Shown here one piece after another: positions 1-54,240 of a stretch of DNA of 54,240 bases (the stretch's first letter is position 1; every line of letters starts with the position of its first letter). This DNA is from Planctomycetota bacterium. GTDB taxonomy: Bacteria > Planctomycetota > Phycisphaerae > UBA1845. The notes under the pieces were generated by a model that was not told the DNA's origin, searched no databases, and worked only from the letters and a program-made list of their open reading frames with translations. Position numbers and translations under genes: made by a program. The stretch lies in assembly GCA_024280855.1 (NCBI GenBank), contig JAJRPG010000095.1, positions 1 through 54,240 on the forward strand, written 5' to 3'.

Positions 1-75
1 ACGGGGATTTAGCAATTGATCAAAATGGGCTTGAAAAAGTTCAAACGAATCGCGAGCCTGAGGTTTGGGCTTCAT
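1..75 (-). CDS. Transposase, N-terminal fragment cut by the window edge
   Basis: This is a partial open reading frame of 25 codons with an ATG at 75 and a GGAGG site a few bases upstream on the minus strand. It runs off the left edge with no stop. The residues resemble the start of IS5/IS1182-family transposases, which are DDE enzymes that move the element by cut and paste. The catalytic region lies outside the window, so family membership rests on the N-terminal pattern only. Confidence 0.5.
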   Translation of the reverse strand, partial: MKPKPQARDSFELFQAHFDQLLNPR

Positions 76-208
76 ACGGCCTCCATGCCGGGCAACTATT
101 GCAAGGTTTTCAGCCGCTATCCATAACAACCTTGCAAAGTATACCACAACCAAATGAACACTTCACGCTTTAATTGGAGGGTATATAGGGGTTTTCAGGG
201 ACGACGAC
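1..208 (-). mobile_element. Left-edge insertion sequence end, IS5/IS1182-like
   Basis: The minus strand from 75 to the window edge encodes the first 25 residues of a transposase, beginning MKPKPQARDSFELFQAHF, preceded by a GGAGG ribosome site. This N-terminus, with the LF.a..DQ.L pattern, is typical of IS5/IS1182-type transposases as I recall them. About 115 bases upstream lies GGGGTTTTCAGGGACGAC (188-205), a plausible terminal repeat, so the element would end near 208. Only this end is in the window; whether the element is intact cannot be judged. Confidence 0.55.
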
Positions 209-500
209 TTGCGTTCTAACTAGCGACCGAAACAGCACAACAATTATTTGAAAAAAACATGCCCTTCTCCATCTTAGCTCGATTTCAGTTGAGTAAGCGT
301 AATATGGCTAGAGATCCAGTCAATCCATAAGTCCTTTGTTAACAAGGAGTACGGAATAAACGGGATGGACAGGGTATTTCAGGGACGACCAAATATTGAT
401 ACCGGCGACCGATCACGAAGTGCGAAAATGTCGGCGAACCAATTCGATACTCAGCTGTCCATCATGCCCTGAAAAGTTTTCATTCTATATTTGCTTACAA
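209..500. other. Non-coding stretch left of the aromatic island, with repeat copies
   Basis: No gene is supported here. The stretch holds a second copy of the putative IS-end sequence (372-390, TTTCAGGGACGACC core, same orientation as 188-208) and, just before it, a 28-base segment that recurs near 36878. No terminator hairpin with a T-run is obvious downstream of the oxidoreductase beta gene, whose stop is at 501. Confidence 0.5.
347..374. repeat. Dispersed repeat, copy 1 (partner at 36878-36905)
   Basis: The segment begins GAGTACGGAATAAACGGGAT and continues with a GACAG-type tail. A copy with about two mismatches lies at 36878-36905 in the same orientation, in another intergenic region 36 kb away. 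Copy 1 runs directly into the IS-end-like sequence at 372-390, whereas copy 2 does not. It may be a scar of the same mobile element or a small intergenic repeat. Confidence 0.6.
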
Positions 501-1418
501 TTACACTTTATTATCATCTGCCGGAAAAGCACGCACGATTCTCTTTAGTTTTTGCCATCGAGCATCGATCAATTGCGTTAGCTCCTCAGCCAGGATCGAG
601 CCTTTTGTATATCGTCGCTGCCTTGTGATATACTCTTCGATTGATGTTTGATCTCTCTCCACGTTGATGCGATATCGATCACCGTCGTAAACTTCATAGA
701 GCGGAAACAATCCGCATCGTACCGCGTATCTGATTAAATCAACCCCGTCCTCTGGTTCTGATTTCCACCCCGTCGGACAAGGTGAGAGCATCAGCAGAAA
801 ACGAAATCCCTTGGTTTTTTTTGCGATTTCAAGCTTACGAATAAAATCTTCGCGATGGGCTACTGAAAGCGTCGCGGCATATGGAATATGATGAGCGGCC
901 ATAATGGCCATGATATCTTTTTTACGCTCGGACTTACCACTAGTCGTTGTAGAAGTAACTACACCTTCCGGTGTAGCGCTGCTACGTTGCCCACCAGTGT
1001 TTCCGTATATTTCGTTGTCGTAGCAAATATAGATAATGTCTTCGTTTCGTTCTGCCGCCGCTGAAAGCGTAGCTAAGCCAATGTCATAAGTGCCGCCATC
1101 CCCTGCCCAACAAACAGTGACATTCTCCTCTGTGTTCATAAGAGCTACCGAACGTAATCCCGTCGCCACCGCCGCCGCGCTGGCAAACGTCGTAGCTGCA
1201 ATTGGCACACTATAAGCAGACGTTGGAAAAGCGCCTGCGGTCACGATGCCACAACATGCAGGTATAGCCAGAATCGGTTTGGAGTCACGGAATACTTCGC
1301 TGAACCATTGCAAACCGATTGACATACCGCAGCCAGCGCAGTTCGTATTGCCCGCCCGTAAAACAGGATCGCAAGTGGTATCACAATTCGCATTCATGTT
1401 TAGTGGTACAACATTCAT
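501..1418 (-). CDS. 2-oxoacid:ferredoxin oxidoreductase, beta (TPP) subunit
   Basis: The protein has 305 residues and is the thiamine-diphosphate-binding subunit of a pyruvate/2-ketoacid:ferredoxin oxidoreductase. Visible signatures are the N-terminal NTNCAGCGM motif with Cys ligands for a [4Fe-4S] cluster, the TPP-binding segment GDGGTYDIGL, and CYDNEIYGNTGGQRS. Details of this last motif are closer to PorB/VorB than to typical KorB, so the substrate (pyruvate, 2-oxoglutarate or a branched 2-oxoacid) is open. The start ATG overlaps the stop of the alpha-subunit gene (ATGA at 1418-1415), which implies translational coupling. In this context the enzyme most likely supplies reduced ferredoxin for benzoyl-CoA reduction. 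Confidence 0.9.
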   Translation of the reverse strand: MNVVPLNMNANCDTTCDPVLRAGNTNCAGCGMSIGLQWFSEVFRDSKPILAIPACCGIVTAGAFPTSAYSVPIAATTFASAAAVATGLRSVALMNTEENVTVCWAGDGGTYDIGLATLSAAAERNEDIIYICYDNEIYGNTGGQRSSATPEGVVTSTTTSGKSERKKDIMAIMAAHHIPYAATLSVAHREDFIRKLEIAKKTKGFRFLLMLSPCPTGWKSEPEDGVDLIRYAVRCGLFPLYEVYDGDRYRINVERDQTSIEEYITRQRRYTKGSILAEELTQLIDARWQKLKRIVRAFPADDNKV

Positions 1419-2590
1419 CGACTTGCCACCTCTTTCCAGACCGGCTCCACCGATTTTGATCGGCTGATTAGATCGTCTACAATTTCATGGAGAATCTCAG
1501 GTGTCACATCGCCACCACCAAGACCGACAAGGTAATCCTGCACCATCGTATCAGGCTGATTACGCAAACTCGTTACTATCTCTTGCCAAAATATGCCGCC
1601 TGACCCCGGTGAATGATTGCGATCTAGTACACCGACTTTTGCGGTCTTGCCCACTGCAGACTCAAAAGCTTCTCTTGGAAAAGGTCTAAACGTCTTGGCT
1701 TTGATCATGCCAATTTTTTCGCCCGCTTCGCGACGACTTTCTACCACGCCTCGTAATGTTCGAGCCATCGAATTGCTGGCTACCAGGATAACATCTGCAT
1801 CTTCTGTATGTTCAGCACTAAGCAGACCGTGCGGACGACGTCCGAATATTTCTTCGAACTCTGAAATCGCCTCGGCTAATACCTCAGGTACTCGTTCCAT
1901 GGCTCGCTGAATTTCAATCCTGTGGTGTTCGGTTTCTTTAGGCCAAGTTAGCCCGCCGATCGTGGTAGGATGATCGGATCGTAAACGATGCGGTACTATG
2001 CAATGAGGTAAAAATCGATCCACGAGTTCTTGCTCTGGCAAATCAACACCCATTTGTGTATGCGAAGTTACGAAACCATCCATGGCGACCATAGCGGGCA
2101 GTAGAATTCTAGGGTCTTCAGCTACACGGAATGCGAGTAGAATAGTATCAACCAAATCCTGATGTGATTCCGTATAGAATTGAAGCCAAGGCGCATCACG
2201 CAACATCAAACTGTCGCCTTGATCCACCCATATATTCCAAGGAGGCCCTAACGTACGATTGACAGCAATCATGACGATAGGAAGCCGGTAGTACCCAGCG
2301 GCAAAAACGTTTTCCGTCATGTACGCCAATCCATTGGACGAACTTGCCGTAACAGATCGCGCACCGGCCAGCGATCCACCCATGCAAACAGCCATCGCGC
2401 TGTGCTCTGATTCCACCGGAACCACACGGCCCTTGGTAAACTCGTATGCGCGTAGAAATTCAATAATCTCGGTTTGTGGCGTGATAGGATACGCGCCGCA
2501 GATACAACCCCGCGCCTCTCGATTAGCCTCGCCTGCGACTGCCAACGTATGGCCCGCGGCCTGATTGCCTGATACAAGCTTACGTGCCAT
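1415..2590 (-). CDS. 2-oxoacid:ferredoxin oxidoreductase, alpha subunit
   Basis: The protein has 391 residues and is the alpha subunit of the 2-oxoacid oxidoreductase. The AYPITPQTEIIEF motif near residue 35 and the SSNGLAYMTE segment are standard for PorA/KorA pyrimidine-binding domains. Domain II and the C-terminal transketolase-like domain follow (KAKTFRPFP, VGVLDRN). An ATG with GGAG seven bases upstream sets the start. It lies between the fused gamma/flavoprotein gene (60 bases upstream) and the beta gene (4-base overlap), so the three form one transcription unit. The Azoarcus evansii 2-oxoglutarate:NADP oxidoreductase is a functional precedent for such an enzyme in aromatic catabolism, but substrate choice cannot be read from this sequence. 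Confidence 0.9.
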   Translation of the reverse strand: MARKLVSGNQAAGHTLAVAGEANREARGCICGAYPITPQTEIIEFLRAYEFTKGRVVPVESEHSAMAVCMGGSLAGARSVTASSSNGLAYMTENVFAAGYYRLPIVMIAVNRTLGPPWNIWVDQGDSLMLRDAPWLQFYTESHQDLVDTILLAFRVAEDPRILLPAMVAMDGFVTSHTQMGVDLPEQELVDRFLPHCIVPHRLRSDHPTTIGGLTWPKETEHHRIEIQRAMERVPEVLAEAISEFEEIFGRRPHGLLSAEHTEDADVILVASNSMARTLRGVVESRREAGEKIGMIKAKTFRPFPREAFESAVGKTAKVGVLDRNHSPGSGGIFWQEIVTSLRNQPDTMVQDYLVGLGGGDVTPEILHEIVDDLISRSKSVEPVWKEVASR

Positions 2591-2649
2591 GAATCATCTC
2601 CGAATTCTCTTTACCCTCATGCCCATAACCATTTGATCTGATAACGATA

Positions 2650-4866
2650 TCACAGTTCTGACATATAGATAACACCGCGTGGACACTGTGTGGAACACAA
2701 TCCACAACCCTTGCAATAACTGTAATCAAATCGATATTCGCCGCCCTCTTTATAAACGATGCCTTCCGGACAATAATCCATACACCGATTACAACTGTTA
2801 CAGGTTCCGCAATTAAAACATCGCTGCGCTTCCATCGCTGCTTGGGAGACGCCCGGAAGATCCCTTAATCCAAGTTTTGTTTCTGCAAAACTAGATCGAC
2901 GTTTGTTCATGGGAATCTCAACCGGCTTTGCTTGTACGCTGCAATTGAACAAATTCATATGTATAACATTTGGTTCGGCTACGGGGTTGGTGGTTGAAGG
3001 TGTGCCAGTGTCCCCACTGAGCGTCTGATGAATATGCAACGCCGCTTTATGGCCACTACCAATAGCCGCACTAACTGTACCATCATTACCTGCGAAATCG
3101 CCACCGGAAAAAATGGGCGCTCCGAAAAGACCAACCAACGTATCGCCATCTTTTAGTTCCGCACCCTCAGGTAAAATTGAAAGATCGTGTGATTGACCAA
3201 GTGCTAAAATCACCCGATCACATGGCATCTCGAAGAATGCGTCATCCGTCGTCTCGGGTATAGGCCTTGGTCGACCGGATTCGTCAGGTTCACCAAGTCG
3301 CATTCGTTGACACAACAAACCAACACCAGACCCCATAGGTGTGATTCTTATAGGAGAAACTAACTCCTCTATAATCACGCCTTCTTCCAAGGCCTCTGCG
3401 ATTTCTTCTGAGATTGCTGGCATATCATCACGTGTACGGCGGTAAATGACACGAACACTTTTCGCCCCAAGACGTTGCGCGGTTCGTGAAGCGTCCATGG
3501 CTGTATTGCCACCACCGACCACAATAACACGCTCATCATCACACCGTTCCTCACCCAGTCTGGCACGGTCCAAAAATTCGATTCCCTCTTGAACCGCGTC
3601 ATTGGCCTCTGTACCAAGGTCAGCAGTTCGAATATTTTGAAGACCAGTTCCCACGAATAACGCCGCAAACTCATGGGAAAGTTCCAGGAGTTTCTTGCGA
3701 TCAATTTTGCAGCCTGTGATGGCCTCAACACCATGGTCGAGGATGTGGGAAATTTCATAGTCCAAAATATCAGGTGGCAGTCTGTAGGCGGGAATGCCTG
3801 TCCGCATCACGCCGCCAAGCTGTTTACCAGCTTCGAAAATAGTCACGCGATAGCCCTGCTTCGCAAGTTGATATGCCGCACTTAAACCAGCAGGACCAGA
3901 ACCAATCACAGCAATACGCTCAGACCGCCAAGGCGTGGTCGCCACCGGCCATTCACCATGCTCTGCCGCGTATCGCTCCAAATCTCTGATGTTGACGGAT
4001 TCATCCAATTCCGAACGATTGCAAGCCTCCATACATGGAGCCGGACATACACGCCCACACACACCGGGCAAGGGTGAAGTTTCTAAAAGGATCTCAAGTG
4101 CCCGTGAATAATTCTTCTTCCCGACGGCCTCGACAAACGCGCGTACATCATTACCAGCCGGACATCCATCGTTACACGGCGGTGTCAGTTGCCTGCGTTC
4201 AGGTTGCTGAGTCGCCCACGAGCCGGTCTTGATCTTCGGAGGTAATCCTTGATCTTCGTCGAGTAGACCAGCTATTTTCTGTCTAACTTGAGGTGTAGGT
4301 ATTTCTGTAACATGGCCCGAAAGCTTTACTTTCCGCACTTGCTGAAAGGCTTGCCTGGCGGACGTCACATTAGGCTCACCAAAACGTAGCTCAGCTAAAG
4401 AAGCTTCAATTTCTTCCAATGTTATACCAAAAACCTCCCCAATCGCGCCAAGCATGGTGGTATTGACGATGGGAACCGAGCGCGTTCCCAACTTGTGCGA
4501 TACCGCCAGCGATGTCGCATCCACTGTCGCCACCTGCCTACCAGGAAATAATTCAGCAAAATCTTCAGGAGCCTGGGGGGTATTGAGCACAATCCAACCG
4601 GATGACTTAGCCCCAACAGCGATACCAGGTGAGATAAGTGTACGATCGAGAACGATGACATGGTCGGGACACTTAATCTGATTATGGTTAGTGATTTCTT
4701 CGTCATCAATACGCACGAACGCTTGTAACGGTGCGCCCGAACGCTCAGCCGCATAAACCCCAAACGCTTGCACATCCTTGCCTTGAAGAAAGTAAGATGT
4801 AGCGATCAGTTTGGCGAGAGTCACGCCGCCTTGGCCACCACGACCGCAAATCGTTACTTCAGTCAT
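2650..4866 (-). CDS. Fused gamma subunit, GltD-like NAD(P)H flavoprotein and 2[4Fe-4S] ferredoxin
   Basis: The product is about 738 residues and has three parts. Residues 1-180 form a PorC-type gamma domain (ICGRGGQGGVTLAKL). Residues ~210-650 are a GltD-like flavoprotein: a Cys-rich N-terminal FeS segment (CNDGCPAGNDV, GVCGRVCPAPC), an FAD motif (VIGSGPAGLSAA) and an NAD(P) motif (VVGGGNTAMDAS). The last ~60 residues carry ferredoxin Cys motifs (CGTCNSCNRCMDYCP and CKGCGLCSTQCP). Such an architecture can pass electrons between 2-oxoacid oxidation, ferredoxin and NAD(P). The ATG at 4866 with GGGGA upstream is preferred over an in-frame TTG at 4899. Its place upstream of the alpha and beta genes makes it the electron-exit subunit of the same complex. 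Confidence 0.88.
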   Translation of the reverse strand: MTEVTICGRGGQGGVTLAKLIATSYFLQGKDVQAFGVYAAERSGAPLQAFVRIDDEEITNHNQIKCPDHVIVLDRTLISPGIAVGAKSSGWIVLNTPQAPEDFAELFPGRQVATVDATSLAVSHKLGTRSVPIVNTTMLGAIGEVFGITLEEIEASLAELRFGEPNVTSARQAFQQVRKVKLSGHVTEIPTPQVRQKIAGLLDEDQGLPPKIKTGSWATQQPERRQLTPPCNDGCPAGNDVRAFVEAVGKKNYSRALEILLETSPLPGVCGRVCPAPCMEACNRSELDESVNIRDLERYAAEHGEWPVATTPWRSERIAVIGSGPAGLSAAYQLAKQGYRVTIFEAGKQLGGVMRTGIPAYRLPPDILDYEISHILDHGVEAITGCKIDRKKLLELSHEFAALFVGTGLQNIRTADLGTEANDAVQEGIEFLDRARLGEERCDDERVIVVGGGNTAMDASRTAQRLGAKSVRVIYRRTRDDMPAISEEIAEALEEGVIIEELVSPIRITPMGSGVGLLCQRMRLGEPDESGRPRPIPETTDDAFFEMPCDRVILALGQSHDLSILPEGAELKDGDTLVGLFGAPIFSGGDFAGNDGTVSAAIGSGHKAALHIHQTLSGDTGTPSTTNPVAEPNVIHMNLFNCSVQAKPVEIPMNKRRSSFAETKLGLRDLPGVSQAAMEAQRCFNCGTCNSCNRCMDYCPEGIVYKEGGEYRFDYSYCKGCGLCSTQCPRGVIYMSEL

Positions 4867-4944
4867 CGACGAATCCCCAATACTGTTAAGGCCCTCCAAT
4901 CTATTTCTTCAACTACCTATCATGTAGCGTGCCTAAATAAGCAT

Positions 4945-7869
4945 TTATACTGTCTCCAGTGTCTCGGCGGCTGCTGTTTTTTTCTCGCGCAAGGCTTTGA
5001 GAACTTTTTCAGGAGTGATCGGAAGGTCTTTTAGCCACACACCGGTCGCATTAGCAATCGCATGGGCGACCGCACCAAGAACGGGAAGTGTACTACCCTC
5101 GCCGATTTCTTTCGCTCCAAAAGGACCACGTGGCTCATACGAATCTACCAAGCCGCTAAATATTTCAGGGGCGTCCATAATGGACATCATCAAGTAGCCA
5201 TGCAAATTTGGATTCAGCAACAGACCTTTCTCATCAAATTGCACGTCTTCATAAATCGTCTCACTCGCCCCCATCGCTACGGCGCCCTCTACCTGACCAT
5301 GCACCGCTTGTGGATTGATCGCTGTCCCGCAATCATGATAATCCGTGAAGCGGTCAATCTTGATTTTCCCCGTCTCCAAATCAACACTAACTTCGCAGAT
5401 AGCTGTGCCAAATGAATATGCGGGACTGGTTCCAACGGTTGACCCTTTATAGTCCCCGCCCAAACCATCCGGCGGCTTGTAGCAACCAGTACCCACCAGC
5501 GGGCCATTCTCATTAAAATATTTACGGGCCGCTTCTTCCCACGGAAGCGATCGCGATTCATCGCCTTGCACGAAAATTTTAGCGTCTTGAGCTACCAACG
5601 ATGCTTCATCACAATCGAGTAACGCAGCAGCATAAGGCCTCATTTTATCAAATACCGCCGTACCCGCCCGCGACACGGCAAAACCAGCCATGAGCGTCAC
5701 GCGCGATGAATAAGCGCCTAAGTCCAGTGGCGAGATGTCACTATCTTCACTGCGAATGCGCATGCGACCCATCGGAATACCCAGCGATTGGGCACACATT
5801 TGCGTCAATACCGTGTCACTTCCCTGACCGATTTCAGCAGCTCCGATGAGTAAGACCGCAGCCATACCATCTTCCGAAATTTTCACGATGGCATTGGAAT
5901 GTGGAAAGATAGATTTCTTCACGAAAGGCTCACGTGACTTTTCGTGAGATTGCTGGACCTGACCACGATAAATGCAATAACCCGCACCAGAAACAAAACC
6001 GCCGCTCGCAATTCCAATCCCTTTCCCTTTGGGCAATTTACCCCACTTGTTATCCCATTCGGATTTCTTGGCAGCCGCTTCAAGCGTAGCTCTAAATTCG
6101 CAGCTACTCACATCCATCTCATTGATAGTCATAGTATCAGCTGAGATGGCATTTCGCCGACGGATTTCGACAGGATCGATATTCAAATCGTCAGCAATCA
6201 TGTTGAACAAACATTCAAACGCGAATCGAGGTTGCGGAACACCATGACCACGCATCGCACCACAGGCTGGCTTATTGGTCATGACACGATAGCCATCATA
6301 TTTGTAAGCAGGAATTTTATATAGCGTCGGAATAACGCTGCCAGCATAGTACGCAGTCGCGACACCGAACGATGAATAAGCCCCACCGTCTAAATATATT
6401 TTGCTTGAAAATGCTTGAATACGCCCTTCTTCGTCTACTCCTAATTTGAAGTGCATATGCTGTTTGTGACGCCCTCTACCATGATGGAACATCTCTTCGC
6501 GCGTATAAACCATTTTCACGGGACGACCGAGCCTTCGACTAAACAGCGCAGCACAAATATCCAGCGGCGTGGTTTCCGCCTTACCTCCGAATCCACCACC
6601 CACCGTTGGCCGAATCACACGAATCTTGCCAAGTGGCATATGCAACACATGCGCCATCATATACTGCACGTAATGTGGCACTTGAGTTGAGGTATACAAA
6701 ACCAACGTGCCATCTGCATCCCAAGTGGCTATAGAAGCATGGGGTTCCATGGGACATTGGTAAATCGAATTGCCCGTAAACACCTCTTCACGAATATGAG
6801 CCGACTTAGCGAATCCCCCCTCCACATCGCCGAATTCTTGATCCACGTGGGTATTTATGTTTCGCTTATATCTTTCGTGAACCAGCGGCGCCCCCTCAGC
6901 CATCGCCTCCATCGGATCAAGCACGACAGGCAGCTCTTCATATTCAACTTCGATTAATGCAATAGCTTTTTCAGCCGTTTTTTCATCTATCGCCGCCACA
7001 GCTGCGACCTCATCTCCGTGATGGCGGACTTTGTCCTTAGCCAAAATATTTTCGTCGTATCTTGGTGGTGACACGCCATATTGCGTATCAGGAACATCGT
7101 CAGCGGTAAGAATATCTAACACGCCAGGCAATGCCCGCGCCTTGGAAGTATCAATTTTCTTTATACGTCCGTGCGCGATTGGCGAGCCAAGAATCTTCGC
7201 ATACACCATGTTCGGCAGAGAAATATCAGCCGTGTATATAGCTCGACCGGTCACTTTATCGACCGCATCGATGCGTGGAACAGAAACACCTACAGCACCT
7301 GGTTTATCACCAAAATGCAAACTCGACACCGCCCCATTTGCCCCTCGAGTAATAGCCGATGCAGACTTTTGCGTATCGTCATCGCGTTTGGCACAAGTTC
7401 CATCATCACGATAGTTATTGCATCGCTCAACCGCGCGCAGGATTCCTGTATACCCCGTACACCGACAGAGGTTTCCAGATAGTGCTGATTTGATTTCGTC
7501 TTTCGAGGGTTCGGGATTGTTTGCTAATAGCGCTGTCGATGATAACACCATACCAGGTGTGCAATAGCCACATTGAATGCCGCCTTCTTGCACAAAAGAT
7601 TTCTGTATCGGCGTCAGCTCGCCATGCTGAGCGATCCCCTCGATAGTGGTAATCGATTTCCCTTCCATTTCGATCGCCAGTAACAGGCAGCTATTCATCG
7701 TTTGCCCATCGACCATAACTAAACAAGCACCGCAATCCCCCACGTTGCAGCCCTTTTTAGTCCCCGTCAGACCGATCTTATCCCTCAGCACATCCAATAG
7801 CGTTTCACTTGCGTTAACCGCTACTTGATAAGGCTGGTCATTAATCGTTAATGTGCGCGATGACATCAT
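4945..7869 (-). CDS. Molybdenum hydroxylase, fused [2Fe-2S] and Mo-binding subunits (4-hydroxybenzoyl-CoA reductase-like)
   Basis: The protein has 974 residues in the xanthine oxidase family. Residues 1-150 are the small FeS subunit, with plant-type [2Fe-2S] cysteines at 41, 46, 49 and 61 and a second set at 100, 103, 135 and 137 (CGYC, CRC). After a linker follows the Mo subunit from about residue 190: VGGGFGGKAE, AMRGHGVPQ and the C-terminal GPFGAKEIGEGST, which holds the expected active-site Glu. In 4-hydroxybenzoyl-CoA reductase of Thauera these are separate polypeptides (HcrC and HcrA); here they are one. The ATG at 7869 overlaps the FAD-subunit stop (ATGA). The island suggests an aromatic CoA ester as substrate, possibly dehydroxylation of 4-hydroxybenzoyl-CoA, but the FAD partner lacks a hallmark of that enzyme, so an oxidative hydroxylase is also possible. 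Confidence 0.85.
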   Translation of the reverse strand: MMSSRTLTINDQPYQVAVNASETLLDVLRDKIGLTGTKKGCNVGDCGACLVMVDGQTMNSCLLLAIEMEGKSITTIEGIAQHGELTPIQKSFVQEGGIQCGYCTPGMVLSSTALLANNPEPSKDEIKSALSGNLCRCTGYTGILRAVERCNNYRDDGTCAKRDDDTQKSASAITRGANGAVSSLHFGDKPGAVGVSVPRIDAVDKVTGRAIYTADISLPNMVYAKILGSPIAHGRIKKIDTSKARALPGVLDILTADDVPDTQYGVSPPRYDENILAKDKVRHHGDEVAAVAAIDEKTAEKAIALIEVEYEELPVVLDPMEAMAEGAPLVHERYKRNINTHVDQEFGDVEGGFAKSAHIREEVFTGNSIYQCPMEPHASIATWDADGTLVLYTSTQVPHYVQYMMAHVLHMPLGKIRVIRPTVGGGFGGKAETTPLDICAALFSRRLGRPVKMVYTREEMFHHGRGRHKQHMHFKLGVDEEGRIQAFSSKIYLDGGAYSSFGVATAYYAGSVIPTLYKIPAYKYDGYRVMTNKPACGAMRGHGVPQPRFAFECLFNMIADDLNIDPVEIRRRNAISADTMTINEMDVSSCEFRATLEAAAKKSEWDNKWGKLPKGKGIGIASGGFVSGAGYCIYRGQVQQSHEKSREPFVKKSIFPHSNAIVKISEDGMAAVLLIGAAEIGQGSDTVLTQMCAQSLGIPMGRMRIRSEDSDISPLDLGAYSSRVTLMAGFAVSRAGTAVFDKMRPYAAALLDCDEASLVAQDAKIFVQGDESRSLPWEEAARKYFNENGPLVGTGCYKPPDGLGGDYKGSTVGTSPAYSFGTAICEVSVDLETGKIKIDRFTDYHDCGTAINPQAVHGQVEGAVAMGASETIYEDVQFDEKGLLLNPNLHGYLMMSIMDAPEIFSGLVDSYEPRGPFGAKEIGEGSTLPVLGAVAHAIANATGVWLKDLPITPEKVLKALREKKTAAAETLETV

Positions 7870-8744
7870 GATTTCACACGCTGGGCCCGCGCCCATGCCG
7901 ATTGCAATGCACGCTTGGTTAACACACCCACAATCTCACGTCGAAACGCTGCTGAACCCCGAACGTCATCAATAGGGTTACAATCAGCCATCGCTATACT
8001 GGCAACCTTCGTGCCAATCTCATCATCAAGCATATGTCCGACCATGGTATTCTCTGCATCCTCAACAAGCTTAGGCGTAGGAGAAACCGCGCCTAACACT
8101 AAACGAGTCGATTCAATTTCTCCGCGTTTACTAAATCGCAAATTGGCAGCCACACCTGCAACAGCTATAGAATTTCCATCTCGTAGTGAAAACCGTTCAT
8201 ACGCAGCTCCAGAGCCGGTACGCGGCGTGGGAACAATAATCGACGTGACGACTTCGCCAGGCAACAGCGTCGTCTTGCGCACATGGATAAAGAAAGAAGA
8301 CAGCGGTATCTTTCTTTCATTTTTCGAAGACTTAACCACGACTGAGGCATTCAATGCCATAAGAATAGGAGGCAAGTCCGCACATGGAACCGCGCTAACA
8401 ATATTCCCACCAACGGTCGCCGCGTTGCGAACCTGTGGGGCAGCCATGCGACTCGTTGCATCAATAAGCGAAGGAAACTGCTCGCGTACCAGAGAAGAAC
8501 CATTTAATTGAGTTATCGTCGCCAACGATCCAATACAAAGACCACTTTCGTCCAGCGAAATGTGTTTCAAAGAGTCAATTTTCTTGATAGAAATCAAAGA
8601 CGATGCACTAACCCGCCCAGCCTTGAGGTCGACAAGTAAATCCGTCCCTCCTGCCAAAATCTTCGCGCTGGCATAACGAGATGACAAGTCAAACAATTCG
8701 TCTATCGTTCGAGCTTCATATAGTTCAATATCTGGCACATACAC
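7866..8744 (-). CDS. FAD-binding subunit of the molybdenum hydroxylase (CoxM/HcrB-like)
   Basis: The protein has 292 residues and a CoxM-type fold. Visible signs are the FAD-binding ILAGGTDLLVDLK near residue 31 and the second FAD motif AATVGGNIVSAVPCADLPP, followed by a C-terminal CO-dehydrogenase flavoprotein domain. The start is GTG with AGAGGAAA eight bases upstream. Only three cysteines are present and no insertion is seen. HcrB of Thauera aromatica carries an extra loop with four cysteines for an additional [4Fe-4S] cluster, believed to help run the reaction reductively. Its absence argues against a standard HcrB. The gene ends in a 4-base overlap with the fused FeS/Mo gene. Confidence 0.85.
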   Translation of the reverse strand: MYVPDIELYEARTIDELFDLSSRYASAKILAGGTDLLVDLKAGRVSASSLISIKKIDSLKHISLDESGLCIGSLATITQLNGSSLVREQFPSLIDATSRMAAPQVRNAATVGGNIVSAVPCADLPPILMALNASVVVKSSKNERKIPLSSFFIHVRKTTLLPGEVVTSIIVPTPRTGSGAAYERFSLRDGNSIAVAGVAANLRFSKRGEIESTRLVLGAVSPTPKLVEDAENTMVGHMLDDEIGTKVASIAMADCNPIDDVRGSAAFRREIVGVLTKRALQSAWARAQRVKS

Positions 8745-8783
8745 GGTGATATTTCCTCTTCATAAGTCACGCACATCCGCTAA

Positions 8784-9488
8784 TTAGTCACGAGCAGGCT
8801 GCGTCTTCCCTTCACTCTCCACCTCTATATTTGCGGCACCAATAGCCCCGCCTAGAAAAATTGACAAAATCTGATTAGCCAACCCCGAAGGCGACCGCTC
8901 CTGCCCCGGCGCATACCATCGATACAACCAATTGAGCATACTAAACAATGACATTGTGACGACATGGCGGTCCAGATGACTTTCAGGCGCATGTTTATCG
9001 ATGACTCGATCAATAATGGAGCGGGTAGCCTGGTAATATTCAACGCGGACCTGCCGGATCTCAGTAAATGCTTCTCCCGACAATAAATCCAACTCATGCG
9101 AACAAACTTTCAGGGCAGACATATGGGTAGCAAAATAACCCACATGCGATTTGACCATCACCCGAAGCTGCTCGACAGGCTCGTCCACCCCGTGCAATCG
9201 CTCGCGCAAACTATTTAGCAAAAAAGTAAAAGTACGGAATTGAATAAGAAACAGTATGTGTTCCTTATTGGTGAAATAGTGATATAACCCTGCCAACGAT
9301 ACATTCGCGGCCTTCGCAACCGCACGCATAGAAGCATTGGAATACCCCTCACTAGCGATAACCACCATAGCCGCCTCAAGAATCCGATTAAGACGCTCAT
9401 CATATGAACCACGCGACTCCACGGGAACGCTCGGCAGCGTTACTGATGGATATTTACCGAACGCTTGTTCTAATTCACGCGATTCCAT
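8784..9488 (-). CDS. TetR/AcrR-family transcriptional regulator
   Basis: The product is 234 residues. The N-terminal helix-turn-helix spans roughly residues 30-75 (ILEAAMVVIASEGYSNAS and VSLAGLYHYFTNKEHIL), typical of TetR-family DNA-binding domains. The rest is a helical ligand-binding domain, as in regulators that sense acyl- or aryl-CoA esters. The start at 9488 has AAGGA five to six bases upstream; a longer frame to 9563 lacks support. It is the first gene of the leftward unit, 39 bases before the FAD-subunit gene, and faces the region with several perfect palindromes. It probably represses both divergent units and is released by a CoA intermediate; the effector is an inference. Confidence 0.88.
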   Translation of the reverse strand: MESRELEQAFGKYPSVTLPSVPVESRGSYDERLNRILEAAMVVIASEGYSNASMRAVAKAANVSLAGLYHYFTNKEHILFLIQFRTFTFLLNSLRERLHGVDEPVEQLRVMVKSHVGYFATHMSALKVCSHELDLLSGEAFTEIRQVRVEYYQATRSIIDRVIDKHAPESHLDRHVVTMSLFSMLNWLYRWYAPGQERSPSGLANQILSIFLGGAIGAANIEVESEGKTQPARD

Positions 9489-9578
9489 AGTAGTCCTTAT
9501 CGGGCCTAAATCAAGCCTGCCAGTTAATGCAGTCTCGCCTGTTCGCTTGTATAAGTCAAGCAAATTCTATAAATAAAG

Positions 9579-9592
9579 CTATAATTTTATAG
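9579..9592. promoter_or_regulatory. Palindrome CTATAATTTTATAG, operator candidate 1
   Basis: This is a perfect 6-2-6 palindrome. It covers the predicted -10 element of the leftward promoter and touches the -35 of the rightward promoter. It matches the inner 14 bases of the second palindrome (9613-9626) with two differences, centre to centre 34 bases, near three helical turns. The repetition makes a protein-binding role more likely than chance AT-richness. Confidence 0.5.
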
Positions 9593-9611
9593 TTGACACA
9601 TTCGCCTTCAA
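9584..9611 (-). promoter_or_regulatory. Predicted leftward sigma-70 promoter
   Basis: On the minus strand, TTGAAG (9611-9606) is followed after 16 bases by TAAAAT (9589-9584). It would drive the TetR regulator, molybdoenzyme and oxidoreductase genes. The -35 sits under the second palindrome and the -10 inside the first. It is predicted from consensus only. Confidence 0.4.
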
Positions 9612-9619
9612 GCTATAAA
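9593..9619 (+). promoter_or_regulatory. Predicted rightward sigma-70 promoter
   Basis: TTGACA (9593-9598) is a perfect -35, followed after a short 15-base spacer by TATAAA (9614-9619), which lies inside the palindrome at 9611-9628. It overlaps the leftward promoter almost completely, so RNA polymerase could occupy only one at a time. It would drive oah and the long rightward series. Confidence 0.45.
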
Positions 9620-9628
9620 TATATAGCT
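9611..9628. promoter_or_regulatory. Palindrome AGCTATAAATATATAGCT, operator candidate 2
   Basis: Seven-base arms AGCTATA/TATAGCT flank a four-base centre. It covers the predicted -10 of the rightward promoter and the -35 of the leftward one. A bound repressor here would block both transcripts. It is a near copy of the palindrome at 9579-9592. Confidence 0.5.
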
Positions 9629-9674
9629 AGATGGATTTAAGACCGATCTACTTGGCAAGCGTCCAGCCCATTCA

Positions 9675-9690
9675 CCGAACGACCGTTCGG
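9675..9690. promoter_or_regulatory. Palindrome CCGAACGACCGTTCGG, TetR-type operator candidate
   Basis: This is a perfect 7-2-7 palindrome of the general CCGNNCGNNCGNNCGG form seen at operators of several TetR regulators of acyl-CoA and phenylacetyl-CoA catabolism. It lies about 50 bases downstream of the predicted rightward -10, in the oah leader, where binding would block transcription. I favour it as the site of the adjacent TetR protein. Confidence 0.55.
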
Positions 9691-9700
9691 CTCATACGCA

Positions 9701-9748
9701 CTGCCGGGTAACTTGATTGGTGTGTTTGAACGAATCGGAAACCGGCAG
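9701..9748 (+). repeat. Inverted repeat CTGCCGG...CCGGCAG in the oah leader
   Basis: Seven-base complementary arms (9701-9707 and 9742-9748) are separated by 34 bases within the transcribed leader of oah. It could form an RNA stem or be a looped binding site. No T-run follows, so it is not a simple terminator. Confidence 0.3.
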
Positions 9749-9809
9749 GTTGCCTTTGGCTAAGTGTTGCCAAACGTAGTTTACCGGGCTTTTGCGAGAG
9801 GACAGGTCA

Positions 9810-10940
9810 ATGGCTATGTTTCCAGTCCGCCGGGCAGAATCCTTCGACTTCACCGACATTGCTTACGACAAGTCGAATCGGGTCGCTCGAATTACCATCA
9901 ACAGACCACACAACTACAACGCATACAGCACCCCTGCCCTTCAAGAATTAGCTACCGCTTTTGAAGACGCCTCCTGGGATGATGGCATCGCCGTGGTCGT
10001 ATTCAGTTCCACAGGCCACCAATCCTTCTGCACTGGTGGCGACGTCAAAGAATATCAATCGGAATACACACAAAAACCTCGCGATTACTGGAAATACATG
10101 TCATGCTTCAAAGCATACATTGAGTCCATAACGAATTGCTCTAAGCCCGTCATAGCACGCATCAACGGCATGGCTGTAGGCGGTGGAAACGAAAGCCAGC
10201 TCGCGTGCGATCTCGGCGTTATGAGCGAACATGCTTTTATTGCACAAGTCGGAACCAACGTTGGTTCAGTGGCTTGCGGCGGGTCAACACAATGGCTACC
10301 CATACACGTAGGCGACCGTCGCGCACGTGCCATTCTTTTCCTAAACCAGCGATACGCCTCATTTACGTCACTATCGATGGGGCTAGTAAATGCCGTCGTG
10401 CCAACAGTTAAAGGCCCTGATGGAAAATTCATTACAACCTTCACCGGAGACAGGAATTTCCTAGCGGATTGGAACACTGACCCATGGGATCAGCCATTCC
10501 AAGCACGTGCCACTCCCGAACAAATACGCCTGGCTATAAAAGGAAAAGAAGGCTACAGCATTGATTTATCGCTGGTAGACAACACCGTCTCCGAACTCTG
10601 CGATCAAATCGTTCATAAATTCGCCGAATGCACACGATACACCAAAACTCAGGTCAATTATTGGAAGGATGCAGCTTGGCATGCCACGGTTGGACATGCC
10701 AGAGATTGGCTATCCATCCACTATACCAGCCTGGAGCCTTACGAAGGCATGACTGCGTTTGTTGAAAAAAGAAAAGCTGATTATATCGGCATGCGCGATC
10801 GGGCAACTGACCCTAAGGGTTCAAGCGAATTCCTATGGGGTCCTTATGCAAAACAGTGTAGCGAATGCGGCGCTAAGGGTATGCCACGACAATTCGAGCA
10901 TTGTGGTAAATGTGGCGCAGCATTAACTGCCAAACCCTGA
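9810..10940 (+). CDS. oah: 6-oxocyclohex-1-ene-1-carbonyl-CoA hydrolase
   Basis: The protein has 376 residues in the crotonase superfamily, close in length to Oah/BamA. It hydrolytically opens the six-membered ring of 6-oxocyclohex-1-ene-1-carbonyl-CoA to give 3-hydroxypimelyl-CoA, the committed step of anaerobic benzoyl-CoA breakdown. The ARINGMAVGGGNESQLACDL segment carries the oxyanion-hole glycines, and SFCTGGDVKEY the N-terminal CoA-pocket motif. The ATG at 9810 has GAGAGGA seven bases upstream; an upstream TTG at 9792 is less likely. The last 27 residues hold CxxC-x11-CxxC (Cys 350, 353, 365, 368), a zinc-ribbon-like tail I do not associate with the family. It is the first gene of the rightward unit. 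Confidence 0.9.
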   Translation: MAMFPVRRAESFDFTDIAYDKSNRVARITINRPHNYNAYSTPALQELATAFEDASWDDGIAVVVFSSTGHQSFCTGGDVKEYQSEYTQKPRDYWKYMSCFKAYIESITNCSKPVIARINGMAVGGGNESQLACDLGVMSEHAFIAQVGTNVGSVACGGSTQWLPIHVGDRRARAILFLNQRYASFTSLSMGLVNAVVPTVKGPDGKFITTFTGDRNFLADWNTDPWDQPFQARATPEQIRLAIKGKEGYSIDLSLVDNTVSELCDQIVHKFAECTRYTKTQVNYWKDAAWHATVGHARDWLSIHYTSLEPYEGMTAFVEKRKADYIGMRDRATDPKGSSEFLWGPYAKQCSECGAKGMPRQFEHCGKCGAALTAKP

Positions 10941-10973
10941 GTATCAGCATGAAAGCTGTTGAAGAAAACGGCT

Positions 10974-11732
10974 ATGGATAACTGCGAAATGGATAATCCA
11001 TCACGTGTAGCATTAGTCACCGGAGGCAGCAGCGGCATCGGCAGTTGCGTTGCCCAATTGCTAGCGCGTGATGGCTGCGACATAGCGGTTCTCGATCTAA
11101 AACGTCCGAACGAAAGCGATAGTGCATTATACCACATTCAATCTTTGGGAAAACAAGTCTGTTTTCTTGAAGCAAATGTTAGTAAAAGCGAAGAGGTAAA
11201 CACTGCCGTCGAAACGCTTGTAAGTCGATGGGGTCGAATCGACATTCTGGTCAATTGCGCTGGCATCTTCCGAGACCAAGTAATCTGGAAGATGAACGAC
11301 GAACAATGGCGCGATGTCATAGATGTCGATTTAAGTGGCGTTTTTTATTGTTGTCGCGCCGTCTCCCCAATCATGAGAGCCGCAAAAAAAGGCGCTATCG
11401 TCAATATCTCTAGCATCAATGGTATGCGCGGAAAGTTTGGACAGACCAATTACGCCGCAGCCAAAGCAGGCGTCATCGGATTAACCAAAACGCTTGCCCG
11501 CGAACTAGCTCGACGCAACGTAACCGTCAACGCCGTAGCACCAGGACTGATCGAAACCCCGATCCTGCAAAACATGTCGGAAACGGCTCGATTAGATGCC
11601 GTAGCTGAAATACTTCTCGGTCGCACCGGACAAGTAGAAGACGTCGGTGAGATGGTCTCTTTTCTTTGCAGCGATCGAGCAAGGTTTATCACGGGAGAAG
11701 TGATTCGCGTGGATGGAGGCCAATACATTTAG
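10974..11732 (+). CDS. Short-chain dehydrogenase/reductase (3-oxoacyl-CoA/ACP reductase type)
   Basis: The product is about 252 residues with a classical SDR layout: TGGSSGIGS cofactor loop near the N-terminus, NCAGI, the catalytic Ser-Tyr-Lys set (ISSING...YAAAK) and the C-terminal SDRARFITGEVIRVDGG. NAD(P) is the expected cofactor. Between oah and dch, the likeliest role is oxidation of 3-hydroxypimelyl-CoA to 3-oxopimelyl-CoA before thiolysis, or a redundant dehydrogenase alongside the large fusion at 20331. The start is uncertain: ATG at 10974, an ATG at 10989, and a weak upstream TTG are all in frame, none with a strong ribosome site. Confidence 0.85.
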   Translation: MDNCEMDNPSRVALVTGGSSGIGSCVAQLLARDGCDIAVLDLKRPNESDSALYHIQSLGKQVCFLEANVSKSEEVNTAVETLVSRWGRIDILVNCAGIFRDQVIWKMNDEQWRDVIDVDLSGVFYCCRAVSPIMRAAKKGAIVNISSINGMRGKFGQTNYAAAKAGVIGLTKTLARELARRNVTVNAVAPGLIETPILQNMSETARLDAVAEILLGRTGQVEDVGEMVSFLCSDRARFITGEVIRVDGGQYI

Positions 11733-11773
11733 CTGCAACCACCATACAGCAGACTGGAAATGAAAGGGAAATA

Positions 11774-12544
11774 ATGTCTGAATATAAGAACTTTAAGCTA
11801 CAAACAGGCAATTCGATAACCACGATCACCATGAGTCGACCGCCATTGAACGTCATGGACAATCTTATGATGGCCGAATTCAATGAGCTGCTGGAATCCG
11901 TCCTGACCAATGACGAAATCAGTGCAATTGTCATCGCAGCAGAAGGCAAGGCCTTTAGCGCAGGCGTAGATGTTTCGGATCATTCCGACGAAAAAGTCGC
12001 TGACATGATCCACCAGTTCCACGGCATCTTCCGCAAACTCGCATCAACAGATGCACTGACCATCGCAGCCGTTGGAGGCGCAGCATTGGGAGGCGGATGT
12101 GAACTAGCCTGCTTCTGCGATATCGTGTTGGCATCAGATAGAGCCAAGTTTGCTCAACCAGAAGTCATGGTCGGCGTATTCCCGCCGGTAGCGGCTTCTA
12201 TGCTTCCACTGCAAATCGGCATTAAGAAAGCCATCGAATTTAACGCACTGGGTGGAACCATAATGGCCGTTGAAGCGCACAGAATCGGCATGGTCAATCA
12301 AGTATTTCCGGCAGATGAGTTCCAGGCTAGCGTGGATAAATATCTAGATGGGGTGCGAAAACTCTCTCGACCTGTAGTCAGAATGGCCAAAAGAGCGACG
12401 GTACTGGTAGCAAGAGAACAAATCCTCTCACACTTGGATCGCTGCGAAAAGATTTATTTGAATGAGCTAATGAAACTCAAAGATACACACGAAGGCATCG
12501 CGGCTTTCATGGAAAAACGAGCACCGGTTTGGAGCCATGCATAA
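11774..12544 (+). CDS. dch: Cyclohexa-1,5-diene-1-carbonyl-CoA hydratase
   Basis: The protein has 256 residues in the crotonase superfamily, the usual size of Dch/BzdW. It adds water to the diene made by benzoyl-CoA reductase, giving 6-hydroxycyclohex-1-ene-1-carbonyl-CoA. Signs are MSRPPLNVMD at the N-terminus, AFSAGVDVSDH, VGGAALGGGCELACFCDI and the family-specific QPEVMVGVFPPVAASMLP in place of the IPGAGGTQRL of ordinary enoyl-CoA hydratases. The start at 11774 has AAAGGGAA upstream; a longer frame from 11666 overlaps the SDR gene and is not credible. The position directly before had fits the pathway order. Confidence 0.9.
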   Translation: MSEYKNFKLQTGNSITTITMSRPPLNVMDNLMMAEFNELLESVLTNDEISAIVIAAEGKAFSAGVDVSDHSDEKVADMIHQFHGIFRKLASTDALTIAAVGGAALGGGCELACFCDIVLASDRAKFAQPEVMVGVFPPVAASMLPLQIGIKKAIEFNALGGTIMAVEAHRIGMVNQVFPADEFQASVDKYLDGVRKLSRPVVRMAKRATVLVAREQILSHLDRCEKIYLNELMKLKDTHEGIAAFMEKRAPVWSHA

Positions 12545-12582
12545 CGCAATCGACAAGATTTTGATTTAGGAAAGGTAGGCAC

Positions 12583-13602
12583 ATGAAAGCTGCAGTATTG
12601 CACGAAGATGGCACACTTAGGATTGAGGATATTCCTGTGCCAAAAATCGGGCCAGGCCAGGTTCTTGTTAAGGTTGCGGCATGTGGCGTGTGTCACACTG
12701 ATCTGCACTATATCGAGCACGGCGTACCAACATTCAAAAAGCCCCCCATTGTCCTAGGCCACGAGGCATCGGGCATAATCGAAGAAGTCGGCGACGGCGT
12801 CACCAACGTCAGGTCCGGGCAAAGAGTTTTGATACCAGCGGTGCTCACCTGCGGAAAATGTGAAGCGTGTCGCCTTGGGCGTGAAAATATTTGTAGCGAC
12901 ATGACCATGCTCGGGAACCATTTTAATGGCGCCTACGCAGAGTATGTAGCTGTTCCAGCCAAAGACATCCTTGATCTTCCGGAATCAATTCCTCTTGAGG
13001 AAGCCTCCATTATCGCAGACGCCGTCTCGACGCCCTATCACGCCGTAAAAAACCGCGCACGTGTTCGGGCCGGTGATACGGTAGTCGTATTTGGTTGCGG
13101 GGGCGTGGGCATCAATGCCGTTCAACTTTCCAAGGCTTCTGGCGCAAGCGTGATTGCAGTCGACATCAGCGATAAGAAACTCGAATGGGCGCGTGAATTT
13201 GGCGCAAGCCACACGATTAACGCTAGTAAAGTTGACCGCATTGATAAGGAAATTAAAAAACTCACCGGCGGTGGAGCTGATATCGCCATTGAAGTAATCG
13301 GAAATCCCAAAACAATAGAAGCAGCATTCGATAGCGTGCGCGTAGGCGGTCGACTATGCGTCGTTGGCTACACCCACGAAAAAATTTCAATCGTCGCCGG
13401 AAAAATCATGTTCAAGGAATTAGAAATTGTCGGATCACTAGGATGCCGCCCCGTGGATTACATTCCACTCATTCGTATGGTTGCAGAAAACAAGATCAAT
13501 ATCAAACGCCTGGTAACCCACCGTTTCGATCTGAGCGACATAGAAAAAGCCTTTGACGCCATGAAAGAAGGCATTTCGCTTCGTTCTATTGTGATTCCAT
13601 AG
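12583..13602 (+). CDS. had: 6-hydroxycyclohex-1-ene-1-carbonyl-CoA dehydrogenase
   Basis: The product has 339 residues in the zinc-dependent medium-chain dehydrogenase family. It oxidises the 6-hydroxy group to the 6-oxo compound with NAD. Catalytic zinc ligands are visible in CGVCHTDLHY and GHEASG, the four-Cys structural zinc site in CGKCEACRLGRENIC, and the Rossmann motif VVFGCGGVGINAVQ with Asp after the second strand (VDISDKK), favouring NAD. ATG with a good AGGAAAGG site. Assignment to Had rather than a general alcohol dehydrogenase relies on its place between dch and reductase-type genes. It is somewhat shorter than the Thauera enzyme as I recall it. Confidence 0.85.
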   Translation: MKAAVLHEDGTLRIEDIPVPKIGPGQVLVKVAACGVCHTDLHYIEHGVPTFKKPPIVLGHEASGIIEEVGDGVTNVRSGQRVLIPAVLTCGKCEACRLGRENICSDMTMLGNHFNGAYAEYVAVPAKDILDLPESIPLEEASIIADAVSTPYHAVKNRARVRAGDTVVVFGCGGVGINAVQLSKASGASVIAVDISDKKLEWAREFGASHTINASKVDRIDKEIKKLTGGGADIAIEVIGNPKTIEAAFDSVRVGGRLCVVGYTHEKISIVAGKIMFKELEIVGSLGCRPVDYIPLIRMVAENKINIKRLVTHRFDLSDIEKAFDAMKEGISLRSIVIP

Positions 13603-13614
13603 GAGTATGCGACC

Positions 13615-14856
13615 GTGACCATAGCCGTAAAACGTGTGCCCATCAAAGCCCGCAAAAGATTGCAGACGTTGATGCACGATTACTTCTTAAATCTCGACGC
13701 AGCCGCTACGGATTCAAATAGAAACGTAGCGTGGTGCACATCTGTGGGGCCTTGCGAGATTTTAACTGCGTTTGGCTACGAGGTATATTTTCCGGAAAAC
13801 CACGGCGCAATGCTTGGCGCACGTAAGATCAGTCACGAGTGCATCCCGGCTGCAGTGGCCATAGGGTATTCCGCTGAGTCCTGTTCATATATGACCAGCG
13901 ACATCGGATCGGCACTATCTGGTGTTAGCCCTTTGACCGAAGCATTCGGAATCTCAGGCCCACCTAAGCCAGACCTTCTATGCTATAACACGAATCAATG
14001 CCGCGAAGTGCAGGATTGGTGGAATTTCTTTGGCCGACGACACAATGCCCCCGTCATGGGAATTGGCCCCCCTACTCACTTAGATCTCGTCACCGAAGCA
14101 CACACGGATTTCGTTCGCAACGAATTATCCCAACTCATCACAAGGATCGAATCGCAAACAGGCACTAAAATGGATTGGGCCAAGCTTGAAGAAGCGGTGG
14201 ATAAATCTAGCAAGGCAAGCTCACTTTGGCGCAAAGTGCTTGATACCGCCCAATCTCATCCTTCGCCGATTACTTTTTTTGACGGTTTGATCCACATGGC
14301 CCCTGTCATTCTCATGCGTGGCTCACAACATGCAATTGATTACTACACGCTGCTTCTAGCTGAAATGAATGAACGTACAAATGCCAAAGAGGCGGCAGTC
14401 ACGAATGAACGCTTCCGTATCTATTGGGACGGCATGCCCGTTTGGCCCAAAGTACGCGAAATGTCGGAAAAGTTTTTCGATCTCGGTTTATGTGTCGCAG
14501 CTAGCACATATTGCAATTCCTGGGCATTCGAAGAGTACACCGGCGGTGACCCATTAGCTTGGATGGCTAAGACAAGCACAAAGATTTTTATTAATCGAGA
14601 TGAAACGTTCAAGCAGAAATTTTTACTCGACATGTGCAAGCAATTCGATATTGACGGCATGATTTTTCACAATGCTCGCACTTGTCCCAATAACACCAAT
14701 TCCCGCTTCGGGATGGCCCAGCGACTGCGCGACGAATCCGGGCTACCCGTATTGGTTTTCGATGGCGATTTGAGCGATGTCAGGTTCTTCTCGACCGCAC
14801 AAACCATGACAAATATCGAAACCTTTGTCGAACAATTGGAGGGACGTTGCCGTTGA
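13615..14856 (+). CDS. HgdB/BcrB-family FeS subunit, uncharacterised (lone 2-hydroxyacyl-CoA dehydratase/BCR-like)
   Basis: The protein has 413 residues and a GTG start with AGGAG nine bases upstream. It belongs to the family of BcrB/BcrC, HgdA/HgdB and the double-cubane cluster proteins. The three cluster cysteines shared with BzdN and BzdO are recognisable: Cys90 (ESCSYMTSDIG), Cys129 (NQCREVQDWW) and Cys357 (ARTCPNN). Further cysteines at 41, 47, 76, 123, 293, 300 and 341 exceed what BzdN/BzdO show; Cys300 (STYCNSW) sits where other family members have a conserved Cys near a GxR element. Only one such subunit is present, with one activator ATPase overlapping its end, as in double-cubane protein pairs or YjiM/YjiL. 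Substrate unknown; it could be another ATP-driven reductase serving this pathway. Confidence 0.8.
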   Translation: MTIAVKRVPIKARKRLQTLMHDYFLNLDAAATDSNRNVAWCTSVGPCEILTAFGYEVYFPENHGAMLGARKISHECIPAAVAIGYSAESCSYMTSDIGSALSGVSPLTEAFGISGPPKPDLLCYNTNQCREVQDWWNFFGRRHNAPVMGIGPPTHLDLVTEAHTDFVRNELSQLITRIESQTGTKMDWAKLEEAVDKSSKASSLWRKVLDTAQSHPSPITFFDGLIHMAPVILMRGSQHAIDYYTLLLAEMNERTNAKEAAVTNERFRIYWDGMPVWPKVREMSEKFFDLGLCVAASTYCNSWAFEEYTGGDPLAWMAKTSTKIFINRDETFKQKFLLDMCKQFDIDGMIFHNARTCPNNTNSRFGMAQRLRDESGLPVLVFDGDLSDVRFFSTAQTMTNIETFVEQLEGRCR

Positions 14857-15662
14857 GAGAGAATTTGTTTATCGGTATTGACGTAGGCTCCTCAGCTACC
14901 AAGTGTGTCATCCTTGACAATACGGGCACGTGGCTGGGACATCATGTCGTATCATCCGGCGTCAACTATGCTGATGCCATTGACACGGTTGTCTCCCATG
15001 CCCTCTTGCAAGCAGAGGGGAGCAAAAAGGACATTGCATACTGCGTTTCCACAGGCTATGGACGCAAGCACGTCACTTTCTCTGATCGCTTCGTAACGGA
15101 AATCACGGCTCATGCACGAGGAGCACGAGAATGGAATCCCAGCGTGCGAAACATCATCGATATAGGCGGGCAAGACACAAAATATATCAGGATTGACGAT
15201 AACGGTCAGCTTATTGATTACCGCATGAATGCGAAATGTGCAGCTGGCACGGGCACATTCCTGGAGTCCATCGCAGTCAAATTAGGCATGACACTTTCAG
15301 AACTAGACGAGCTAGCCTTAAAATCGACAGCTCCCACCCTGGTCAATAGTTATTGCACAGTCTTCGCAGGCACAGAAGTCATCGAACGCATTAAAGAAGG
15401 ACAGTCGCCGGAAGATATTGCGATGGGACTGTTCCACTCCATCGCTTCGCGTGTGAAAGAAATGATCCCCTGTAGTGTGGAAACTGTTGGTGTAACAGGT
15501 GGCGTCGTCGAACACTGTCGAGCGTTAGTCATAGCACTAGAAGAAGCGCTCAGCGGCGCAATTATAGAAGCGCCAATGCCCCAACATGCCGGGGCGTATG
15601 GTGCAGCCTTGTTGGCACTGGAATCGAATCCAATCTTCGAAAGCAAGGTGGATCATGCTTAA
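14853..15662 (+). CDS. ASKHA ATPase activator (HgdC/BcrD family) for the lone HgdB-like subunit
   Basis: The product has 269 residues, using a TTG at 14853 that overlaps the upstream TGA stop as TTGA, with GGAGGG nine bases before it. It is an ATP-dependent electron injector of the BcrA/BcrD/HgdC type. The phosphate-1 loop GIDVGSSATK, DIGGQDTK and VTGGV motifs are intact. The cluster ligands of the dimer-bridging [4Fe-4S] are Cys129 (KCAAGTG) and Cys168 (SYCTVFAGTE). HgdC-type activators work as homodimers, so this single gene could fully serve the 413-residue partner. It is separate from the bzdP/bzdQ pair 10 kb downstream. Confidence 0.88.
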   Translation: MRENLFIGIDVGSSATKCVILDNTGTWLGHHVVSSGVNYADAIDTVVSHALLQAEGSKKDIAYCVSTGYGRKHVTFSDRFVTEITAHARGAREWNPSVRNIIDIGGQDTKYIRIDDNGQLIDYRMNAKCAAGTGTFLESIAVKLGMTLSELDELALKSTAPTLVNSYCTVFAGTEVIERIKEGQSPEDIAMGLFHSIASRVKEMIPCSVETVGVTGGVVEHCRALVIALEEALSGAIIEAPMPQHAGAYGAALLALESNPIFESKVDHA

Positions 15663-18600
15663 GCAGGGAAATCTCGGTATCCATCCACCCGGCGCATTGG
15701 GCGTGGCCTTTTTCGTTCATGCCAATGCTGACTGCCTGCTAGGGCGTGGTGGAGATGGCGTGACAAATACCCTCAAAGAAAAAGCCTTGTTTCGCTTAAA
15801 GGAAAATGGAAAACTGCGTATCGTTTCATTGAAGAAACGCATCTATTCCAACCTTCTAGAAGCCGACGCACTCAACTCGATGCCAGAGCTAATTCTGGTT
15901 TGCTGCAATCCCGATCAACTCGGCTCGCTTACCGCACATATCGTATGGTACTTGGAAAATCTTGCGAACCGAGGCAAACTTAACAGCGTTCAAGATATCC
16001 AGGCGCGCGTCCCGATCCTGCTAGTTCTCCCCAATGGCATACTCTTCGAGCAAACCGTAAAAACTTACGAGGATCAACTTCACGAAGCCATTTTACTACA
16101 CCGAATCCAAGGCGTTAGTGACAAAATGGTGCGAGCGCTTCTCGATCGAGTAGTTCGAGGTGTTGCGCTCCAAGCCGGCGGGCGGCATGGAAGCGGAACA
16201 GACACTGTTTACATACTAGAACGCAAAGGATCACTCCTGTTTGCCGACGGCGGTGATCTTGAAAGATCGAGGATTGAAAATATCCTCTCTGCACACGAGT
16301 ACCCCTTCACGCATGTACGCGGCGTGCCAGGCACAAGAATCGAATTCGACAAAGGCATGATTTCGATGATTCTCAACGTGGGTGGCCTCATTCATATGGT
16401 CGATGAGCAAGGTGTACTTCGAGACTTACGAATGGGTGATCTGTGCAACGATCCTACGAAAGCCGAATTCATTAAGAAAGTCACTCAAGCGGTCTTCGAC
16501 GTGGGTAAAGCGGTCGGTGCTTATTCAGATGATGCAGCTCTTGGTAACGTCTGGCCCAACCACCTAAAAACAATCCTCGCTCACGCAGGACACATCACCA
16601 GTTCACTAAAAGGCTTCCGCGACGCGCTATCACAAGGGCTAGATAGTGTCCAGCTGTTCTCGAATGAGGAATGGCTACTCACACCTCTCGCCACTTACGC
16701 TGCCAAAGTCGGGCTTACCAAGGAAGAAGAGCTTTTCAATTCACTCCGGCGTCAAGTCCAAGCTGCGATGGCCCGCGCCATCAGATTTCGCGATCAGGAT
16801 TCCGAAGAAAATCAATCAAAGGCCAATGCCATGAATCTTTCCGCACAACGTAACATTAATATAGAATTGTACGACTCCGGACCTGACAATCTACTGCTCA
16901 TAGGAACGATGCTCGACCAGGAGCACTTGATTAAACTGCAAGTAACCATTTACCTACCCGACGAGCAAATTACACATTGCAGGATACAAATGATCCGATC
17001 TCCATTTCCGGTGTGCAGCGAAGTCCACACACTCGCCGAGCGATTGGTAGGCCTACGAATTCAGCGCGGCGTCCTCAACGAGGTCAGCGAGCGATTAGGT
17101 GGACGTATAGGCTGTTCACATATCAAGGAATTAGCCAACAGTCTCATATACTTTGTAGCCTCACACCTCGTGCGTCGCCGCACCGGCGTTGATCCCATGT
17201 CCACCGATTACGCTCTCAAACCGGCCGAGGAAAGATTTACCCTGACCAAAGAATTACTCCGCGACTCCTGCTTGGCTTATTGCCAAACAACGCCTCATAT
17301 GCTCGATGAAAAAATAGGGATCAAACGCATAGGCCAGGAGCACAAAAGCCATATTGATTTAGAACCTTACGAAACCTCGATTGGAAAAATCATCGAGGAT
17401 CGTTCTAATCGTTGGGCAGATCAATCCTACATACGCAGCAGAATCGGTGAAGTCGAACACCAAATCAGCCGGAAAGAATTTTCACAAAACGTCTTTCAGA
17501 TCGCTCGCCATCTAATCGATCTTGGCATTCAACCAGGACATCGAGTCGCCATGCTCTCCGAAAATCGAGTTGAAATGTTCATATTTGATTTAGCGGTCAT
17601 TTCAATCGGGGCGACCTCCATCCCCATATTCGCAGGTTATCCCGCAGATCAGGTAGCCTACGTAATTGGACATTCGCGTCCTCGCTTCTTAGTAGTTTCA
17701 GGAGCACATCAACTTGAAAAAATCAACCAATCACAACACACTTGGATCGAAAAATACTTCTGCATGGACTTCGACAACACCGCAAAATCCTGGGGAGCGA
17801 TTGATTTTTCAACTTTGCTCATCAGCGGCGGCGCAACACCTCAAGAACTTAGCAATCGCATCGATGCAGTGTCCCCCGACGATCTCTGCATCGTCATGTA
17901 CACATCGGGAACCACAGGACCACCCAAAGGTGTCAAACTATCTCACAGAAACATCATCTCACAGCAAAAAGCCATTGAACAGATTTGGGATGTTGGAGAA
18001 AACGACGCCGTCCTAAGCTACTTGCCCTGGCATCACAGCTTCGGCGGATTGTTTGAGCGATTCATGACGCTCTACCATGGCTGTACACTTTGCCTGGATG
18101 ATTCGCGCGGACGCGACATAGACAGAATGATAGACAATTGGAAAGCTTTCAATCCTACCTTGTTTTTCAGTGTGCCACGAATTCACGACATGCTCATTAC
18201 TCAGTGCAGCGAACGACCTGAAATTAACGACCTTGTGTTCGGTAGAAATTTGAGATTCGTATTTACAGCCGGCGCATCGCTCTCAGCCACAGTAGCAGCC
18301 GAATACAGAAAACACGACATTCCGGTGCTAGAAGGATGGGGTTTAACCGAAACATCACCCTGCGTAACCATGACCAGTATCGAAGGCGAATGGAAAAGCG
18401 GCAGCGTCGGATTCCCTATCCCCGGCGTAAAAGTCAGAGTCGATAGCGACCAAGAAATCCTAGTCAAAGGCCCAAACGTCATGAGTGGATACTTGGACGA
18501 TGAAGAAGCAACCTCACGCGTCATAGACAACAACGGATGGCTCCACACCGGCGATTTGGGGCAATACACAACCGAAGGACTCATCCTATACGGCCGCAAA

Positions 18601-19059
18601 GACGGCGCATTCAAATTGACGACCGGCGAGAAAGTACATCCCCAACGCATCGAAACGGTGCTGGTTAACGAATCCCCCTACATCAATCTCGCGGTCGCCC
18701 TCGGCTCAGGTAAGGACTACGTCTCCGTATTGATTTATCCCGATTTCAGCAGATTACGCGCATGGGCACAAGAACATGGAATCGAGGATGAGTGCCTGGT
18801 CAATTTGCCCGAAGTTCGCGCCCTCTATGCTGAAGAATTAAGCCGAATCAATCCTATGATCGAAGTCAAATACCAACGCGTGCGACGCGCTCTTTTATCC
18901 ACATCAGAACCATCCATGGAAAATGGCGAATTAACAGCCACAGGAAAAATTTCCCGCAGGTCAGTCATAAACAACCGCAAACATGAGCTTGAAGAATTAT
19001 ATGCCGCTCAATCAAATGGCACGGTAATTGTAGTGGGTGAATTGCAGAGGATAAATTAA
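15655..19059 (+). CDS. Triple fusion: ketopantoate-reductase-like domain, DUF2889, acyl-CoA synthetase
   Basis: The protein has 1134 residues; ATG at 15655, overlapping the previous gene by 8 bases. Residues 1-390 resemble ketopantoate reductase: an altered N-terminal glycine loop (HPPGALG), a Lys/Asn helix motif (FDKGMISMILNVGG, ~230) and a TSSLKGFRDAL element (~315). Residues ~395-530 match DUF2889, with a Cys/His pattern (PVCSEVHTLAERLVGLRI, ERLGGRIGCSHIKELA). Residues ~575-1110 are an AMP-forming acyl-CoA synthetase close to long-chain types: YTSGTTGPPKGVKLSHRN near 748, GWGLTETSP and GWLHTGDLG, with a plausible adenylation-active Lys region GKISRRSV. It is the only CoA ligase in the island and so the best local candidate for activating an acid substrate. 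The role of the first two domains is unknown. Confidence 0.82.
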   Translation: MLKQGNLGIHPPGALGVAFFVHANADCLLGRGGDGVTNTLKEKALFRLKENGKLRIVSLKKRIYSNLLEADALNSMPELILVCCNPDQLGSLTAHIVWYLENLANRGKLNSVQDIQARVPILLVLPNGILFEQTVKTYEDQLHEAILLHRIQGVSDKMVRALLDRVVRGVALQAGGRHGSGTDTVYILERKGSLLFADGGDLERSRIENILSAHEYPFTHVRGVPGTRIEFDKGMISMILNVGGLIHMVDEQGVLRDLRMGDLCNDPTKAEFIKKVTQAVFDVGKAVGAYSDDAALGNVWPNHLKTILAHAGHITSSLKGFRDALSQGLDSVQLFSNEEWLLTPLATYAAKVGLTKEEELFNSLRRQVQAAMARAIRFRDQDSEENQSKANAMNLSAQRNINIELYDSGPDNLLLIGTMLDQEHLIKLQVTIYLPDEQITHCRIQMIRSPFPVCSEVHTLAERLVGLRIQRGVLNEVSERLGGRIGCSHIKELANSLIYFVASHLVRRRTGVDPMSTDYALKPAEERFTLTKELLRDSCLAYCQTTPHMLDEKIGIKRIGQEHKSHIDLEPYETSIGKIIEDRSNRWADQSYIRSRIGEVEHQISRKEFSQNVFQIARHLIDLGIQPGHRVAMLSENRVEMFIFDLAVISIGATSIPIFAGYPADQVAYVIGHSRPRFLVVSGAHQLEKINQSQHTWIEKYFCMDFDNTAKSWGAIDFSTLLISGGATPQELSNRIDAVSPDDLCIVMYTSGTTGPPKGVKLSHRNIISQQKAIEQIWDVGENDAVLSYLPWHHSFGGLFERFMTLYHGCTLCLDDSRGRDIDRMIDNWKAFNPTLFFSVPRIHDMLITQCSERPEINDLVFGRNLRFVFTAGASLSATVAAEYRKHDIPVLEGWGLTETSPCVTMTSIEGEWKSGSVGFPIPGVKVRVDSDQEILVKGPNVMSGYLDDEEATSRVIDNNGWLHTGDLGQYTTEGLILYGRKDGAFKLTTGEKVHPQRIETVLVNESPYINLAVALGSGKDYVSVLIYPDFSRLRAWAQEHGIEDECLVNLPEVRALYAEELSRINPMIEVKYQRVRRALLSTSEPSMENGELTATGKISRRSVINNRKHELEELYAAQSNGTVIVVGELQRIN

Positions 19060-19060
19060 G

Positions 19061-20311
19061 ATGAGAAATGCTAACACTCCATCCGTAGTAATCGCGGGCG
19101 CAGCTCGTACACCATTTGGCGTCAAATGCGGCACATTGTCCCAGTTATCAGCAGAAGACCTAGCCGTCTTAGCTTGCAACGAAGCCATTCAACGCTGCGG
19201 AGTCGACAGAAGCAACATCGACGCCGCAGTCGGCGCAAACGTCTATCAGTGCACAGCGCCTGGCACCCAAGATATTTACTTCCCGCGCAATGTAGGCCTA
19301 AGATGCAACATCCCACAGGAAGCGCCCGCCCTGCTTGTACAACGTATTTGCGGCTCTGGCCTGCAAGCCATCGTCACAGGCCTTGGACAAATCCTTCTCC
19401 CCCAAGCCATCGACAACGCGAATATCGTTCTCTCATTTGGCGCAGAAACGATGTCGCGTGCGCCGCAAATTCTTCGCAGCCCACGCTCCAAAAGAAATTT
19501 CTGGGAATTCCTGGAAGGCGGACACCTGGACGACGTCATGCTCACCTCACTTAACCACGACGTAGCCTCCACCAGCATGATGCGCACCGCCGACGAATAT
19601 GGCCAACAAATGGAAATCACTCGCGCCCAATGCGATGAGTTCGCCATGTTCTCACACGAACGAGCACGACAGGCATTCCGTTCAAGCCAATTCAATGGCG
19701 GTGATGCACTTTTGGGAATGTTCGCCGTCGACACAAAAGCACCCAATGGCACACCCATCCATCTAGCTCGCGATGAGTGTGTAAGAAAAACTTCGCTCAA
19801 CATTCTAAGTAAGCTACCAGGCTTGACCCCTCATAAACTCGTTTCCCCCGGCAACGCCAGTGAAATTAGCGACGGAGCGGCAGCTGTACTTCTTGTTGAA
19901 CGGACGAAGGCTGACCAGCTAGGACTACCGACCCGATTTGAGATCGTAAGTTACGGGATAGCCGGCGTGGACCCTCGCGTCATGGGGCGTGGCCCAGTTC
20001 CTGCCATCAATCAGGCACTCCAAAAAGCAGAGCTATCCATAAATGACATCGGACTATGGGAAATCAACGAAGCGTTCGCAGCACAGTTTCTCGGCGTCGA
20101 AAAGGAACTCAATTTGGATAGAGAAATCACAAACGTCAATGGCGGCGCCATCGCGCTTGGACATCCTCTAGGGGCTACCGGCACGAGATTGATTGTCGAT
20201 CTCATGTACGAAATGAAGCGACGTTCTGTTCAATACGGATGCGCCTCAGCCTGCATCGGTGGCGGACAAGGCATCGCAATGATCATCCGTGATACGGAAC
20301 TAAAACAGTAA
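19061..20311 (+). CDS. Acetyl-CoA acyltransferase (thiolase)
   Basis: The protein has 416 residues with all thiolase hallmarks: nucleophile Cys in QRICGSGLQAI, NEAFAAQF, the GHPLGATGTR histidine motif and the second Cys in SACIGGGQGIAM. It starts one base after the stop of the preceding fusion gene. In this setting it most likely cleaves 3-oxopimelyl-CoA to glutaryl-CoA and acetyl-CoA, the last step of the island. General beta-oxidation is the alternative. All catalytic positions are intact. Confidence 0.9.
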   Translation: MRNANTPSVVIAGAARTPFGVKCGTLSQLSAEDLAVLACNEAIQRCGVDRSNIDAAVGANVYQCTAPGTQDIYFPRNVGLRCNIPQEAPALLVQRICGSGLQAIVTGLGQILLPQAIDNANIVLSFGAETMSRAPQILRSPRSKRNFWEFLEGGHLDDVMLTSLNHDVASTSMMRTADEYGQQMEITRAQCDEFAMFSHERARQAFRSSQFNGGDALLGMFAVDTKAPNGTPIHLARDECVRKTSLNILSKLPGLTPHKLVSPGNASEISDGAAAVLLVERTKADQLGLPTRFEIVSYGIAGVDPRVMGRGPVPAINQALQKAELSINDIGLWEINEAFAAQFLGVEKELNLDREITNVNGGAIALGHPLGATGTRLIVDLMYEMKRRSVQYGCASACIGGGQGIAMIIRDTELKQ

Positions 20312-20330
20312 ACAGTTGTAGAGAATAATC

Positions 20331-22805
20331 ATGAAAAATGCATTTTCATTTGGCGATAAAACAATCGAAGCCGCAGTCACCAAGGTGAATAACTTACAAC
20401 GCATTGCCCTTATCGGTGCGGGTACAATGGGGCAAGGCATCGCCTTAGACCTGATGAATAAAAGCAATTGCGAGCTTGTCATTCTCGACATTTCCGAGCA
20501 AGCACTACAAAACGCCAGAAAGCGATTTGAAGATCACTGGACCAGGCAAGTAGCCACATCACGACTTCGTCAGGAAGACGCCGATGCACTAGCAGCACGG
20601 GTAGAGTACGCCACCGATTTCAATAAACTTTCCCAAGTCGATCTGATCTGGGAAGTCGCATCCGAGCGTAGCGAAGTCAAAGCCAGCATCTTCAAATCCA
20701 TTGAACAATTCGCCGATACCGAACGCCTGATAGCTGTTTTCTCCAACACGTCCTCTCACACCTCAGCCGAGTTGGCCGAACTGTTCAAAACCCAGGCCTA
20801 CCGCGAAAGATTCCTAACCGTTCACGGGTACTTCCCGTTCGACGCCAACCGTCTCATAGACGTCATGAAAGGAAAATACGCTTCAGAATCGGTGTTCGCG
20901 TTTGGCGTCGTTTTCGCAGATCAGATTCTCGAAAAAACAGTCATCGCCCTTCCCGTAGATCATCATGGATACATCACCGACCCGATCTTCCAAGCCATGG
21001 GTGCGATCATTTCCTGGGATGTTCAAGATTCGCGCGATATCATCCAGTTAGGCGGCCTATGGGAATTATTCACCGCCAACCCCTTCATGGTGCTAGACCA
21101 GACAGGTCACATGCCATACACCGAATCTTCACGCCATCTAGGACAGGCACTCCCCGATAATGATCGTCTGCGAGGTCTATACAATCGCAACGGTAAACAT
21201 TACCCCGACTGGATCGCCCAACTCGAAACATCCGGATGCACCGGCGTGAACTCAAAATCACATGAAGGATTCTTTGCCTGGAATACAAAAGGACAACCAA
21301 AGGCTACAAGCGTATTAAACCCAGCCAACGGTTCTTACGTACCCATCGAAGAAATCTCTCGTAAGGATTACTGGTCATTCTACGAAGCCGCCGAACAAGA
21401 TCGCCGCGCAGGAAAAATCAAAAGTGTAGATGCCTTAATCCACGTAGCTTGTGCCGATGACGCAGGTGGTCGTGCATTCCGAAGATACGCCATGCCGATT
21501 TGCCTATACGCACTCGACATGATTCAAGACCACGCTGCCTCTCCGGGCCAAATCAATATGGCCACCCGCGCCGGGCTTCGTTTCAAAGCCGGTCTGATTG
21601 AAGTCATAGATGGACTCATCAACCATCTAACCATCGATGGCCTGCTCGAATTAATCCGTCGGGCACGCGACGAAAATGCAGATGATGCTCACTTCATCGA
21701 CATGCTAGATGTCGATGGCCATACAGGACCACGACAAGGCATACCCTGCCTGCTTCATGAAATGAAAAAACGCAATCTCACGCGACTACTCCAATACGGA
21801 AAATACAATAACACACCGGTCGCAGAACTTGATCTTGAGACTGGTAAATACCATGGCTGCTACATGGATTTGAAATTCTACGAACCATCCCATAAAGACC
21901 GCGTAGCGAGCATAGTTTTCAACTCTCCATTACGCGGTAACGTTTTCAACCGAGCGGTAATCGATCAACTTCATCACGCTGTGAGCCGTGTACTTGAAAT
22001 GCATCGCAAAGGCACCTGTGGCGCCGCACTCTTTTCAGCCGCGGGTTCCGGCATGAGAATGCTCGGGGCCGATGCGAGAGAATTCAACCGAGGATGGTTT
22101 GAACGCGATAAGGGCTACGTCCCCTTGACCGAAGAACAGGCCGCCGCATCCAGTCGAAACGCCGTTAGCTGCTTCCGCTTACTGCAAGAAAGCCCGGTCG
22201 CCAGCATCGGAGTCTTTGGTGAAAAATGGGGGGGCGGCGCAGAATTCACCTACTTCCTTGATCAGCGCTACGATGTACGCGCGTTCGGTTTCGTTTACGA
22301 CTCACTAGAACGCACCACACGCTGGCAACAGTCCAACACTTATAACCAGCCTGAATTGGATTATGCGATTCTGCCAGGATTTGGTGCAGTAGGCGAATTA
22401 AAACGACTTGGCATGGGCGACTCTGTAATTTTCGAGGTTTTTGACGCCGGCATGAACGCCGACCGCGCCTACCAGGTTGGCCTAAGCAATGGCGTGTTCG
22501 ACGATGAGTTAGAAGCCCTTCGCCGTGGCTACGAGCGCGCCCGCAACATGGCCAAGGATGCCCCCTACTCACGAGCACTATTCAAAAAGGAACTCGCACG
22601 CGGCGCGGACGATGCGGAACTCGCCCACGAAACTGGCGAGATATTCAATCCAAAGAAAAACAAATTCATCGACACTGGACTATTAGCATTACTAGATCGT
22701 GGAGCAAGAACGAGAAAAATGGACTACAACTGCGCAGACACCAAGCTACCTGGGTGGAAATATCCAGAAGAAAACGGAGTGGCTACGCAAATATCGCAAG
22801 ACTAA
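20331..22805 (+). CDS. Fused 3-hydroxyacyl-CoA dehydrogenase / enoyl-CoA hydratase, divergent
   Basis: The product has 824 residues. The N-terminal NAD-binding domain (RIALIGAGTMGQGIALD, residues 24-40) and a C-terminal 3-hydroxyacyl-CoA dehydrogenase part (to ~510) are followed by a crotonase domain (~520-745). The order is reversed relative to FadB/FadJ. The dehydrogenase SNTSS motif is kept (138-142), but the catalytic segment normally HFFNP...E reads H165-GYFP with Asp177 in the Glu position. The crotonase part keeps the oxyanion glycines and Glu638 (GGGAEF) and a second acid in QPELDY (Glu675). It could oxidise 3-hydroxypimelyl-CoA and hydrate an unsaturated dicarboxyl-CoA. The divergence leaves room for a special ring-derived substrate. 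Twenty bases separate it from the thiolase gene. Confidence 0.82.
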   Translation: MKNAFSFGDKTIEAAVTKVNNLQRIALIGAGTMGQGIALDLMNKSNCELVILDISEQALQNARKRFEDHWTRQVATSRLRQEDADALAARVEYATDFNKLSQVDLIWEVASERSEVKASIFKSIEQFADTERLIAVFSNTSSHTSAELAELFKTQAYRERFLTVHGYFPFDANRLIDVMKGKYASESVFAFGVVFADQILEKTVIALPVDHHGYITDPIFQAMGAIISWDVQDSRDIIQLGGLWELFTANPFMVLDQTGHMPYTESSRHLGQALPDNDRLRGLYNRNGKHYPDWIAQLETSGCTGVNSKSHEGFFAWNTKGQPKATSVLNPANGSYVPIEEISRKDYWSFYEAAEQDRRAGKIKSVDALIHVACADDAGGRAFRRYAMPICLYALDMIQDHAASPGQINMATRAGLRFKAGLIEVIDGLINHLTIDGLLELIRRARDENADDAHFIDMLDVDGHTGPRQGIPCLLHEMKKRNLTRLLQYGKYNNTPVAELDLETGKYHGCYMDLKFYEPSHKDRVASIVFNSPLRGNVFNRAVIDQLHHAVSRVLEMHRKGTCGAALFSAAGSGMRMLGADAREFNRGWFERDKGYVPLTEEQAAASSRNAVSCFRLLQESPVASIGVFGEKWGGGAEFTYFLDQRYDVRAFGFVYDSLERTTRWQQSNTYNQPELDYAILPGFGAVGELKRLGMGDSVIFEVFDAGMNADRAYQVGLSNGVFDDELEALRRGYERARNMAKDAPYSRALFKKELARGADDAELAHETGEIFNPKKNKFIDTGLLALLDRGARTRKMDYNCADTKLPGWKYPEENGVATQISQD

Positions 22806-22862
22806 CTGTAGAAAGTCGTGGCCATAGAATATGCCATCAGAATGAATAACGATAGCACACGA

Positions 22863-22879
22863 GGTCGGAATTTCCGGCC
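22863..22879. promoter_or_regulatory. Palindrome GGTCGGAATTTCCGGCC before the benzoyl-CoA reductase genes
   Basis: Eight-base arms with one mismatch (T/G) surround a single T, ending 22 bases before the bzdN start. The 96-base gap is the longest in the rightward series up to bzdN, so an internal promoter or operator here is plausible. It shares the CGGAA/TTCCG flavour but not the exact sequence of the operator candidates near 9600. Confidence 0.35.
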
Positions 22880-22901
22880 AACAATATAAGATGAATGGCT
22901 T

Positions 22902-24068
22902 ATGAATAATAAAATCTTTGACGAGTGGCCAGGCAAACCCCTCGATGAGATACTTTGCCTTTGCAGGGACTTGGTAGAAGACCCCACCTATCCAACCGTT
23001 AAACGCTGGCGAGAAAACGGTGGCAAAGTTGCCGGTCATTTTCAAGTCTATTTCCCCGAAGAAATCGCTCACGCCGCGGGCATGTTGCCAGTCAAGCTGC
23101 GTGGTGCGCCAGTAGAACTGACAAGAGCGGATTCGCACTTCGGGTCATACCTGTGCTCAATACTAAAAACATCACTGGAAATTGTAGCAACGGGAGAGCT
23201 TGAACTCGACTTATTCGTTTCGCATCCCATCTGCGACGCCGCTAGAAATCTCGCAGCCATTTGGGGCCGAAACTTCGACTATCCTTGCCAGATTCTCTAC
23301 CTCCCACAGAACCCAAACTCTAGCCAAAGTGCGCAATATTTAAGTGACGAATACAACCGTATTAAAAAGCTGATTGAAAAAATCGCTGATCGATCGATAA
23401 CAGAAGATGATCTTCGTCACTCAATGAATGTCTTTAATGAAAACCGGCGCTTAATGCGCGAACTATACGACATCAAGCGAGAAACACCCTGGCTCGTCGC
23501 AGCCGAGGACGCTTACTGTCTCGTATCTGTAGGCGGCATGATTCCCAGAGAAGAGCATAACGAATTACTTCAAGCGGTCATTCCGCAATTGAAACAGCGG
23601 CAGGTCAAACAACAGGACAGAATTCGCGTGGTCTTTGAAGGTGGTTTTTGCGAGCAACCGCCGCTAGACCTTATTCGAATGCTCGGACGAAGTTGTTACT
23701 TAGTCGATGACGATCTTCTCATCGGCATGCGATGGATTATTGAAGACGTGTCCACCGAAGGCGACGCCATGTTCAACCTCGCCAACGCCTATTTAGAAAA
23801 GTCTTCTTACAGTCCAGTCCAACACGACAACCGTAAACCAAAAGAAGAAATGCTGATTCGTCGTATCGAAGCATCGCAGGCAGACGCCGTGATCGTCGCA
23901 GCCGCAAAAATGTGCGAACCAGGCCTGGAAGAACAGGTCGCCTATACACACGCCTTAGACGAAAAAGGTATTCCATATTTCGTGAGTGAATTTGAAGAAA
24001 ATATGACTTCATTCGAACACCTTGAATTGCAGGTTGAAACCTTTTTGGAAAACCTGTTGTTCGCTTAG
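22902..24068 (+). CDS. bzdN: Class I benzoyl-CoA reductase, small FeS subunit (BzdN/BcrC type)
   Basis: The protein has 388 residues in the HgdB/BcrC family. Three expected cluster cysteines are visible, in [23 protein letters not shown] and [12 protein letters not shown]. The N-terminal [18 protein letters not shown] is the family's substrate-domain signature. With BzdO it forms the benzoyl-CoA-binding half of the oxygen-sensitive ATP-dependent reductase that dearomatises benzoyl-CoA to the 1,5-diene. The gene order (small, large, ATPase, ATPase) matches bzdNOPQ of Azoarcus and bcrCBAD of Thauera; two ATPases of only ~30 kDa point to the Azoarcus subtype. The ribosome site before the ATG at 22902 is weak. 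Other substituted aromatic CoA esters are possible substrates. Confidence 0.87.
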
Positions 24069-24085
24069 CCATGAAGGATGAATCG

Positions 24086-25387
24086 ATGAGTACAACAGTA
24101 GATAAACAGGATATTGTCGGACGCGGCAACCGCGACGGCGCACAACACTTCCGCGACTGGTTTTCAGAATTGACTGATACAGCCAAGCAGGGAGGCCAAT
24201 CAGCCTATGTATTCGTCATGGGCAGTTTAAACGAAATTCTAAAGGTATTTGATCTGCCAGTCGTTTTCCCTGAAATTAATTCATTACAAACAGCCGTCCG
24301 GCGCGTAGCCCACGAATATCTCAGCGAAGCCGAAGACTACGGCTATTCGCCAGACATTTGCGGATACGTCAAGGCCGATGTCGCCGTACAACTACGTCAT
24401 GGCGAGCATCCCATGGGGCAAATCCCAGAACCCAGCATCGCCGTACTGACCAACGCCTGTAACACCTACATCAAGTGGGCCGAAATCTGGCAGCGGATGT
24501 ACGACATCCCCATGGTCACCATCGACATACCAGGCACGCGCGAAGCTGATGGACAAACGTGGAAAGGAGACAAAAATTTCGAAAACGATCGTAAATATGT
24601 CTCTACCCAATTAAAAGAACTCATTAAGACTTGCGAGCAGGTCACTGGAAAAAAGTTCGACATAGACAAATTTCGAGAAATTCTTGGCTACGCAAATGAT
24701 ATGAGTGTGGGCTGGAAAAGAGTGATCGAGTTGAACAAAAACAGGCCCTCGCTGTTTAATGCACTCACCGACGGAACCATCTATCTCGGTGTAGCCAATG
24801 GTTTCCGAGGAACCAAGATCGGCAGTACATACTTCAAAGAGCTTGTTGAAGAAATGGAATACAGAGCCGAACACGGCATCGGAACTCTAACCGAAGAATT
24901 ATATCGACTCGTGTTCGTCGGCGTACCATGTTATCCAATCTTCAGAAGATTTAACGAACTATTCTCCGAATGGGGTGGAACGTTTATCAACTCCACATAC
25001 CTATGGTTTGCTTCCGGTGGAACCAACATAGGCTTCGAGTACGACCTCAGCGATCCCATCGAAAGCCTGGCCGAGGGATTACTCATCAGCGTGCGCGATG
25101 CCATGGATAGTATGTTCTACCAGGATCGTATGATGTCAGACATGATCGAAGAATTCGGAGTAGACGGCATCATCTACCATCCCATCAAGAGTTGCCGAAC
25201 AGTATCCACCGGACTCGCAGACAGTAGGCGCTATCTCGCCAAGAAACACGACATTCCCAGCCTATTCATCGAATCAGACATGATGGATCGACGCGTGGTC
25301 AGTGAAGCGCAAATGAAGAATCGTATCGATGCCTTTTTCGAAGGACTAGAGTCACGCCGCAAACAGGCAATCAATCATAGATCATAA
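24086..25387 (+). CDS. bzdO: Class I benzoyl-CoA reductase, large FeS subunit (BzdO/BcrB type)
   Basis: The product is about 433 residues with an ATG at 24086 and AAGGA eight bases upstream; an ATG at 24071 lacks a ribosome site. The three cluster cysteines appear in SPDICGYVKADV, LTNACNTYIKWAE and HPIKSCRTVSTG. This subunit pairs with BzdN to hold the active-site [4Fe-4S] cluster and substrate. It begins 17 bases after the bzdN stop and ends 12 bases before bzdP. Unlike the lone HgdB-like protein at 13615 it has few extra cysteines, consistent with a single cubane. Confidence 0.88.
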   Translation: MSTTVDKQDIVGRGNRDGAQHFRDWFSELTDTAKQGGQSAYVFVMGSLNEILKVFDLPVVFPEINSLQTAVRRVAHEYLSEAEDYGYSPDICGYVKADVAVQLRHGEHPMGQIPEPSIAVLTNACNTYIKWAEIWQRMYDIPMVTIDIPGTREADGQTWKGDKNFENDRKYVSTQLKELIKTCEQVTGKKFDIDKFREILGYANDMSVGWKRVIELNKNRPSLFNALTDGTIYLGVANGFRGTKIGSTYFKELVEEMEYRAEHGIGTLTEELYRLVFVGVPCYPIFRRFNELFSEWGGTFINSTYLWFASGGTNIGFEYDLSDPIESLAEGLLISVRDAMDSMFYQDRMMSDMIEEFGVDGIIYHPIKSCRTVSTGLADSRRYLAKKHDIPSLFIESDMMDRRVVSEAQMKNRIDAFFEGLESRRKQAINHRS

Positions 25388-25399
25388 GGAAACCTTTCC

Positions 25400-26218
25400 A
25401 TGGCATATGCAGCAGGTGTAGATGTTGGATCAACGCAAACCAAAGCGGTGATCATCGACGAAAATAGAAAAATAGTCAGCACCGCGCTGATCGATACCGG
25501 GGCCAATGTCATTCAGGCAGCCGAACACGCTTTCGATAACGCCCTGAAAGAATCTAAAATTCGGGATGTCGAAGTCGAATATGTCATCGGCACAGGCTAC
25601 GGGCGCTATCGCGTAACTTTTGGTAACGACCAAATTACCGAGATTAGTTGCCACGGACGCGGCGCGGTTCATATGTTCCCACGAACCAAAACCGTGCTCG
25701 ACATGGGAGGACAAGACACCAAAGCCATTCGTGTAACCGATTCGGGAGAAATTGCTGATTTCTGCATGAACGACAAATGCGCCGCAGGCACAGGCCGATT
25801 CCTAGGCGCCGCAGCCGCAGCTCTTGACATACCACTAAATGATCTAGGAACAACGGCTCTGAAATACAACAAACCTGTCCGCATCAGCACGACCTGCACA
25901 GTTTTTGCAGAGTCCGAAGTCTTGTCCTGGCTTGGTAAGGGTAAAAAAATCGAAGACATCCTATGGGGCGTTCACCAGTCCATCGCCGCCCGCTCAGCCG
26001 GTTTATTGCGCCGCGTAGGCATTGAAGATGAAATAACCTTCACAGGCGGTGTCACCAGAAACATCGCCATGGTGCAAGCCCTCGAACAAAAAATCGACAA
26101 GAAATTAAACGTCAGCGAAGAATCGCACTACATCGGCGCACTCGGCGCAGCGTTGTTCGCACTCGATCACATCATAGCGAGCAGACATCCTCATAATTCC
26201 GTGGAGGCTTCATCATGA
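25400..26218 (+). CDS. bzdP: Class I benzoyl-CoA reductase, ATPase subunit (BzdP type)
   Basis: The protein has 272 residues in the ASKHA ATPase family. It hydrolyses ATP to push an electron from a [4Fe-4S] cluster shared with the second ATPase into the BzdNO module. Motifs are complete: [20 protein letters not shown], cluster ligands Cys127 (KCAAGTG) and Cys166 ([11 protein letters not shown]), and [11 protein letters not shown] with AAGGAAA upstream. Its stop overlaps the bzdQ start as ATGA, suggesting equal synthesis of the two subunits. Confidence 0.88.
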
Positions 26219-27042
26219 TAATCACCGTTGGAATCGATGTCGGCTCCACTTACACCAAAGCCGTCATCACCGATAGCGATCAAAATATTCTCAGCAAGCA
26301 TGTAAGACCAACCGGCTTCAAGCTCACAGACGTCTCACAATCGGTCTACCAAGATTGTCTGGCTGAAGCTGGTCTTACAGAAGCAGATATAAGCTATATC
26401 ATCGCCACAGGTATCGGACGCCATCAAGTACTCTTCAAAGACATCCATGTAACAGACCTCACCGCCAGCGCACGTGGCGCGGCCCGACTATTTCCCGGCA
26501 CACGAACCATACTCGACGTCGGTGGCCAAACCATGAAAGCTAGTCGCATAGATGCAGACGCCATGGTCAAATCGTTCAGACTAAACGACAAGTGCGCAGC
26601 CGGCACCGGAGCATTCCTCGAAAAAACCGCACGCTACATGGGTTTTTCAACTACAGAAATCGGACCGCTCATGGCCACGTCCAAAGAACCTGTTCCAATC
26701 TCAGGCGTGTGCGCCGTCTTTGCAGAATCCGAAGTAATTAACCACCTTTCTCTCGGCACACCCCCTTCCGACATCATGCAAGGAGCCATCGAATCACTCG
26801 TCGATCGCTCGGTGCAACTAATGAAACGCGCGAAAGGTGAAAAGGAATACACGTTGATCGGAGGCCTACTACGCTTCGACACCATGGCTGATTCCGTTAG
26901 GCGGCACCTTAAGAGTGAAGTTAACGTACCCGAGCCAGAGATGGTGCAATTTGTGTCAGCCTATGGCGCGGCCATTTTAGGACACCGCCGTCTAGAGAAA
27001 CTCAGCCAAGAAAGGAATTCGTCGGTTGCTGACGTCGCATAA
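26215..27042 (+). CDS. bzdQ: Class I benzoyl-CoA reductase, second ATPase subunit (BzdQ type)
   Basis: The protein has 275 residues, aligned along its length with BzdP. Cluster ligands Cys127 (KCAAGTG) and Cys166 ([11 protein letters not shown]) are kept, as is [10 protein letters not shown]. Two nucleotide-site motifs differ from the family norm: GGQD reads GGQTMK and TGGVTRN reads IGGLLRFD. It may be the less active ATPase of the pair. The ATG overlaps the bzdP stop. It closes the four-subunit reductase set. Confidence 0.87.
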
Positions 27043-27118
27043 AAAACGATATCCCATCGAGCGTGGTATGTGCCGCGATCGTCAAGACTGCTGACTGAAG
27101 AAACGCCCTACTATCGAC

Positions 27119-27433
27119 ATGAAAAATAACGACGAACAACCTGACCCGACGGCTATATCAATACCGCTGCAGCTTAGCCCTGACGGAGGCGCAATCAAAA
27201 CTGATCACCATCTGATTGCTGACGGTTGGGTGCGCCGGCATCTTGTGGATCCTGATCGAGCCAAGGAGTCGGTGGAACTTTATACCTCAATGGGCTTTGA
27301 AGTGAAATCACACAAACTAAGCCCCGAGGACTTCGGACCTGAATGCCAGTCGTGCGCCTCGACGATATGCCGAACCTACGTGCTGATCTATACGCGTAAG
27401 CTAAAAAAAGCTGATGACCATCAATCAATATGA
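27119..27433 (+). CDS. Small conserved-looking Cys protein of unknown function
   Basis: The product has 104 residues. I do not recognise a characterised family. The second half reads like a compact domain: a WVRRHLVDPDRAKESVELY helix, GFEVKSHKLSPEDFG, then Cys at CQSCASTIC followed by RTYVLIYTRK. The three cysteines within nine residues near the C-terminus could bind a metal or FeS cluster. No signal peptide or membrane segment. It overlaps the radical SAM gene by 20 bases and lies 76 bases after bzdQ, so the three are probably co-transcribed. It may be an accessory or maturation partner of the radical SAM protein or reductase. Confidence 0.65.
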   Translation: MKNNDEQPDPTAISIPLQLSPDGGAIKTDHHLIADGWVRRHLVDPDRAKESVELYTSMGFEVKSHKLSPEDFGPECQSCASTICRTYVLIYTRKLKKADDHQSI

Positions 27434-28772
27434 CAATAATAATTCCCAATCACTCGATATTCTTGAACCCCAAGAGGGCAACTATTTCGTAGCGGCCTAT
27501 CCGCCGTTTTCTTGTTGGACACGCGACAACGTTAGCCAAGTGCATAACGCCCTATCTACCCCGCCCGATCCAAAGAGTCGCGCCCCACTCGGACTATACA
27601 TTCATATTCCATTTTGCGCAAAACGCTGCGACTATTGCTACTATCTGTCTTACGATGACAAGCTCAAACATGTCCAAAGCTATGTGGACGCAGTAGTGTG
27701 CGAGCTGTCAATTTATGCGGACAGGCCCGCCATCACGGGTCGCAAACCAACTTTTATCTACTTCGGCGGTGGAACGCCATCTATACTTAGCTCACAACAG
27801 ATTCAAACACTTCTCGAAGGCCTCAAGACTTCCTTGCCCTGGGATGATATCCAAGAAGCCACGTTTGAATGCGCGCCCAAAACCGCAACCACAACTAAGC
27901 TGCAAATTCTTCGTCATGCGGGCATCACCCGGCTGAGTATCGGCGCGCAGCAGCTTAACGACGAAGTCCTTCGCGCCAACGGTCGCATCCACTTATCAAG
28001 TGACATTTATCGCGCGTACGAGCTAGCCCGTGAGACTGGATTTCCGGTCATCAACCTTGACCTCATCGTCGGCTTGGTTCACGAAACCGATGAAACATTT
28101 TATGCAAGCCTGGAGCAAGTCATCGACATGGCCCCAGACAGTGTCACTATTTATCAGCTTGAAATACCTCTCAATACACCCCTCTACAAGCAGCTGGCGG
28201 ATGACTCGCGCACCGACACACCCAACGCACCAGCCATCGCGGATTGGAACACCAAGCGCAGACGTTTGATGCGCGCGTTCTCAATGCTCGAAGACCACGG
28301 CTACCATGTGTGCGGTGGATACTCTGCCGTCCGCAATCTCAAAGAACATCGTTTCGCCTATCAGCAGGACCAATACCAAGGCGCCGACCTGCTCGGACTA
28401 GGGGCGGCCTCATTCTCTTATCTGGCAGGTATGCACTACCAAAACAGCGCGTCACTGGAATCATACATGGAATGCCTTAATGCCGGCACCCTTCCTATCG
28501 AACGCGCTTATGCATTATGTAAAAGCGATCGTATGTTGCGTGAATTTCTCCTTCAATTAAAATTGGGTAGTTTATCCATCGATTATTTTCGACAAAAGTT
28601 CGGCGTGGAAATCTGTATACTATTCGCCTCGCAACTGAAACGATGCATGAATTTTGATTGGCTAACCGTCCAAGGCGATACCATTGAATTAACCCGTGAA
28701 GGGCTATTGCGAGTCGATAGAATCATACCAAACTTTTATCCCGATAAATTTCGGGTAGCCCGATACTCGTGA
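27414..28772 (+). CDS. Radical SAM protein, HemN/HemW-like
   Basis: The protein has 452 residues. The N-terminal motif LYIHIPFCAKRCDYCYYLSY contains the CX3CX2C cluster of radical SAM enzymes; the HemN family usually has CxYC(x)F here, so Tyr replaces Phe. IYFGGGTPS and the TFECAPKTAT and RLSIGAQQLND strands follow, as in coproporphyrinogen dehydrogenase relatives, and a HemN-C-like region ends the protein (LTREGLLRVDRIIPNFYPDKF). Relatives include heme chaperones (HemW), heme-degrading ChuW/HutW and true HemN. The position immediately after bzdNOPQ and the small Cys protein is unexpected for heme metabolism and hints at a dedicated cofactor or repair role. The ATG at 27414 overlaps the upstream gene. 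Confidence 0.85.
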   Translation: MTINQYDNNNSQSLDILEPQEGNYFVAAYPPFSCWTRDNVSQVHNALSTPPDPKSRAPLGLYIHIPFCAKRCDYCYYLSYDDKLKHVQSYVDAVVCELSIYADRPAITGRKPTFIYFGGGTPSILSSQQIQTLLEGLKTSLPWDDIQEATFECAPKTATTTKLQILRHAGITRLSIGAQQLNDEVLRANGRIHLSSDIYRAYELARETGFPVINLDLIVGLVHETDETFYASLEQVIDMAPDSVTIYQLEIPLNTPLYKQLADDSRTDTPNAPAIADWNTKRRRLMRAFSMLEDHGYHVCGGYSAVRNLKEHRFAYQQDQYQGADLLGLGAASFSYLAGMHYQNSASLESYMECLNAGTLPIERAYALCKSDRMLREFLLQLKLGSLSIDYFRQKFGVEICILFASQLKRCMNFDWLTVQGDTIELTREGLLRVDRIIPNFYPDKFRVARYS

Positions 28773-28887
28773 ACGTACGACACGCATTATTCGAAATGTG
28801 AATGGCTAACACAACCGAAGTGAAAAACGTGATTCATACATAATATCTTGTTTCGCCGCTGAAGTCCGTCATCGCTTCGAGAATTTT

Positions 28888-28915
28888 CGTCATTCCCGTC
28901 TGCGCGGGAATGACG
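28888..28915. repeat. REP-like palindrome CGTCATTCCCG...CGGGAATGACG
   Basis: Perfect 11-base arms (28888-28898 and 28905-28915) enclose TCTGCG. No T-run follows on either strand, so it is unlikely to be an intrinsic terminator. This exact style of palindrome is dispersed in many bacterial genomes as a small mobile hairpin. It sits between the radical SAM and XdhC genes. Confidence 0.6.
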
Positions 28916-28930
28916 CAACTGATGGTAAAC

Positions 28931-28959
28931 TTGGGGCGTTCCATTGTATAGGTTATACT
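28931..28959 (+). promoter_or_regulatory. Possible promoter directly before xdhC-like gene
   Basis: TTGGGG (28931-28936), 17 bases, then TATACT (28954-28959). The -10 abuts the ATG at 28961, so a transcript starting about seven bases later would be nearly leaderless, beginning at the second in-frame ATG (28967). The -35 is weak. Confidence 0.3.
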
Positions 28960-28960
28960 G

Positions 28961-29902
28961 ATGCCCATGAATATACCGAGCATTTTAGAACATCTTATTC
29001 AAGAAATTGAAGCCGGCAGGCACGCGGCATTATGCGTCATTGTGTCCACGCGAGGCTCAACACCTCAGCCCGCAGGCACATTCGTTAGTGTTGATGAAAC
29101 GGCTACCGTGATTGGCTCACTAGGCGGCGGATGTGTCGAAGCTGATATCCGGCGACAAGCACACGGGCTATTACGTTCGGGCGAAAGCCAACTAGCCACG
29201 TTCACGCTTGACGACGATTTCGGTGACCAAAACGGAATGATCTGCGGCGGGCAGATGGATGTAGCCATCAAAATTTTCTCGTCATTATCGGAGATTAATT
29301 TACTCCGCAAAGTGCTAGACGACTTATCCAATGGCCAAGATTCCACGCTACCAATCGTGATTCAACATCAAGGAAAAGATGTCGAATACCGCATCCGTAT
29401 CGACTCAAGTCCAAACGTGTTGATTGCCGGTGCCGGGCACATAAGCCGAATTCTTGCACAATTTCTCGTACCACTCGGCTTCCGCGTGACCGTCATCGAC
29501 GAACGAGTAGATTTCACCAACGAAAAGCGATTCCCAAAACCAATCCAGACCATCGCCGCCGATATAGCCGGTACACTCCGCGACTATTCGCTTGACAGAG
29601 GAACTTATGTGGTCATCGTAACCAGAGGGCATCGGCACGATCTAGTGGCCCTGAAAGCTGTAATCGATTCACCATGTAAATATATAGGCATGATAGGAAG
29701 CCGTAGGAAGATCGCCGTCATATTCGACGACCTCTTGCACGCTGGTGTGCCTCAGTCAAAGCTCGACGGTGTACAAGCCCCCATTGGCATCGACATTCAC
29801 TCGGTTACAACAGAAGAAATCGCACTGAGCATCGCCGCACAACTGGTTTCCGTACGTCGGGAAGCGCATCATAAGTCCGTTGAAGGCCCGCTACCCACAT
29901 GA
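28961..29902 (+). CDS. XdhC/CoxF-family molybdenum cofactor insertion protein
   Basis: The product has 313 residues (311 if the second ATG at 28967 is used). XdhC proteins bind sulfurated molybdenum cofactor and deliver it to xanthine-oxidase-family enzymes. N-terminal domain: VIVSTRGSTPQPAGTFVSV and GSLGGGCVEADI. C-terminal Rossmann-like domain: VLIAGAGHISRILAQFL, IGMIGSRRK and PIGIDIHSVTTEEIALSI. The only molybdoenzyme in the window is the fused hydroxylase at 4945-7869, so it is the presumed client, 20 kb away in the same island. It overlaps the MocA-like gene by ATGA. Confidence 0.9.
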   Translation: MPMNIPSILEHLIQEIEAGRHAALCVIVSTRGSTPQPAGTFVSVDETATVIGSLGGGCVEADIRRQAHGLLRSGESQLATFTLDDDFGDQNGMICGGQMDVAIKIFSSLSEINLLRKVLDDLSNGQDSTLPIVIQHQGKDVEYRIRIDSSPNVLIAGAGHISRILAQFLVPLGFRVTVIDERVDFTNEKRFPKPIQTIAADIAGTLRDYSLDRGTYVVIVTRGHRHDLVALKAVIDSPCKYIGMIGSRRKIAVIFDDLLHAGVPQSKLDGVQAPIGIDIHSVTTEEIALSIAAQLVSVRREAHHKSVEGPLPT

Positions 29903-30546
29903 CAGCCTTACGACACAAAAACATTCCTCCACCAACCGGCCGCATGTGGGCGATAATACCTGCGGCTGGGCAAGGCCGCCGCTTCGGAGGCCCCAAGCAA
30001 ACACTACCTTATGCAAACTCAACATTGGCTGGAACGATAACCCGCACAATATTAGCTGCTAGAGTTGACGGTGTTATCGTGGTCACACGCACGTTACTGG
30101 TCGACGCACTTGATCTCCCCAATGATCCGCAGGTTCACATAGAATTTAATAACGACGCGCATACCGAGATGATTGATTCTATCCGAATCGGGTTAATACG
30201 AATCGCAAACCTCCGCGAAGCCTCGCCCCTCGATACCGATAGTCAAGACGGTGTGCTCGTTATCCCTTCGGATATCCCAGGCATCTCGACGAATACCTGC
30301 ACACAGTGTATCAAAGCATTCAAGCAGAAACCCAATCGAATCATCATCGCTACCCACGGCCAAAAGTCCGGCCACCCCATGATATTCCCATTTGAAATGC
30401 AATCCGCCATTATACAACTTGAGGGTGGACTCAACATGCTACCAAAACTGTATGCGGATCGAGTGTCCCGAGTATCCTTAGATGAGCCAGAGATACTTAC
30501 CGACATAGATACCATGAGCGATTACAAACGCCTGACTGATACTTGA
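29899..30546 (+). CDS. MocA-like molybdenum cofactor nucleotidyltransferase
   Basis: The protein has 215 residues, or 200 if the ATG at 29944 is used; the first is chosen for its overlap with the xdhC-like stop. IIPAAGQGRRFGGPKQTLPY is the nucleotide-binding signature of MobA/MocA/IspD-type transferases; VLVIPSDIPGIS holds a metal-binding Asp, and GHPMIFPFEM and LTDIDTMSDY are typical of MocA. MocA attaches CMP to molybdopterin, giving the cytosine dinucleotide cofactor used by xanthine-oxidase-type hydroxylases, which fits the upstream XdhC and the island's molybdoenzyme. It is the last recognisable gene of the rightward series. Confidence 0.85.
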   Translation: MTALRHKNIPPPTGRMWAIIPAAGQGRRFGGPKQTLPYANSTLAGTITRTILAARVDGVIVVTRTLLVDALDLPNDPQVHIEFNNDAHTEMIDSIRIGLIRIANLREASPLDTDSQDGVLVIPSDIPGISTNTCTQCIKAFKQKPNRIIIATHGQKSGHPMIFPFEMQSAIIQLEGGLNMLPKLYADRVSRVSLDEPEILTDIDTMSDYKRLTDT

Positions 30547-30695
30547 CTTTAACGACTCGGCGTGTCGCTGTCCCTCGTAGTGTCCAAGTATTCAAATGCT
30601 GCGACTAAACACTCAATTCCAGGTGTTCGATCGTCCGGCTAGATTGCCGACGCACTCGCAACTCTAGACCCGTCGCGCATCAACTGGCTTGTTTG

Positions 30696-31316
30696 TTAAG
30701 ATTCAATACGGCGGCATGGCCAAGCGGCGTTGCGATAATAGTATCGAAGCACACCACCAAACCGCTCGCGACACGCAACACGGCCATCCAGCGCCCCGAC
30801 TTCGGTTAATGGTTGGATCAATCGATTCTCGATACCTTGGTGGTTGCGCTCATGATGATAGTACTCAAGAAATTCATTGATTGTCCGACGTAGCGAATTC
30901 TCACCGAAGAAAATCATTTGATCCAGACAGGACTCTTTGATCGTCCGAACGAACCGCTCAGCGTACGGACATTCGGATATCCCTGCGATGTGAACACGTC
31001 GGCTGGATAATTCCATGCAGAAAAACACATGATATCTAGTCAGGCCGAAGCATGACCAAGTTTCTACGGTGAAGAAATCAGCAGCTGCGATTGAGCCCCA
31101 GTGGCTCTGTAGAAATGTTGACCATGGTATCCACTTACGCCGCTCTGGTGCTGGAGTAATGCCATATTGATTCCGCCAGCGGTGGAACGTCGCCTCGCAC
31201 ACCGCCAAGGCCTGGCACACCGCCGCGATCTCCTTGCCCTCTGACAACATCCGATCCGCGTCCCGAAGCTTGCGAATTATCTGCTCAGGACTGTGTCGCT
31301 TACGTTTCATATCCAA
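30696..31316 (-). pseudogene. Transposase remnant with internal deletion
   Basis: The 206-residue frame joins an IS3-type OrfA-like helix-turn-helix start ([31 protein letters not shown]) to pieces of an integrase-core transposase. The core keeps [16 protein letters not shown] and [13 protein letters not shown] through GLLRYYH-like residues. Between SRRVHIAGI and CPYAERF some 65-70 residues normally present are missing, including the second catalytic Asp, so the protein cannot be active. Just upstream on the minus strand (about 31385-31353) a sequence beginning TGGCCTGCTACCCAAAACC resembles an IS end; no matching right end was found. It marks the right border of the catabolic island. Confidence 0.75.
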
Positions 31317-31387
31317 GTCCTCCCTGCCCGATCAACGGGTGGATAGGACTCTCATAACAACTGGATCAGGTTTTGGGTAGCAGGCCA

Positions 31388-34153
31388 TTACTCTAAATCT
31401 TTGCGCAATTTTTTCCTCCACTCTTTAGCCTCTTGGATTTTCTGCCATGACTCGTACAAATCGACAAGCAGTTTAACGGTACCGACGGTTTGCTCGTGGG
31501 TTGGGCCTAACGTGGTTGATAAAATTTGAAACGATTCTAACAAAGCAGCTTCTGCTTTTTCATATTGATGCAGCCCTGACAAACTATGGCCATGATATCG
31601 TAGAAATGCGCCGATATAGAAGTGCGTACTCGGTAGCATACTTTTTGCAATCTCCAAAGCTTTCGTAGTATTTAACGCCGCCTCGTCGAACTGCCCCTGC
31701 TTATTCAGTAATGCGCCGAGCGTAGCGTAAGACACCGCTGTTTCTATGTGACCCTCACCAAGAAGCTCACGTCGCGCCTCCAATGAAGCCCGGTACAATG
31801 GCTCTGCTTTTTCATATTTTTCTTTGAGCAAATAAATACCAGCCAAGGTGTTCATCGATCGAAGCGTATCTGGATGTCTATCGCCAAGGGTTCGCCGTTG
31901 AATATCTAACGACCGAGCCATCAGCGGATGCGCTTTGTCTTCATCTCCGAGGTTTGCATAGCAGGTTGCTAGTCCATTGAGTACGCGTAACGTATCTGCA
32001 TGGTCTGAACCTAGCACCTGCTCTTTGCTCAGTAGCAACTCTTCTAGCAAGGGAACGGCCTTATTAAATTCCCCCTTACTAACAAGAAGGCCGGCGTGAT
32101 TATGCAGCACAGCTAATGTTTGCGGGTGGTTTTCTCCTAGCGCCAATCGCACCGCCTTCAATACATTAGCCAATAATGTCGCACCTTTGTCATAATCTCC
32201 CTTGGCAATGTACATTGCGGCAATGTTTTGCATGGCCTGTAGTGTGCCTAAATCTTCTTCCCCGAACTCACTTAGACTATCCTGAAGCGTATCAGAATAT
32301 ATGGTTTCAGCTTCTTCATACCGCCCTTGCGATAAGTATAAAGCTGCCAGATTGTTAGAAACCACTAGCTTGGTTCGCTTATTAACATTTTGAATAAGGT
32401 TTTGTTTATCAATGGTTTCAAGATACAGCTTTTCAGCTTCTTCATATTGCCCTTGCTGGTCATATAATCGCGCAAGCATTCCCATGGCGATGAGTGTATC
32501 AGAATGGTTTTCACCGACCGAAGATCGCAGTAATTCTATGGCCCGAATTAGATGAGGCGAAGATTCTTTGTAGTCGCCCAAGCTGCTCAGAGTTTTCCCA
32601 ATAGTCATACGAATTGATGCCTCGACAGCGGGTTGACTTTCGAAAGCTCCCTCTATTCGCATGGCTGCTTTATTGAGAACCTCTCTCATTGTAATGTCAC
32701 GCTGCGCAGTGTTTTCAGGATCGACAGCGGCAAGAAGATCATTATTCAAAAAAGAATTTATGGCCTGGGCGATGGCTGTTTGCCTCTCAGATTCCAACCG
32801 TTTATTTTCAGCCAACGTGGTAGCTTCGAGCGCCGTAATCAATCGCTCGTTCGCCAATCGCTCCGCCTGCGTGGCGCGTATCGCTTGTGACAAGCTAATG
32901 GCAATACCTGCAACTAATACAACAAACAGCATAATCATGCTGTAAAACAATGATTTGTTTCGTCTAGAAAACTTGCGAAGCTGATACAACACGCTATTCG
33001 GTCGAGCTACAATCGGTAAATGCTGCAAGTTTCTACGAATGTCATTGCCGAGTGCCGCAGCTGACTGATAACGACGTAATTTATCTTTCTCCAGGGCTTT
33101 GGAAACGATCGTCTCCACATCGCCACGATACATGGTATTGAGCGTGCCGAGTCGCGTCGGTTCGACAATTTGTATAGTGCGAATGGCTGCAGGAATTGCA
33201 TGATGATCTAAGACATATGGAAGGCAGTCAGCCAAGAGTTCATATAGCAATACACCTAGCGAGTACACGTCTGAACGCGCATCCAAATCAAGCGGATTGC
33301 CTGAGACTTGCTCAGGACTCATGTATGGTAGTGTACCAATAAGTTGCCCCATGTTCGTGTGCATGGTGGTCATCGGATTCTCAGTATTCATGACACGAGC
33401 AATACCAAAATCTAGAACTTTCGGCTGGCCATCCTGATCGACTAAAATGTTCGCAGGTTTTAAATCACGATGAATAATGTTGTGGTCGTGTGCGTGTTGA
33501 ACAGCATCACAAATCCGGGAAAATAATTCGAGCCTCTGCTCGATACCAAGCTTCTTCTCTTGGGCATAATGTGTAAGTGGTAGACCATGAATATACTCCA
33601 TGACCAAGTACGGCTGCTCATGCGCACCGGCATCGCCTGAAGATGCCGTACCCGCTTCGAATATCTGCGCGATACCAACATGCTTGAGCTGTCCAAGTAA
33701 ATTAGCTTCTAATTCAAACCGCCGTGCGAGTTTTGCAGAAGCTATATCTGCATGAATCACCTTGAGCGCAACCGTACGTTTTGGATTTTCTTGTAAGGCC
33801 TTGTATACCACTCCCATCCCCCCGCCGCCAATTCTGGAGAGAATGGTATAAGGCCCAATCAATTTAGGAATAGTCAATACAGATGCTTCAGCCATCTCAT
33901 CTTTGATCGCAGTAGATTCTGAACTTGGTTGCTCAAGCAGTTGACCGGCTACTTGTTGAACGAATCTAGCGGCATCAGAGCCGGCTAACGCATCGGTTTC
34001 ATTATCATGGTGGGCAAGAAGTGATTCCACCTCAGCCCGAACCTCTAACATGTTCGCGCACGCTGCATCAAGAAATTCGGCTCGCGACTCGTGCGGTTGC
34101 ACACGAGCCTGTTCGAATATCGCAGCTATTTTTTCAAAATCCTTTGGCTTCAA
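31388..34153 (-). CDS. Ser/Thr protein kinase with transmembrane segment and TPR domain
   Basis: The product is about 921 residues from a TTG at 34153 that overlaps the sigma-factor stop (TTGA). An N-terminal ~95-residue region resembles the short domain common before planctomycete kinases. The kinase domain follows (~100-370): IGGGGMGVVYKA, catalytic HRDLKPANILVD, DFGIAR and SPEQVSG. One membrane helix (SLFYSMIMLFVVLVAGIAI) anchors it, and about ten 42-residue tetratricopeptide repeats of the kinesin-light-chain-like type (LGENHPQTLAVLHNHAGLL) fill the C-terminal half, presumably outside the cytoplasm. Kinases paired with ECF sigma factors are typical of Planctomycetota; phosphorylation of the sigma factor is a likely activating signal. 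Confidence 0.9.
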   Translation of the reverse strand: MKPKDFEKIAAIFEQARVQPHESRAEFLDAACANMLEVRAEVESLLAHHDNETDALAGSDAARFVQQVAGQLLEQPSSESTAIKDEMAEASVLTIPKLIGPYTILSRIGGGGMGVVYKALQENPKRTVALKVIHADIASAKLARRFELEANLLGQLKHVGIAQIFEAGTASSGDAGAHEQPYLVMEYIHGLPLTHYAQEKKLGIEQRLELFSRICDAVQHAHDHNIIHRDLKPANILVDQDGQPKVLDFGIARVMNTENPMTTMHTNMGQLIGTLPYMSPEQVSGNPLDLDARSDVYSLGVLLYELLADCLPYVLDHHAIPAAIRTIQIVEPTRLGTLNTMYRGDVETIVSKALEKDKLRRYQSAAALGNDIRRNLQHLPIVARPNSVLYQLRKFSRRNKSLFYSMIMLFVVLVAGIAISLSQAIRATQAERLANERLITALEATTLAENKRLESERQTAIAQAINSFLNNDLLAAVDPENTAQRDITMREVLNKAAMRIEGAFESQPAVEASIRMTIGKTLSSLGDYKESSPHLIRAIELLRSSVGENHSDTLIAMGMLARLYDQQGQYEEAEKLYLETIDKQNLIQNVNKRTKLVVSNNLAALYLSQGRYEEAETIYSDTLQDSLSEFGEEDLGTLQAMQNIAAMYIAKGDYDKGATLLANVLKAVRLALGENHPQTLAVLHNHAGLLVSKGEFNKAVPLLEELLLSKEQVLGSDHADTLRVLNGLATCYANLGDEDKAHPLMARSLDIQRRTLGDRHPDTLRSMNTLAGIYLLKEKYEKAEPLYRASLEARRELLGEGHIETAVSYATLGALLNKQGQFDEAALNTTKALEIAKSMLPSTHFYIGAFLRYHGHSLSGLHQYEKAEAALLESFQILSTTLGPTHEQTVGTVKLLVDLYESWQKIQEAKEWRKKLRKDLE

Positions 34154-34725
34154 TCCGAATCTCCGCCCATCGCCCTTCGTAACCACGCTCGTGCAAAATA
34201 CCAATCCGCTTCTACCGTTTTATGAGAAATATTTAGCTCTAAAGCAATCTCACGATGTGTCAGCCCTCCCAAAAATCTCATCTCTACTACTTTGGCCTTT
34301 CGGACATCAAATTTTTCTAGTTCGGTGATCGCGTCACTAAGGGAAATAAGATCGATATCAGATTCTGTTGAGGGCGCGTTATTTTCGTCTATCGTCAATT
34401 TAAGAGCCCCGCCGCCGCGCTTTACCGCCTTCTGACTACGGGCATAATCCACTAGAATTTGTCGCATGGCGCGAGCAGCGATAGCCAAAAAATGTCGCCG
34501 ATTTTCTAGTTTCTGTCCCGACTTATGGACGAGCTTCATATACGCCTCGTGGACTAACGCAGTCGGCTGCAATGTATGATTTTGACGTTCGTGCCTCAAA
34601 TAAGAACCAGCCATTCCCTTTAATTCGTCGTAAAGAAGTGGCAACAACATCTCATAGCCGGTGTCCCCTTCTTGCTGAACCCGCTTAAGAATCTCAGTAA
34701 AATCGTTGTTTTGGCTCTCTGACAC
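34150..34725 (-). CDS. ECF-type RNA polymerase sigma factor
   Basis: The protein has 191 residues from a GTG at 34725 with GAGG five bases upstream; the longer frame to 34794 has no support. Region 2 contains HTLQPTALVHEAYMKLV and the RAMRQILVDYARSQKA segment; region 4 contains the helix-turn-helix FLGGLTHREIALELNISHKTVEADW. This matches a planctomycete-abundant ECF subfamily associated with Ser/Thr kinases. No anti-sigma factor is adjacent. The stop overlaps the kinase start, which strongly suggests that the two work together. Confidence 0.9.
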   Translation of the reverse strand: MSESQNNDFTEILKRVQQEGDTGYEMLLPLLYDELKGMAGSYLRHERQNHTLQPTALVHEAYMKLVHKSGQKLENRRHFLAIAARAMRQILVDYARSQKAVKRGGGALKLTIDENNAPSTESDIDLISLSDAITELEKFDVRKAKVVEMRFLGGLTHREIALELNISHKTVEADWYFARAWLRRAMGGDSD

Positions 34726-34933
34726 TCTAACCTCAAAAAAAATCCAATAAAGAATAGGAGTTACATATGTTCTTTTCGCCATTACTAGCAGCATTGGATG
34801 GCGAACTCGGGCATGTCATTCTACGCGAAGGGTGTCTTTCGTGAAATGGTCCCATAAAGCCCCGATTGGTAAGCCTGACAACCGTTGGATCAATCATCGG
34901 TAGTAGGTTGAACGCAGGATTTGGAGAAACAAA

Positions 34934-36406
34934 ATGAAAACGAAATGCAAACAGTCACAACACTACTTGGGAGCTGGTAATGCGGCACGCAAGATTATCA
35001 TTCTGGCTTTACCCATGATGCTAGCATCCTGTGGAGCCATGCCAAACAACGGAGGCGTAATTGATTTACCCGATGGTAGTACGGGTCGAGGCTTATGCAA
35101 TGCAACCCCTGTCTCCGACACACAAAATGCCTTTTTTGTCGATGGCAGCAAGGGGAACAATTCTAATCTGGGCAGTCAGGTCAGCCCCCTGTCCACAATC
35201 CAGGAAGCCATCGATCAAGCAGATTCATTTGGCGGAGGTACAGTTTATGTTGCAGCAGGCGTATATAGCGAGACTATCACCTTGCGTAGTAACGTAGACT
35301 TACAAGGCGGACTCGATCCACAAACATGGACACAATGCCCACAAACATTTCAAACTACGATCATCGGCGGGCCGACAGCGATGATGGGTGTAGAAATTTC
35401 TTCAGTCACCATAAACGGATTTACTGTTATTGCTGGCGATAGTGTTAACGGAAAAAATTCAACCGGCATTAAACTTGTCGATAGCACGACTGTCAAAATT
35501 ACAGGGAACAACATTGTCACAGGAAATGGAGACGATGGCGTTAATGGCAGCAAGGGTAATAACGGCAACAAAGGAAGAAATGGAAGAAAGGGTGATAACG
35601 CCGCAATATGTCCACCGACCAATGCCGGCGGAACGGGTGGAAGTTCTCAGGCTGGCGCAGGAGGCGGTAATGGTGGACGTGGCGGCGCAGCGGGTGGTTT
35701 TGACGCAAGTTCTGGCGGTGGAACAAACGGAGGTGCTGGAGGGATGGGGGCTTCCATCGGTGCGCGTGGTCAAGACGGTGAAGATGGCGGTGATGGTATC
35801 GATGGGAACGATGGCCTAGGCGCAGTCGACGACTTGATGTTAGTAGATGGCGACTTTGTATCTTCCTCTGGCACAACCGGAGAATCGGGCCATCAGGGTT
35901 CTGGCGGAGGAGGCGGAGGAGGCGCTGGAGGCGCACTGGTATTTGCATGTGGCGCAGGCGGCGGTGGCGGCGGTGCTGGAGGTGGCGGCGGCGCAGGTGG
36001 AGTAGGCGGAATCGGCGGAGGTGGATCATTTGCCGTTTCCCTTATTAATTCTGTTGATATTCTCATTGATGGAAATTCACTTACGACAGGTGACGGTGGA
36101 AACGGTGGCAGTGGCGGACTGGGCGGAAGCGGCGGCCAAGGTGGAAATGGTGGAAGCGGAGGTTCACGGTTTGGCGGTCAAGGCGCTGGCGGTGATGGTG
36201 GCCAAGGTGGCATAGGCGGCGAAGGTGGTAGCGGAGGAGGAGGAAATGGTGGGCCTTCAATCGGTATCATCGAAGATGCCACTAGCAGCTCCACCCGTAC
36301 AGAAAATATAATCAACCTAGGCGTAGCTGGTCGAGGCGGCGAAGGACAAAGAGGTAACGATGGCGAGGACGGTTTACAAGAACGTTATATCCAACTCGCA
36401 GAATAA
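34934..36406 (+). CDS. Lipoprotein with beta-helix rungs and glycine-rich/collagen-like loops
   Basis: The product has 490 residues. A lipoprotein signal ends at MMLASC (Cys33). Residues ~60-195 look like a DUF1565-type right-handed beta-helix (GGTVYVAAGVYSETITLRSN). From residue 199, GDD GVN GSK GNN forms collagen-like triplets (eight in a row), then Gly-rich tracts (230-280, 320-365, 385-440). Between tracts, short rungs recur: GIKLVDSTTVKITGNNIVTG, FAVSLINSVDILIDGNSLTT and SIGIIEDATSSSTRTENIIN. Glycine loops thus seem inserted between successive beta-helix turns. It is probably exported and membrane-anchored; function unknown. Good GGAG ribosome site. It is transcribed away from the sigma/kinase genes. 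Confidence 0.75.
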   Translation: MKTKCKQSQHYLGAGNAARKIIILALPMMLASCGAMPNNGGVIDLPDGSTGRGLCNATPVSDTQNAFFVDGSKGNNSNLGSQVSPLSTIQEAIDQADSFGGGTVYVAAGVYSETITLRSNVDLQGGLDPQTWTQCPQTFQTTIIGGPTAMMGVEISSVTINGFTVIAGDSVNGKNSTGIKLVDSTTVKITGNNIVTGNGDDGVNGSKGNNGNKGRNGRKGDNAAICPPTNAGGTGGSSQAGAGGGNGGRGGAAGGFDASSGGGTNGGAGGMGASIGARGQDGEDGGDGIDGNDGLGAVDDLMLVDGDFVSSSGTTGESGHQGSGGGGGGGAGGALVFACGAGGGGGGAGGGGGAGGVGGIGGGGSFAVSLINSVDILIDGNSLTTGDGGNGGSGGLGGSGGQGGNGGSGGSRFGGQGAGGDGGQGGIGGEGGSGGGGNGGPSIGIIEDATSSSTRTENIINLGVAGRGGEGQRGNDGEDGLQERYIQLAE

Positions 36407-36936
36407 ATCGAAAAGAAGCGAGACATGCTAGGCTAACAATATTCCGAACAAGACAGGGATCGGGGCCGCAGGGCCCTTTGTCCCTGCCAAACACCAATAC
36501 ATTCTGCTCTTTCTTGCGCGAAATCTCGTCTCTCAAGTTTCATTTGGGGGCAGCAGGAGTATTCACTTATACATACAGTCAGTACTGGCATTAGTTTCGG
36601 TGATACTCTGGCGTAAATGTCTGTGCATACCAATCATTTTGCGGCCATGGTCATATGAATCGACTGTATTTCTATGAAATGGCTTAGAATTCTCAACCAG
36701 TGTTTCGTCAGCACCGTTCGTGGTCAACTAGCGAGCGTCACCAGTGGCTGACATGTTGAGTAGATTGTTGCGTGGTTAACTTCCATCCGGAATTGACGTG
36801 CGACTTTTTAGCATCGTTAAGCTGGTCAGGGACGTGGGCACCGGTGAAAAAATCGATGGCCACCCTTTGCTGGCATAGAGTACGGAATAAACGGGATAGA
36901 CAGAGCGCCGCGCTACCATTTGAACCAAGTGAGCAG
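36407..36936. other. Intergenic region with dispersed repeat
   Basis: No gene is supported in these 530 bases. A GC-rich hairpin (GCAGGG/CCCTGC, 36468-36487) without a T-run lies after the lipoprotein gene. The repeat copy 36878-36905 lies close to the PEP carboxylase stop. A 59-codon part of a minus-strand frame here is of unclear origin and may be a mobile-element scar. Confidence 0.4.
36878..36905. repeat. Dispersed repeat, copy 2 (partner at 347-374)
   Basis: It is identical to copy 1 except for about two bases and in the same orientation. It lies 31 bases past the stop of the PEP carboxylase gene, outside any recognised mobile element. Confidence 0.6.
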
Positions 36937-39654
36937 CTAACCCGTACTCTGCATCGCGGCTGCAATGCCGCTAATGCTTGCAAAGAGTACCGGCCGTAAA
37001 CTCGATTTCTCGGTCTTCTCTGAACTTGCGTAGCGCCTGAGCAACTCCACCTGTAACAGATTGAGCAAATCGGTTAGGCCGTTGCGCTGCTCAATAGATC
37101 GCTGGATGACAGGGTTGTTGTCGAGAATTTCTTGTTGACCGGTGATCTGAAGTATCGCCGTACGGGCGAGCTGAAACTCCGCCGAGATACGATCGAAATG
37201 TTTCGACGCGGCATGACCACTATCGCCGTATAGCTCATCGTAATGGCGTGCAATGCCCAGCCGTGCCCGAGCCATCTCCTGTTGAGCGTTATCAATGACC
37301 GCCCGGAAATATTCCCACTCCGTATACCAGCGGCGTAGTATCCCAATGGTTTCTTCTGACTCAGCGATAGCCTCGCTGAGCGCGCTGCCGATTCCGTACC
37401 AACCGGGAACGTTGATGCGCATCTGAGTCCATGAGAAAACCCATGGAATGGCGCGAAGGTTTTCGAAATGCACGGAGCCGCTTGATCTAGCCACTGGTCT
37501 CGAAGCGATCGGCAAAGCGCTGATATGCGCGATTGGTGACACTTGAGTAAACCAGTCCCAGAAAGAAGGCTCGTCTATCAGTTTCCGGTACGCTGCCATC
37601 GACCTGTCACCCAAACGCACCATAAGTTGATCGTCCGAGCTGGATCGAGATTCGGGTTCTGACGAGGCCTCGGATTCTGCAAGTATGGTGGCGCTGACCA
37701 ACTGTTCGAGATGTCGGTGGGCAATATCTGGGATCGAATAGCGAAACGAAATGACCTCGCCCTGTTCGGTCATTCGAAGCCCCCCACTCCGGCTGTCGGG
37801 CGGTGTCGCTTGGATAGCGCGATTAGATCGTCCGCCGCCCCTCCCCACCGTACCACCTCTTCCGTGGAAGAAACGAAAACTCACGCCCTTCTTGCGACAG
37901 ACCCCGGAAAGACGTGACATGGCAGCCTGAAGAACCCAGCTCGACATCAGAAAACCGCCGTCTTTATTGCTGTCTGAATAGCCCAGCATGATCTCTTGAA
38001 ACTGCCCACGAGATTCTACATGTTTTCGATAAACCGGATTAGCTAACATGCCGTCCAACAGATCAGGGCCGTGATCAAGATCGTCGATCGTTTCGAACAA
38101 CGGCACGATATCAACAACGGCACAACCCGTCAGACGCATAAGCCACAAAACCTCCAAGACATCACTGACGCTGTTAGCCATGCTGATGATGTAGCTTCCG
38201 ATCGCATGACGATTGTGTTTGCACGTTTGTTCGATAATGCCGAGAACTTTTAATAGCTCGCGTGTTGTGTCGCTCACATCTTCAATGTGGGGGCGTTCCA
38301 GGTTCGCGTGTTCTATCGACCGGGACAACACAACGACCCTCTCGGCTTCGTCAAGCGATCCGTAGTCCTGACAAACGCGGGCCTGCGCCATCAGTTCCGT
38401 GACAACTTGTTCATGTACATCACTATGTTGGCGAATGTCGAGCGCAGCCAATTGAAAGCCGAAAGCCTTAGCCTGTATCAACAGATCCGCCAAACCGCTT
38501 GAGTCAACGATTTCAGCGAGTTTCATCTGGCGCAGGCTATCGACCAGTAGTTCGATGTCAGCCACAAACGCTTCGTCCGTGTAGGCTGAGTGATCTTCGG
38601 TAGCGGCGGTCAACCGGCCTTGCATCTCAGCTATTTTTAGGCGAAACGGTTCATGCCGAAGCCGCGCCGAAAACTCTTCACGAACAAGCCCGGTCAATTG
38701 ATCGGGTTGAACTCTCGCAGTCAGTTCTTCGGGAATGGAAAGTCGCCGCTCAGACAGGCTGAGCAAGCGCATCAATTCAACTAGCTTCCCCTGATAAAGA
38801 TTGATGGCTGCCTGACGGTGAAGCCGCAGACTCTCCAACGTCATCTCGGAGGTCACAAGTGGGTTCCCCTCTCGGTCGCCACCAATCCAGGTTCGGTAGC
38901 GCACAATAGGCGGCAACTCCGGACGTACGTTAAAATGTTGTTCGATGGCAACAGCTACATCCCGAACGATTCGTGGAACGGCGTGCCAGATTGAATTCGT
39001 CAAGAAATAAAGCGAAGCGACGATCTCCTCCAGAACGCTGAGGTTTTCGATTCGTACTTCGTCTGAGCAGTACAGCAGGAGGACGGATTGACTGATCGTA
39101 TTTTCAATGCGCGTCTTAGCAGCTGCATCATTTGAAGTCTCACCCAGTTCGAGCAGGCATTCGGCAATCTCGCGGTGCCTCCGAAGAAGCGTGCGACGAC
39201 GAGACTCGGTTGGATGAGCCGTCAAGGTCGGCTGAATATCAATACGATCAATGATGCCCATGACATCACTTAATGACTTGCCCCGCGACTTAAGCTTGGA
39301 AACCGCGTCTGCAATAGATTCTTTGCGGGGCGCGTGCGCAGTGGCCTCACGCTGCCGGCGGCGATTGATTCGTATGATGGCTACCTTTTCCGCCTGATTG
39401 CGCAGATGGAAACGCAGAGTCAATGACTTGATAAGCTCACGAATGTCTTCGAGCTTGAGTTTGGTAATCTGTTCACGCACCGCATGGTACGCATTGTTTT
39501 CGCCCTCCAAGCAGAGCCGCAACATTTGATCGCACACCTGTGTATGCCCCGTCGGTCCTAGACGATTAAGCACGTCGTTTTGGATCGCTGTCAGAAGCTG
39601 AATATCAGCATCAAGTTGTTTGGTGTTTGCCATATCGTGGTTCGGATAGAGCAT
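36937..39654 (-). CDS. ppc: Phosphoenolpyruvate carboxylase
   Basis: The protein has 905 residues; it carboxylates PEP with bicarbonate to oxaloacetate, replenishing the citric-acid cycle. The active-site motifs are intact: LTAHPTESRRRT with the catalytic His, GGDREGNPLVTSE, MLGYSDSNKDGG and FFHGRGGTVGRGGG. The C-terminus ends MQSTG in place of the usual QNTG-type ending, keeping the terminal Gly. Both an ATG at 39654 and one at 39633 (MANTKQLD) are possible starts; neither has a clear ribosome site. No neighbour suggests a special role. Confidence 0.96.
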   Translation of the reverse strand: MLYPNHDMANTKQLDADIQLLTAIQNDVLNRLGPTGHTQVCDQMLRLCLEGENNAYHAVREQITKLKLEDIRELIKSLTLRFHLRNQAEKVAIIRINRRRQREATAHAPRKESIADAVSKLKSRGKSLSDVMGIIDRIDIQPTLTAHPTESRRRTLLRRHREIAECLLELGETSNDAAAKTRIENTISQSVLLLYCSDEVRIENLSVLEEIVASLYFLTNSIWHAVPRIVRDVAVAIEQHFNVRPELPPIVRYRTWIGGDREGNPLVTSEMTLESLRLHRQAAINLYQGKLVELMRLLSLSERRLSIPEELTARVQPDQLTGLVREEFSARLRHEPFRLKIAEMQGRLTAATEDHSAYTDEAFVADIELLVDSLRQMKLAEIVDSSGLADLLIQAKAFGFQLAALDIRQHSDVHEQVVTELMAQARVCQDYGSLDEAERVVVLSRSIEHANLERPHIEDVSDTTRELLKVLGIIEQTCKHNRHAIGSYIISMANSVSDVLEVLWLMRLTGCAVVDIVPLFETIDDLDHGPDLLDGMLANPVYRKHVESRGQFQEIMLGYSDSNKDGGFLMSSWVLQAAMSRLSGVCRKKGVSFRFFHGRGGTVGRGGGRSNRAIQATPPDSRSGGLRMTEQGEVISFRYSIPDIAHRHLEQLVSATILAESEASSEPESRSSSDDQLMVRLGDRSMAAYRKLIDEPSFWDWFTQVSPIAHISALPIASRPVARSSGSVHFENLRAIPWVFSWTQMRINVPGWYGIGSALSEAIAESEETIGILRRWYTEWEYFRAVIDNAQQEMARARLGIARHYDELYGDSGHAASKHFDRISAEFQLARTAILQITGQQEILDNNPVIQRSIEQRNGLTDLLNLLQVELLRRYASSEKTEKSSLRPVLFASISGIAAAMQSTG

Positions 39655-40343
39655 ATATGAAAGAGCGACTTATGCCAACAAATGACGTAAATCCCTTGTC
39701 TTGCACGATGAAAAAGATTTGGGGCGACCAGACTAGCTAGGCGGACCTTTCCCCGACACCAGCACCAGTATCTTAAGATACATTTATGCTTATGACGCTT
39801 ACCAGTGGCGGGTGAAGCGATGTACGAGCGTAGAGCAGCCTGCCGAGCTACTAACCAAGACATTCTGCACTATCGTGTGCAAGTCTTCGCCATTTGCGTT
39901 GCATTAAAGTTGGACACTGTGCAGTGCTGACACCAATAACATTCTTCATTTTCGTACGCGAGTTCTCGCCACTGCGGTTGAACGCGACATGCCCAAGCTG
40001 GATGTCTATTGCAGGCTTTAGACAACGTTGCGAAATCAGAAAAGTGTCTGAATTAGGTCTTCCCAAAAACAAGTCACCGGCAAATCGAGTTGATTATCTC
40101 CTCATCAAACGGTTACGCACTAACTACAGGATTCAATGGTATATGATATTAGGATGCGCTAATCAGCAGAAGGAGATATTCGCAATCACGGCTGAAAGGT
40201 GTCCATTCATGCAAACGCACACAAAAAAACAAGCTGTAAATTGTTGACCCCGTACTTTTTTGCGCGTGAGTACTGTTGAACACTTTAGGTTAGCCCGGTT
40301 AACAGCTTCAGATCATGTAGCTGTATGTTTAACCCGACGCGCG
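39655..40343. other. Long intergenic region without recognised gene
   Basis: About 690 bases between the ppc start and the terminator of the large secreted-protein gene. Open frames on both strands around 39851-40247 (73 and 117 codons) lack ribosome sites and recognisable motifs. No tRNA-like cloverleaf or other RNA is evident. The region should hold the ppc promoter, but no strong consensus stands out. Confidence 0.4.
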
Positions 40344-40383
40344 TATAAAAAACGGGCCGGTAGAAGAAACTCCTACCGGCCCG
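40344..40383 (-). terminator. Intrinsic terminator of the secreted metalloprotease-like gene
   Basis: An 11-base GC-rich stem (CGGGCCGGTAG at 40353-40363 with CTACCGGCCCG at 40373-40383) is followed on the minus strand by six Ts (40352-40347). It lies 28 bases after the stop at 40412, the right distance and orientation. Confidence 0.9.
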
Positions 40384-40411
40384 CTCGAAATTACAACCTT
40401 TCACCGAATCG

Positions 40412-43400
40412 TTACGGATAGACAACAGGCGTCAAGAACACCACATAGCCTACTTGCTCAGTGGTATGGTTGCGCTCGCCATCTTTAATCTGGTCTTCAT
40501 CTATCGAAAGGAATAGGGAAGACGCAGAGGCCGCGGTTCCGCCATGCGTTTGTGCCCAGCCGCCATTGTTTCCGTCCATGGCTGCCATGGTGGTCACAGT
40601 TACTGCTGGTGCAGAGGCAAACGCGGTATTGAACGAATAGGTGTACGGTGGGTTTTGACCTACGCCACGCACGGAATCCGCACCCAGCGCCGCCTCAAAC
40701 TCGACACCACCAATGGTTCCGTGACCGGATTCAAACACAATGAATCCGACGGTTTCGTCTGCGCGAGGTACGTTCGTGTCTTCGCACACCGTCTTGCCAG
40801 TCCATAGGGTGGACGCTGTCGGTGGTGCATTTCGACCGCTGCCACGATCCCAGAAAACTGACCAGTTGGCATCATTTTCGGTCATCACCTGGCCGAGAAT
40901 CACAGGACTCGTGTAGCTTTGTCCGTATGCCTGGGTCTGCGCGACCCAGCTGTTGTTCTCATCCGTTACCGTCGAGAGGTAGAGTTGAGCTTCGACATTT
41001 ACGCCGTTGATCGTCCATACGCCCTCTTCCACTACGATGTAGCTAATCGTTTCAGCCACTACACCACTACCGGAAGGATTCTGCAATCGCACATTAAAGC
41101 TGTTCGAGGTTACGCCACTCACGCGCGTCACTACGGGCACCGAGTTGGCATTGTATTGAACAGTGCAAACAACCACCGGACTAACGTATGTGTTAGTCAG
41201 CGATACCGTAACCGATGTACCACCAACGGTCACTGTCCCGGATTCCAGTCGGGCTGCAGGACCAGCTACGCACTGATTGCCGGCTTCGTCGCAGGTCTGA
41301 CCTGGACACGGGTCGCTTCCCGCTTGGCAATCCATAGCGGCGCTACAAGTCTCCGCACCGTTGCAGAACAAACCATCGTCGCAATTTGCATTGTTGGCGA
41401 TGTTGTCACACGAGTTGGTACCCTCGTTACAAGAATCATCCGTGCAACCGACACCGTCATTGCAATCCACAGCCGTGCCTGCTTGGCAATCGAGCACTGC
41501 GTCACAGGTCTCGGAACCATTGCAGAACAAGCCATCATTGCAACTAGCGTCATTGGTAACATTGTCACACGAGTTCGTGCCTTCGTTGCACGAATCGGTC
41601 GTACAGCCAACGCCGTCGTTGCAGTTGACGGCTGTACCTGCCTGGCAATCCAACGCTGCATCACAGGTTTCGGTACCGTTGCAGAACACACCGTCGTCGC
41701 AATTGGCATTGCTGGCTACGTTGTCGCACGAGTTCGTGCCTTCGTTGCACGAATCATTCGTACAACCCACACCGTCGTTGCAGTTGACGGCTGTGCCTGC
41801 TTGACATGCGCCAGCCACACAAGTTTCGGCGCCGTTACAGAACACGGCATCGTCGCAATCCGCATCGATGAGACAACCGACACACGTACCCGTGCCCTCG
41901 TCGCACACCTGTCCGGCACACGGATCGGTACCCGCCAAGCAATCGTTCACTGCATCGCAGGTTTCCGCACCATTGCAGAACAACCCATCATCACAATTGG
42001 CATTGTTTGCCGCGTTGTCACACGATGCCGTGCCTTCGTTGCACGAATCAGCCGTACAAGCGACACCGTCGTTGCAATTCACCGCAGCGCCTGCCTGACA
42101 ATCGAGTACTGCATCGCAAGTCTCGGCGCCATCGCAGTAGATGCCATTGTCGCAACTGGCGTTATTGGTCACATTGTCACATGACGAAGTTGCTTCGTTG
42201 CACGAATCAGCCGTGCAACCGACGCCATCGTTACAGTTGACCGCTGTACCTGCCACACACGCACCGGCGGAACATGTTTCAACGCCACTGCAGAACAATC
42301 CGTCGTCACAATCGGCATCGATCAGACAAGTCACGCATGAAGCTGTGCCTTCATCGCACGCCAAACCGCCGCATGGGTCGCCGCTGGAAACGCAGTCCAA
42401 CGTCGCGCTACAGCTTTCTGCACCGTTGCAGAACAAACCGTCGTCCGGACAGTTGGCATTGTTAGCCACGTTGTCGCACGAGCTGGTACCTTCGTTGCAT
42501 GAGTCATCTGTACAACCAATACCATCGTTGCAATTTACCGTTGTGCCTGCCTGGCAATCGTTGACCGCATCACAGGTCTCGGAACCGTTGCAGTACAAAC
42601 CGTCATCACAATTGGCATTGCTGGCCACATTGTCACACGAGTTCGTACCCTCGTTGCACGAGTCGTTCGTGCATCCGACGCCGTCGTTGCAATTTACCGT
42701 AGTACCTGCCTGACAATCGTTGACTGCATCACAAGTCTCGGAACCGTTGCAGAATAAACCGTCATCACAATTGGCATTGCTGGCTACATTGTCGCATGAG
42801 TTCGTAGCTTCGTTGCACGAGTCGTTCGTACAGCCGACGCCATCGTTGCAATTTACCGATGTGCCTGCTTGGCAATCCAACGCAGCATCGCAGGTCTCGG
42901 AACCGTTGCAGAACAAACCGTCATCACAATTGGCATTGCTGGCCACATTGTCACACGAATTCGTAGCTTCGTTGCAGGAATCATCCGTGCATCCAACGCC
43001 GTCGTTGCAATTTACCGCGGTTCCTGCTTGGCAATCCAATGCAACGTCGCAAACTTCAGCGCCGTTACAGAATATACCGTCATCGCAATTACCGTTGTTG
43101 GTTACGTTGTCACAGGAGTTCGTGCCCTCGTTGCAGGAATCATCCGTGCATCCGATACCATCGTTGCAATTTACTGCGGAGCCAGCTTGGCAATCCAAAG
43201 CAGCATCACAAGTTTCGGAACCGTTGCAGAACAAACCGTCATCGCAGTTACCGTTATTAGTCACATTATCGCAGGACGCAGTGCCTTCGTTACACGAATC
43301 CGTCGTACAACCGACGCCATCGTCGCAATTGACTGCCGTACCCGCTTGGCAACTACTAGCTACACAAGTTTCAGCGCCATTGCAGAACACGCCATCGTCG

Positions 43401-44674
43401 CACTGCGCATTGTTCGTGCAACCCGTACAAGGATTAGAACCCACAGCGTCAATATGCAATGACCAGGTATTCAAAGTACCAGGGTCTGGCGTGACGCTGT
43501 CGTAGACCGTTATGGTCCAAACACCAGCTGAATCCATGCCATTGAAGGCGCTTAACGGATTGTTCGGCGTATAATTCGGCGGCGAGGAAAGATTAGCCGC
43601 ACATTGTGATTCGATGGTCCCGCCGGTGCCAGCATCATCTAATAGAATGCCGCTGAGATTGTCAGTGCTACATCCGTATGTCGACGCGGGCACGCCCGGC
43701 CGATCGAAGAAAACTACCGTCGTGCCAAGGTGCGAAATCGTGGCCGTGACATCGCCCACCCAAGTGTGCGTAATCGAAAGGTCAATGTTGACGTCGCCCA
43801 TCACTACGGAGTCCGGTACGTTAATCGTGTCCGTAGCAGCATTGCCGGAGCCACCACCGTCAGGAATGGTAGCGTTAGGAGAACTCTGATAAACAGTCGG
43901 ATTTCCGGCTGTTCCGCTGCCGCATGTAGACCCGTCTCCCAAGTAAGATCCAGTACAGTTCGTTGGGGTGCTGATCGCACATGATGTACCTGAACAACAA
44001 GCTCCCATTCCCTCACACACGCCACCGTTACAAACTTGGCCGGTTGGACAAGAAATGGGGGTGTTAGAACAGCTTCCGCCTGAACAAACATCCGTGGTAC
44101 ACGGATCGGCGTCGTCACAATCGGGGTTGATAGTGCAACCACCTGTACAATTCAGAGTGATTGAAGCAATCATGTCTGCGTCGTGCTGACGAAAAAACGG
44201 GTTGGTGAGCACTTGATCGTCCATACATGTCGGCTGGCCTCGGTCATGGTCAAGCCCGAGGGTGTGACCAATCTCCTGGCAGGTAACGTGACGGTCTGCA
44301 GATTCAGGGTAAGATGCCCCGTCCAAATAAGTTTGATTCATTAACGCTTCGGCTTGTAGAATCAGGCAGGCGCCTGAGTCAACGCTAAGCAGACGCGCAA
44401 TACCGAGCCACCCGGTGTTCCCGTAGAACCCGGAATCAGTGGTGATTTCCGTTCCCGAACCAAAACTGACACATGTGCCGTTGTTCCAGTCGTTAGTCTC
44501 ATCTTGGATAATCGTATTCCAATAGCCCGTAGCCGCGTTCGTGATGGTGATGTTGCCGTGATCCCAGTGCCAACAAGACCACTGGTGAGCGGCGAAAACA
44601 ATGGTCGCCGTAGTCGCGACGAATGCAGCGACGAAAAAAGAACCTAACATATACAATTGACGCTTTCGGTTCAT
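40412..44674 (-). CDS. Large secreted metalloprotease-like protein with P-domain and 14 Cys-rich repeats
   Basis: The product has 1420 residues. A signal peptide (to ~Ala29) is followed by a matrixin-like domain with CQEIGHTLGLDH at 132-143: the HExxHxxGxxH zinc motif with the first His replaced by Gln (Q133), Glu134, His137 and His143 kept, and a downstream TCMDD Met-turn-like element. Residues ~275-412 are a proprotein-convertase P-domain (THTWVGDVTATISH, WTITVYDSV). Residues 421-1137 are tandem Cys-rich units of the NCDDGLFCNGSETC type. The last ~283 residues form beta-rich repeats, possibly an H-type-lectin-like carbohydrate-binding module (VGFIVFESGHGTIGG, VGYVVFLTP). It is likely a cell-surface or secreted protein; catalysis is uncertain. 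A terminator follows. Confidence 0.8.
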   Translation of the reverse strand: MNRKRQLYMLGSFFVAAFVATTATIVFAAHQWSCWHWDHGNITITNAATGYWNTIIQDETNDWNNGTCVSFGSGTEITTDSGFYGNTGWLGIARLLSVDSGACLILQAEALMNQTYLDGASYPESADRHVTCQEIGHTLGLDHDRGQPTCMDDQVLTNPFFRQHDADMIASITLNCTGGCTINPDCDDADPCTTDVCSGGSCSNTPISCPTGQVCNGGVCEGMGACCSGTSCAISTPTNCTGSYLGDGSTCGSGTAGNPTVYQSSPNATIPDGGGSGNAATDTINVPDSVVMGDVNIDLSITHTWVGDVTATISHLGTTVVFFDRPGVPASTYGCSTDNLSGILLDDAGTGGTIESQCAANLSSPPNYTPNNPLSAFNGMDSAGVWTITVYDSVTPDPGTLNTWSLHIDAVGSNPCTGCTNNAQCDDGVFCNGAETCVASSCQAGTAVNCDDGVGCTTDSCNEGTASCDNVTNNGNCDDGLFCNGSETCDAALDCQAGSAVNCNDGIGCTDDSCNEGTNSCDNVTNNGNCDDGIFCNGAEVCDVALDCQAGTAVNCNDGVGCTDDSCNEATNSCDNVASNANCDDGLFCNGSETCDAALDCQAGTSVNCNDGVGCTNDSCNEATNSCDNVASNANCDDGLFCNGSETCDAVNDCQAGTTVNCNDGVGCTNDSCNEGTNSCDNVASNANCDDGLYCNGSETCDAVNDCQAGTTVNCNDGIGCTDDSCNEGTSSCDNVANNANCPDDGLFCNGAESCSATLDCVSSGDPCGGLACDEGTASCVTCLIDADCDDGLFCSGVETCSAGACVAGTAVNCNDGVGCTADSCNEATSSCDNVTNNASCDNGIYCDGAETCDAVLDCQAGAAVNCNDGVACTADSCNEGTASCDNAANNANCDDGLFCNGAETCDAVNDCLAGTDPCAGQVCDEGTGTCVGCLIDADCDDAVFCNGAETCVAGACQAGTAVNCNDGVGCTNDSCNEGTNSCDNVASNANCDDGVFCNGTETCDAALDCQAGTAVNCNDGVGCTTDSCNEGTNSCDNVTNDASCNDGLFCNGSETCDAVLDCQAGTAVDCNDGVGCTDDSCNEGTNSCDNIANNANCDDGLFCNGAETCSAAMDCQAGSDPCPGQTCDEAGNQCVAGPAARLESGTVTVGGTSVTVSLTNTYVSPVVVCTVQYNANSVPVVTRVSGVTSNSFNVRLQNPSGSGVVAETISYIVVEEGVWTINGVNVEAQLYLSTVTDENNSWVAQTQAYGQSYTSPVILGQVMTENDANWSVFWDRGSGRNAPPTASTLWTGKTVCEDTNVPRADETVGFIVFESGHGTIGGVEFEAALGADSVRGVGQNPPYTYSFNTAFASAPAVTVTTMAAMDGNNGGWAQTHGGTAASASSLFLSIDEDQIKDGERNHTTEQVGYVVFLTPVVYP
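41264..43414 (-). repeat. Tandem coding repeats, 14 Cys-rich units of about 53 codons
   Basis: Units begin with NCDDG(L/V/I)FCNG and carry nine to ten cysteines. They form three blocks of 7, 3 and 4 units. Each block begins with a variant whose middle reads C(V/S)A(S/G)(S/A)C and ends with a shorter unit containing DPC and a CDE element (units 7, 10 and 14). The high similarity between internal units suggests recent duplication or conversion and a risk of assembly error. Confidence 0.85.
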
Positions 44675-44778
44675 TCGATTCTCCCTATCTTTTTCAGATG
44701 GTATATTTTATCTGTGGATAAACATGTTAAAATAATATAATTTCCAGATTGCATTCGTGACCAGTGTTAGATTTCGGT

Positions 44779-45351
44779 CTAGCTTCTCGTTCGCATGGCT
44801 CTTCGTATAAAGCCCATGTTGCGACGGTTTAACTGCGCGGCGAGAGGTTCTTCCATTACCGCGGCGTTCAACACGCCAGCGCGGACGTCAAATCGACCTT
44901 GCGGGCTGGCTAAAAAATAGTACTTCGTGTCTGGTTGGCGGTTGAGAAACAGCAATTGCTGAGTGCCAACTTTATAGTCACCCCCGTCATTCGCAAAATA
45001 TGCTAACCCATCTCGTTCGCCACCAGTTTGTTCTAGTGTGATCTTTGAGGGAGCTTTGCCTTGGAGGACTTCATTAACACGCAGGTCAACCAACGTAAAC
45101 GGCAACACGTTTATTCCGTTGGAAGTTAATACCGTTCGCCCTGGACGTGTGCGCACCACGGTAGCCAGAACAACTGAATCCACAGATGAACGCATATCCT
45201 CCAACGATGCATAGCTATTGGCCCACATCGTCGTCATCTGAACACCGTCGGGAGTGGGAGGAGGGGATAACATAGGACCGACAAGCGATCCCATCACAAC
45301 ACCGCCGCCGGCCAGAACCACGGCAGAAATCAAGAACCTTTTCCGACTCAT
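44779..45351 (-). CDS. Exported protein of unknown function
   Basis: The product has 190 residues. The N-terminus MSRKRFLISAVVLAGGGVVM is a signal peptide or membrane anchor. The rest contains [38 protein letters not shown] and YKVGTQQLLFLNRQPDTKYY, the pattern of small secreted beta-proteins in which a protein or metal load is described by similar V.G..V..VLKG-type strands; I cannot name a function. It is 104 bases upstream of, and in line with, the secreted metalloprotease-like gene, so the two may be co-expressed. Confidence 0.65.
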   Translation of the reverse strand: MSRKRFLISAVVLAGGGVVMGSLVGPMLSPPPTPDGVQMTTMWANSYASLEDMRSSVDSVVLATVVRTRPGRTVLTSNGINVLPFTLVDLRVNEVLQGKAPSKITLEQTGGERDGLAYFANDGGDYKVGTQQLLFLNRQPDTKYYFLASPQGRFDVRAGVLNAAVMEEPLAAQLNRRNMGFIRRAMRTRS

Positions 45352-45718
45352 ACAAATTCTCCTAATTGTTAGAATGACGCAAACTCATATCCAGCCTAAA
45401 AATCCAGGCCAACAGAAACGCAGGACATCATCGTAGCCAAACGATCTGCACAAATCAAGAAAAAAAATTCTTGGCGAAACTTTTTTCTCTGCGATTGCAC
45501 AACCAAACCAATTAACTTGCCCCTCCCATGAATGTCATCCGGACAGATGATGCAAAGCGGTGAAAGAAGATATGACACAAGCACGTCACTATTCCTGCGA
45601 TTCGATATTTGGACACCACGGGAGCGAGTCAGTGCCGGAAAGGAACCACGGTGAGCTTGATTAATCGCATGTGACTTAAATCTTCCCGCAGTGTATTAAT
45701 AGCCATCGAGTAAATTGG
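45352..45718. other. Intergenic region
   Basis: These 367 bases lie after the permease stop and before the exported protein. An AT-rich hairpin CAAGAAAAAAAATTCTTG (45456-45473) could be a weak terminator for the permease transcript. No gene is supported. Confidence 0.35.
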
Positions 45719-47062
45719 TTAGCCGTTTCTGAGAGATTCACCGCTACCTCGCTTGATCATCGCATAAACAGGAACTCCTGCGAGAAGCAGTAGGGCGCCC
45801 AATCCTACCACTTGTCGATCAAGCCCGAAAACAGCCCAAATCGAGTATGTAAGTGCAAGCCCGCCAACTATGAAAGGACCAACGAGATGCCTCGCTGTTG
45901 TATGTGCGCAATCGGAGGAATACGTCACCAAAGCAGCTCCGCTCGACAGCACATAAGGAAGAAGCGTAGTGAGCGTAGAAAGCTGAATAGCGAGAGTGAA
46001 AAGCTCAACCTGGCTCTCCGAATGCTTGATAAGTACCAGCAGTGTACACAATCCGCTTGAGACGACCAAACCCAATACCGGAGTGCCACTTGACGTGCGT
46101 CTTGCAAAAAAATATGGAAAGACGCCGTCAACTGCAGCCGCACATGGAATTTGCCCCTGAAGAAGAATCCATCCGTTGAGCGCTCCCAAGCACGCCACCA
46201 CAGCCACGGCAGCCATACAGTACCCCGCGAACGGACCCCAAAGTAATGCTGCGGCGTCTGCGAAGGGGGCACTAGACCCAGCCAATTTGTCCGGGGATAT
46301 TGCCCCCATGATCGCCACAGTCGTAAGGATGTAAACGACTGCGGCAATAAGTGTTCCGATGACAGTAGCACGCGGTATCGTATACGCCGGTTCTCTTACA
46401 TTATCCGCAGGTATCGTAGCGGATTCCAAACCGAGCATGGCCCAAAGCGTCAGTGCAGCGGTACTGTTAATTGCAGAAAATGTAGACTCATCGGATAGAT
46501 TTAGAGGTATGAAATGTTCGACATGAAAATGGGCTAGCCCAAATGCGCCGATCGCGATTAAAGGTATGATCTTGAGAATCGTGGTTACGATTTGGACAAT
46601 TCCAGCGGCACGAACGCCAACGGAATTGACGGCAGTCAACAACCAGATGAAGCCCAGCGCAACGGCGCATGATAGCAAGCGGTTCTCTACCAGCGGTGGA
46701 ATGAAAACTGCTAGATAGCCCACAAGTGTTACCGCGATTGCGGCATTGCCGATCCAAATTGCAATCCAATACCCCCAGGCGACAAGAAATCCAGAAAAAT
46801 CCCCAAACGCTTCCCGTGAATAGGCATAAGGTCCGCCTGGTCTTGGGATGTTTCGTGCCAAACGGGCAAAGACAAGGGCCAGACATACGGCACCTGTCGA
46901 GGTGAATAACCACCCGACGATGCTAATTCCGCCGTACTTAGCAAGCGAGGCAGGGAGCAGAAAAATGCCTGAGCCCATCATGTTTCCGACGACAAGCGCA
47001 GTACACATGCACAGGCCTAGCTGCGTTCCGCTTCGCTCGTCGGGTCGTGATGGCCTCGACAT
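45719..47062 (-). CDS. Amino-acid permease, APC superfamily
   Basis: The protein has 447 residues with about 12 hydrophobic segments. VGNMMGSGIFLLPASLAKYG is the conserved first-helix motif of APC transporters such as the arginine/agmatine antiporter AdiC and related basic amino-acid exchangers, with the GSG unwound region that binds the substrate backbone. RPGGPYAYSREAFG is the next family signature. Substrate cannot be decided. No obvious decarboxylase lies beside it, which weakens an acid-resistance role. Confidence 0.9.
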   Translation of the reverse strand: MSRPSRPDERSGTQLGLCMCTALVVGNMMGSGIFLLPASLAKYGGISIVGWLFTSTGAVCLALVFARLARNIPRPGGPYAYSREAFGDFSGFLVAWGYWIAIWIGNAAIAVTLVGYLAVFIPPLVENRLLSCAVALGFIWLLTAVNSVGVRAAGIVQIVTTILKIIPLIAIGAFGLAHFHVEHFIPLNLSDESTFSAINSTAALTLWAMLGLESATIPADNVREPAYTIPRATVIGTLIAAVVYILTTVAIMGAISPDKLAGSSAPFADAAALLWGPFAGYCMAAVAVVACLGALNGWILLQGQIPCAAAVDGVFPYFFARRTSSGTPVLGLVVSSGLCTLLVLIKHSESQVELFTLAIQLSTLTTLLPYVLSSGAALVTYSSDCAHTTARHLVGPFIVGGLALTYSIWAVFGLDRQVVGLGALLLLAGVPVYAMIKRGSGESLRNG

Positions 47063-47382
47063 CAGTCAATGGCTCCGCTATCTCGTACGATTGATCCAAG
47101 GGCGATCGTCGTGCGGTGCTTTGCCTCGACGCTGGCCATCCACAGGTCTATTAATGGCTCTTAGCCTATATCATCCTAGTACTATTGCCCAGCAGCAAGA
47201 TCAATGAAACTATGACGGAGCATCTATAGACTTAGACAACTAGCGTCATTTACATCAATTGAAGATACTTGAATTCATAAAGCCGAAATCGTATCATGGG
47301 ACATAGTTAATTAGGATACAAGCTACTGGGGAAGTGTCTACTTGATGCATAAATGATTCCATGACTACTTTGCGAGGTGATA
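47063..47382. other. Divergent intergenic region, permease and Rieske oxygenase
   Basis: It holds the promoters of the leftward permease and rightward Rieske genes. A GAGGTGATA ribosome site at 47374-47382 sets the oxygenase start. No convincing operator or RNA was seen. Confidence 0.4.
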
Positions 47383-48504
47383 GTGTCAAACAAGTCAGTA
47401 CAACAGCCGTCAGATCATAGGGTCGAGATTGAACCGGACATCAGCATTGCGCGAACACTGCCATCTCATGTCTACTACGACGCAAACGTGTACGAATCAG
47501 CCAAGGATAAGATTTTTGCGCGGAGCTGGCAGTTCGTGGGCACATTGGCCGACGTGCGCGTTCCAGGCACTGTCTATCCACTGACGTTGTTACCCGGCTG
47601 TTTGTCAGAGCCACTATTGCTTGTAAGAAACCGCAACGACGAATTAACGTGCATGTCGAACGTCTGCACACACCGCGGAATGCTCGTTTGCGAAAATGCT
47701 GGAATCGAGACGGGATTGCGCTGTCGTTATCACGGTCGTCGCTTCGGGCTTGACGGGTGCATGCAGAGTATGCCGGAATTTGAGGCAACCAAAAATTTTC
47801 CCAGCTCAAATGATGACCTACCGCGCGTTCAACTTGAACAGTGGGGCCCATTTCTTTTCGCGAGTCTTGACCCGGCTATGCCGTTTGACGACTGGATCCG
47901 CCCACTACAGGAGCGTGTGGGGTGGTTGCCGTTGGACCAATTCAAATATGATCCATCCCGGTCGAGGGACTATCTGGTCTCAGCAAACTGGGCGTTGTAT
48001 TGCGAGAATTACCTTGAGGGCTTTCACATACCTTTTGTCCATCCGTCGCTAAACGACGCGCTAGACTATGGCGACTACCGGACTGAGTTGTTTGAGTATG
48101 CTAATCTCCAATTAGGTATCGACGGCGGTTCGGGCGACGTATTCGAGCTACCGGATAGTTCGCCGGATCATGGCAGTGAGGTGGCCGGTTACTACTTTTG
48201 GCTCTTTCCGAATCTGATGCTCAACTTCTATCCCTGGGGGCTTTCCATGAATGTAGTTAAGCCGCTCGGTCCTGATCGAACCCGTGTTTCATTCTTGTCG
48301 TTCGTTTGGGATGAGTCTCGATTAGCAGTCGGCGCGGGGGCTGAGTTGGACCGAGTCGAACGTGAAGACGAGAATGTCGTCGAGTTGGTTCAAACGGGGG
48401 TACGATCTCGACTATATGACAGAGGCCGCTATTCGCCGACACGTGAACAAGGTACGCATCATTTCCATCGACTGTTTGCGTCATTTCTTTCTAGTACACC
48501 TTAA
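47383..48504 (+). CDS. Rieske non-heme iron oxygenase, alpha-subunit type
   Basis: The product is 373 residues from a GTG at 47383. The Rieske [2Fe-2S] site is CTHRGMLVC with CRYHGRRF (Cys-x-His pairs). The catalytic domain holds NWALYCENYLEGFHIPFVHP, whose two His and a later carboxylate bind the mononuclear iron. It resembles choline/carnitine-type and aromatic ring-hydroxylating monooxygenases. No reductase or ferredoxin gene is adjacent, and the enzyme needs O2, in contrast to the anaerobic island. Substrate unknown. Confidence 0.9.
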   Translation: MSNKSVQQPSDHRVEIEPDISIARTLPSHVYYDANVYESAKDKIFARSWQFVGTLADVRVPGTVYPLTLLPGCLSEPLLLVRNRNDELTCMSNVCTHRGMLVCENAGIETGLRCRYHGRRFGLDGCMQSMPEFEATKNFPSSNDDLPRVQLEQWGPFLFASLDPAMPFDDWIRPLQERVGWLPLDQFKYDPSRSRDYLVSANWALYCENYLEGFHIPFVHPSLNDALDYGDYRTELFEYANLQLGIDGGSGDVFELPDSSPDHGSEVAGYYFWLFPNLMLNFYPWGLSMNVVKPLGPDRTRVSFLSFVWDESRLAVGAGAELDRVEREDENVVELVQTGVRSRLYDRGRYSPTREQGTHHFHRLFASFLSSTP

Positions 48505-48635
48505 TCGTTCGTTTTATTAATTGTCCAACCCAATTAATCCCGAAAAGTGGTCAAATGTTGTGTATGGGACATCGATAGCCCCCGAATATACGGCATGGAG
48601 GCAACTCAGGGATAAAGGGCCAGCCTCAGTTGACC

Positions 48636-50441
48636 TTACATTTTCTCGACAGTTTCAATGCCGAGTAACTGCAAACCGAGCTTGAGCGTTCTCGCCGTGA
48701 CATCACACAGGCGGAGGCGTGAGATTCGCACGGAATCAGGTGAGGCGTCGATAATACGTACCCCTTGCTTCTTGTCATAAAAGCGGCTGAACGTTTTGGA
48801 AAGCTCGTATAAGTAATCGGTCAGAACATTCAGACGCAGGTCTCTCATTAGTAGATCATAAACCTCTGCGAATTGTAAAACTTTCTTAGCCAGGGCAATT
48901 TCAGTGGGATGCTCAAGGACGAGCGGAGCATCCGTAGACAGCAACGACCAATCGATCTCAGCCTTTCGGCCTATCGATCGAATTCTTGCGTAGGCGTAGA
49001 GCATGTAGGGAGCCGTGTTGCCTTCCATGGAGACCATCATGTCCAAATCGAATTTGTAATCGCTGCTAAGCGCGTGAGACAGATCAAAATATTTTACGGC
49101 AGCTAGGCCTACGGTCTCAGCTATGGCGTCGGCTTGGTCCGAAGTCATCGTATCCCGATTTTGTGGCTGGTCCTCTGCCCCTGATTTCGTAAGTACACTT
49201 CGCGCACGAGCGACGGCTTCGTCTAGTAGACTTTTGAGTTTGACCGTGCCACCTTCTCGCGTTTTGAAGGGCTGACCGGTTTTATTGAGCATACTGCCAA
49301 ACCCCAGATGCTCCAGAGAAATATCTTCACCAGCCCAGCCCAACGCGCGAACAGCTGCAAACACCATCGCAAAATGTTGTTTTTGCGGAATGCCGACGAC
49401 GTAAATGACGCGGGTAGCCTTGAGCGATTCCAGACGATGAAGGATCGTGGCTAGGTCTGAAGTTGCGTAGTTAAAGCCGCCATCTTTTTTCCGCACGATA
49501 AGCGGCAATGGCTCAGCGTCACGCGTGGTGAAGCCATCCATGAAAATGCACAATGCGCCATCGCTATCGCGTACAAATCCTTGTGGGTCTTTTTCTTTCA
49601 TCGCGTCGAGCGTAGCCACGGCTGATTCCATTTTTTCGGTATAAAAACTTTCACCTCGATCGATGAGTTTCACGTCGAGTCGGTCGTAAATCGCGTGGCA
49701 ATGACGCAATGATTCATGGCAAAATGCCTGCCAAATTAATCTAGTAGCGGCATCTCCTTGTTGCAGGGCGACGACGGTTTCGCGTGATTCGGTTTTGAAA
49801 TCTTCATCGGAGTCGAAAAGTTTTTTCGCAGCTACATAAAAGGCTTCGAGATCGCTAATCTCCAACGATTCAGGGTCGTCTGCAACCGCTGGTTTTTCGC
49901 GGCGTAAATAGGCGACCAGCATCCCGAATTGCGTGCCCCAGTCGCCGACGTGATTTTCTCTGATGACGTTATGACCCGCAAATTCAAGTACGCGAGCCAC
50001 CGCATCACCAATAACCGTACTACGCAAATGTCCGACGTGCATCTCCTTGGCTAAGTTCGGGCTGGACATATCCACCACGACAGTTTCCGAGGGCGACGCT
50101 GGTGATAGACCCAAACGATCAATTGTAGCGTCTTGCGGAAGGGAGGGGATTTCTTGCAGGCCTTGCGCGAAAAATTGTGGTTTAAGATGAAAGTTGAGAA
50201 ACCCAGGACCAGCTATGTCTACCTTGTCGCAGATGTCGTCAACTTCCAAATGTTCAACAATAGTCGCAGCTAAGTCACGTGGATTTTGGCCTAGCTTCTT
50301 AGCCAGGCCCATCGCGCAGTTGGATTGATAGTCGCCAAATTTTTCATCAGCAGATTGGCGAACAAGCGGGTCGCCTTCAGCGCCGATTTTGCGAAGCGAT
50401 GCGAGTACGCGAGATGATAAGATGTTTAAGATCGACTTCAT
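48636..50441 (-). CDS. argS: Arginyl-tRNA synthetase
   Basis: The protein has 601 residues, a class I synthetase charging tRNA-Arg. The HIGH-type signature is in SPNLAKEMHVGHLRSTVIGD and the KMSKS-type loop is replaced by the FGSMLNKTGQPFKTREGG segment usual for bacterial ArgS. The N-terminal additional domain (DYQSNCAMGLAKKLGQNPRDLA) and C-terminal anticodon-binding domain (LLGIETVEKM end) are present. ATG with GAGGACC eight bases upstream. Confidence 0.97.
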   Translation of the reverse strand: MKSILNILSSRVLASLRKIGAEGDPLVRQSADEKFGDYQSNCAMGLAKKLGQNPRDLAATIVEHLEVDDICDKVDIAGPGFLNFHLKPQFFAQGLQEIPSLPQDATIDRLGLSPASPSETVVVDMSSPNLAKEMHVGHLRSTVIGDAVARVLEFAGHNVIRENHVGDWGTQFGMLVAYLRREKPAVADDPESLEISDLEAFYVAAKKLFDSDEDFKTESRETVVALQQGDAATRLIWQAFCHESLRHCHAIYDRLDVKLIDRGESFYTEKMESAVATLDAMKEKDPQGFVRDSDGALCIFMDGFTTRDAEPLPLIVRKKDGGFNYATSDLATILHRLESLKATRVIYVVGIPQKQHFAMVFAAVRALGWAGEDISLEHLGFGSMLNKTGQPFKTREGGTVKLKSLLDEAVARARSVLTKSGAEDQPQNRDTMTSDQADAIAETVGLAAVKYFDLSHALSSDYKFDLDMMVSMEGNTAPYMLYAYARIRSIGRKAEIDWSLLSTDAPLVLEHPTEIALAKKVLQFAEVYDLLMRDLRLNVLTDYLYELSKTFSRFYDKKQGVRIIDASPDSVRISRLRLCDVTARTLKLGLQLLGIETVEKM

Positions 50442-50675
50442 GCCTTGTGGTCCTCAAAATAGTTTTGGGCGATGACACCATACTAGGATATGTTATCGGG
50501 TGGCATGGGCAAGCCGCAGCTTGCGTGTCTTTCTCCAAGCTTAGCTATAGCCTTATGGTTAGCATTTTGCGATATCAAATTTTCCCCGCGGGGAAACAGT
50601 CGTTTACCCATGCCACCCTGCAAATATCATATGGAAGAAAGCGCGATGTCTTGAGTAGGGCAGGAATATAGAAGC

Positions 50676-51041
50676 TCAAGCGGATTCGCTGCGTTGCCAG
50701 CTTAGGCGTGGGGCGTCGCCCCAGAGGAGTTCCAGGTCGTAATAAGTTCGGTGTGGCCGAGCGAAGGTGTGGAAAACCACGTTCACGAAATCGACAATAA
50801 TCCACGTCGCGCTATCTTGGCCACAGTGCCCGAAGGGGCGGTCGCCAACTTTCTTCGCGTATTCAATCACCATGTCAGCTACGGCGTTCATCTGCCGGTC
50901 AGATGTTCCCGTACAAATCACGACGTAATCCGTGATTGGGCTAATGCCCCGTAAGTCTAGAACGATCACGTCTTCGGATTTTCTCTCGCTAGCGATCCGG
51001 GCGAGTTCCACGGCGAATTGGGCTGCTGGTAATTGATTCAC
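50676..51041 (-). CDS. rsfS: Ribosome silencing factor RsfS
   Basis: The protein has 121 residues and the complete RsfS/Iojap domain: ERKSEDVIVLDLRGISPITDYVVICTG, SDRQMNAVAD, ATWIIVDFVNVVFHTFA and YYDLELLWGDAP. It binds ribosomal protein L14 and blocks subunit joining when nutrients are scarce. GTG start. It lies 234 bases upstream of argS and 80 bases after the APH-type gene, same strand. Confidence 0.93.
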   Translation of the reverse strand: MNQLPAAQFAVELARIASERKSEDVIVLDLRGISPITDYVVICTGTSDRQMNAVADMVIEYAKKVGDRPFGHCGQDSATWIIVDFVNVVFHTFARPHRTYYDLELLWGDAPRLSWQRSESA

Positions 51042-51121
51042 GCGGGTATGTTAGCAAAAAATGTTGAAAATACCAGCTTAGTAGCCCTATCGAAGTCGGT
51101 TTGTTTGAAGAATTTTCGAGA

Positions 51122-52189
51122 TTACTGTGGCGATAAGCCGCCTGATTCGGGAGTTAGCAGTTGATCGCCGTTTTCCACGATCCAACGGACCTTGCGGCGG
51201 ACCATTTTCAAGACACGAAAACCCGCCCACTGCCCCATAGAGCCGGTATGGTAGATGGGCAGCACGCACTCGGAGATTAACGCTTCGATCATCAGGTGTG
51301 GAATGCAAGCTCGCTGTTTATCGGACAAAGGCCGAAGCGATTCGTAGGCGCGCAAGAATGATCCAAACCGGTCGGCGTCTACATGGTCAGGCCAGGTGGC
51401 GGGGTCGCCCTTGGCTAACATCGAAAATTGGAGCGAGCCATTGGCGATGTCAATTACACATCGAGACCGCCGGGCGGCGTCGAAATCAATGACAGCTAGC
51501 ACACGTTTTTTTCTATACAATATATTCCCCGGATGCCAGTCGCCATGCACGATCGACTCTGGCAATTCGCCAAAGCCAAGTGTGTTAGCCGACTCCGCCG
51601 CTTCGTCATAGCCAGCTAATAGAAACTGAACCAATGATGCGAGTTCCGCGTCGTCGCCACTAAAGCTATCGTGTGAGCTTAACGTAGAGCCTAAGCCGAA
51701 CAGCCTTGATCGTATTCGGGTGGCGTCGTGGTAATCGCCCGTAGGGACGGGGATCGATTTCGAGATTTTCATGCCGCCCATCATTTCGTGAAAGCGGGCG
51801 AGTGTCGCTCCGGCTTCTCTGGCTTCTTCTTCACTGCGCTCATAAGGTTGGCCAGCTACGAACTCAAATAATTCGTAGATGTTTTCTCGAAGTTGGACAT
51901 ATGTATGTTGCGTGTCGCGGGCACTGATGATTTTTGCCAGCGGGAAACCGCCCTCGGCTAAGTGAGTTTGTACGCGGTGCGAAAAGCGGACGCGCTCGGG
52001 CACAGCTTTCCCGCCTGCGCGGCGTTTGAGTAGAAACTTTCCCTTCTCAGCTACGATGCCTACCTTGGGGCTTTTGCGCGAACCTCGCGGGAATGGCGTG
52101 ACGGATTCCACGATGCCTATGTCGTAATGACTAAGCACCACGGAAAGCTCTTCCGCGCCGAACGTGGCTCGTATGCGTTCAGACAACAA
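51122..52189 (-). CDS. Aminoglycoside phosphotransferase-fold kinase
   Basis: The product has 355 residues from a TTG at 52189 with GAGGTGA directly upstream. The kinase core VHGDWHPGNILYRKKRVLAVIDFDAARR holds the catalytic Asp and metal ligands of the APH/choline-kinase/homoserine-kinase-II fold. The N-terminal KFLLKRRAGGKA carries the ATP-binding Lys. Small-molecule phosphorylation is expected; there is no local clue to the substrate, and antibiotic resistance should not be assumed. It diverges from the HD-domain gene. Confidence 0.85.
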   Translation of the reverse strand: MLSERIRATFGAEELSVVLSHYDIGIVESVTPFPRGSRKSPKVGIVAEKGKFLLKRRAGGKAVPERVRFSHRVQTHLAEGGFPLAKIISARDTQHTYVQLRENIYELFEFVAGQPYERSEEEAREAGATLARFHEMMGGMKISKSIPVPTGDYHDATRIRSRLFGLGSTLSSHDSFSGDDAELASLVQFLLAGYDEAAESANTLGFGELPESIVHGDWHPGNILYRKKRVLAVIDFDAARRSRCVIDIANGSLQFSMLAKGDPATWPDHVDADRFGSFLRAYESLRPLSDKQRACIPHLMIEALISECVLPIYHTGSMGQWAGFRVLKMVRRKVRWIVENGDQLLTPESGGLSPQ

Positions 52190-52310
52190 TCACCTCAACA
52201 AAACGAGGGTACATGGACACCTGTGTTCACAGGCTTATGATGGTATCCGCAACACGGGCGGAGTCAAAAACTCTCACCAACGTCATATATTATACGAGGG
52301 CTAATGTATC

Positions 52311-52871
52311 ATGGATCGCAATCAAGCTTGGGGTATACTCAACGAATACACGAAAAACCCCGCACTTATCCGCCACGCGCAGTGCGTCGAAGCCACGATG
52401 CTGTATTACGCGAAGCTTCTTAACGAGGACGAAAAGCTTTGGGGCCTAGCTGGCCTGCTGCACGATTTTGATTACGAACGATGGCCTGATGAGGCTGGTC
52501 ATACGATTGAAGGTGCGAAAATTTTGCGTGAGCATAGCTGTGATGAAGAGGTCATCGGCGCGATCATGGCTCATACGCCGTGGCATTTGGAAGAGTTTCC
52601 GCGTGATAGACCCATCCGCAAGACGCTGTTCGCCGTCGATGAGTTGTCTGGATTCATTTACGCCTCAGCATTGGTGCGTCCTTCTCAACTAGCGGGCATG
52701 GCCTCCAAAAGTGTCATCAAAAAACTCAAACAACGCAGCTTTGCCGCAGCTGTTTCTCGTGAAGATATTCATGATGGCGCTCAGCTACTCAACTTGCCAT
52801 TGCCCGAACATGTCACCAATTGCATCACCGCGATTCAAGACATCGCAGCGGATCTTGGGTTAGAGGCATAG
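52311..52871 (+). CDS. HD-domain phosphohydrolase-like protein
   Basis: The protein has 186 residues. An HD metal site is seen as RHAQCVEATM...GLLHDFDYERWPDEAGHT with further His in MAHTPWHLEE. Such small HD proteins hydrolyse phosphate esters or nucleotides; a specific substrate cannot be given. The stop is immediately followed by the MFS gene ATG, so the two are translationally linked. An AT-rich TATATTATAC stretch 30 bases upstream may be its -10. Confidence 0.82.
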   Translation: MDRNQAWGILNEYTKNPALIRHAQCVEATMLYYAKLLNEDEKLWGLAGLLHDFDYERWPDEAGHTIEGAKILREHSCDEEVIGAIMAHTPWHLEEFPRDRPIRKTLFAVDELSGFIYASALVRPSQLAGMASKSVIKKLKQRSFAAAVSREDIHDGAQLLNLPLPEHVTNCITAIQDIAADLGLEA

Positions 52872-54089
52872 ATGCTCAAGCCCTATCTGGAACTACCTCG
52901 CTCAGTTCACATTTTGTGTCTGGGAACTTTCATCAATAGAGCGGGCACGCTTCTTCTGCCGTTCCTGTCGCTATATCTCACCGGCGAATTAGGCTTTGGT
53001 ATTCAGTTCGCCAGCCTAGCCATGGGAGCCATTGGCTTAGGGTCTATCATCGGAGCCTTGGTCGGCGGTCAACTCGCTGATCGAATCGGACGCCGTCCGG
53101 TGATGCTATTGAGTCTACTTGGCAGCGCTACGGTGTTGAGATTTTTCGGTGAACTAACTTCGCCTTATGCCATTATCGTGACACTTGTTCTATTTTCATC
53201 GCTCGGCGACATGTATAGACCAGCAGCATCAGCCATGATCGGCGATCTGGTCCCGTCAGAAAAAAGATCATACGCCTTTGGCCTGATGTACTTCGCTATC
53301 AACCTCGGCTTTCCCATCGGCACCGTGTTCGGCGGCATGTTAGCTGCGACTTGGTTTAAGGGATTGTTCTGGATTGATGCGATCACAGCTACGGTTTACG
53401 CCTTCATTATTTTCATGTTCATTCGAGAAACATTGCCCAAGGGTCATGCTGATGACTCACCTGACGAGGACGCGCTACTCGTCAAGAAAAAACCCGCAGC
53501 ACTTGGCCATATATTGCGTAATGTGCCGTTTCTCGTGTTCTGCCTTGGCTCGTTACTGCTTGGCCTGACTTATGTTCAATCCTTTTCCAACTTGCCAATT
53601 TTCATGGAATCAAAGGGCATTGGCGTGGGGCTTTACGGTAAACTTGTCGCAATCAACGGCGTGATGATCGTAGTCATTCAGATACCTTTAACCGCCTGGA
53701 TGAAGCATCGCAGCCGGGCATTATTCGTTTGCTTAGCCGCGGTTATCACGGGAGTGGGGTTTGGCGTGACAGCTCTTTGTGAAACCGCGCCGCTTTTTGC
53801 GATAAGCATTATGATTTGGACCTTGGGTGAAATTATGATCGCGCCATTCGGCTTTGCGATTGTCACCGACATGGCACCGGAGCAATATCGCGGAAGATAC
53901 CTGGGCGTATATACCATGTGCTTCGCCGGCGCGAATATGCTAGGCGCACCGCTGGGAGGGTTCATCCTCGCATCCAAGGGAGGCACGACGCTCTGGATGG
54001 TGACCATGCTATTATGCCTAATCGCAGCTATTCTATACGCCACGATTCGTAAGCATCTTGCCATTAAGCCAGTAGTCGAAAAGGCATAG
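52872..54089 (+). CDS. Major facilitator superfamily transporter
   Basis: The protein has 405 residues with about 12 membrane helices. The cytoplasmic loop 2-3 motif GQLADRIGRRPVMLLSLLG is the MFS signature A. It looks like drug/sugar-phosphate-type antiporters of the DHA1 class. It begins directly after the HD gene stop, suggesting a functional pair, such as transport plus phosphate removal. Substrate unknown. Confidence 0.9.
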   Translation: MLKPYLELPRSVHILCLGTFINRAGTLLLPFLSLYLTGELGFGIQFASLAMGAIGLGSIIGALVGGQLADRIGRRPVMLLSLLGSATVLRFFGELTSPYAIIVTLVLFSSLGDMYRPAASAMIGDLVPSEKRSYAFGLMYFAINLGFPIGTVFGGMLAATWFKGLFWIDAITATVYAFIIFMFIRETLPKGHADDSPDEDALLVKKKPAALGHILRNVPFLVFCLGSLLLGLTYVQSFSNLPIFMESKGIGVGLYGKLVAINGVMIVVIQIPLTAWMKHRSRALFVCLAAVITGVGFGVTALCETAPLFAISIMIWTLGEIMIAPFGFAIVTDMAPEQYRGRYLGVYTMCFAGANMLGAPLGGFILASKGGTTLWMVTMLLCLIAAILYATIRKHLAIKPVVEKA

Positions 54090-54113
54090 CGAATGGAGGG
54101 GGTGGCCCATACC

Positions 54114-54132
54114 TGAAAGAGTTTTTCTTTCA
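54114..54132 (+). terminator. Weak hairpin after the MFS gene
   Basis: TGAAAGA and TCTTTCA pair across a five-base loop, 25 bases after the stop. The stem is AT-rich and the following T stretch short, so it may be only a weak terminator. Confidence 0.3.
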
Positions 54133-54240
54133 AGTGTTTTCCTGACAGAATTTTCCTGCACATTTTCTGATCCGCTCACGTCGTCGCGAGAGGTTTGTCT
54201 AATACCTTGATTCGTAGCTCTCTGCTATCATGTCTGCGCA

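Follow-up and report, generated by a model that had tools for sequence, protein, structure and literature searches.

A stand-alone HGD-D protein coupled to its own activator ATPase in an aryl-CoA degradation operon, a candidate 2-hydroxyacyl-CoA dehydratase

In a planctomycete DNA stretch of 54,240 nucleotides (the window), we found a single HGD-D protein, here called the orphan, which we consider moderately likely to be a stand-alone (R)-2-hydroxyacyl-CoA dehydratase, most likely for aryllactyl-CoA, that works without a beta subunit and feeds the benzoyl-CoA pathway. This reading draws on its usual partner genes and on the residue at the position of BzdO His131. We infer dehydration from the neighbours only; the substrate, the direction, the oligomeric state (homodimer) and the type of cluster given below are likewise conditional, as are all steps of the proposed catalysis.

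The orphan gene (13615..14856; all features lie on the forward strand) encodes 413 aa from a GTG start, belongs to the HadB/BcrB (alpha) side of the family and matches Pfam HGD-D with 219 bits (curated cut-off 28.4). It is followed by a BcrAD/BadFG-type activator ATPase of the ASKHA class (14853..15662, 269 aa; BcrAD_BadFG 198.5 bits and TIGR00241 225 bits in profile searches), whose TTG start at 14853 overlaps the orphan stop TGA (14854-14856). A GGAGGG motif at 14838-14843 precedes this TTG; the listed start at 14847 is just 3 nt off it. The translational coupling of one subunit with one ATPase, described in the first-pass annotation, was thus confirmed. Moreover, the activator stop (15660-15662) overlaps the ATG (15655) of a third gene, indicating that the coupled unit is a triad and not a pair. 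The activator contains both bridging-cluster cysteines, 131 and 170 (numbered from the start at 14847), which we take to be its cluster-binding pair; across 80 loci holding relatives of the orphan, all activator-like matches that aligned at these positions, other activators included, had C there (110/110 and 108/108, respectively).

The third gene (15655..19059) encodes a fused protein with a ketopantoate-reductase (KPR)-like N-terminal domain (15655..16803), a DUF2889 segment (16924..17145; Pfam 52.7 bits) and an AMP-dependent acyl-CoA ligase (AMP-binding domain 17437..18495; Pfam 261.6 bits). The N-terminal domain is a predicted 2-oxoacid reductase, as suggested by Foldseek and VIA: the 16 best Foldseek matches of its model (pLDDT 62) are all ketopantoate reductases or D-mandelate dehydrogenases, at rmsd 8-12 A, and the same low-confidence model reached a VIA Z of 15.1 to D-mandelate dehydrogenase over 179 residues. 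It had no Pfam match, its hhalign comparison with KPR profiles was weak (P 0.014, probability 3.1 and 0.5), hhalign against one sequence led to nothing, and its profile found two weak matches in the PDB by hmmsearch (E 0.16 and 0.21).

Upstream of the triad lies a gene group (9792..13602) comprising an enoyl-CoA-hydratase family ORF resembling OAH/BamA (9792-10940), an SDR, an enoyl-CoA hydratase and a Had-like dehydrogenase (12583-13602; TIGR03201 264.8 bits at 12583-13599, under the cut-off of 338.65). The names OAH and Dch were given by eye and are our assumption, the presumed Dch-like gene being the upstream enoyl-CoA hydratase family ORF. Downstream, a thiolase and a 3-hydroxyacyl-CoA dehydrogenase that also weakly matches enoyl-CoA hydratase (19061..22805) are candidates for the beta-oxidation of arylacryloyl-CoA or of the pimelate part. 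They are followed by an aryl-CoA reductase core and two activator subunits (22902..27042). This core had been annotated as bzdNOPQ; by profile score, it is of the methylbenzoyl-CoA (Mbd) type and not Bzd (MbdN 572 vs BzdN 92 bits at 22902-24065; MbdO 569 vs BzdO 89 bits at 24071-25384). A Pfam scan of 29 window proteins found no PaaK, ACT-domain or IorA-type protein, which counts against the dehydratase reading.

The orphan belongs to the benzoyl-CoA reductase / 2-hydroxyacyl-CoA dehydratase (BCR/HAD) radical family, as indicated by its HGD-D domain, an activator with two cysteines and three cluster cysteines. In the tree, 18 orphan-family rows form one clade (100/100) outside BcrB/MbdO, BzdO and HadB/HgdA; a position inside BcrB, which would have refuted the first-pass annotation, was not observed. 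Several rows lack the N-terminus, having been trimmed to their Pfam match, and the long branch KH32C_2 is placed with little certainty; alignment A2 holds 59 rows, with 22 of the 80 loci omitted (L100 for an in-frame stop, others to save length). The best NCBIfam model was HadB with 221 bits, far under its cut-off of 750; scores and cut-offs were 132/486.55 bits for BcrB and 105/448.6 for BzdO. Sequence comparison suggests an alpha-type (HadB/BcrB side) protein in a clade of its own, and on the tree together with the genome counts given below we reject a BcrB whose partner is encoded elsewhere.

The AF2 model of the orphan (pLDDT 91.9) led to a similar picture. Its nearest structure is the HadB alpha subunit (PDB 3o3m; Foldseek E 8.9e-30; VIA Z 48.5; 1.9 A and 30% identity over 393 residues); Z was 45.6 for BzdO, 42.5 for MbdO and 32.8 for DCCP 6eno. 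The orphan also shares with HadB the three cluster cysteines, the active-site Ser and Glu, a single activator gene and partner genes of a 2-hydroxyacid route. Unlike the two-HGD-D heterodimers HadBC, HgdAB and FldBC, it has no beta subunit gene, lies in a separate clade under the equivalog cut-off and carries two extra invariant cysteines (41 and 300). HadB-type systems usually have a 2-hydroxyacid dehydrogenase as partner and not a KPR-type enzyme, whereas the orphan goes with a KPR-type enzyme and is often found in benzoyl-CoA clusters.

Among 32 non-planctomycete loci with ~10 kb on both sides, an activator was found in 31, an acyl-CoA ligase in 29, a KPR in 26 and an oah/dch/had gene in 24 (8 being without), counts in which about eight loci match themselves because the queries were taken partly from the same loci. 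Of the 38 non-planctomycete loci flanked by 5 kb each way, 8 lack a KPR match over their whole length. At locus L071, where the orphan is the only HGD-D gene in the genome, both KPR and ligase are missing from the neighbourhood, and no strong KPR match was found genome-wide. The loci without these partners count against the dehydratase reading. In ten genomes hand-picked from a 30-genome sample, a KPR paralog (72-91 bits) lies within ~10 kb of the orphan in nine, and in the Bacteroidetes locus L064 the KPR is fused to the activator. The neighbour names histidine kinase, TRAP, PaaK, IorAB, ACT-domain and CoA-transferase were assigned by eye from translations.

These genes bear on whether the orphan could instead be an ATP-driven aryl-CoA reductase, dearomatizing or reductively dehydroxylating an aromatic thioester of the pathway, which we regard as unlikely. 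Its place among benzoyl-CoA pathway genes, the fold shared with BzdO and MbdO and Glu61 (E in 80/80 loci), the counterpart of the BzdO acid Glu65, are in line with such a role. Against it, the operon already has a ring reductase, whose type varies among relatives while the orphan stays; the KPR partner is frequent; and there is a single activator gene instead of two. Moreover, the catalytic His131 of BzdO is replaced by V (76), L (2) or I (2) in the 80 loci, and HadB has Val in the same column. MbdO and BcrB have Y or F there, which means that His131 defines BzdO and not all BCRs. The orphan resembles the class I benzoyl-CoA reductases BzdNO (8s02), MbdONPQ (9gai) and BcrBC in family, alpha-side fold, ASKHA activator and aromatic gene cluster, but differs from them in clade, in lacking the His131 counterpart, in its one activator gene and in having no beta partner. 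The proposal of a new ATP-driven reductase in aromatic degradation holds insofar as the orphan is a separate, activator-coupled family member, distinct from BcrB, within an aromatic-degradation operon; the word reductase is weakened by the partner genes and by the residue at the His131 position.

The orphan has eleven cysteines (41, 47, 76, 90, 123, 129, 293, 300, 341, 357 and 412), among them the three cluster cysteines and seven more before residue 350, exactly as first counted. Cys90 (13882..13884) and Cys129 (13999..14001) align with BzdO Cys95 and Cys128, respectively, and with HadB, and Cys357 (14683..14685) aligns with BzdO Cys380; these canonical alpha-subunit ligands are present in 80/80 loci each. 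Cys41 (13735..13737) is conserved in 80/80 loci, and a second sample has it in 29/30; Cys300 (14512..14514) is likewise conserved in 80/80, with Ala in L037-L039. The in-frame-stop locus L100 is included in these counts over 80 loci. By contrast with these family-wide positions, C47 is mostly a planctomycete trait (12/14 planctomycete loci and 0/66 others) and C293 is patchy (0/14 and 31/66). C341 is kept in a few of the 80 loci at most, and C76, C123 and C412 showed no conservation across them. Of the extra cysteines first singled out (41/47, 293 and 300), two are family-wide, 41 and 300, and on these counts we reject the view that all eleven are meaningful. From DSSP of the model, the alignment and the published description of BzdO, it is probable that the active site is lined by Cys41 and Cys300: the BzdO counterpart of Cys300 lies three residues ahead of Leu302, a ring-contacting residue according to the available part of PMC11971306. 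They may serve as a fourth ligand, as a proton or H donor, or as part of a larger cluster replacing the beta-subunit electron store.

Such a larger cluster is at the centre of a second alternative, in which Cys41 and Cys300 (plus Cys47 in planctomycetes) and the three canonical cysteines would hold an [8Fe-9S] double cubane in a homodimer, as in DCCP, and reduce small molecules. DCCP (6eno) and E. coli YjiM/YjiL also combine one HGD-D protein with one activator. The Cys300 column is Cys in DCCP, YjiM and BzdN (no Cys in HadC, BcrC and MbdN), and Cys41 sits one residue off the double-cubane beta-1 Cys column. With ligand columns deduced from the cysteines common to DCCP, YjiM and BzdN and not from structure, the orphan has Cys exactly in four of six (three being the ordinary cluster cysteines) and misses a fifth by one residue; at the sixth it has no Cys, and C47 was found in no locus beyond the planctomycetes among the 80. 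Furthermore, DCCP and YjiM form a beta-side clade on the opposite side of a 100/100 split, and the orphan scores 56.6 bits with the NCBIfam double-cubane model (cut-off 350). On profile score, fold comparison and tree together, we reject the close kinship to double-cubane proteins suggested in the first-pass annotation. C300 is replaced in the three loci named above, and C41 persists in cluster-less paralogs. We consider a double-cubane small-molecule reductase quite improbable, and a double cubane alone would not exclude dehydratase chemistry. Nor would it distinguish the enzyme from the core of benzoyl-CoA reductase, as had been supposed, since BzdN, a benzoyl-CoA reductase subunit, itself holds a double cubane (PMC11971306, in the part available).

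The orphan family is broad in bacteria (many phyla) and archaea, with at least 573 candidates confirmed by tblastn, the best 80 of which were examined and are biased to near relatives; this spread rules out a planctomycete oddity. A plasmid search gave only matches of 21-28%. Because the 80 loci include planctomycete contigs that, by their equal lengths, appear to be duplicates (e.g., L028/L045, L031/L049, L032/L050, L036/L052 and L041/L048), counts are given per sample and not pooled, and the second sample overlaps the first in at least one genome (G082). No beta-subunit gene adjoins the orphan, and it is the sole HGD-D gene in 9/41 genomes of unstated completeness (5/30 and 5/12, one common); the five of the 30-genome sample are all MAGs. 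Three orphan sets were found in the isolate G. argillaceus (G066), which otherwise contains only a BzdN-like fragment. On the complete Desulfococcus multivorans chromosome, the only HGD-D genes are the orphan and two double-cubane-type proteins, so that no partner subunit seems needed. It is very improbable, then, that the orphan is an alternative alpha subunit whose partner is the MbdN/BcrC-type beta subunit of the ring reductase nearby. Alpha-type subunits are indeed known as heterodimer halves, and the genome of the window has no HGD-D genes besides the orphan and the Mbd-type pair, 8-9 kb from it. Yet, beyond the genomes without another HGD-D gene, the ring reductase next to the orphan differs by relative (69-85% vs 37-45% identity to that of the window), and the orphan remains unchanged when the beta subunit switches type. 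A non-catalytic accessory for reactivation, sensing or cluster storage is scarcely credible: 4/80 loci have a second copy without the three canonical cysteines and C300, indicating that a protein of this fold can be of use with no cluster bound, but the main copy keeps its cluster cysteines, Ser43 and Glu61 in 80/80 loci and travels with metabolic genes.

Among the open-licence papers listed by our literature searches, we recognised none as describing the orphan clade as an enzyme. In D. multivorans, the orphan, activator, KPR, ACT-domain protein, IorB, IorA, two ligases, TRAP, thiolase and hydratase form one run. According to the available part of PMC5109826, this cluster is formed on phenylacetate and phenylpyruvate, and phenyllactate supports growth; that part neither names the orphan nor reports its detection, and its authors place the hydratase, Hbd5 and the thiolase in a different route. 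In G. metallireducens, no catalytic subunit of these enzymes was found (PMC1924859, in the part available), so that benzoate as such can be handled without the orphan. A 'singular' FldB-like gene of a benzene degrader, BzS1_13720, resembles the orphan by its description as one gene with no partner named; in the accessible text of PMC13416013, where Fld is named, it is 30% identical to FldB, its protein was not detected, and a phenyllactyl-CoA dehydratase step to benzoyl-CoA is considered. For the dehydratase reading, the reaction sequence would begin with the KPR-type domain, which may reduce arylpyruvate (or another 2-oxoacid) to the (R)-2-hydroxyacid, and the ligase would convert this to its CoA thioester. 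The ASKHA activator dimer would use ATP to bring one electron into the orphan, whose putative [4Fe-4S] cluster (Cys90, Cys129, Cys357) would form a ketyl radical, with hydroxide loss to arylacryloyl-CoA. We take phenyllactyl-CoA dehydratase FldBC to be the functional cousin of such an enzyme. Beta-oxidation would then yield benzoyl-CoA (or 4-hydroxybenzoyl-CoA) as the substrate for dearomatization by the Mbd-type reductase of the same operon.

In known dehydratases, the beta-subunit cluster is the electron store, which speaks against a dehydratase of one subunit; two homologous subunits share the task in the 2-hydroxyacyl-CoA dehydratases and class I benzoyl-CoA reductases characterised so far (PMC11574389 and PMC11971306, as far as available). 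A more speculative extension of the dehydratase reading, to which we give limited credence, is that the orphan clade represents a third BCR/HAD architecture, in which one subunit would both store the energised electron and carry out radical dehydration. Its five invariant cysteines (41, 90, 129, 300 and 357) would hold a non-standard cluster, intermediate on the way to a double cubane and leaving a site open for the substrate, and it might drive an undescribed route from phenylacetyl-CoA or phenylpyruvate via phenyllactyl-CoA and cinnamoyl-CoA to benzoyl-CoA (with IorAB running in reverse as the entry for phenylacetate) in sulfate and iron reducers without Pad enzymes, in planctomycetes and in archaea. 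The orphan is a testable candidate for the published gap concerning D. multivorans, and a possible role is suggested for a gene family of bacteria and archaea that has had no name. If true, a one-subunit version of such wide occurrence would reveal how much of the two-subunit machinery is required.

The HGD-D gene at 13615-14856 on the forward strand (hereafter the orphan; Pfam 219 bits) contains the start, at 14853, of an activator ATPase gene (BcrAD_BadFG, 198.5 bits), indicating that the coupled pair proposed in the first-pass annotation is real. The activator is in turn overlapped by the ATG, at 15655, of a fused ligase protein of 1134 residues (Pfam AMP-binding, 261.6 bits, and DUF2889, 52.7 bits). 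The genes upstream of the orphan encode an OAH-like hydrolase, SDR, Dch-like hydratase and Had-like dehydrogenase (OAH and Dch named by eye), and those downstream of the ligase a thiolase, a 3-hydroxyacyl-CoA dehydrogenase (HADH) and an aryl-CoA reductase. The latter, first taken for bzdNOPQ, is of the Mbd (methylbenzoyl-CoA reductase) type (22902-27042), in a probable planctomycete. Besides the orphan, the only HGD-D genes of the host genome (4.56 Mb in 112 contigs, at 96% completeness) are the two of the Mbd pair.

A xanthine-dehydrogenase-type protein (983 residues, small and large parts fused) and a FAD subunit at 4945-8744 (by eye), together with XdhC and a MobA-like transferase at 28961-30546 (Pfam), possibly represent a 4-hydroxybenzoyl-CoA reductase with its maturation genes, a set that recurs in relatives. 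A 749-residue protein at 2650-4899, combining a POR gamma domain with ferredoxin domains and a flavoprotein part like that of glutamate synthase, adjoins KorA/KorB-type genes and could with them supply ferredoxin to the reductases. A HemN/HemW-like radical SAM protein, scoring under every equivalog cut-off shown, is encoded inside the operon (27414-28772), and its gene also occurs in the clusters of several relatives.

A maximum-likelihood tree (48 rows, 18 of them from the orphan family) separated a beta side (DCCP/YjiM, BzdN, HadC/HgdB, BcrC/MbdN) from an alpha side (HadB/HgdA, BzdO, BcrB/MbdO) with 100/100 support. All 18 orphan-family rows formed one alpha-side clade (100/100), separate from those of BcrB/MbdO (100/99), BzdO (100/100) and HadB/HgdA (100/99), the branching between alpha-side groups being without resolution. 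The orphan is thus distinct from BcrB, as had been supposed, while the proposed kinship to double-cubane cluster proteins is not supported, given the position of DCCP/YjiM across the split. The AF2 model of the orphan (pLDDT 91.9, pTM 0.91) was closest, among solved structures, to HadB (VIA Z 48.5, 1.9 A, 393 residues, 30% identity), with Z of 45.6 for BzdO, 42.5 for MbdO, ~33 for DCCP and 32.7 for HadC; Foldseek ranked HadB first, then MbdO/BzdO, then DCCP. The orphan represents a separate branch, unnamed and apparently of one subunit, within a known family of radical enzymes, a more general finding than first supposed.

A scan of named genomes yielded at least 573 confirmed candidates, of which the best 80 were examined. 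These 80 loci come, among other groups, from the bacterial Planctomycetota, Bacteroidota, Geobacterales, other Desulfobacterota, Myxococcota, Acidobacteria, Aminicenantes and Proteobacteria and the archaeal Thermoplasmata, Lokiarchaeota and Heimdallarchaeota. The closest named relatives among them (14 loci, 64-72% identity) are all planctomycete MAGs, and the host is accordingly taken as a probable planctomycete of Phycisphaerae type. Relatives of the host again show the order OAH-SDR-Dch-Had-orphan-activator-fused ligase-(thiolase)-HADH-reductase; the reductase at that spot is of two kinds (69-85% versus 37-45% identity to the window's), and the orphan is unchanged where the kind switches.

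No HGD-D gene other than the orphan was found in five of 30 genomes (G067, G071, G082, G088 and G089, all MAGs) and in 5 of 12 of a second set (G082 again, G141, G183, G185 and G205); this makes 9 of 41 distinct genomes, the other 32 having further HGD-D genes. Two cases are firmer. In the isolate Geobacter argillaceus (G066), an activator and an ADP-forming ligase accompany each of three orphan-family copies, and a BzdN-like fragment is all that remains of the family besides them. Two of these sets adjoin a CoA-transferase (L136:3726-4946, L135:3498-4718), which suggests different substrates. In the second case, the complete D. multivorans chromosome (G094), the orphan is joined by two proteins of double-cubane type (52% to DCCP, 44% to YjiM) and no HadC/BcrC/BzdN-type gene was found, so that a partner subunit seems not to be required.

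C41, C300 and the canonical C90, C129 and C357 were each present in all of the best 80 loci. Of the extra cysteines highlighted initially, C41 and C300 are therefore general, whereas C47 is planctomycete-specific (12 of 14 loci, 0 of 66 others) and C293 occurs in 31 of the 66 other loci and no planctomycete one. A second sample, 30 loci recovered with a Desulfobacterota query and sharing at least one genome with the first, retained C300 in 30 and C41 in 29; the planctomycete paralogs L037-L039 carry Ala in place of both C300 and C47. Four of the 80 loci encode a second orphan-like copy lacking C90, C129, C357 and C300 (L080:8762-9994, L088:59-1261, L114:7943-9142, L116:7911-9107). These copies, 38-41% identical to the window's orphan, retain C41 and E61 and have their own activator with both its cluster Cys intact; each may be a partner subunit that works without a cluster, or a paralog turned to another use. 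The persistence of C41 in them argues that it is not merely a cluster ligand.

Three extra Cys bear on the suggested double-cubane cluster: one well aligned (C300), one nearly so (C41) and one lineage-specific (C47). The C300 column holds Cys in DCCP, YjiM and BzdN and none in HadC, MbdN or BcrC, and C41, at the end of beta-strand 1 in the predicted model, lies one residue off another double-cubane Cys; however, the sixth has no counterpart in the orphan alignment, the planctomycete C47 being the sole residue that might take its place. A complete [8Fe-9S] cluster is a possible reading, though not the favoured one. The BzdO counterpart of C300 is Thr299; Leu302, three residues further on, sandwiches the benzoyl ring (PMC11971306).

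Of the 32 non-planctomycete loci flanked by ~10 kb on either side, 31 carry an activator, 29 an acyl-CoA ligase (ADP- or AMP-forming), 26 a ketopantoate reductase (KPR, ApbA) homolog, 24 a gene of the benzoyl-CoA pathway (oah, dch or had), 10 IorA/KorA and 8 an aldehyde:ferredoxin oxidoreductase. Across all 66 non-planctomycete loci, many ending at contig edges, the counts were 62 (activator), 54 (ligase), 45 (KPR) and 31 (oah/dch/had); the activator, the fused ligase (N-terminal domain plus DUF2889) and oah/dch/had occurred in 12/12 planctomycete loci with 5 kb flanks. In ten genomes hand-picked for the test, a KPR paralog (72-91 bits) lay within ~10 kb of the orphan in nine, and the stronger PanE-like copy, where found, lay elsewhere (G067 has no strong copy). 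KPR and activator are fused in one protein in a Bacteroidetes locus (L064). Sequence profiles alone revealed no KPR likeness of the window ligase's N-terminus; in its low-confidence model (pLDDT 62), all 16 top Foldseek matches were ketopantoate reductases or D-mandelate dehydrogenase, with E between 1.6e-5 and 1.2e-3 but an rmsd of 8-12 A, and VIA Z reached 15.1 (179 residues). Since the KPR family includes D-2-hydroxyacid dehydrogenases, such as D-mandelate dehydrogenase, these neighbours would fit a supply of (R)-2-hydroxyacids.

DUF2889 lies at 16924-17145 within the window ligase and also at L125:3244-3822 on an Azoarcus plasmid, ~3 kb from a two-subunit HGD-D and activase set. C453, C486 and H488 of this region are invariant in a 14-row alignment, and the low-confidence model gave weak matches to IscU-like and other domains (Z ~8).

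In D. multivorans DSM 2059 (chromosome of 4,455,399 bp; PMC5109826), the orphan at 2,791,057-2,792,316 is 46% identical to the window's and retains C41, C90, C129, C300 and C357. Beside it are an activator, KPR, an ACT-domain protein, IorB, IorA and two AMP ligases, and further a TRAP transporter, two histidine kinases, a CheY-like regulator, a thiolase and a hydratase (several named by eye). From gene order, it should be Dmul_C24840 or C24850. In PMC5109826, phenyllactate is a growth substrate, Dmul_C24850-70 are assigned to its conversion to phenylpyruvate, IorA3B3 is formed with phenylpyruvate, and a TRAP system, FadD4 ligase, Hbd5, hydratase and thiolase of this region, at 2.77 Mbp, are formed specifically on phenylacetate and phenylpyruvate; the step leading to benzoyl-CoA is termed unclear. 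We infer, beyond those authors' view, that the conversion of cinnamoyl-CoA to benzoyl-CoA would require this set of hydratase, dehydrogenase and thiolase. Independently, PMC13416013 considers a path from phenylpyruvate through cinnamoyl-CoA to benzoyl-CoA for a benzene degrader and notes a singular FldB-like gene.

The first-pass annotation had proposed a reductase in aromatic degradation; the operon does carry benzoyl-CoA-pathway genes, but residues and neighbours favour a dehydratase. BzdO His131, the acid/base residue beside the cluster-bound water (PMC11971306), is replaced by V/L/I in all of the best 80 loci; HadB has Val there in our alignment (Ala in that source), and Y or F occupies the site in MbdO and BcrB, so that this position sets the orphan apart from benzoyl-CoA reductases yet provides no simple His test. 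E61, the counterpart of BzdO Glu65, is likewise present in 80/80. Taken with the KPR and ligase neighbours, these sites favour, short of proof, a predicted 2-hydroxyacyl-CoA dehydratase, and the family likely serves the entry of arylpyruvates and aryllactates to benzoyl-CoA.
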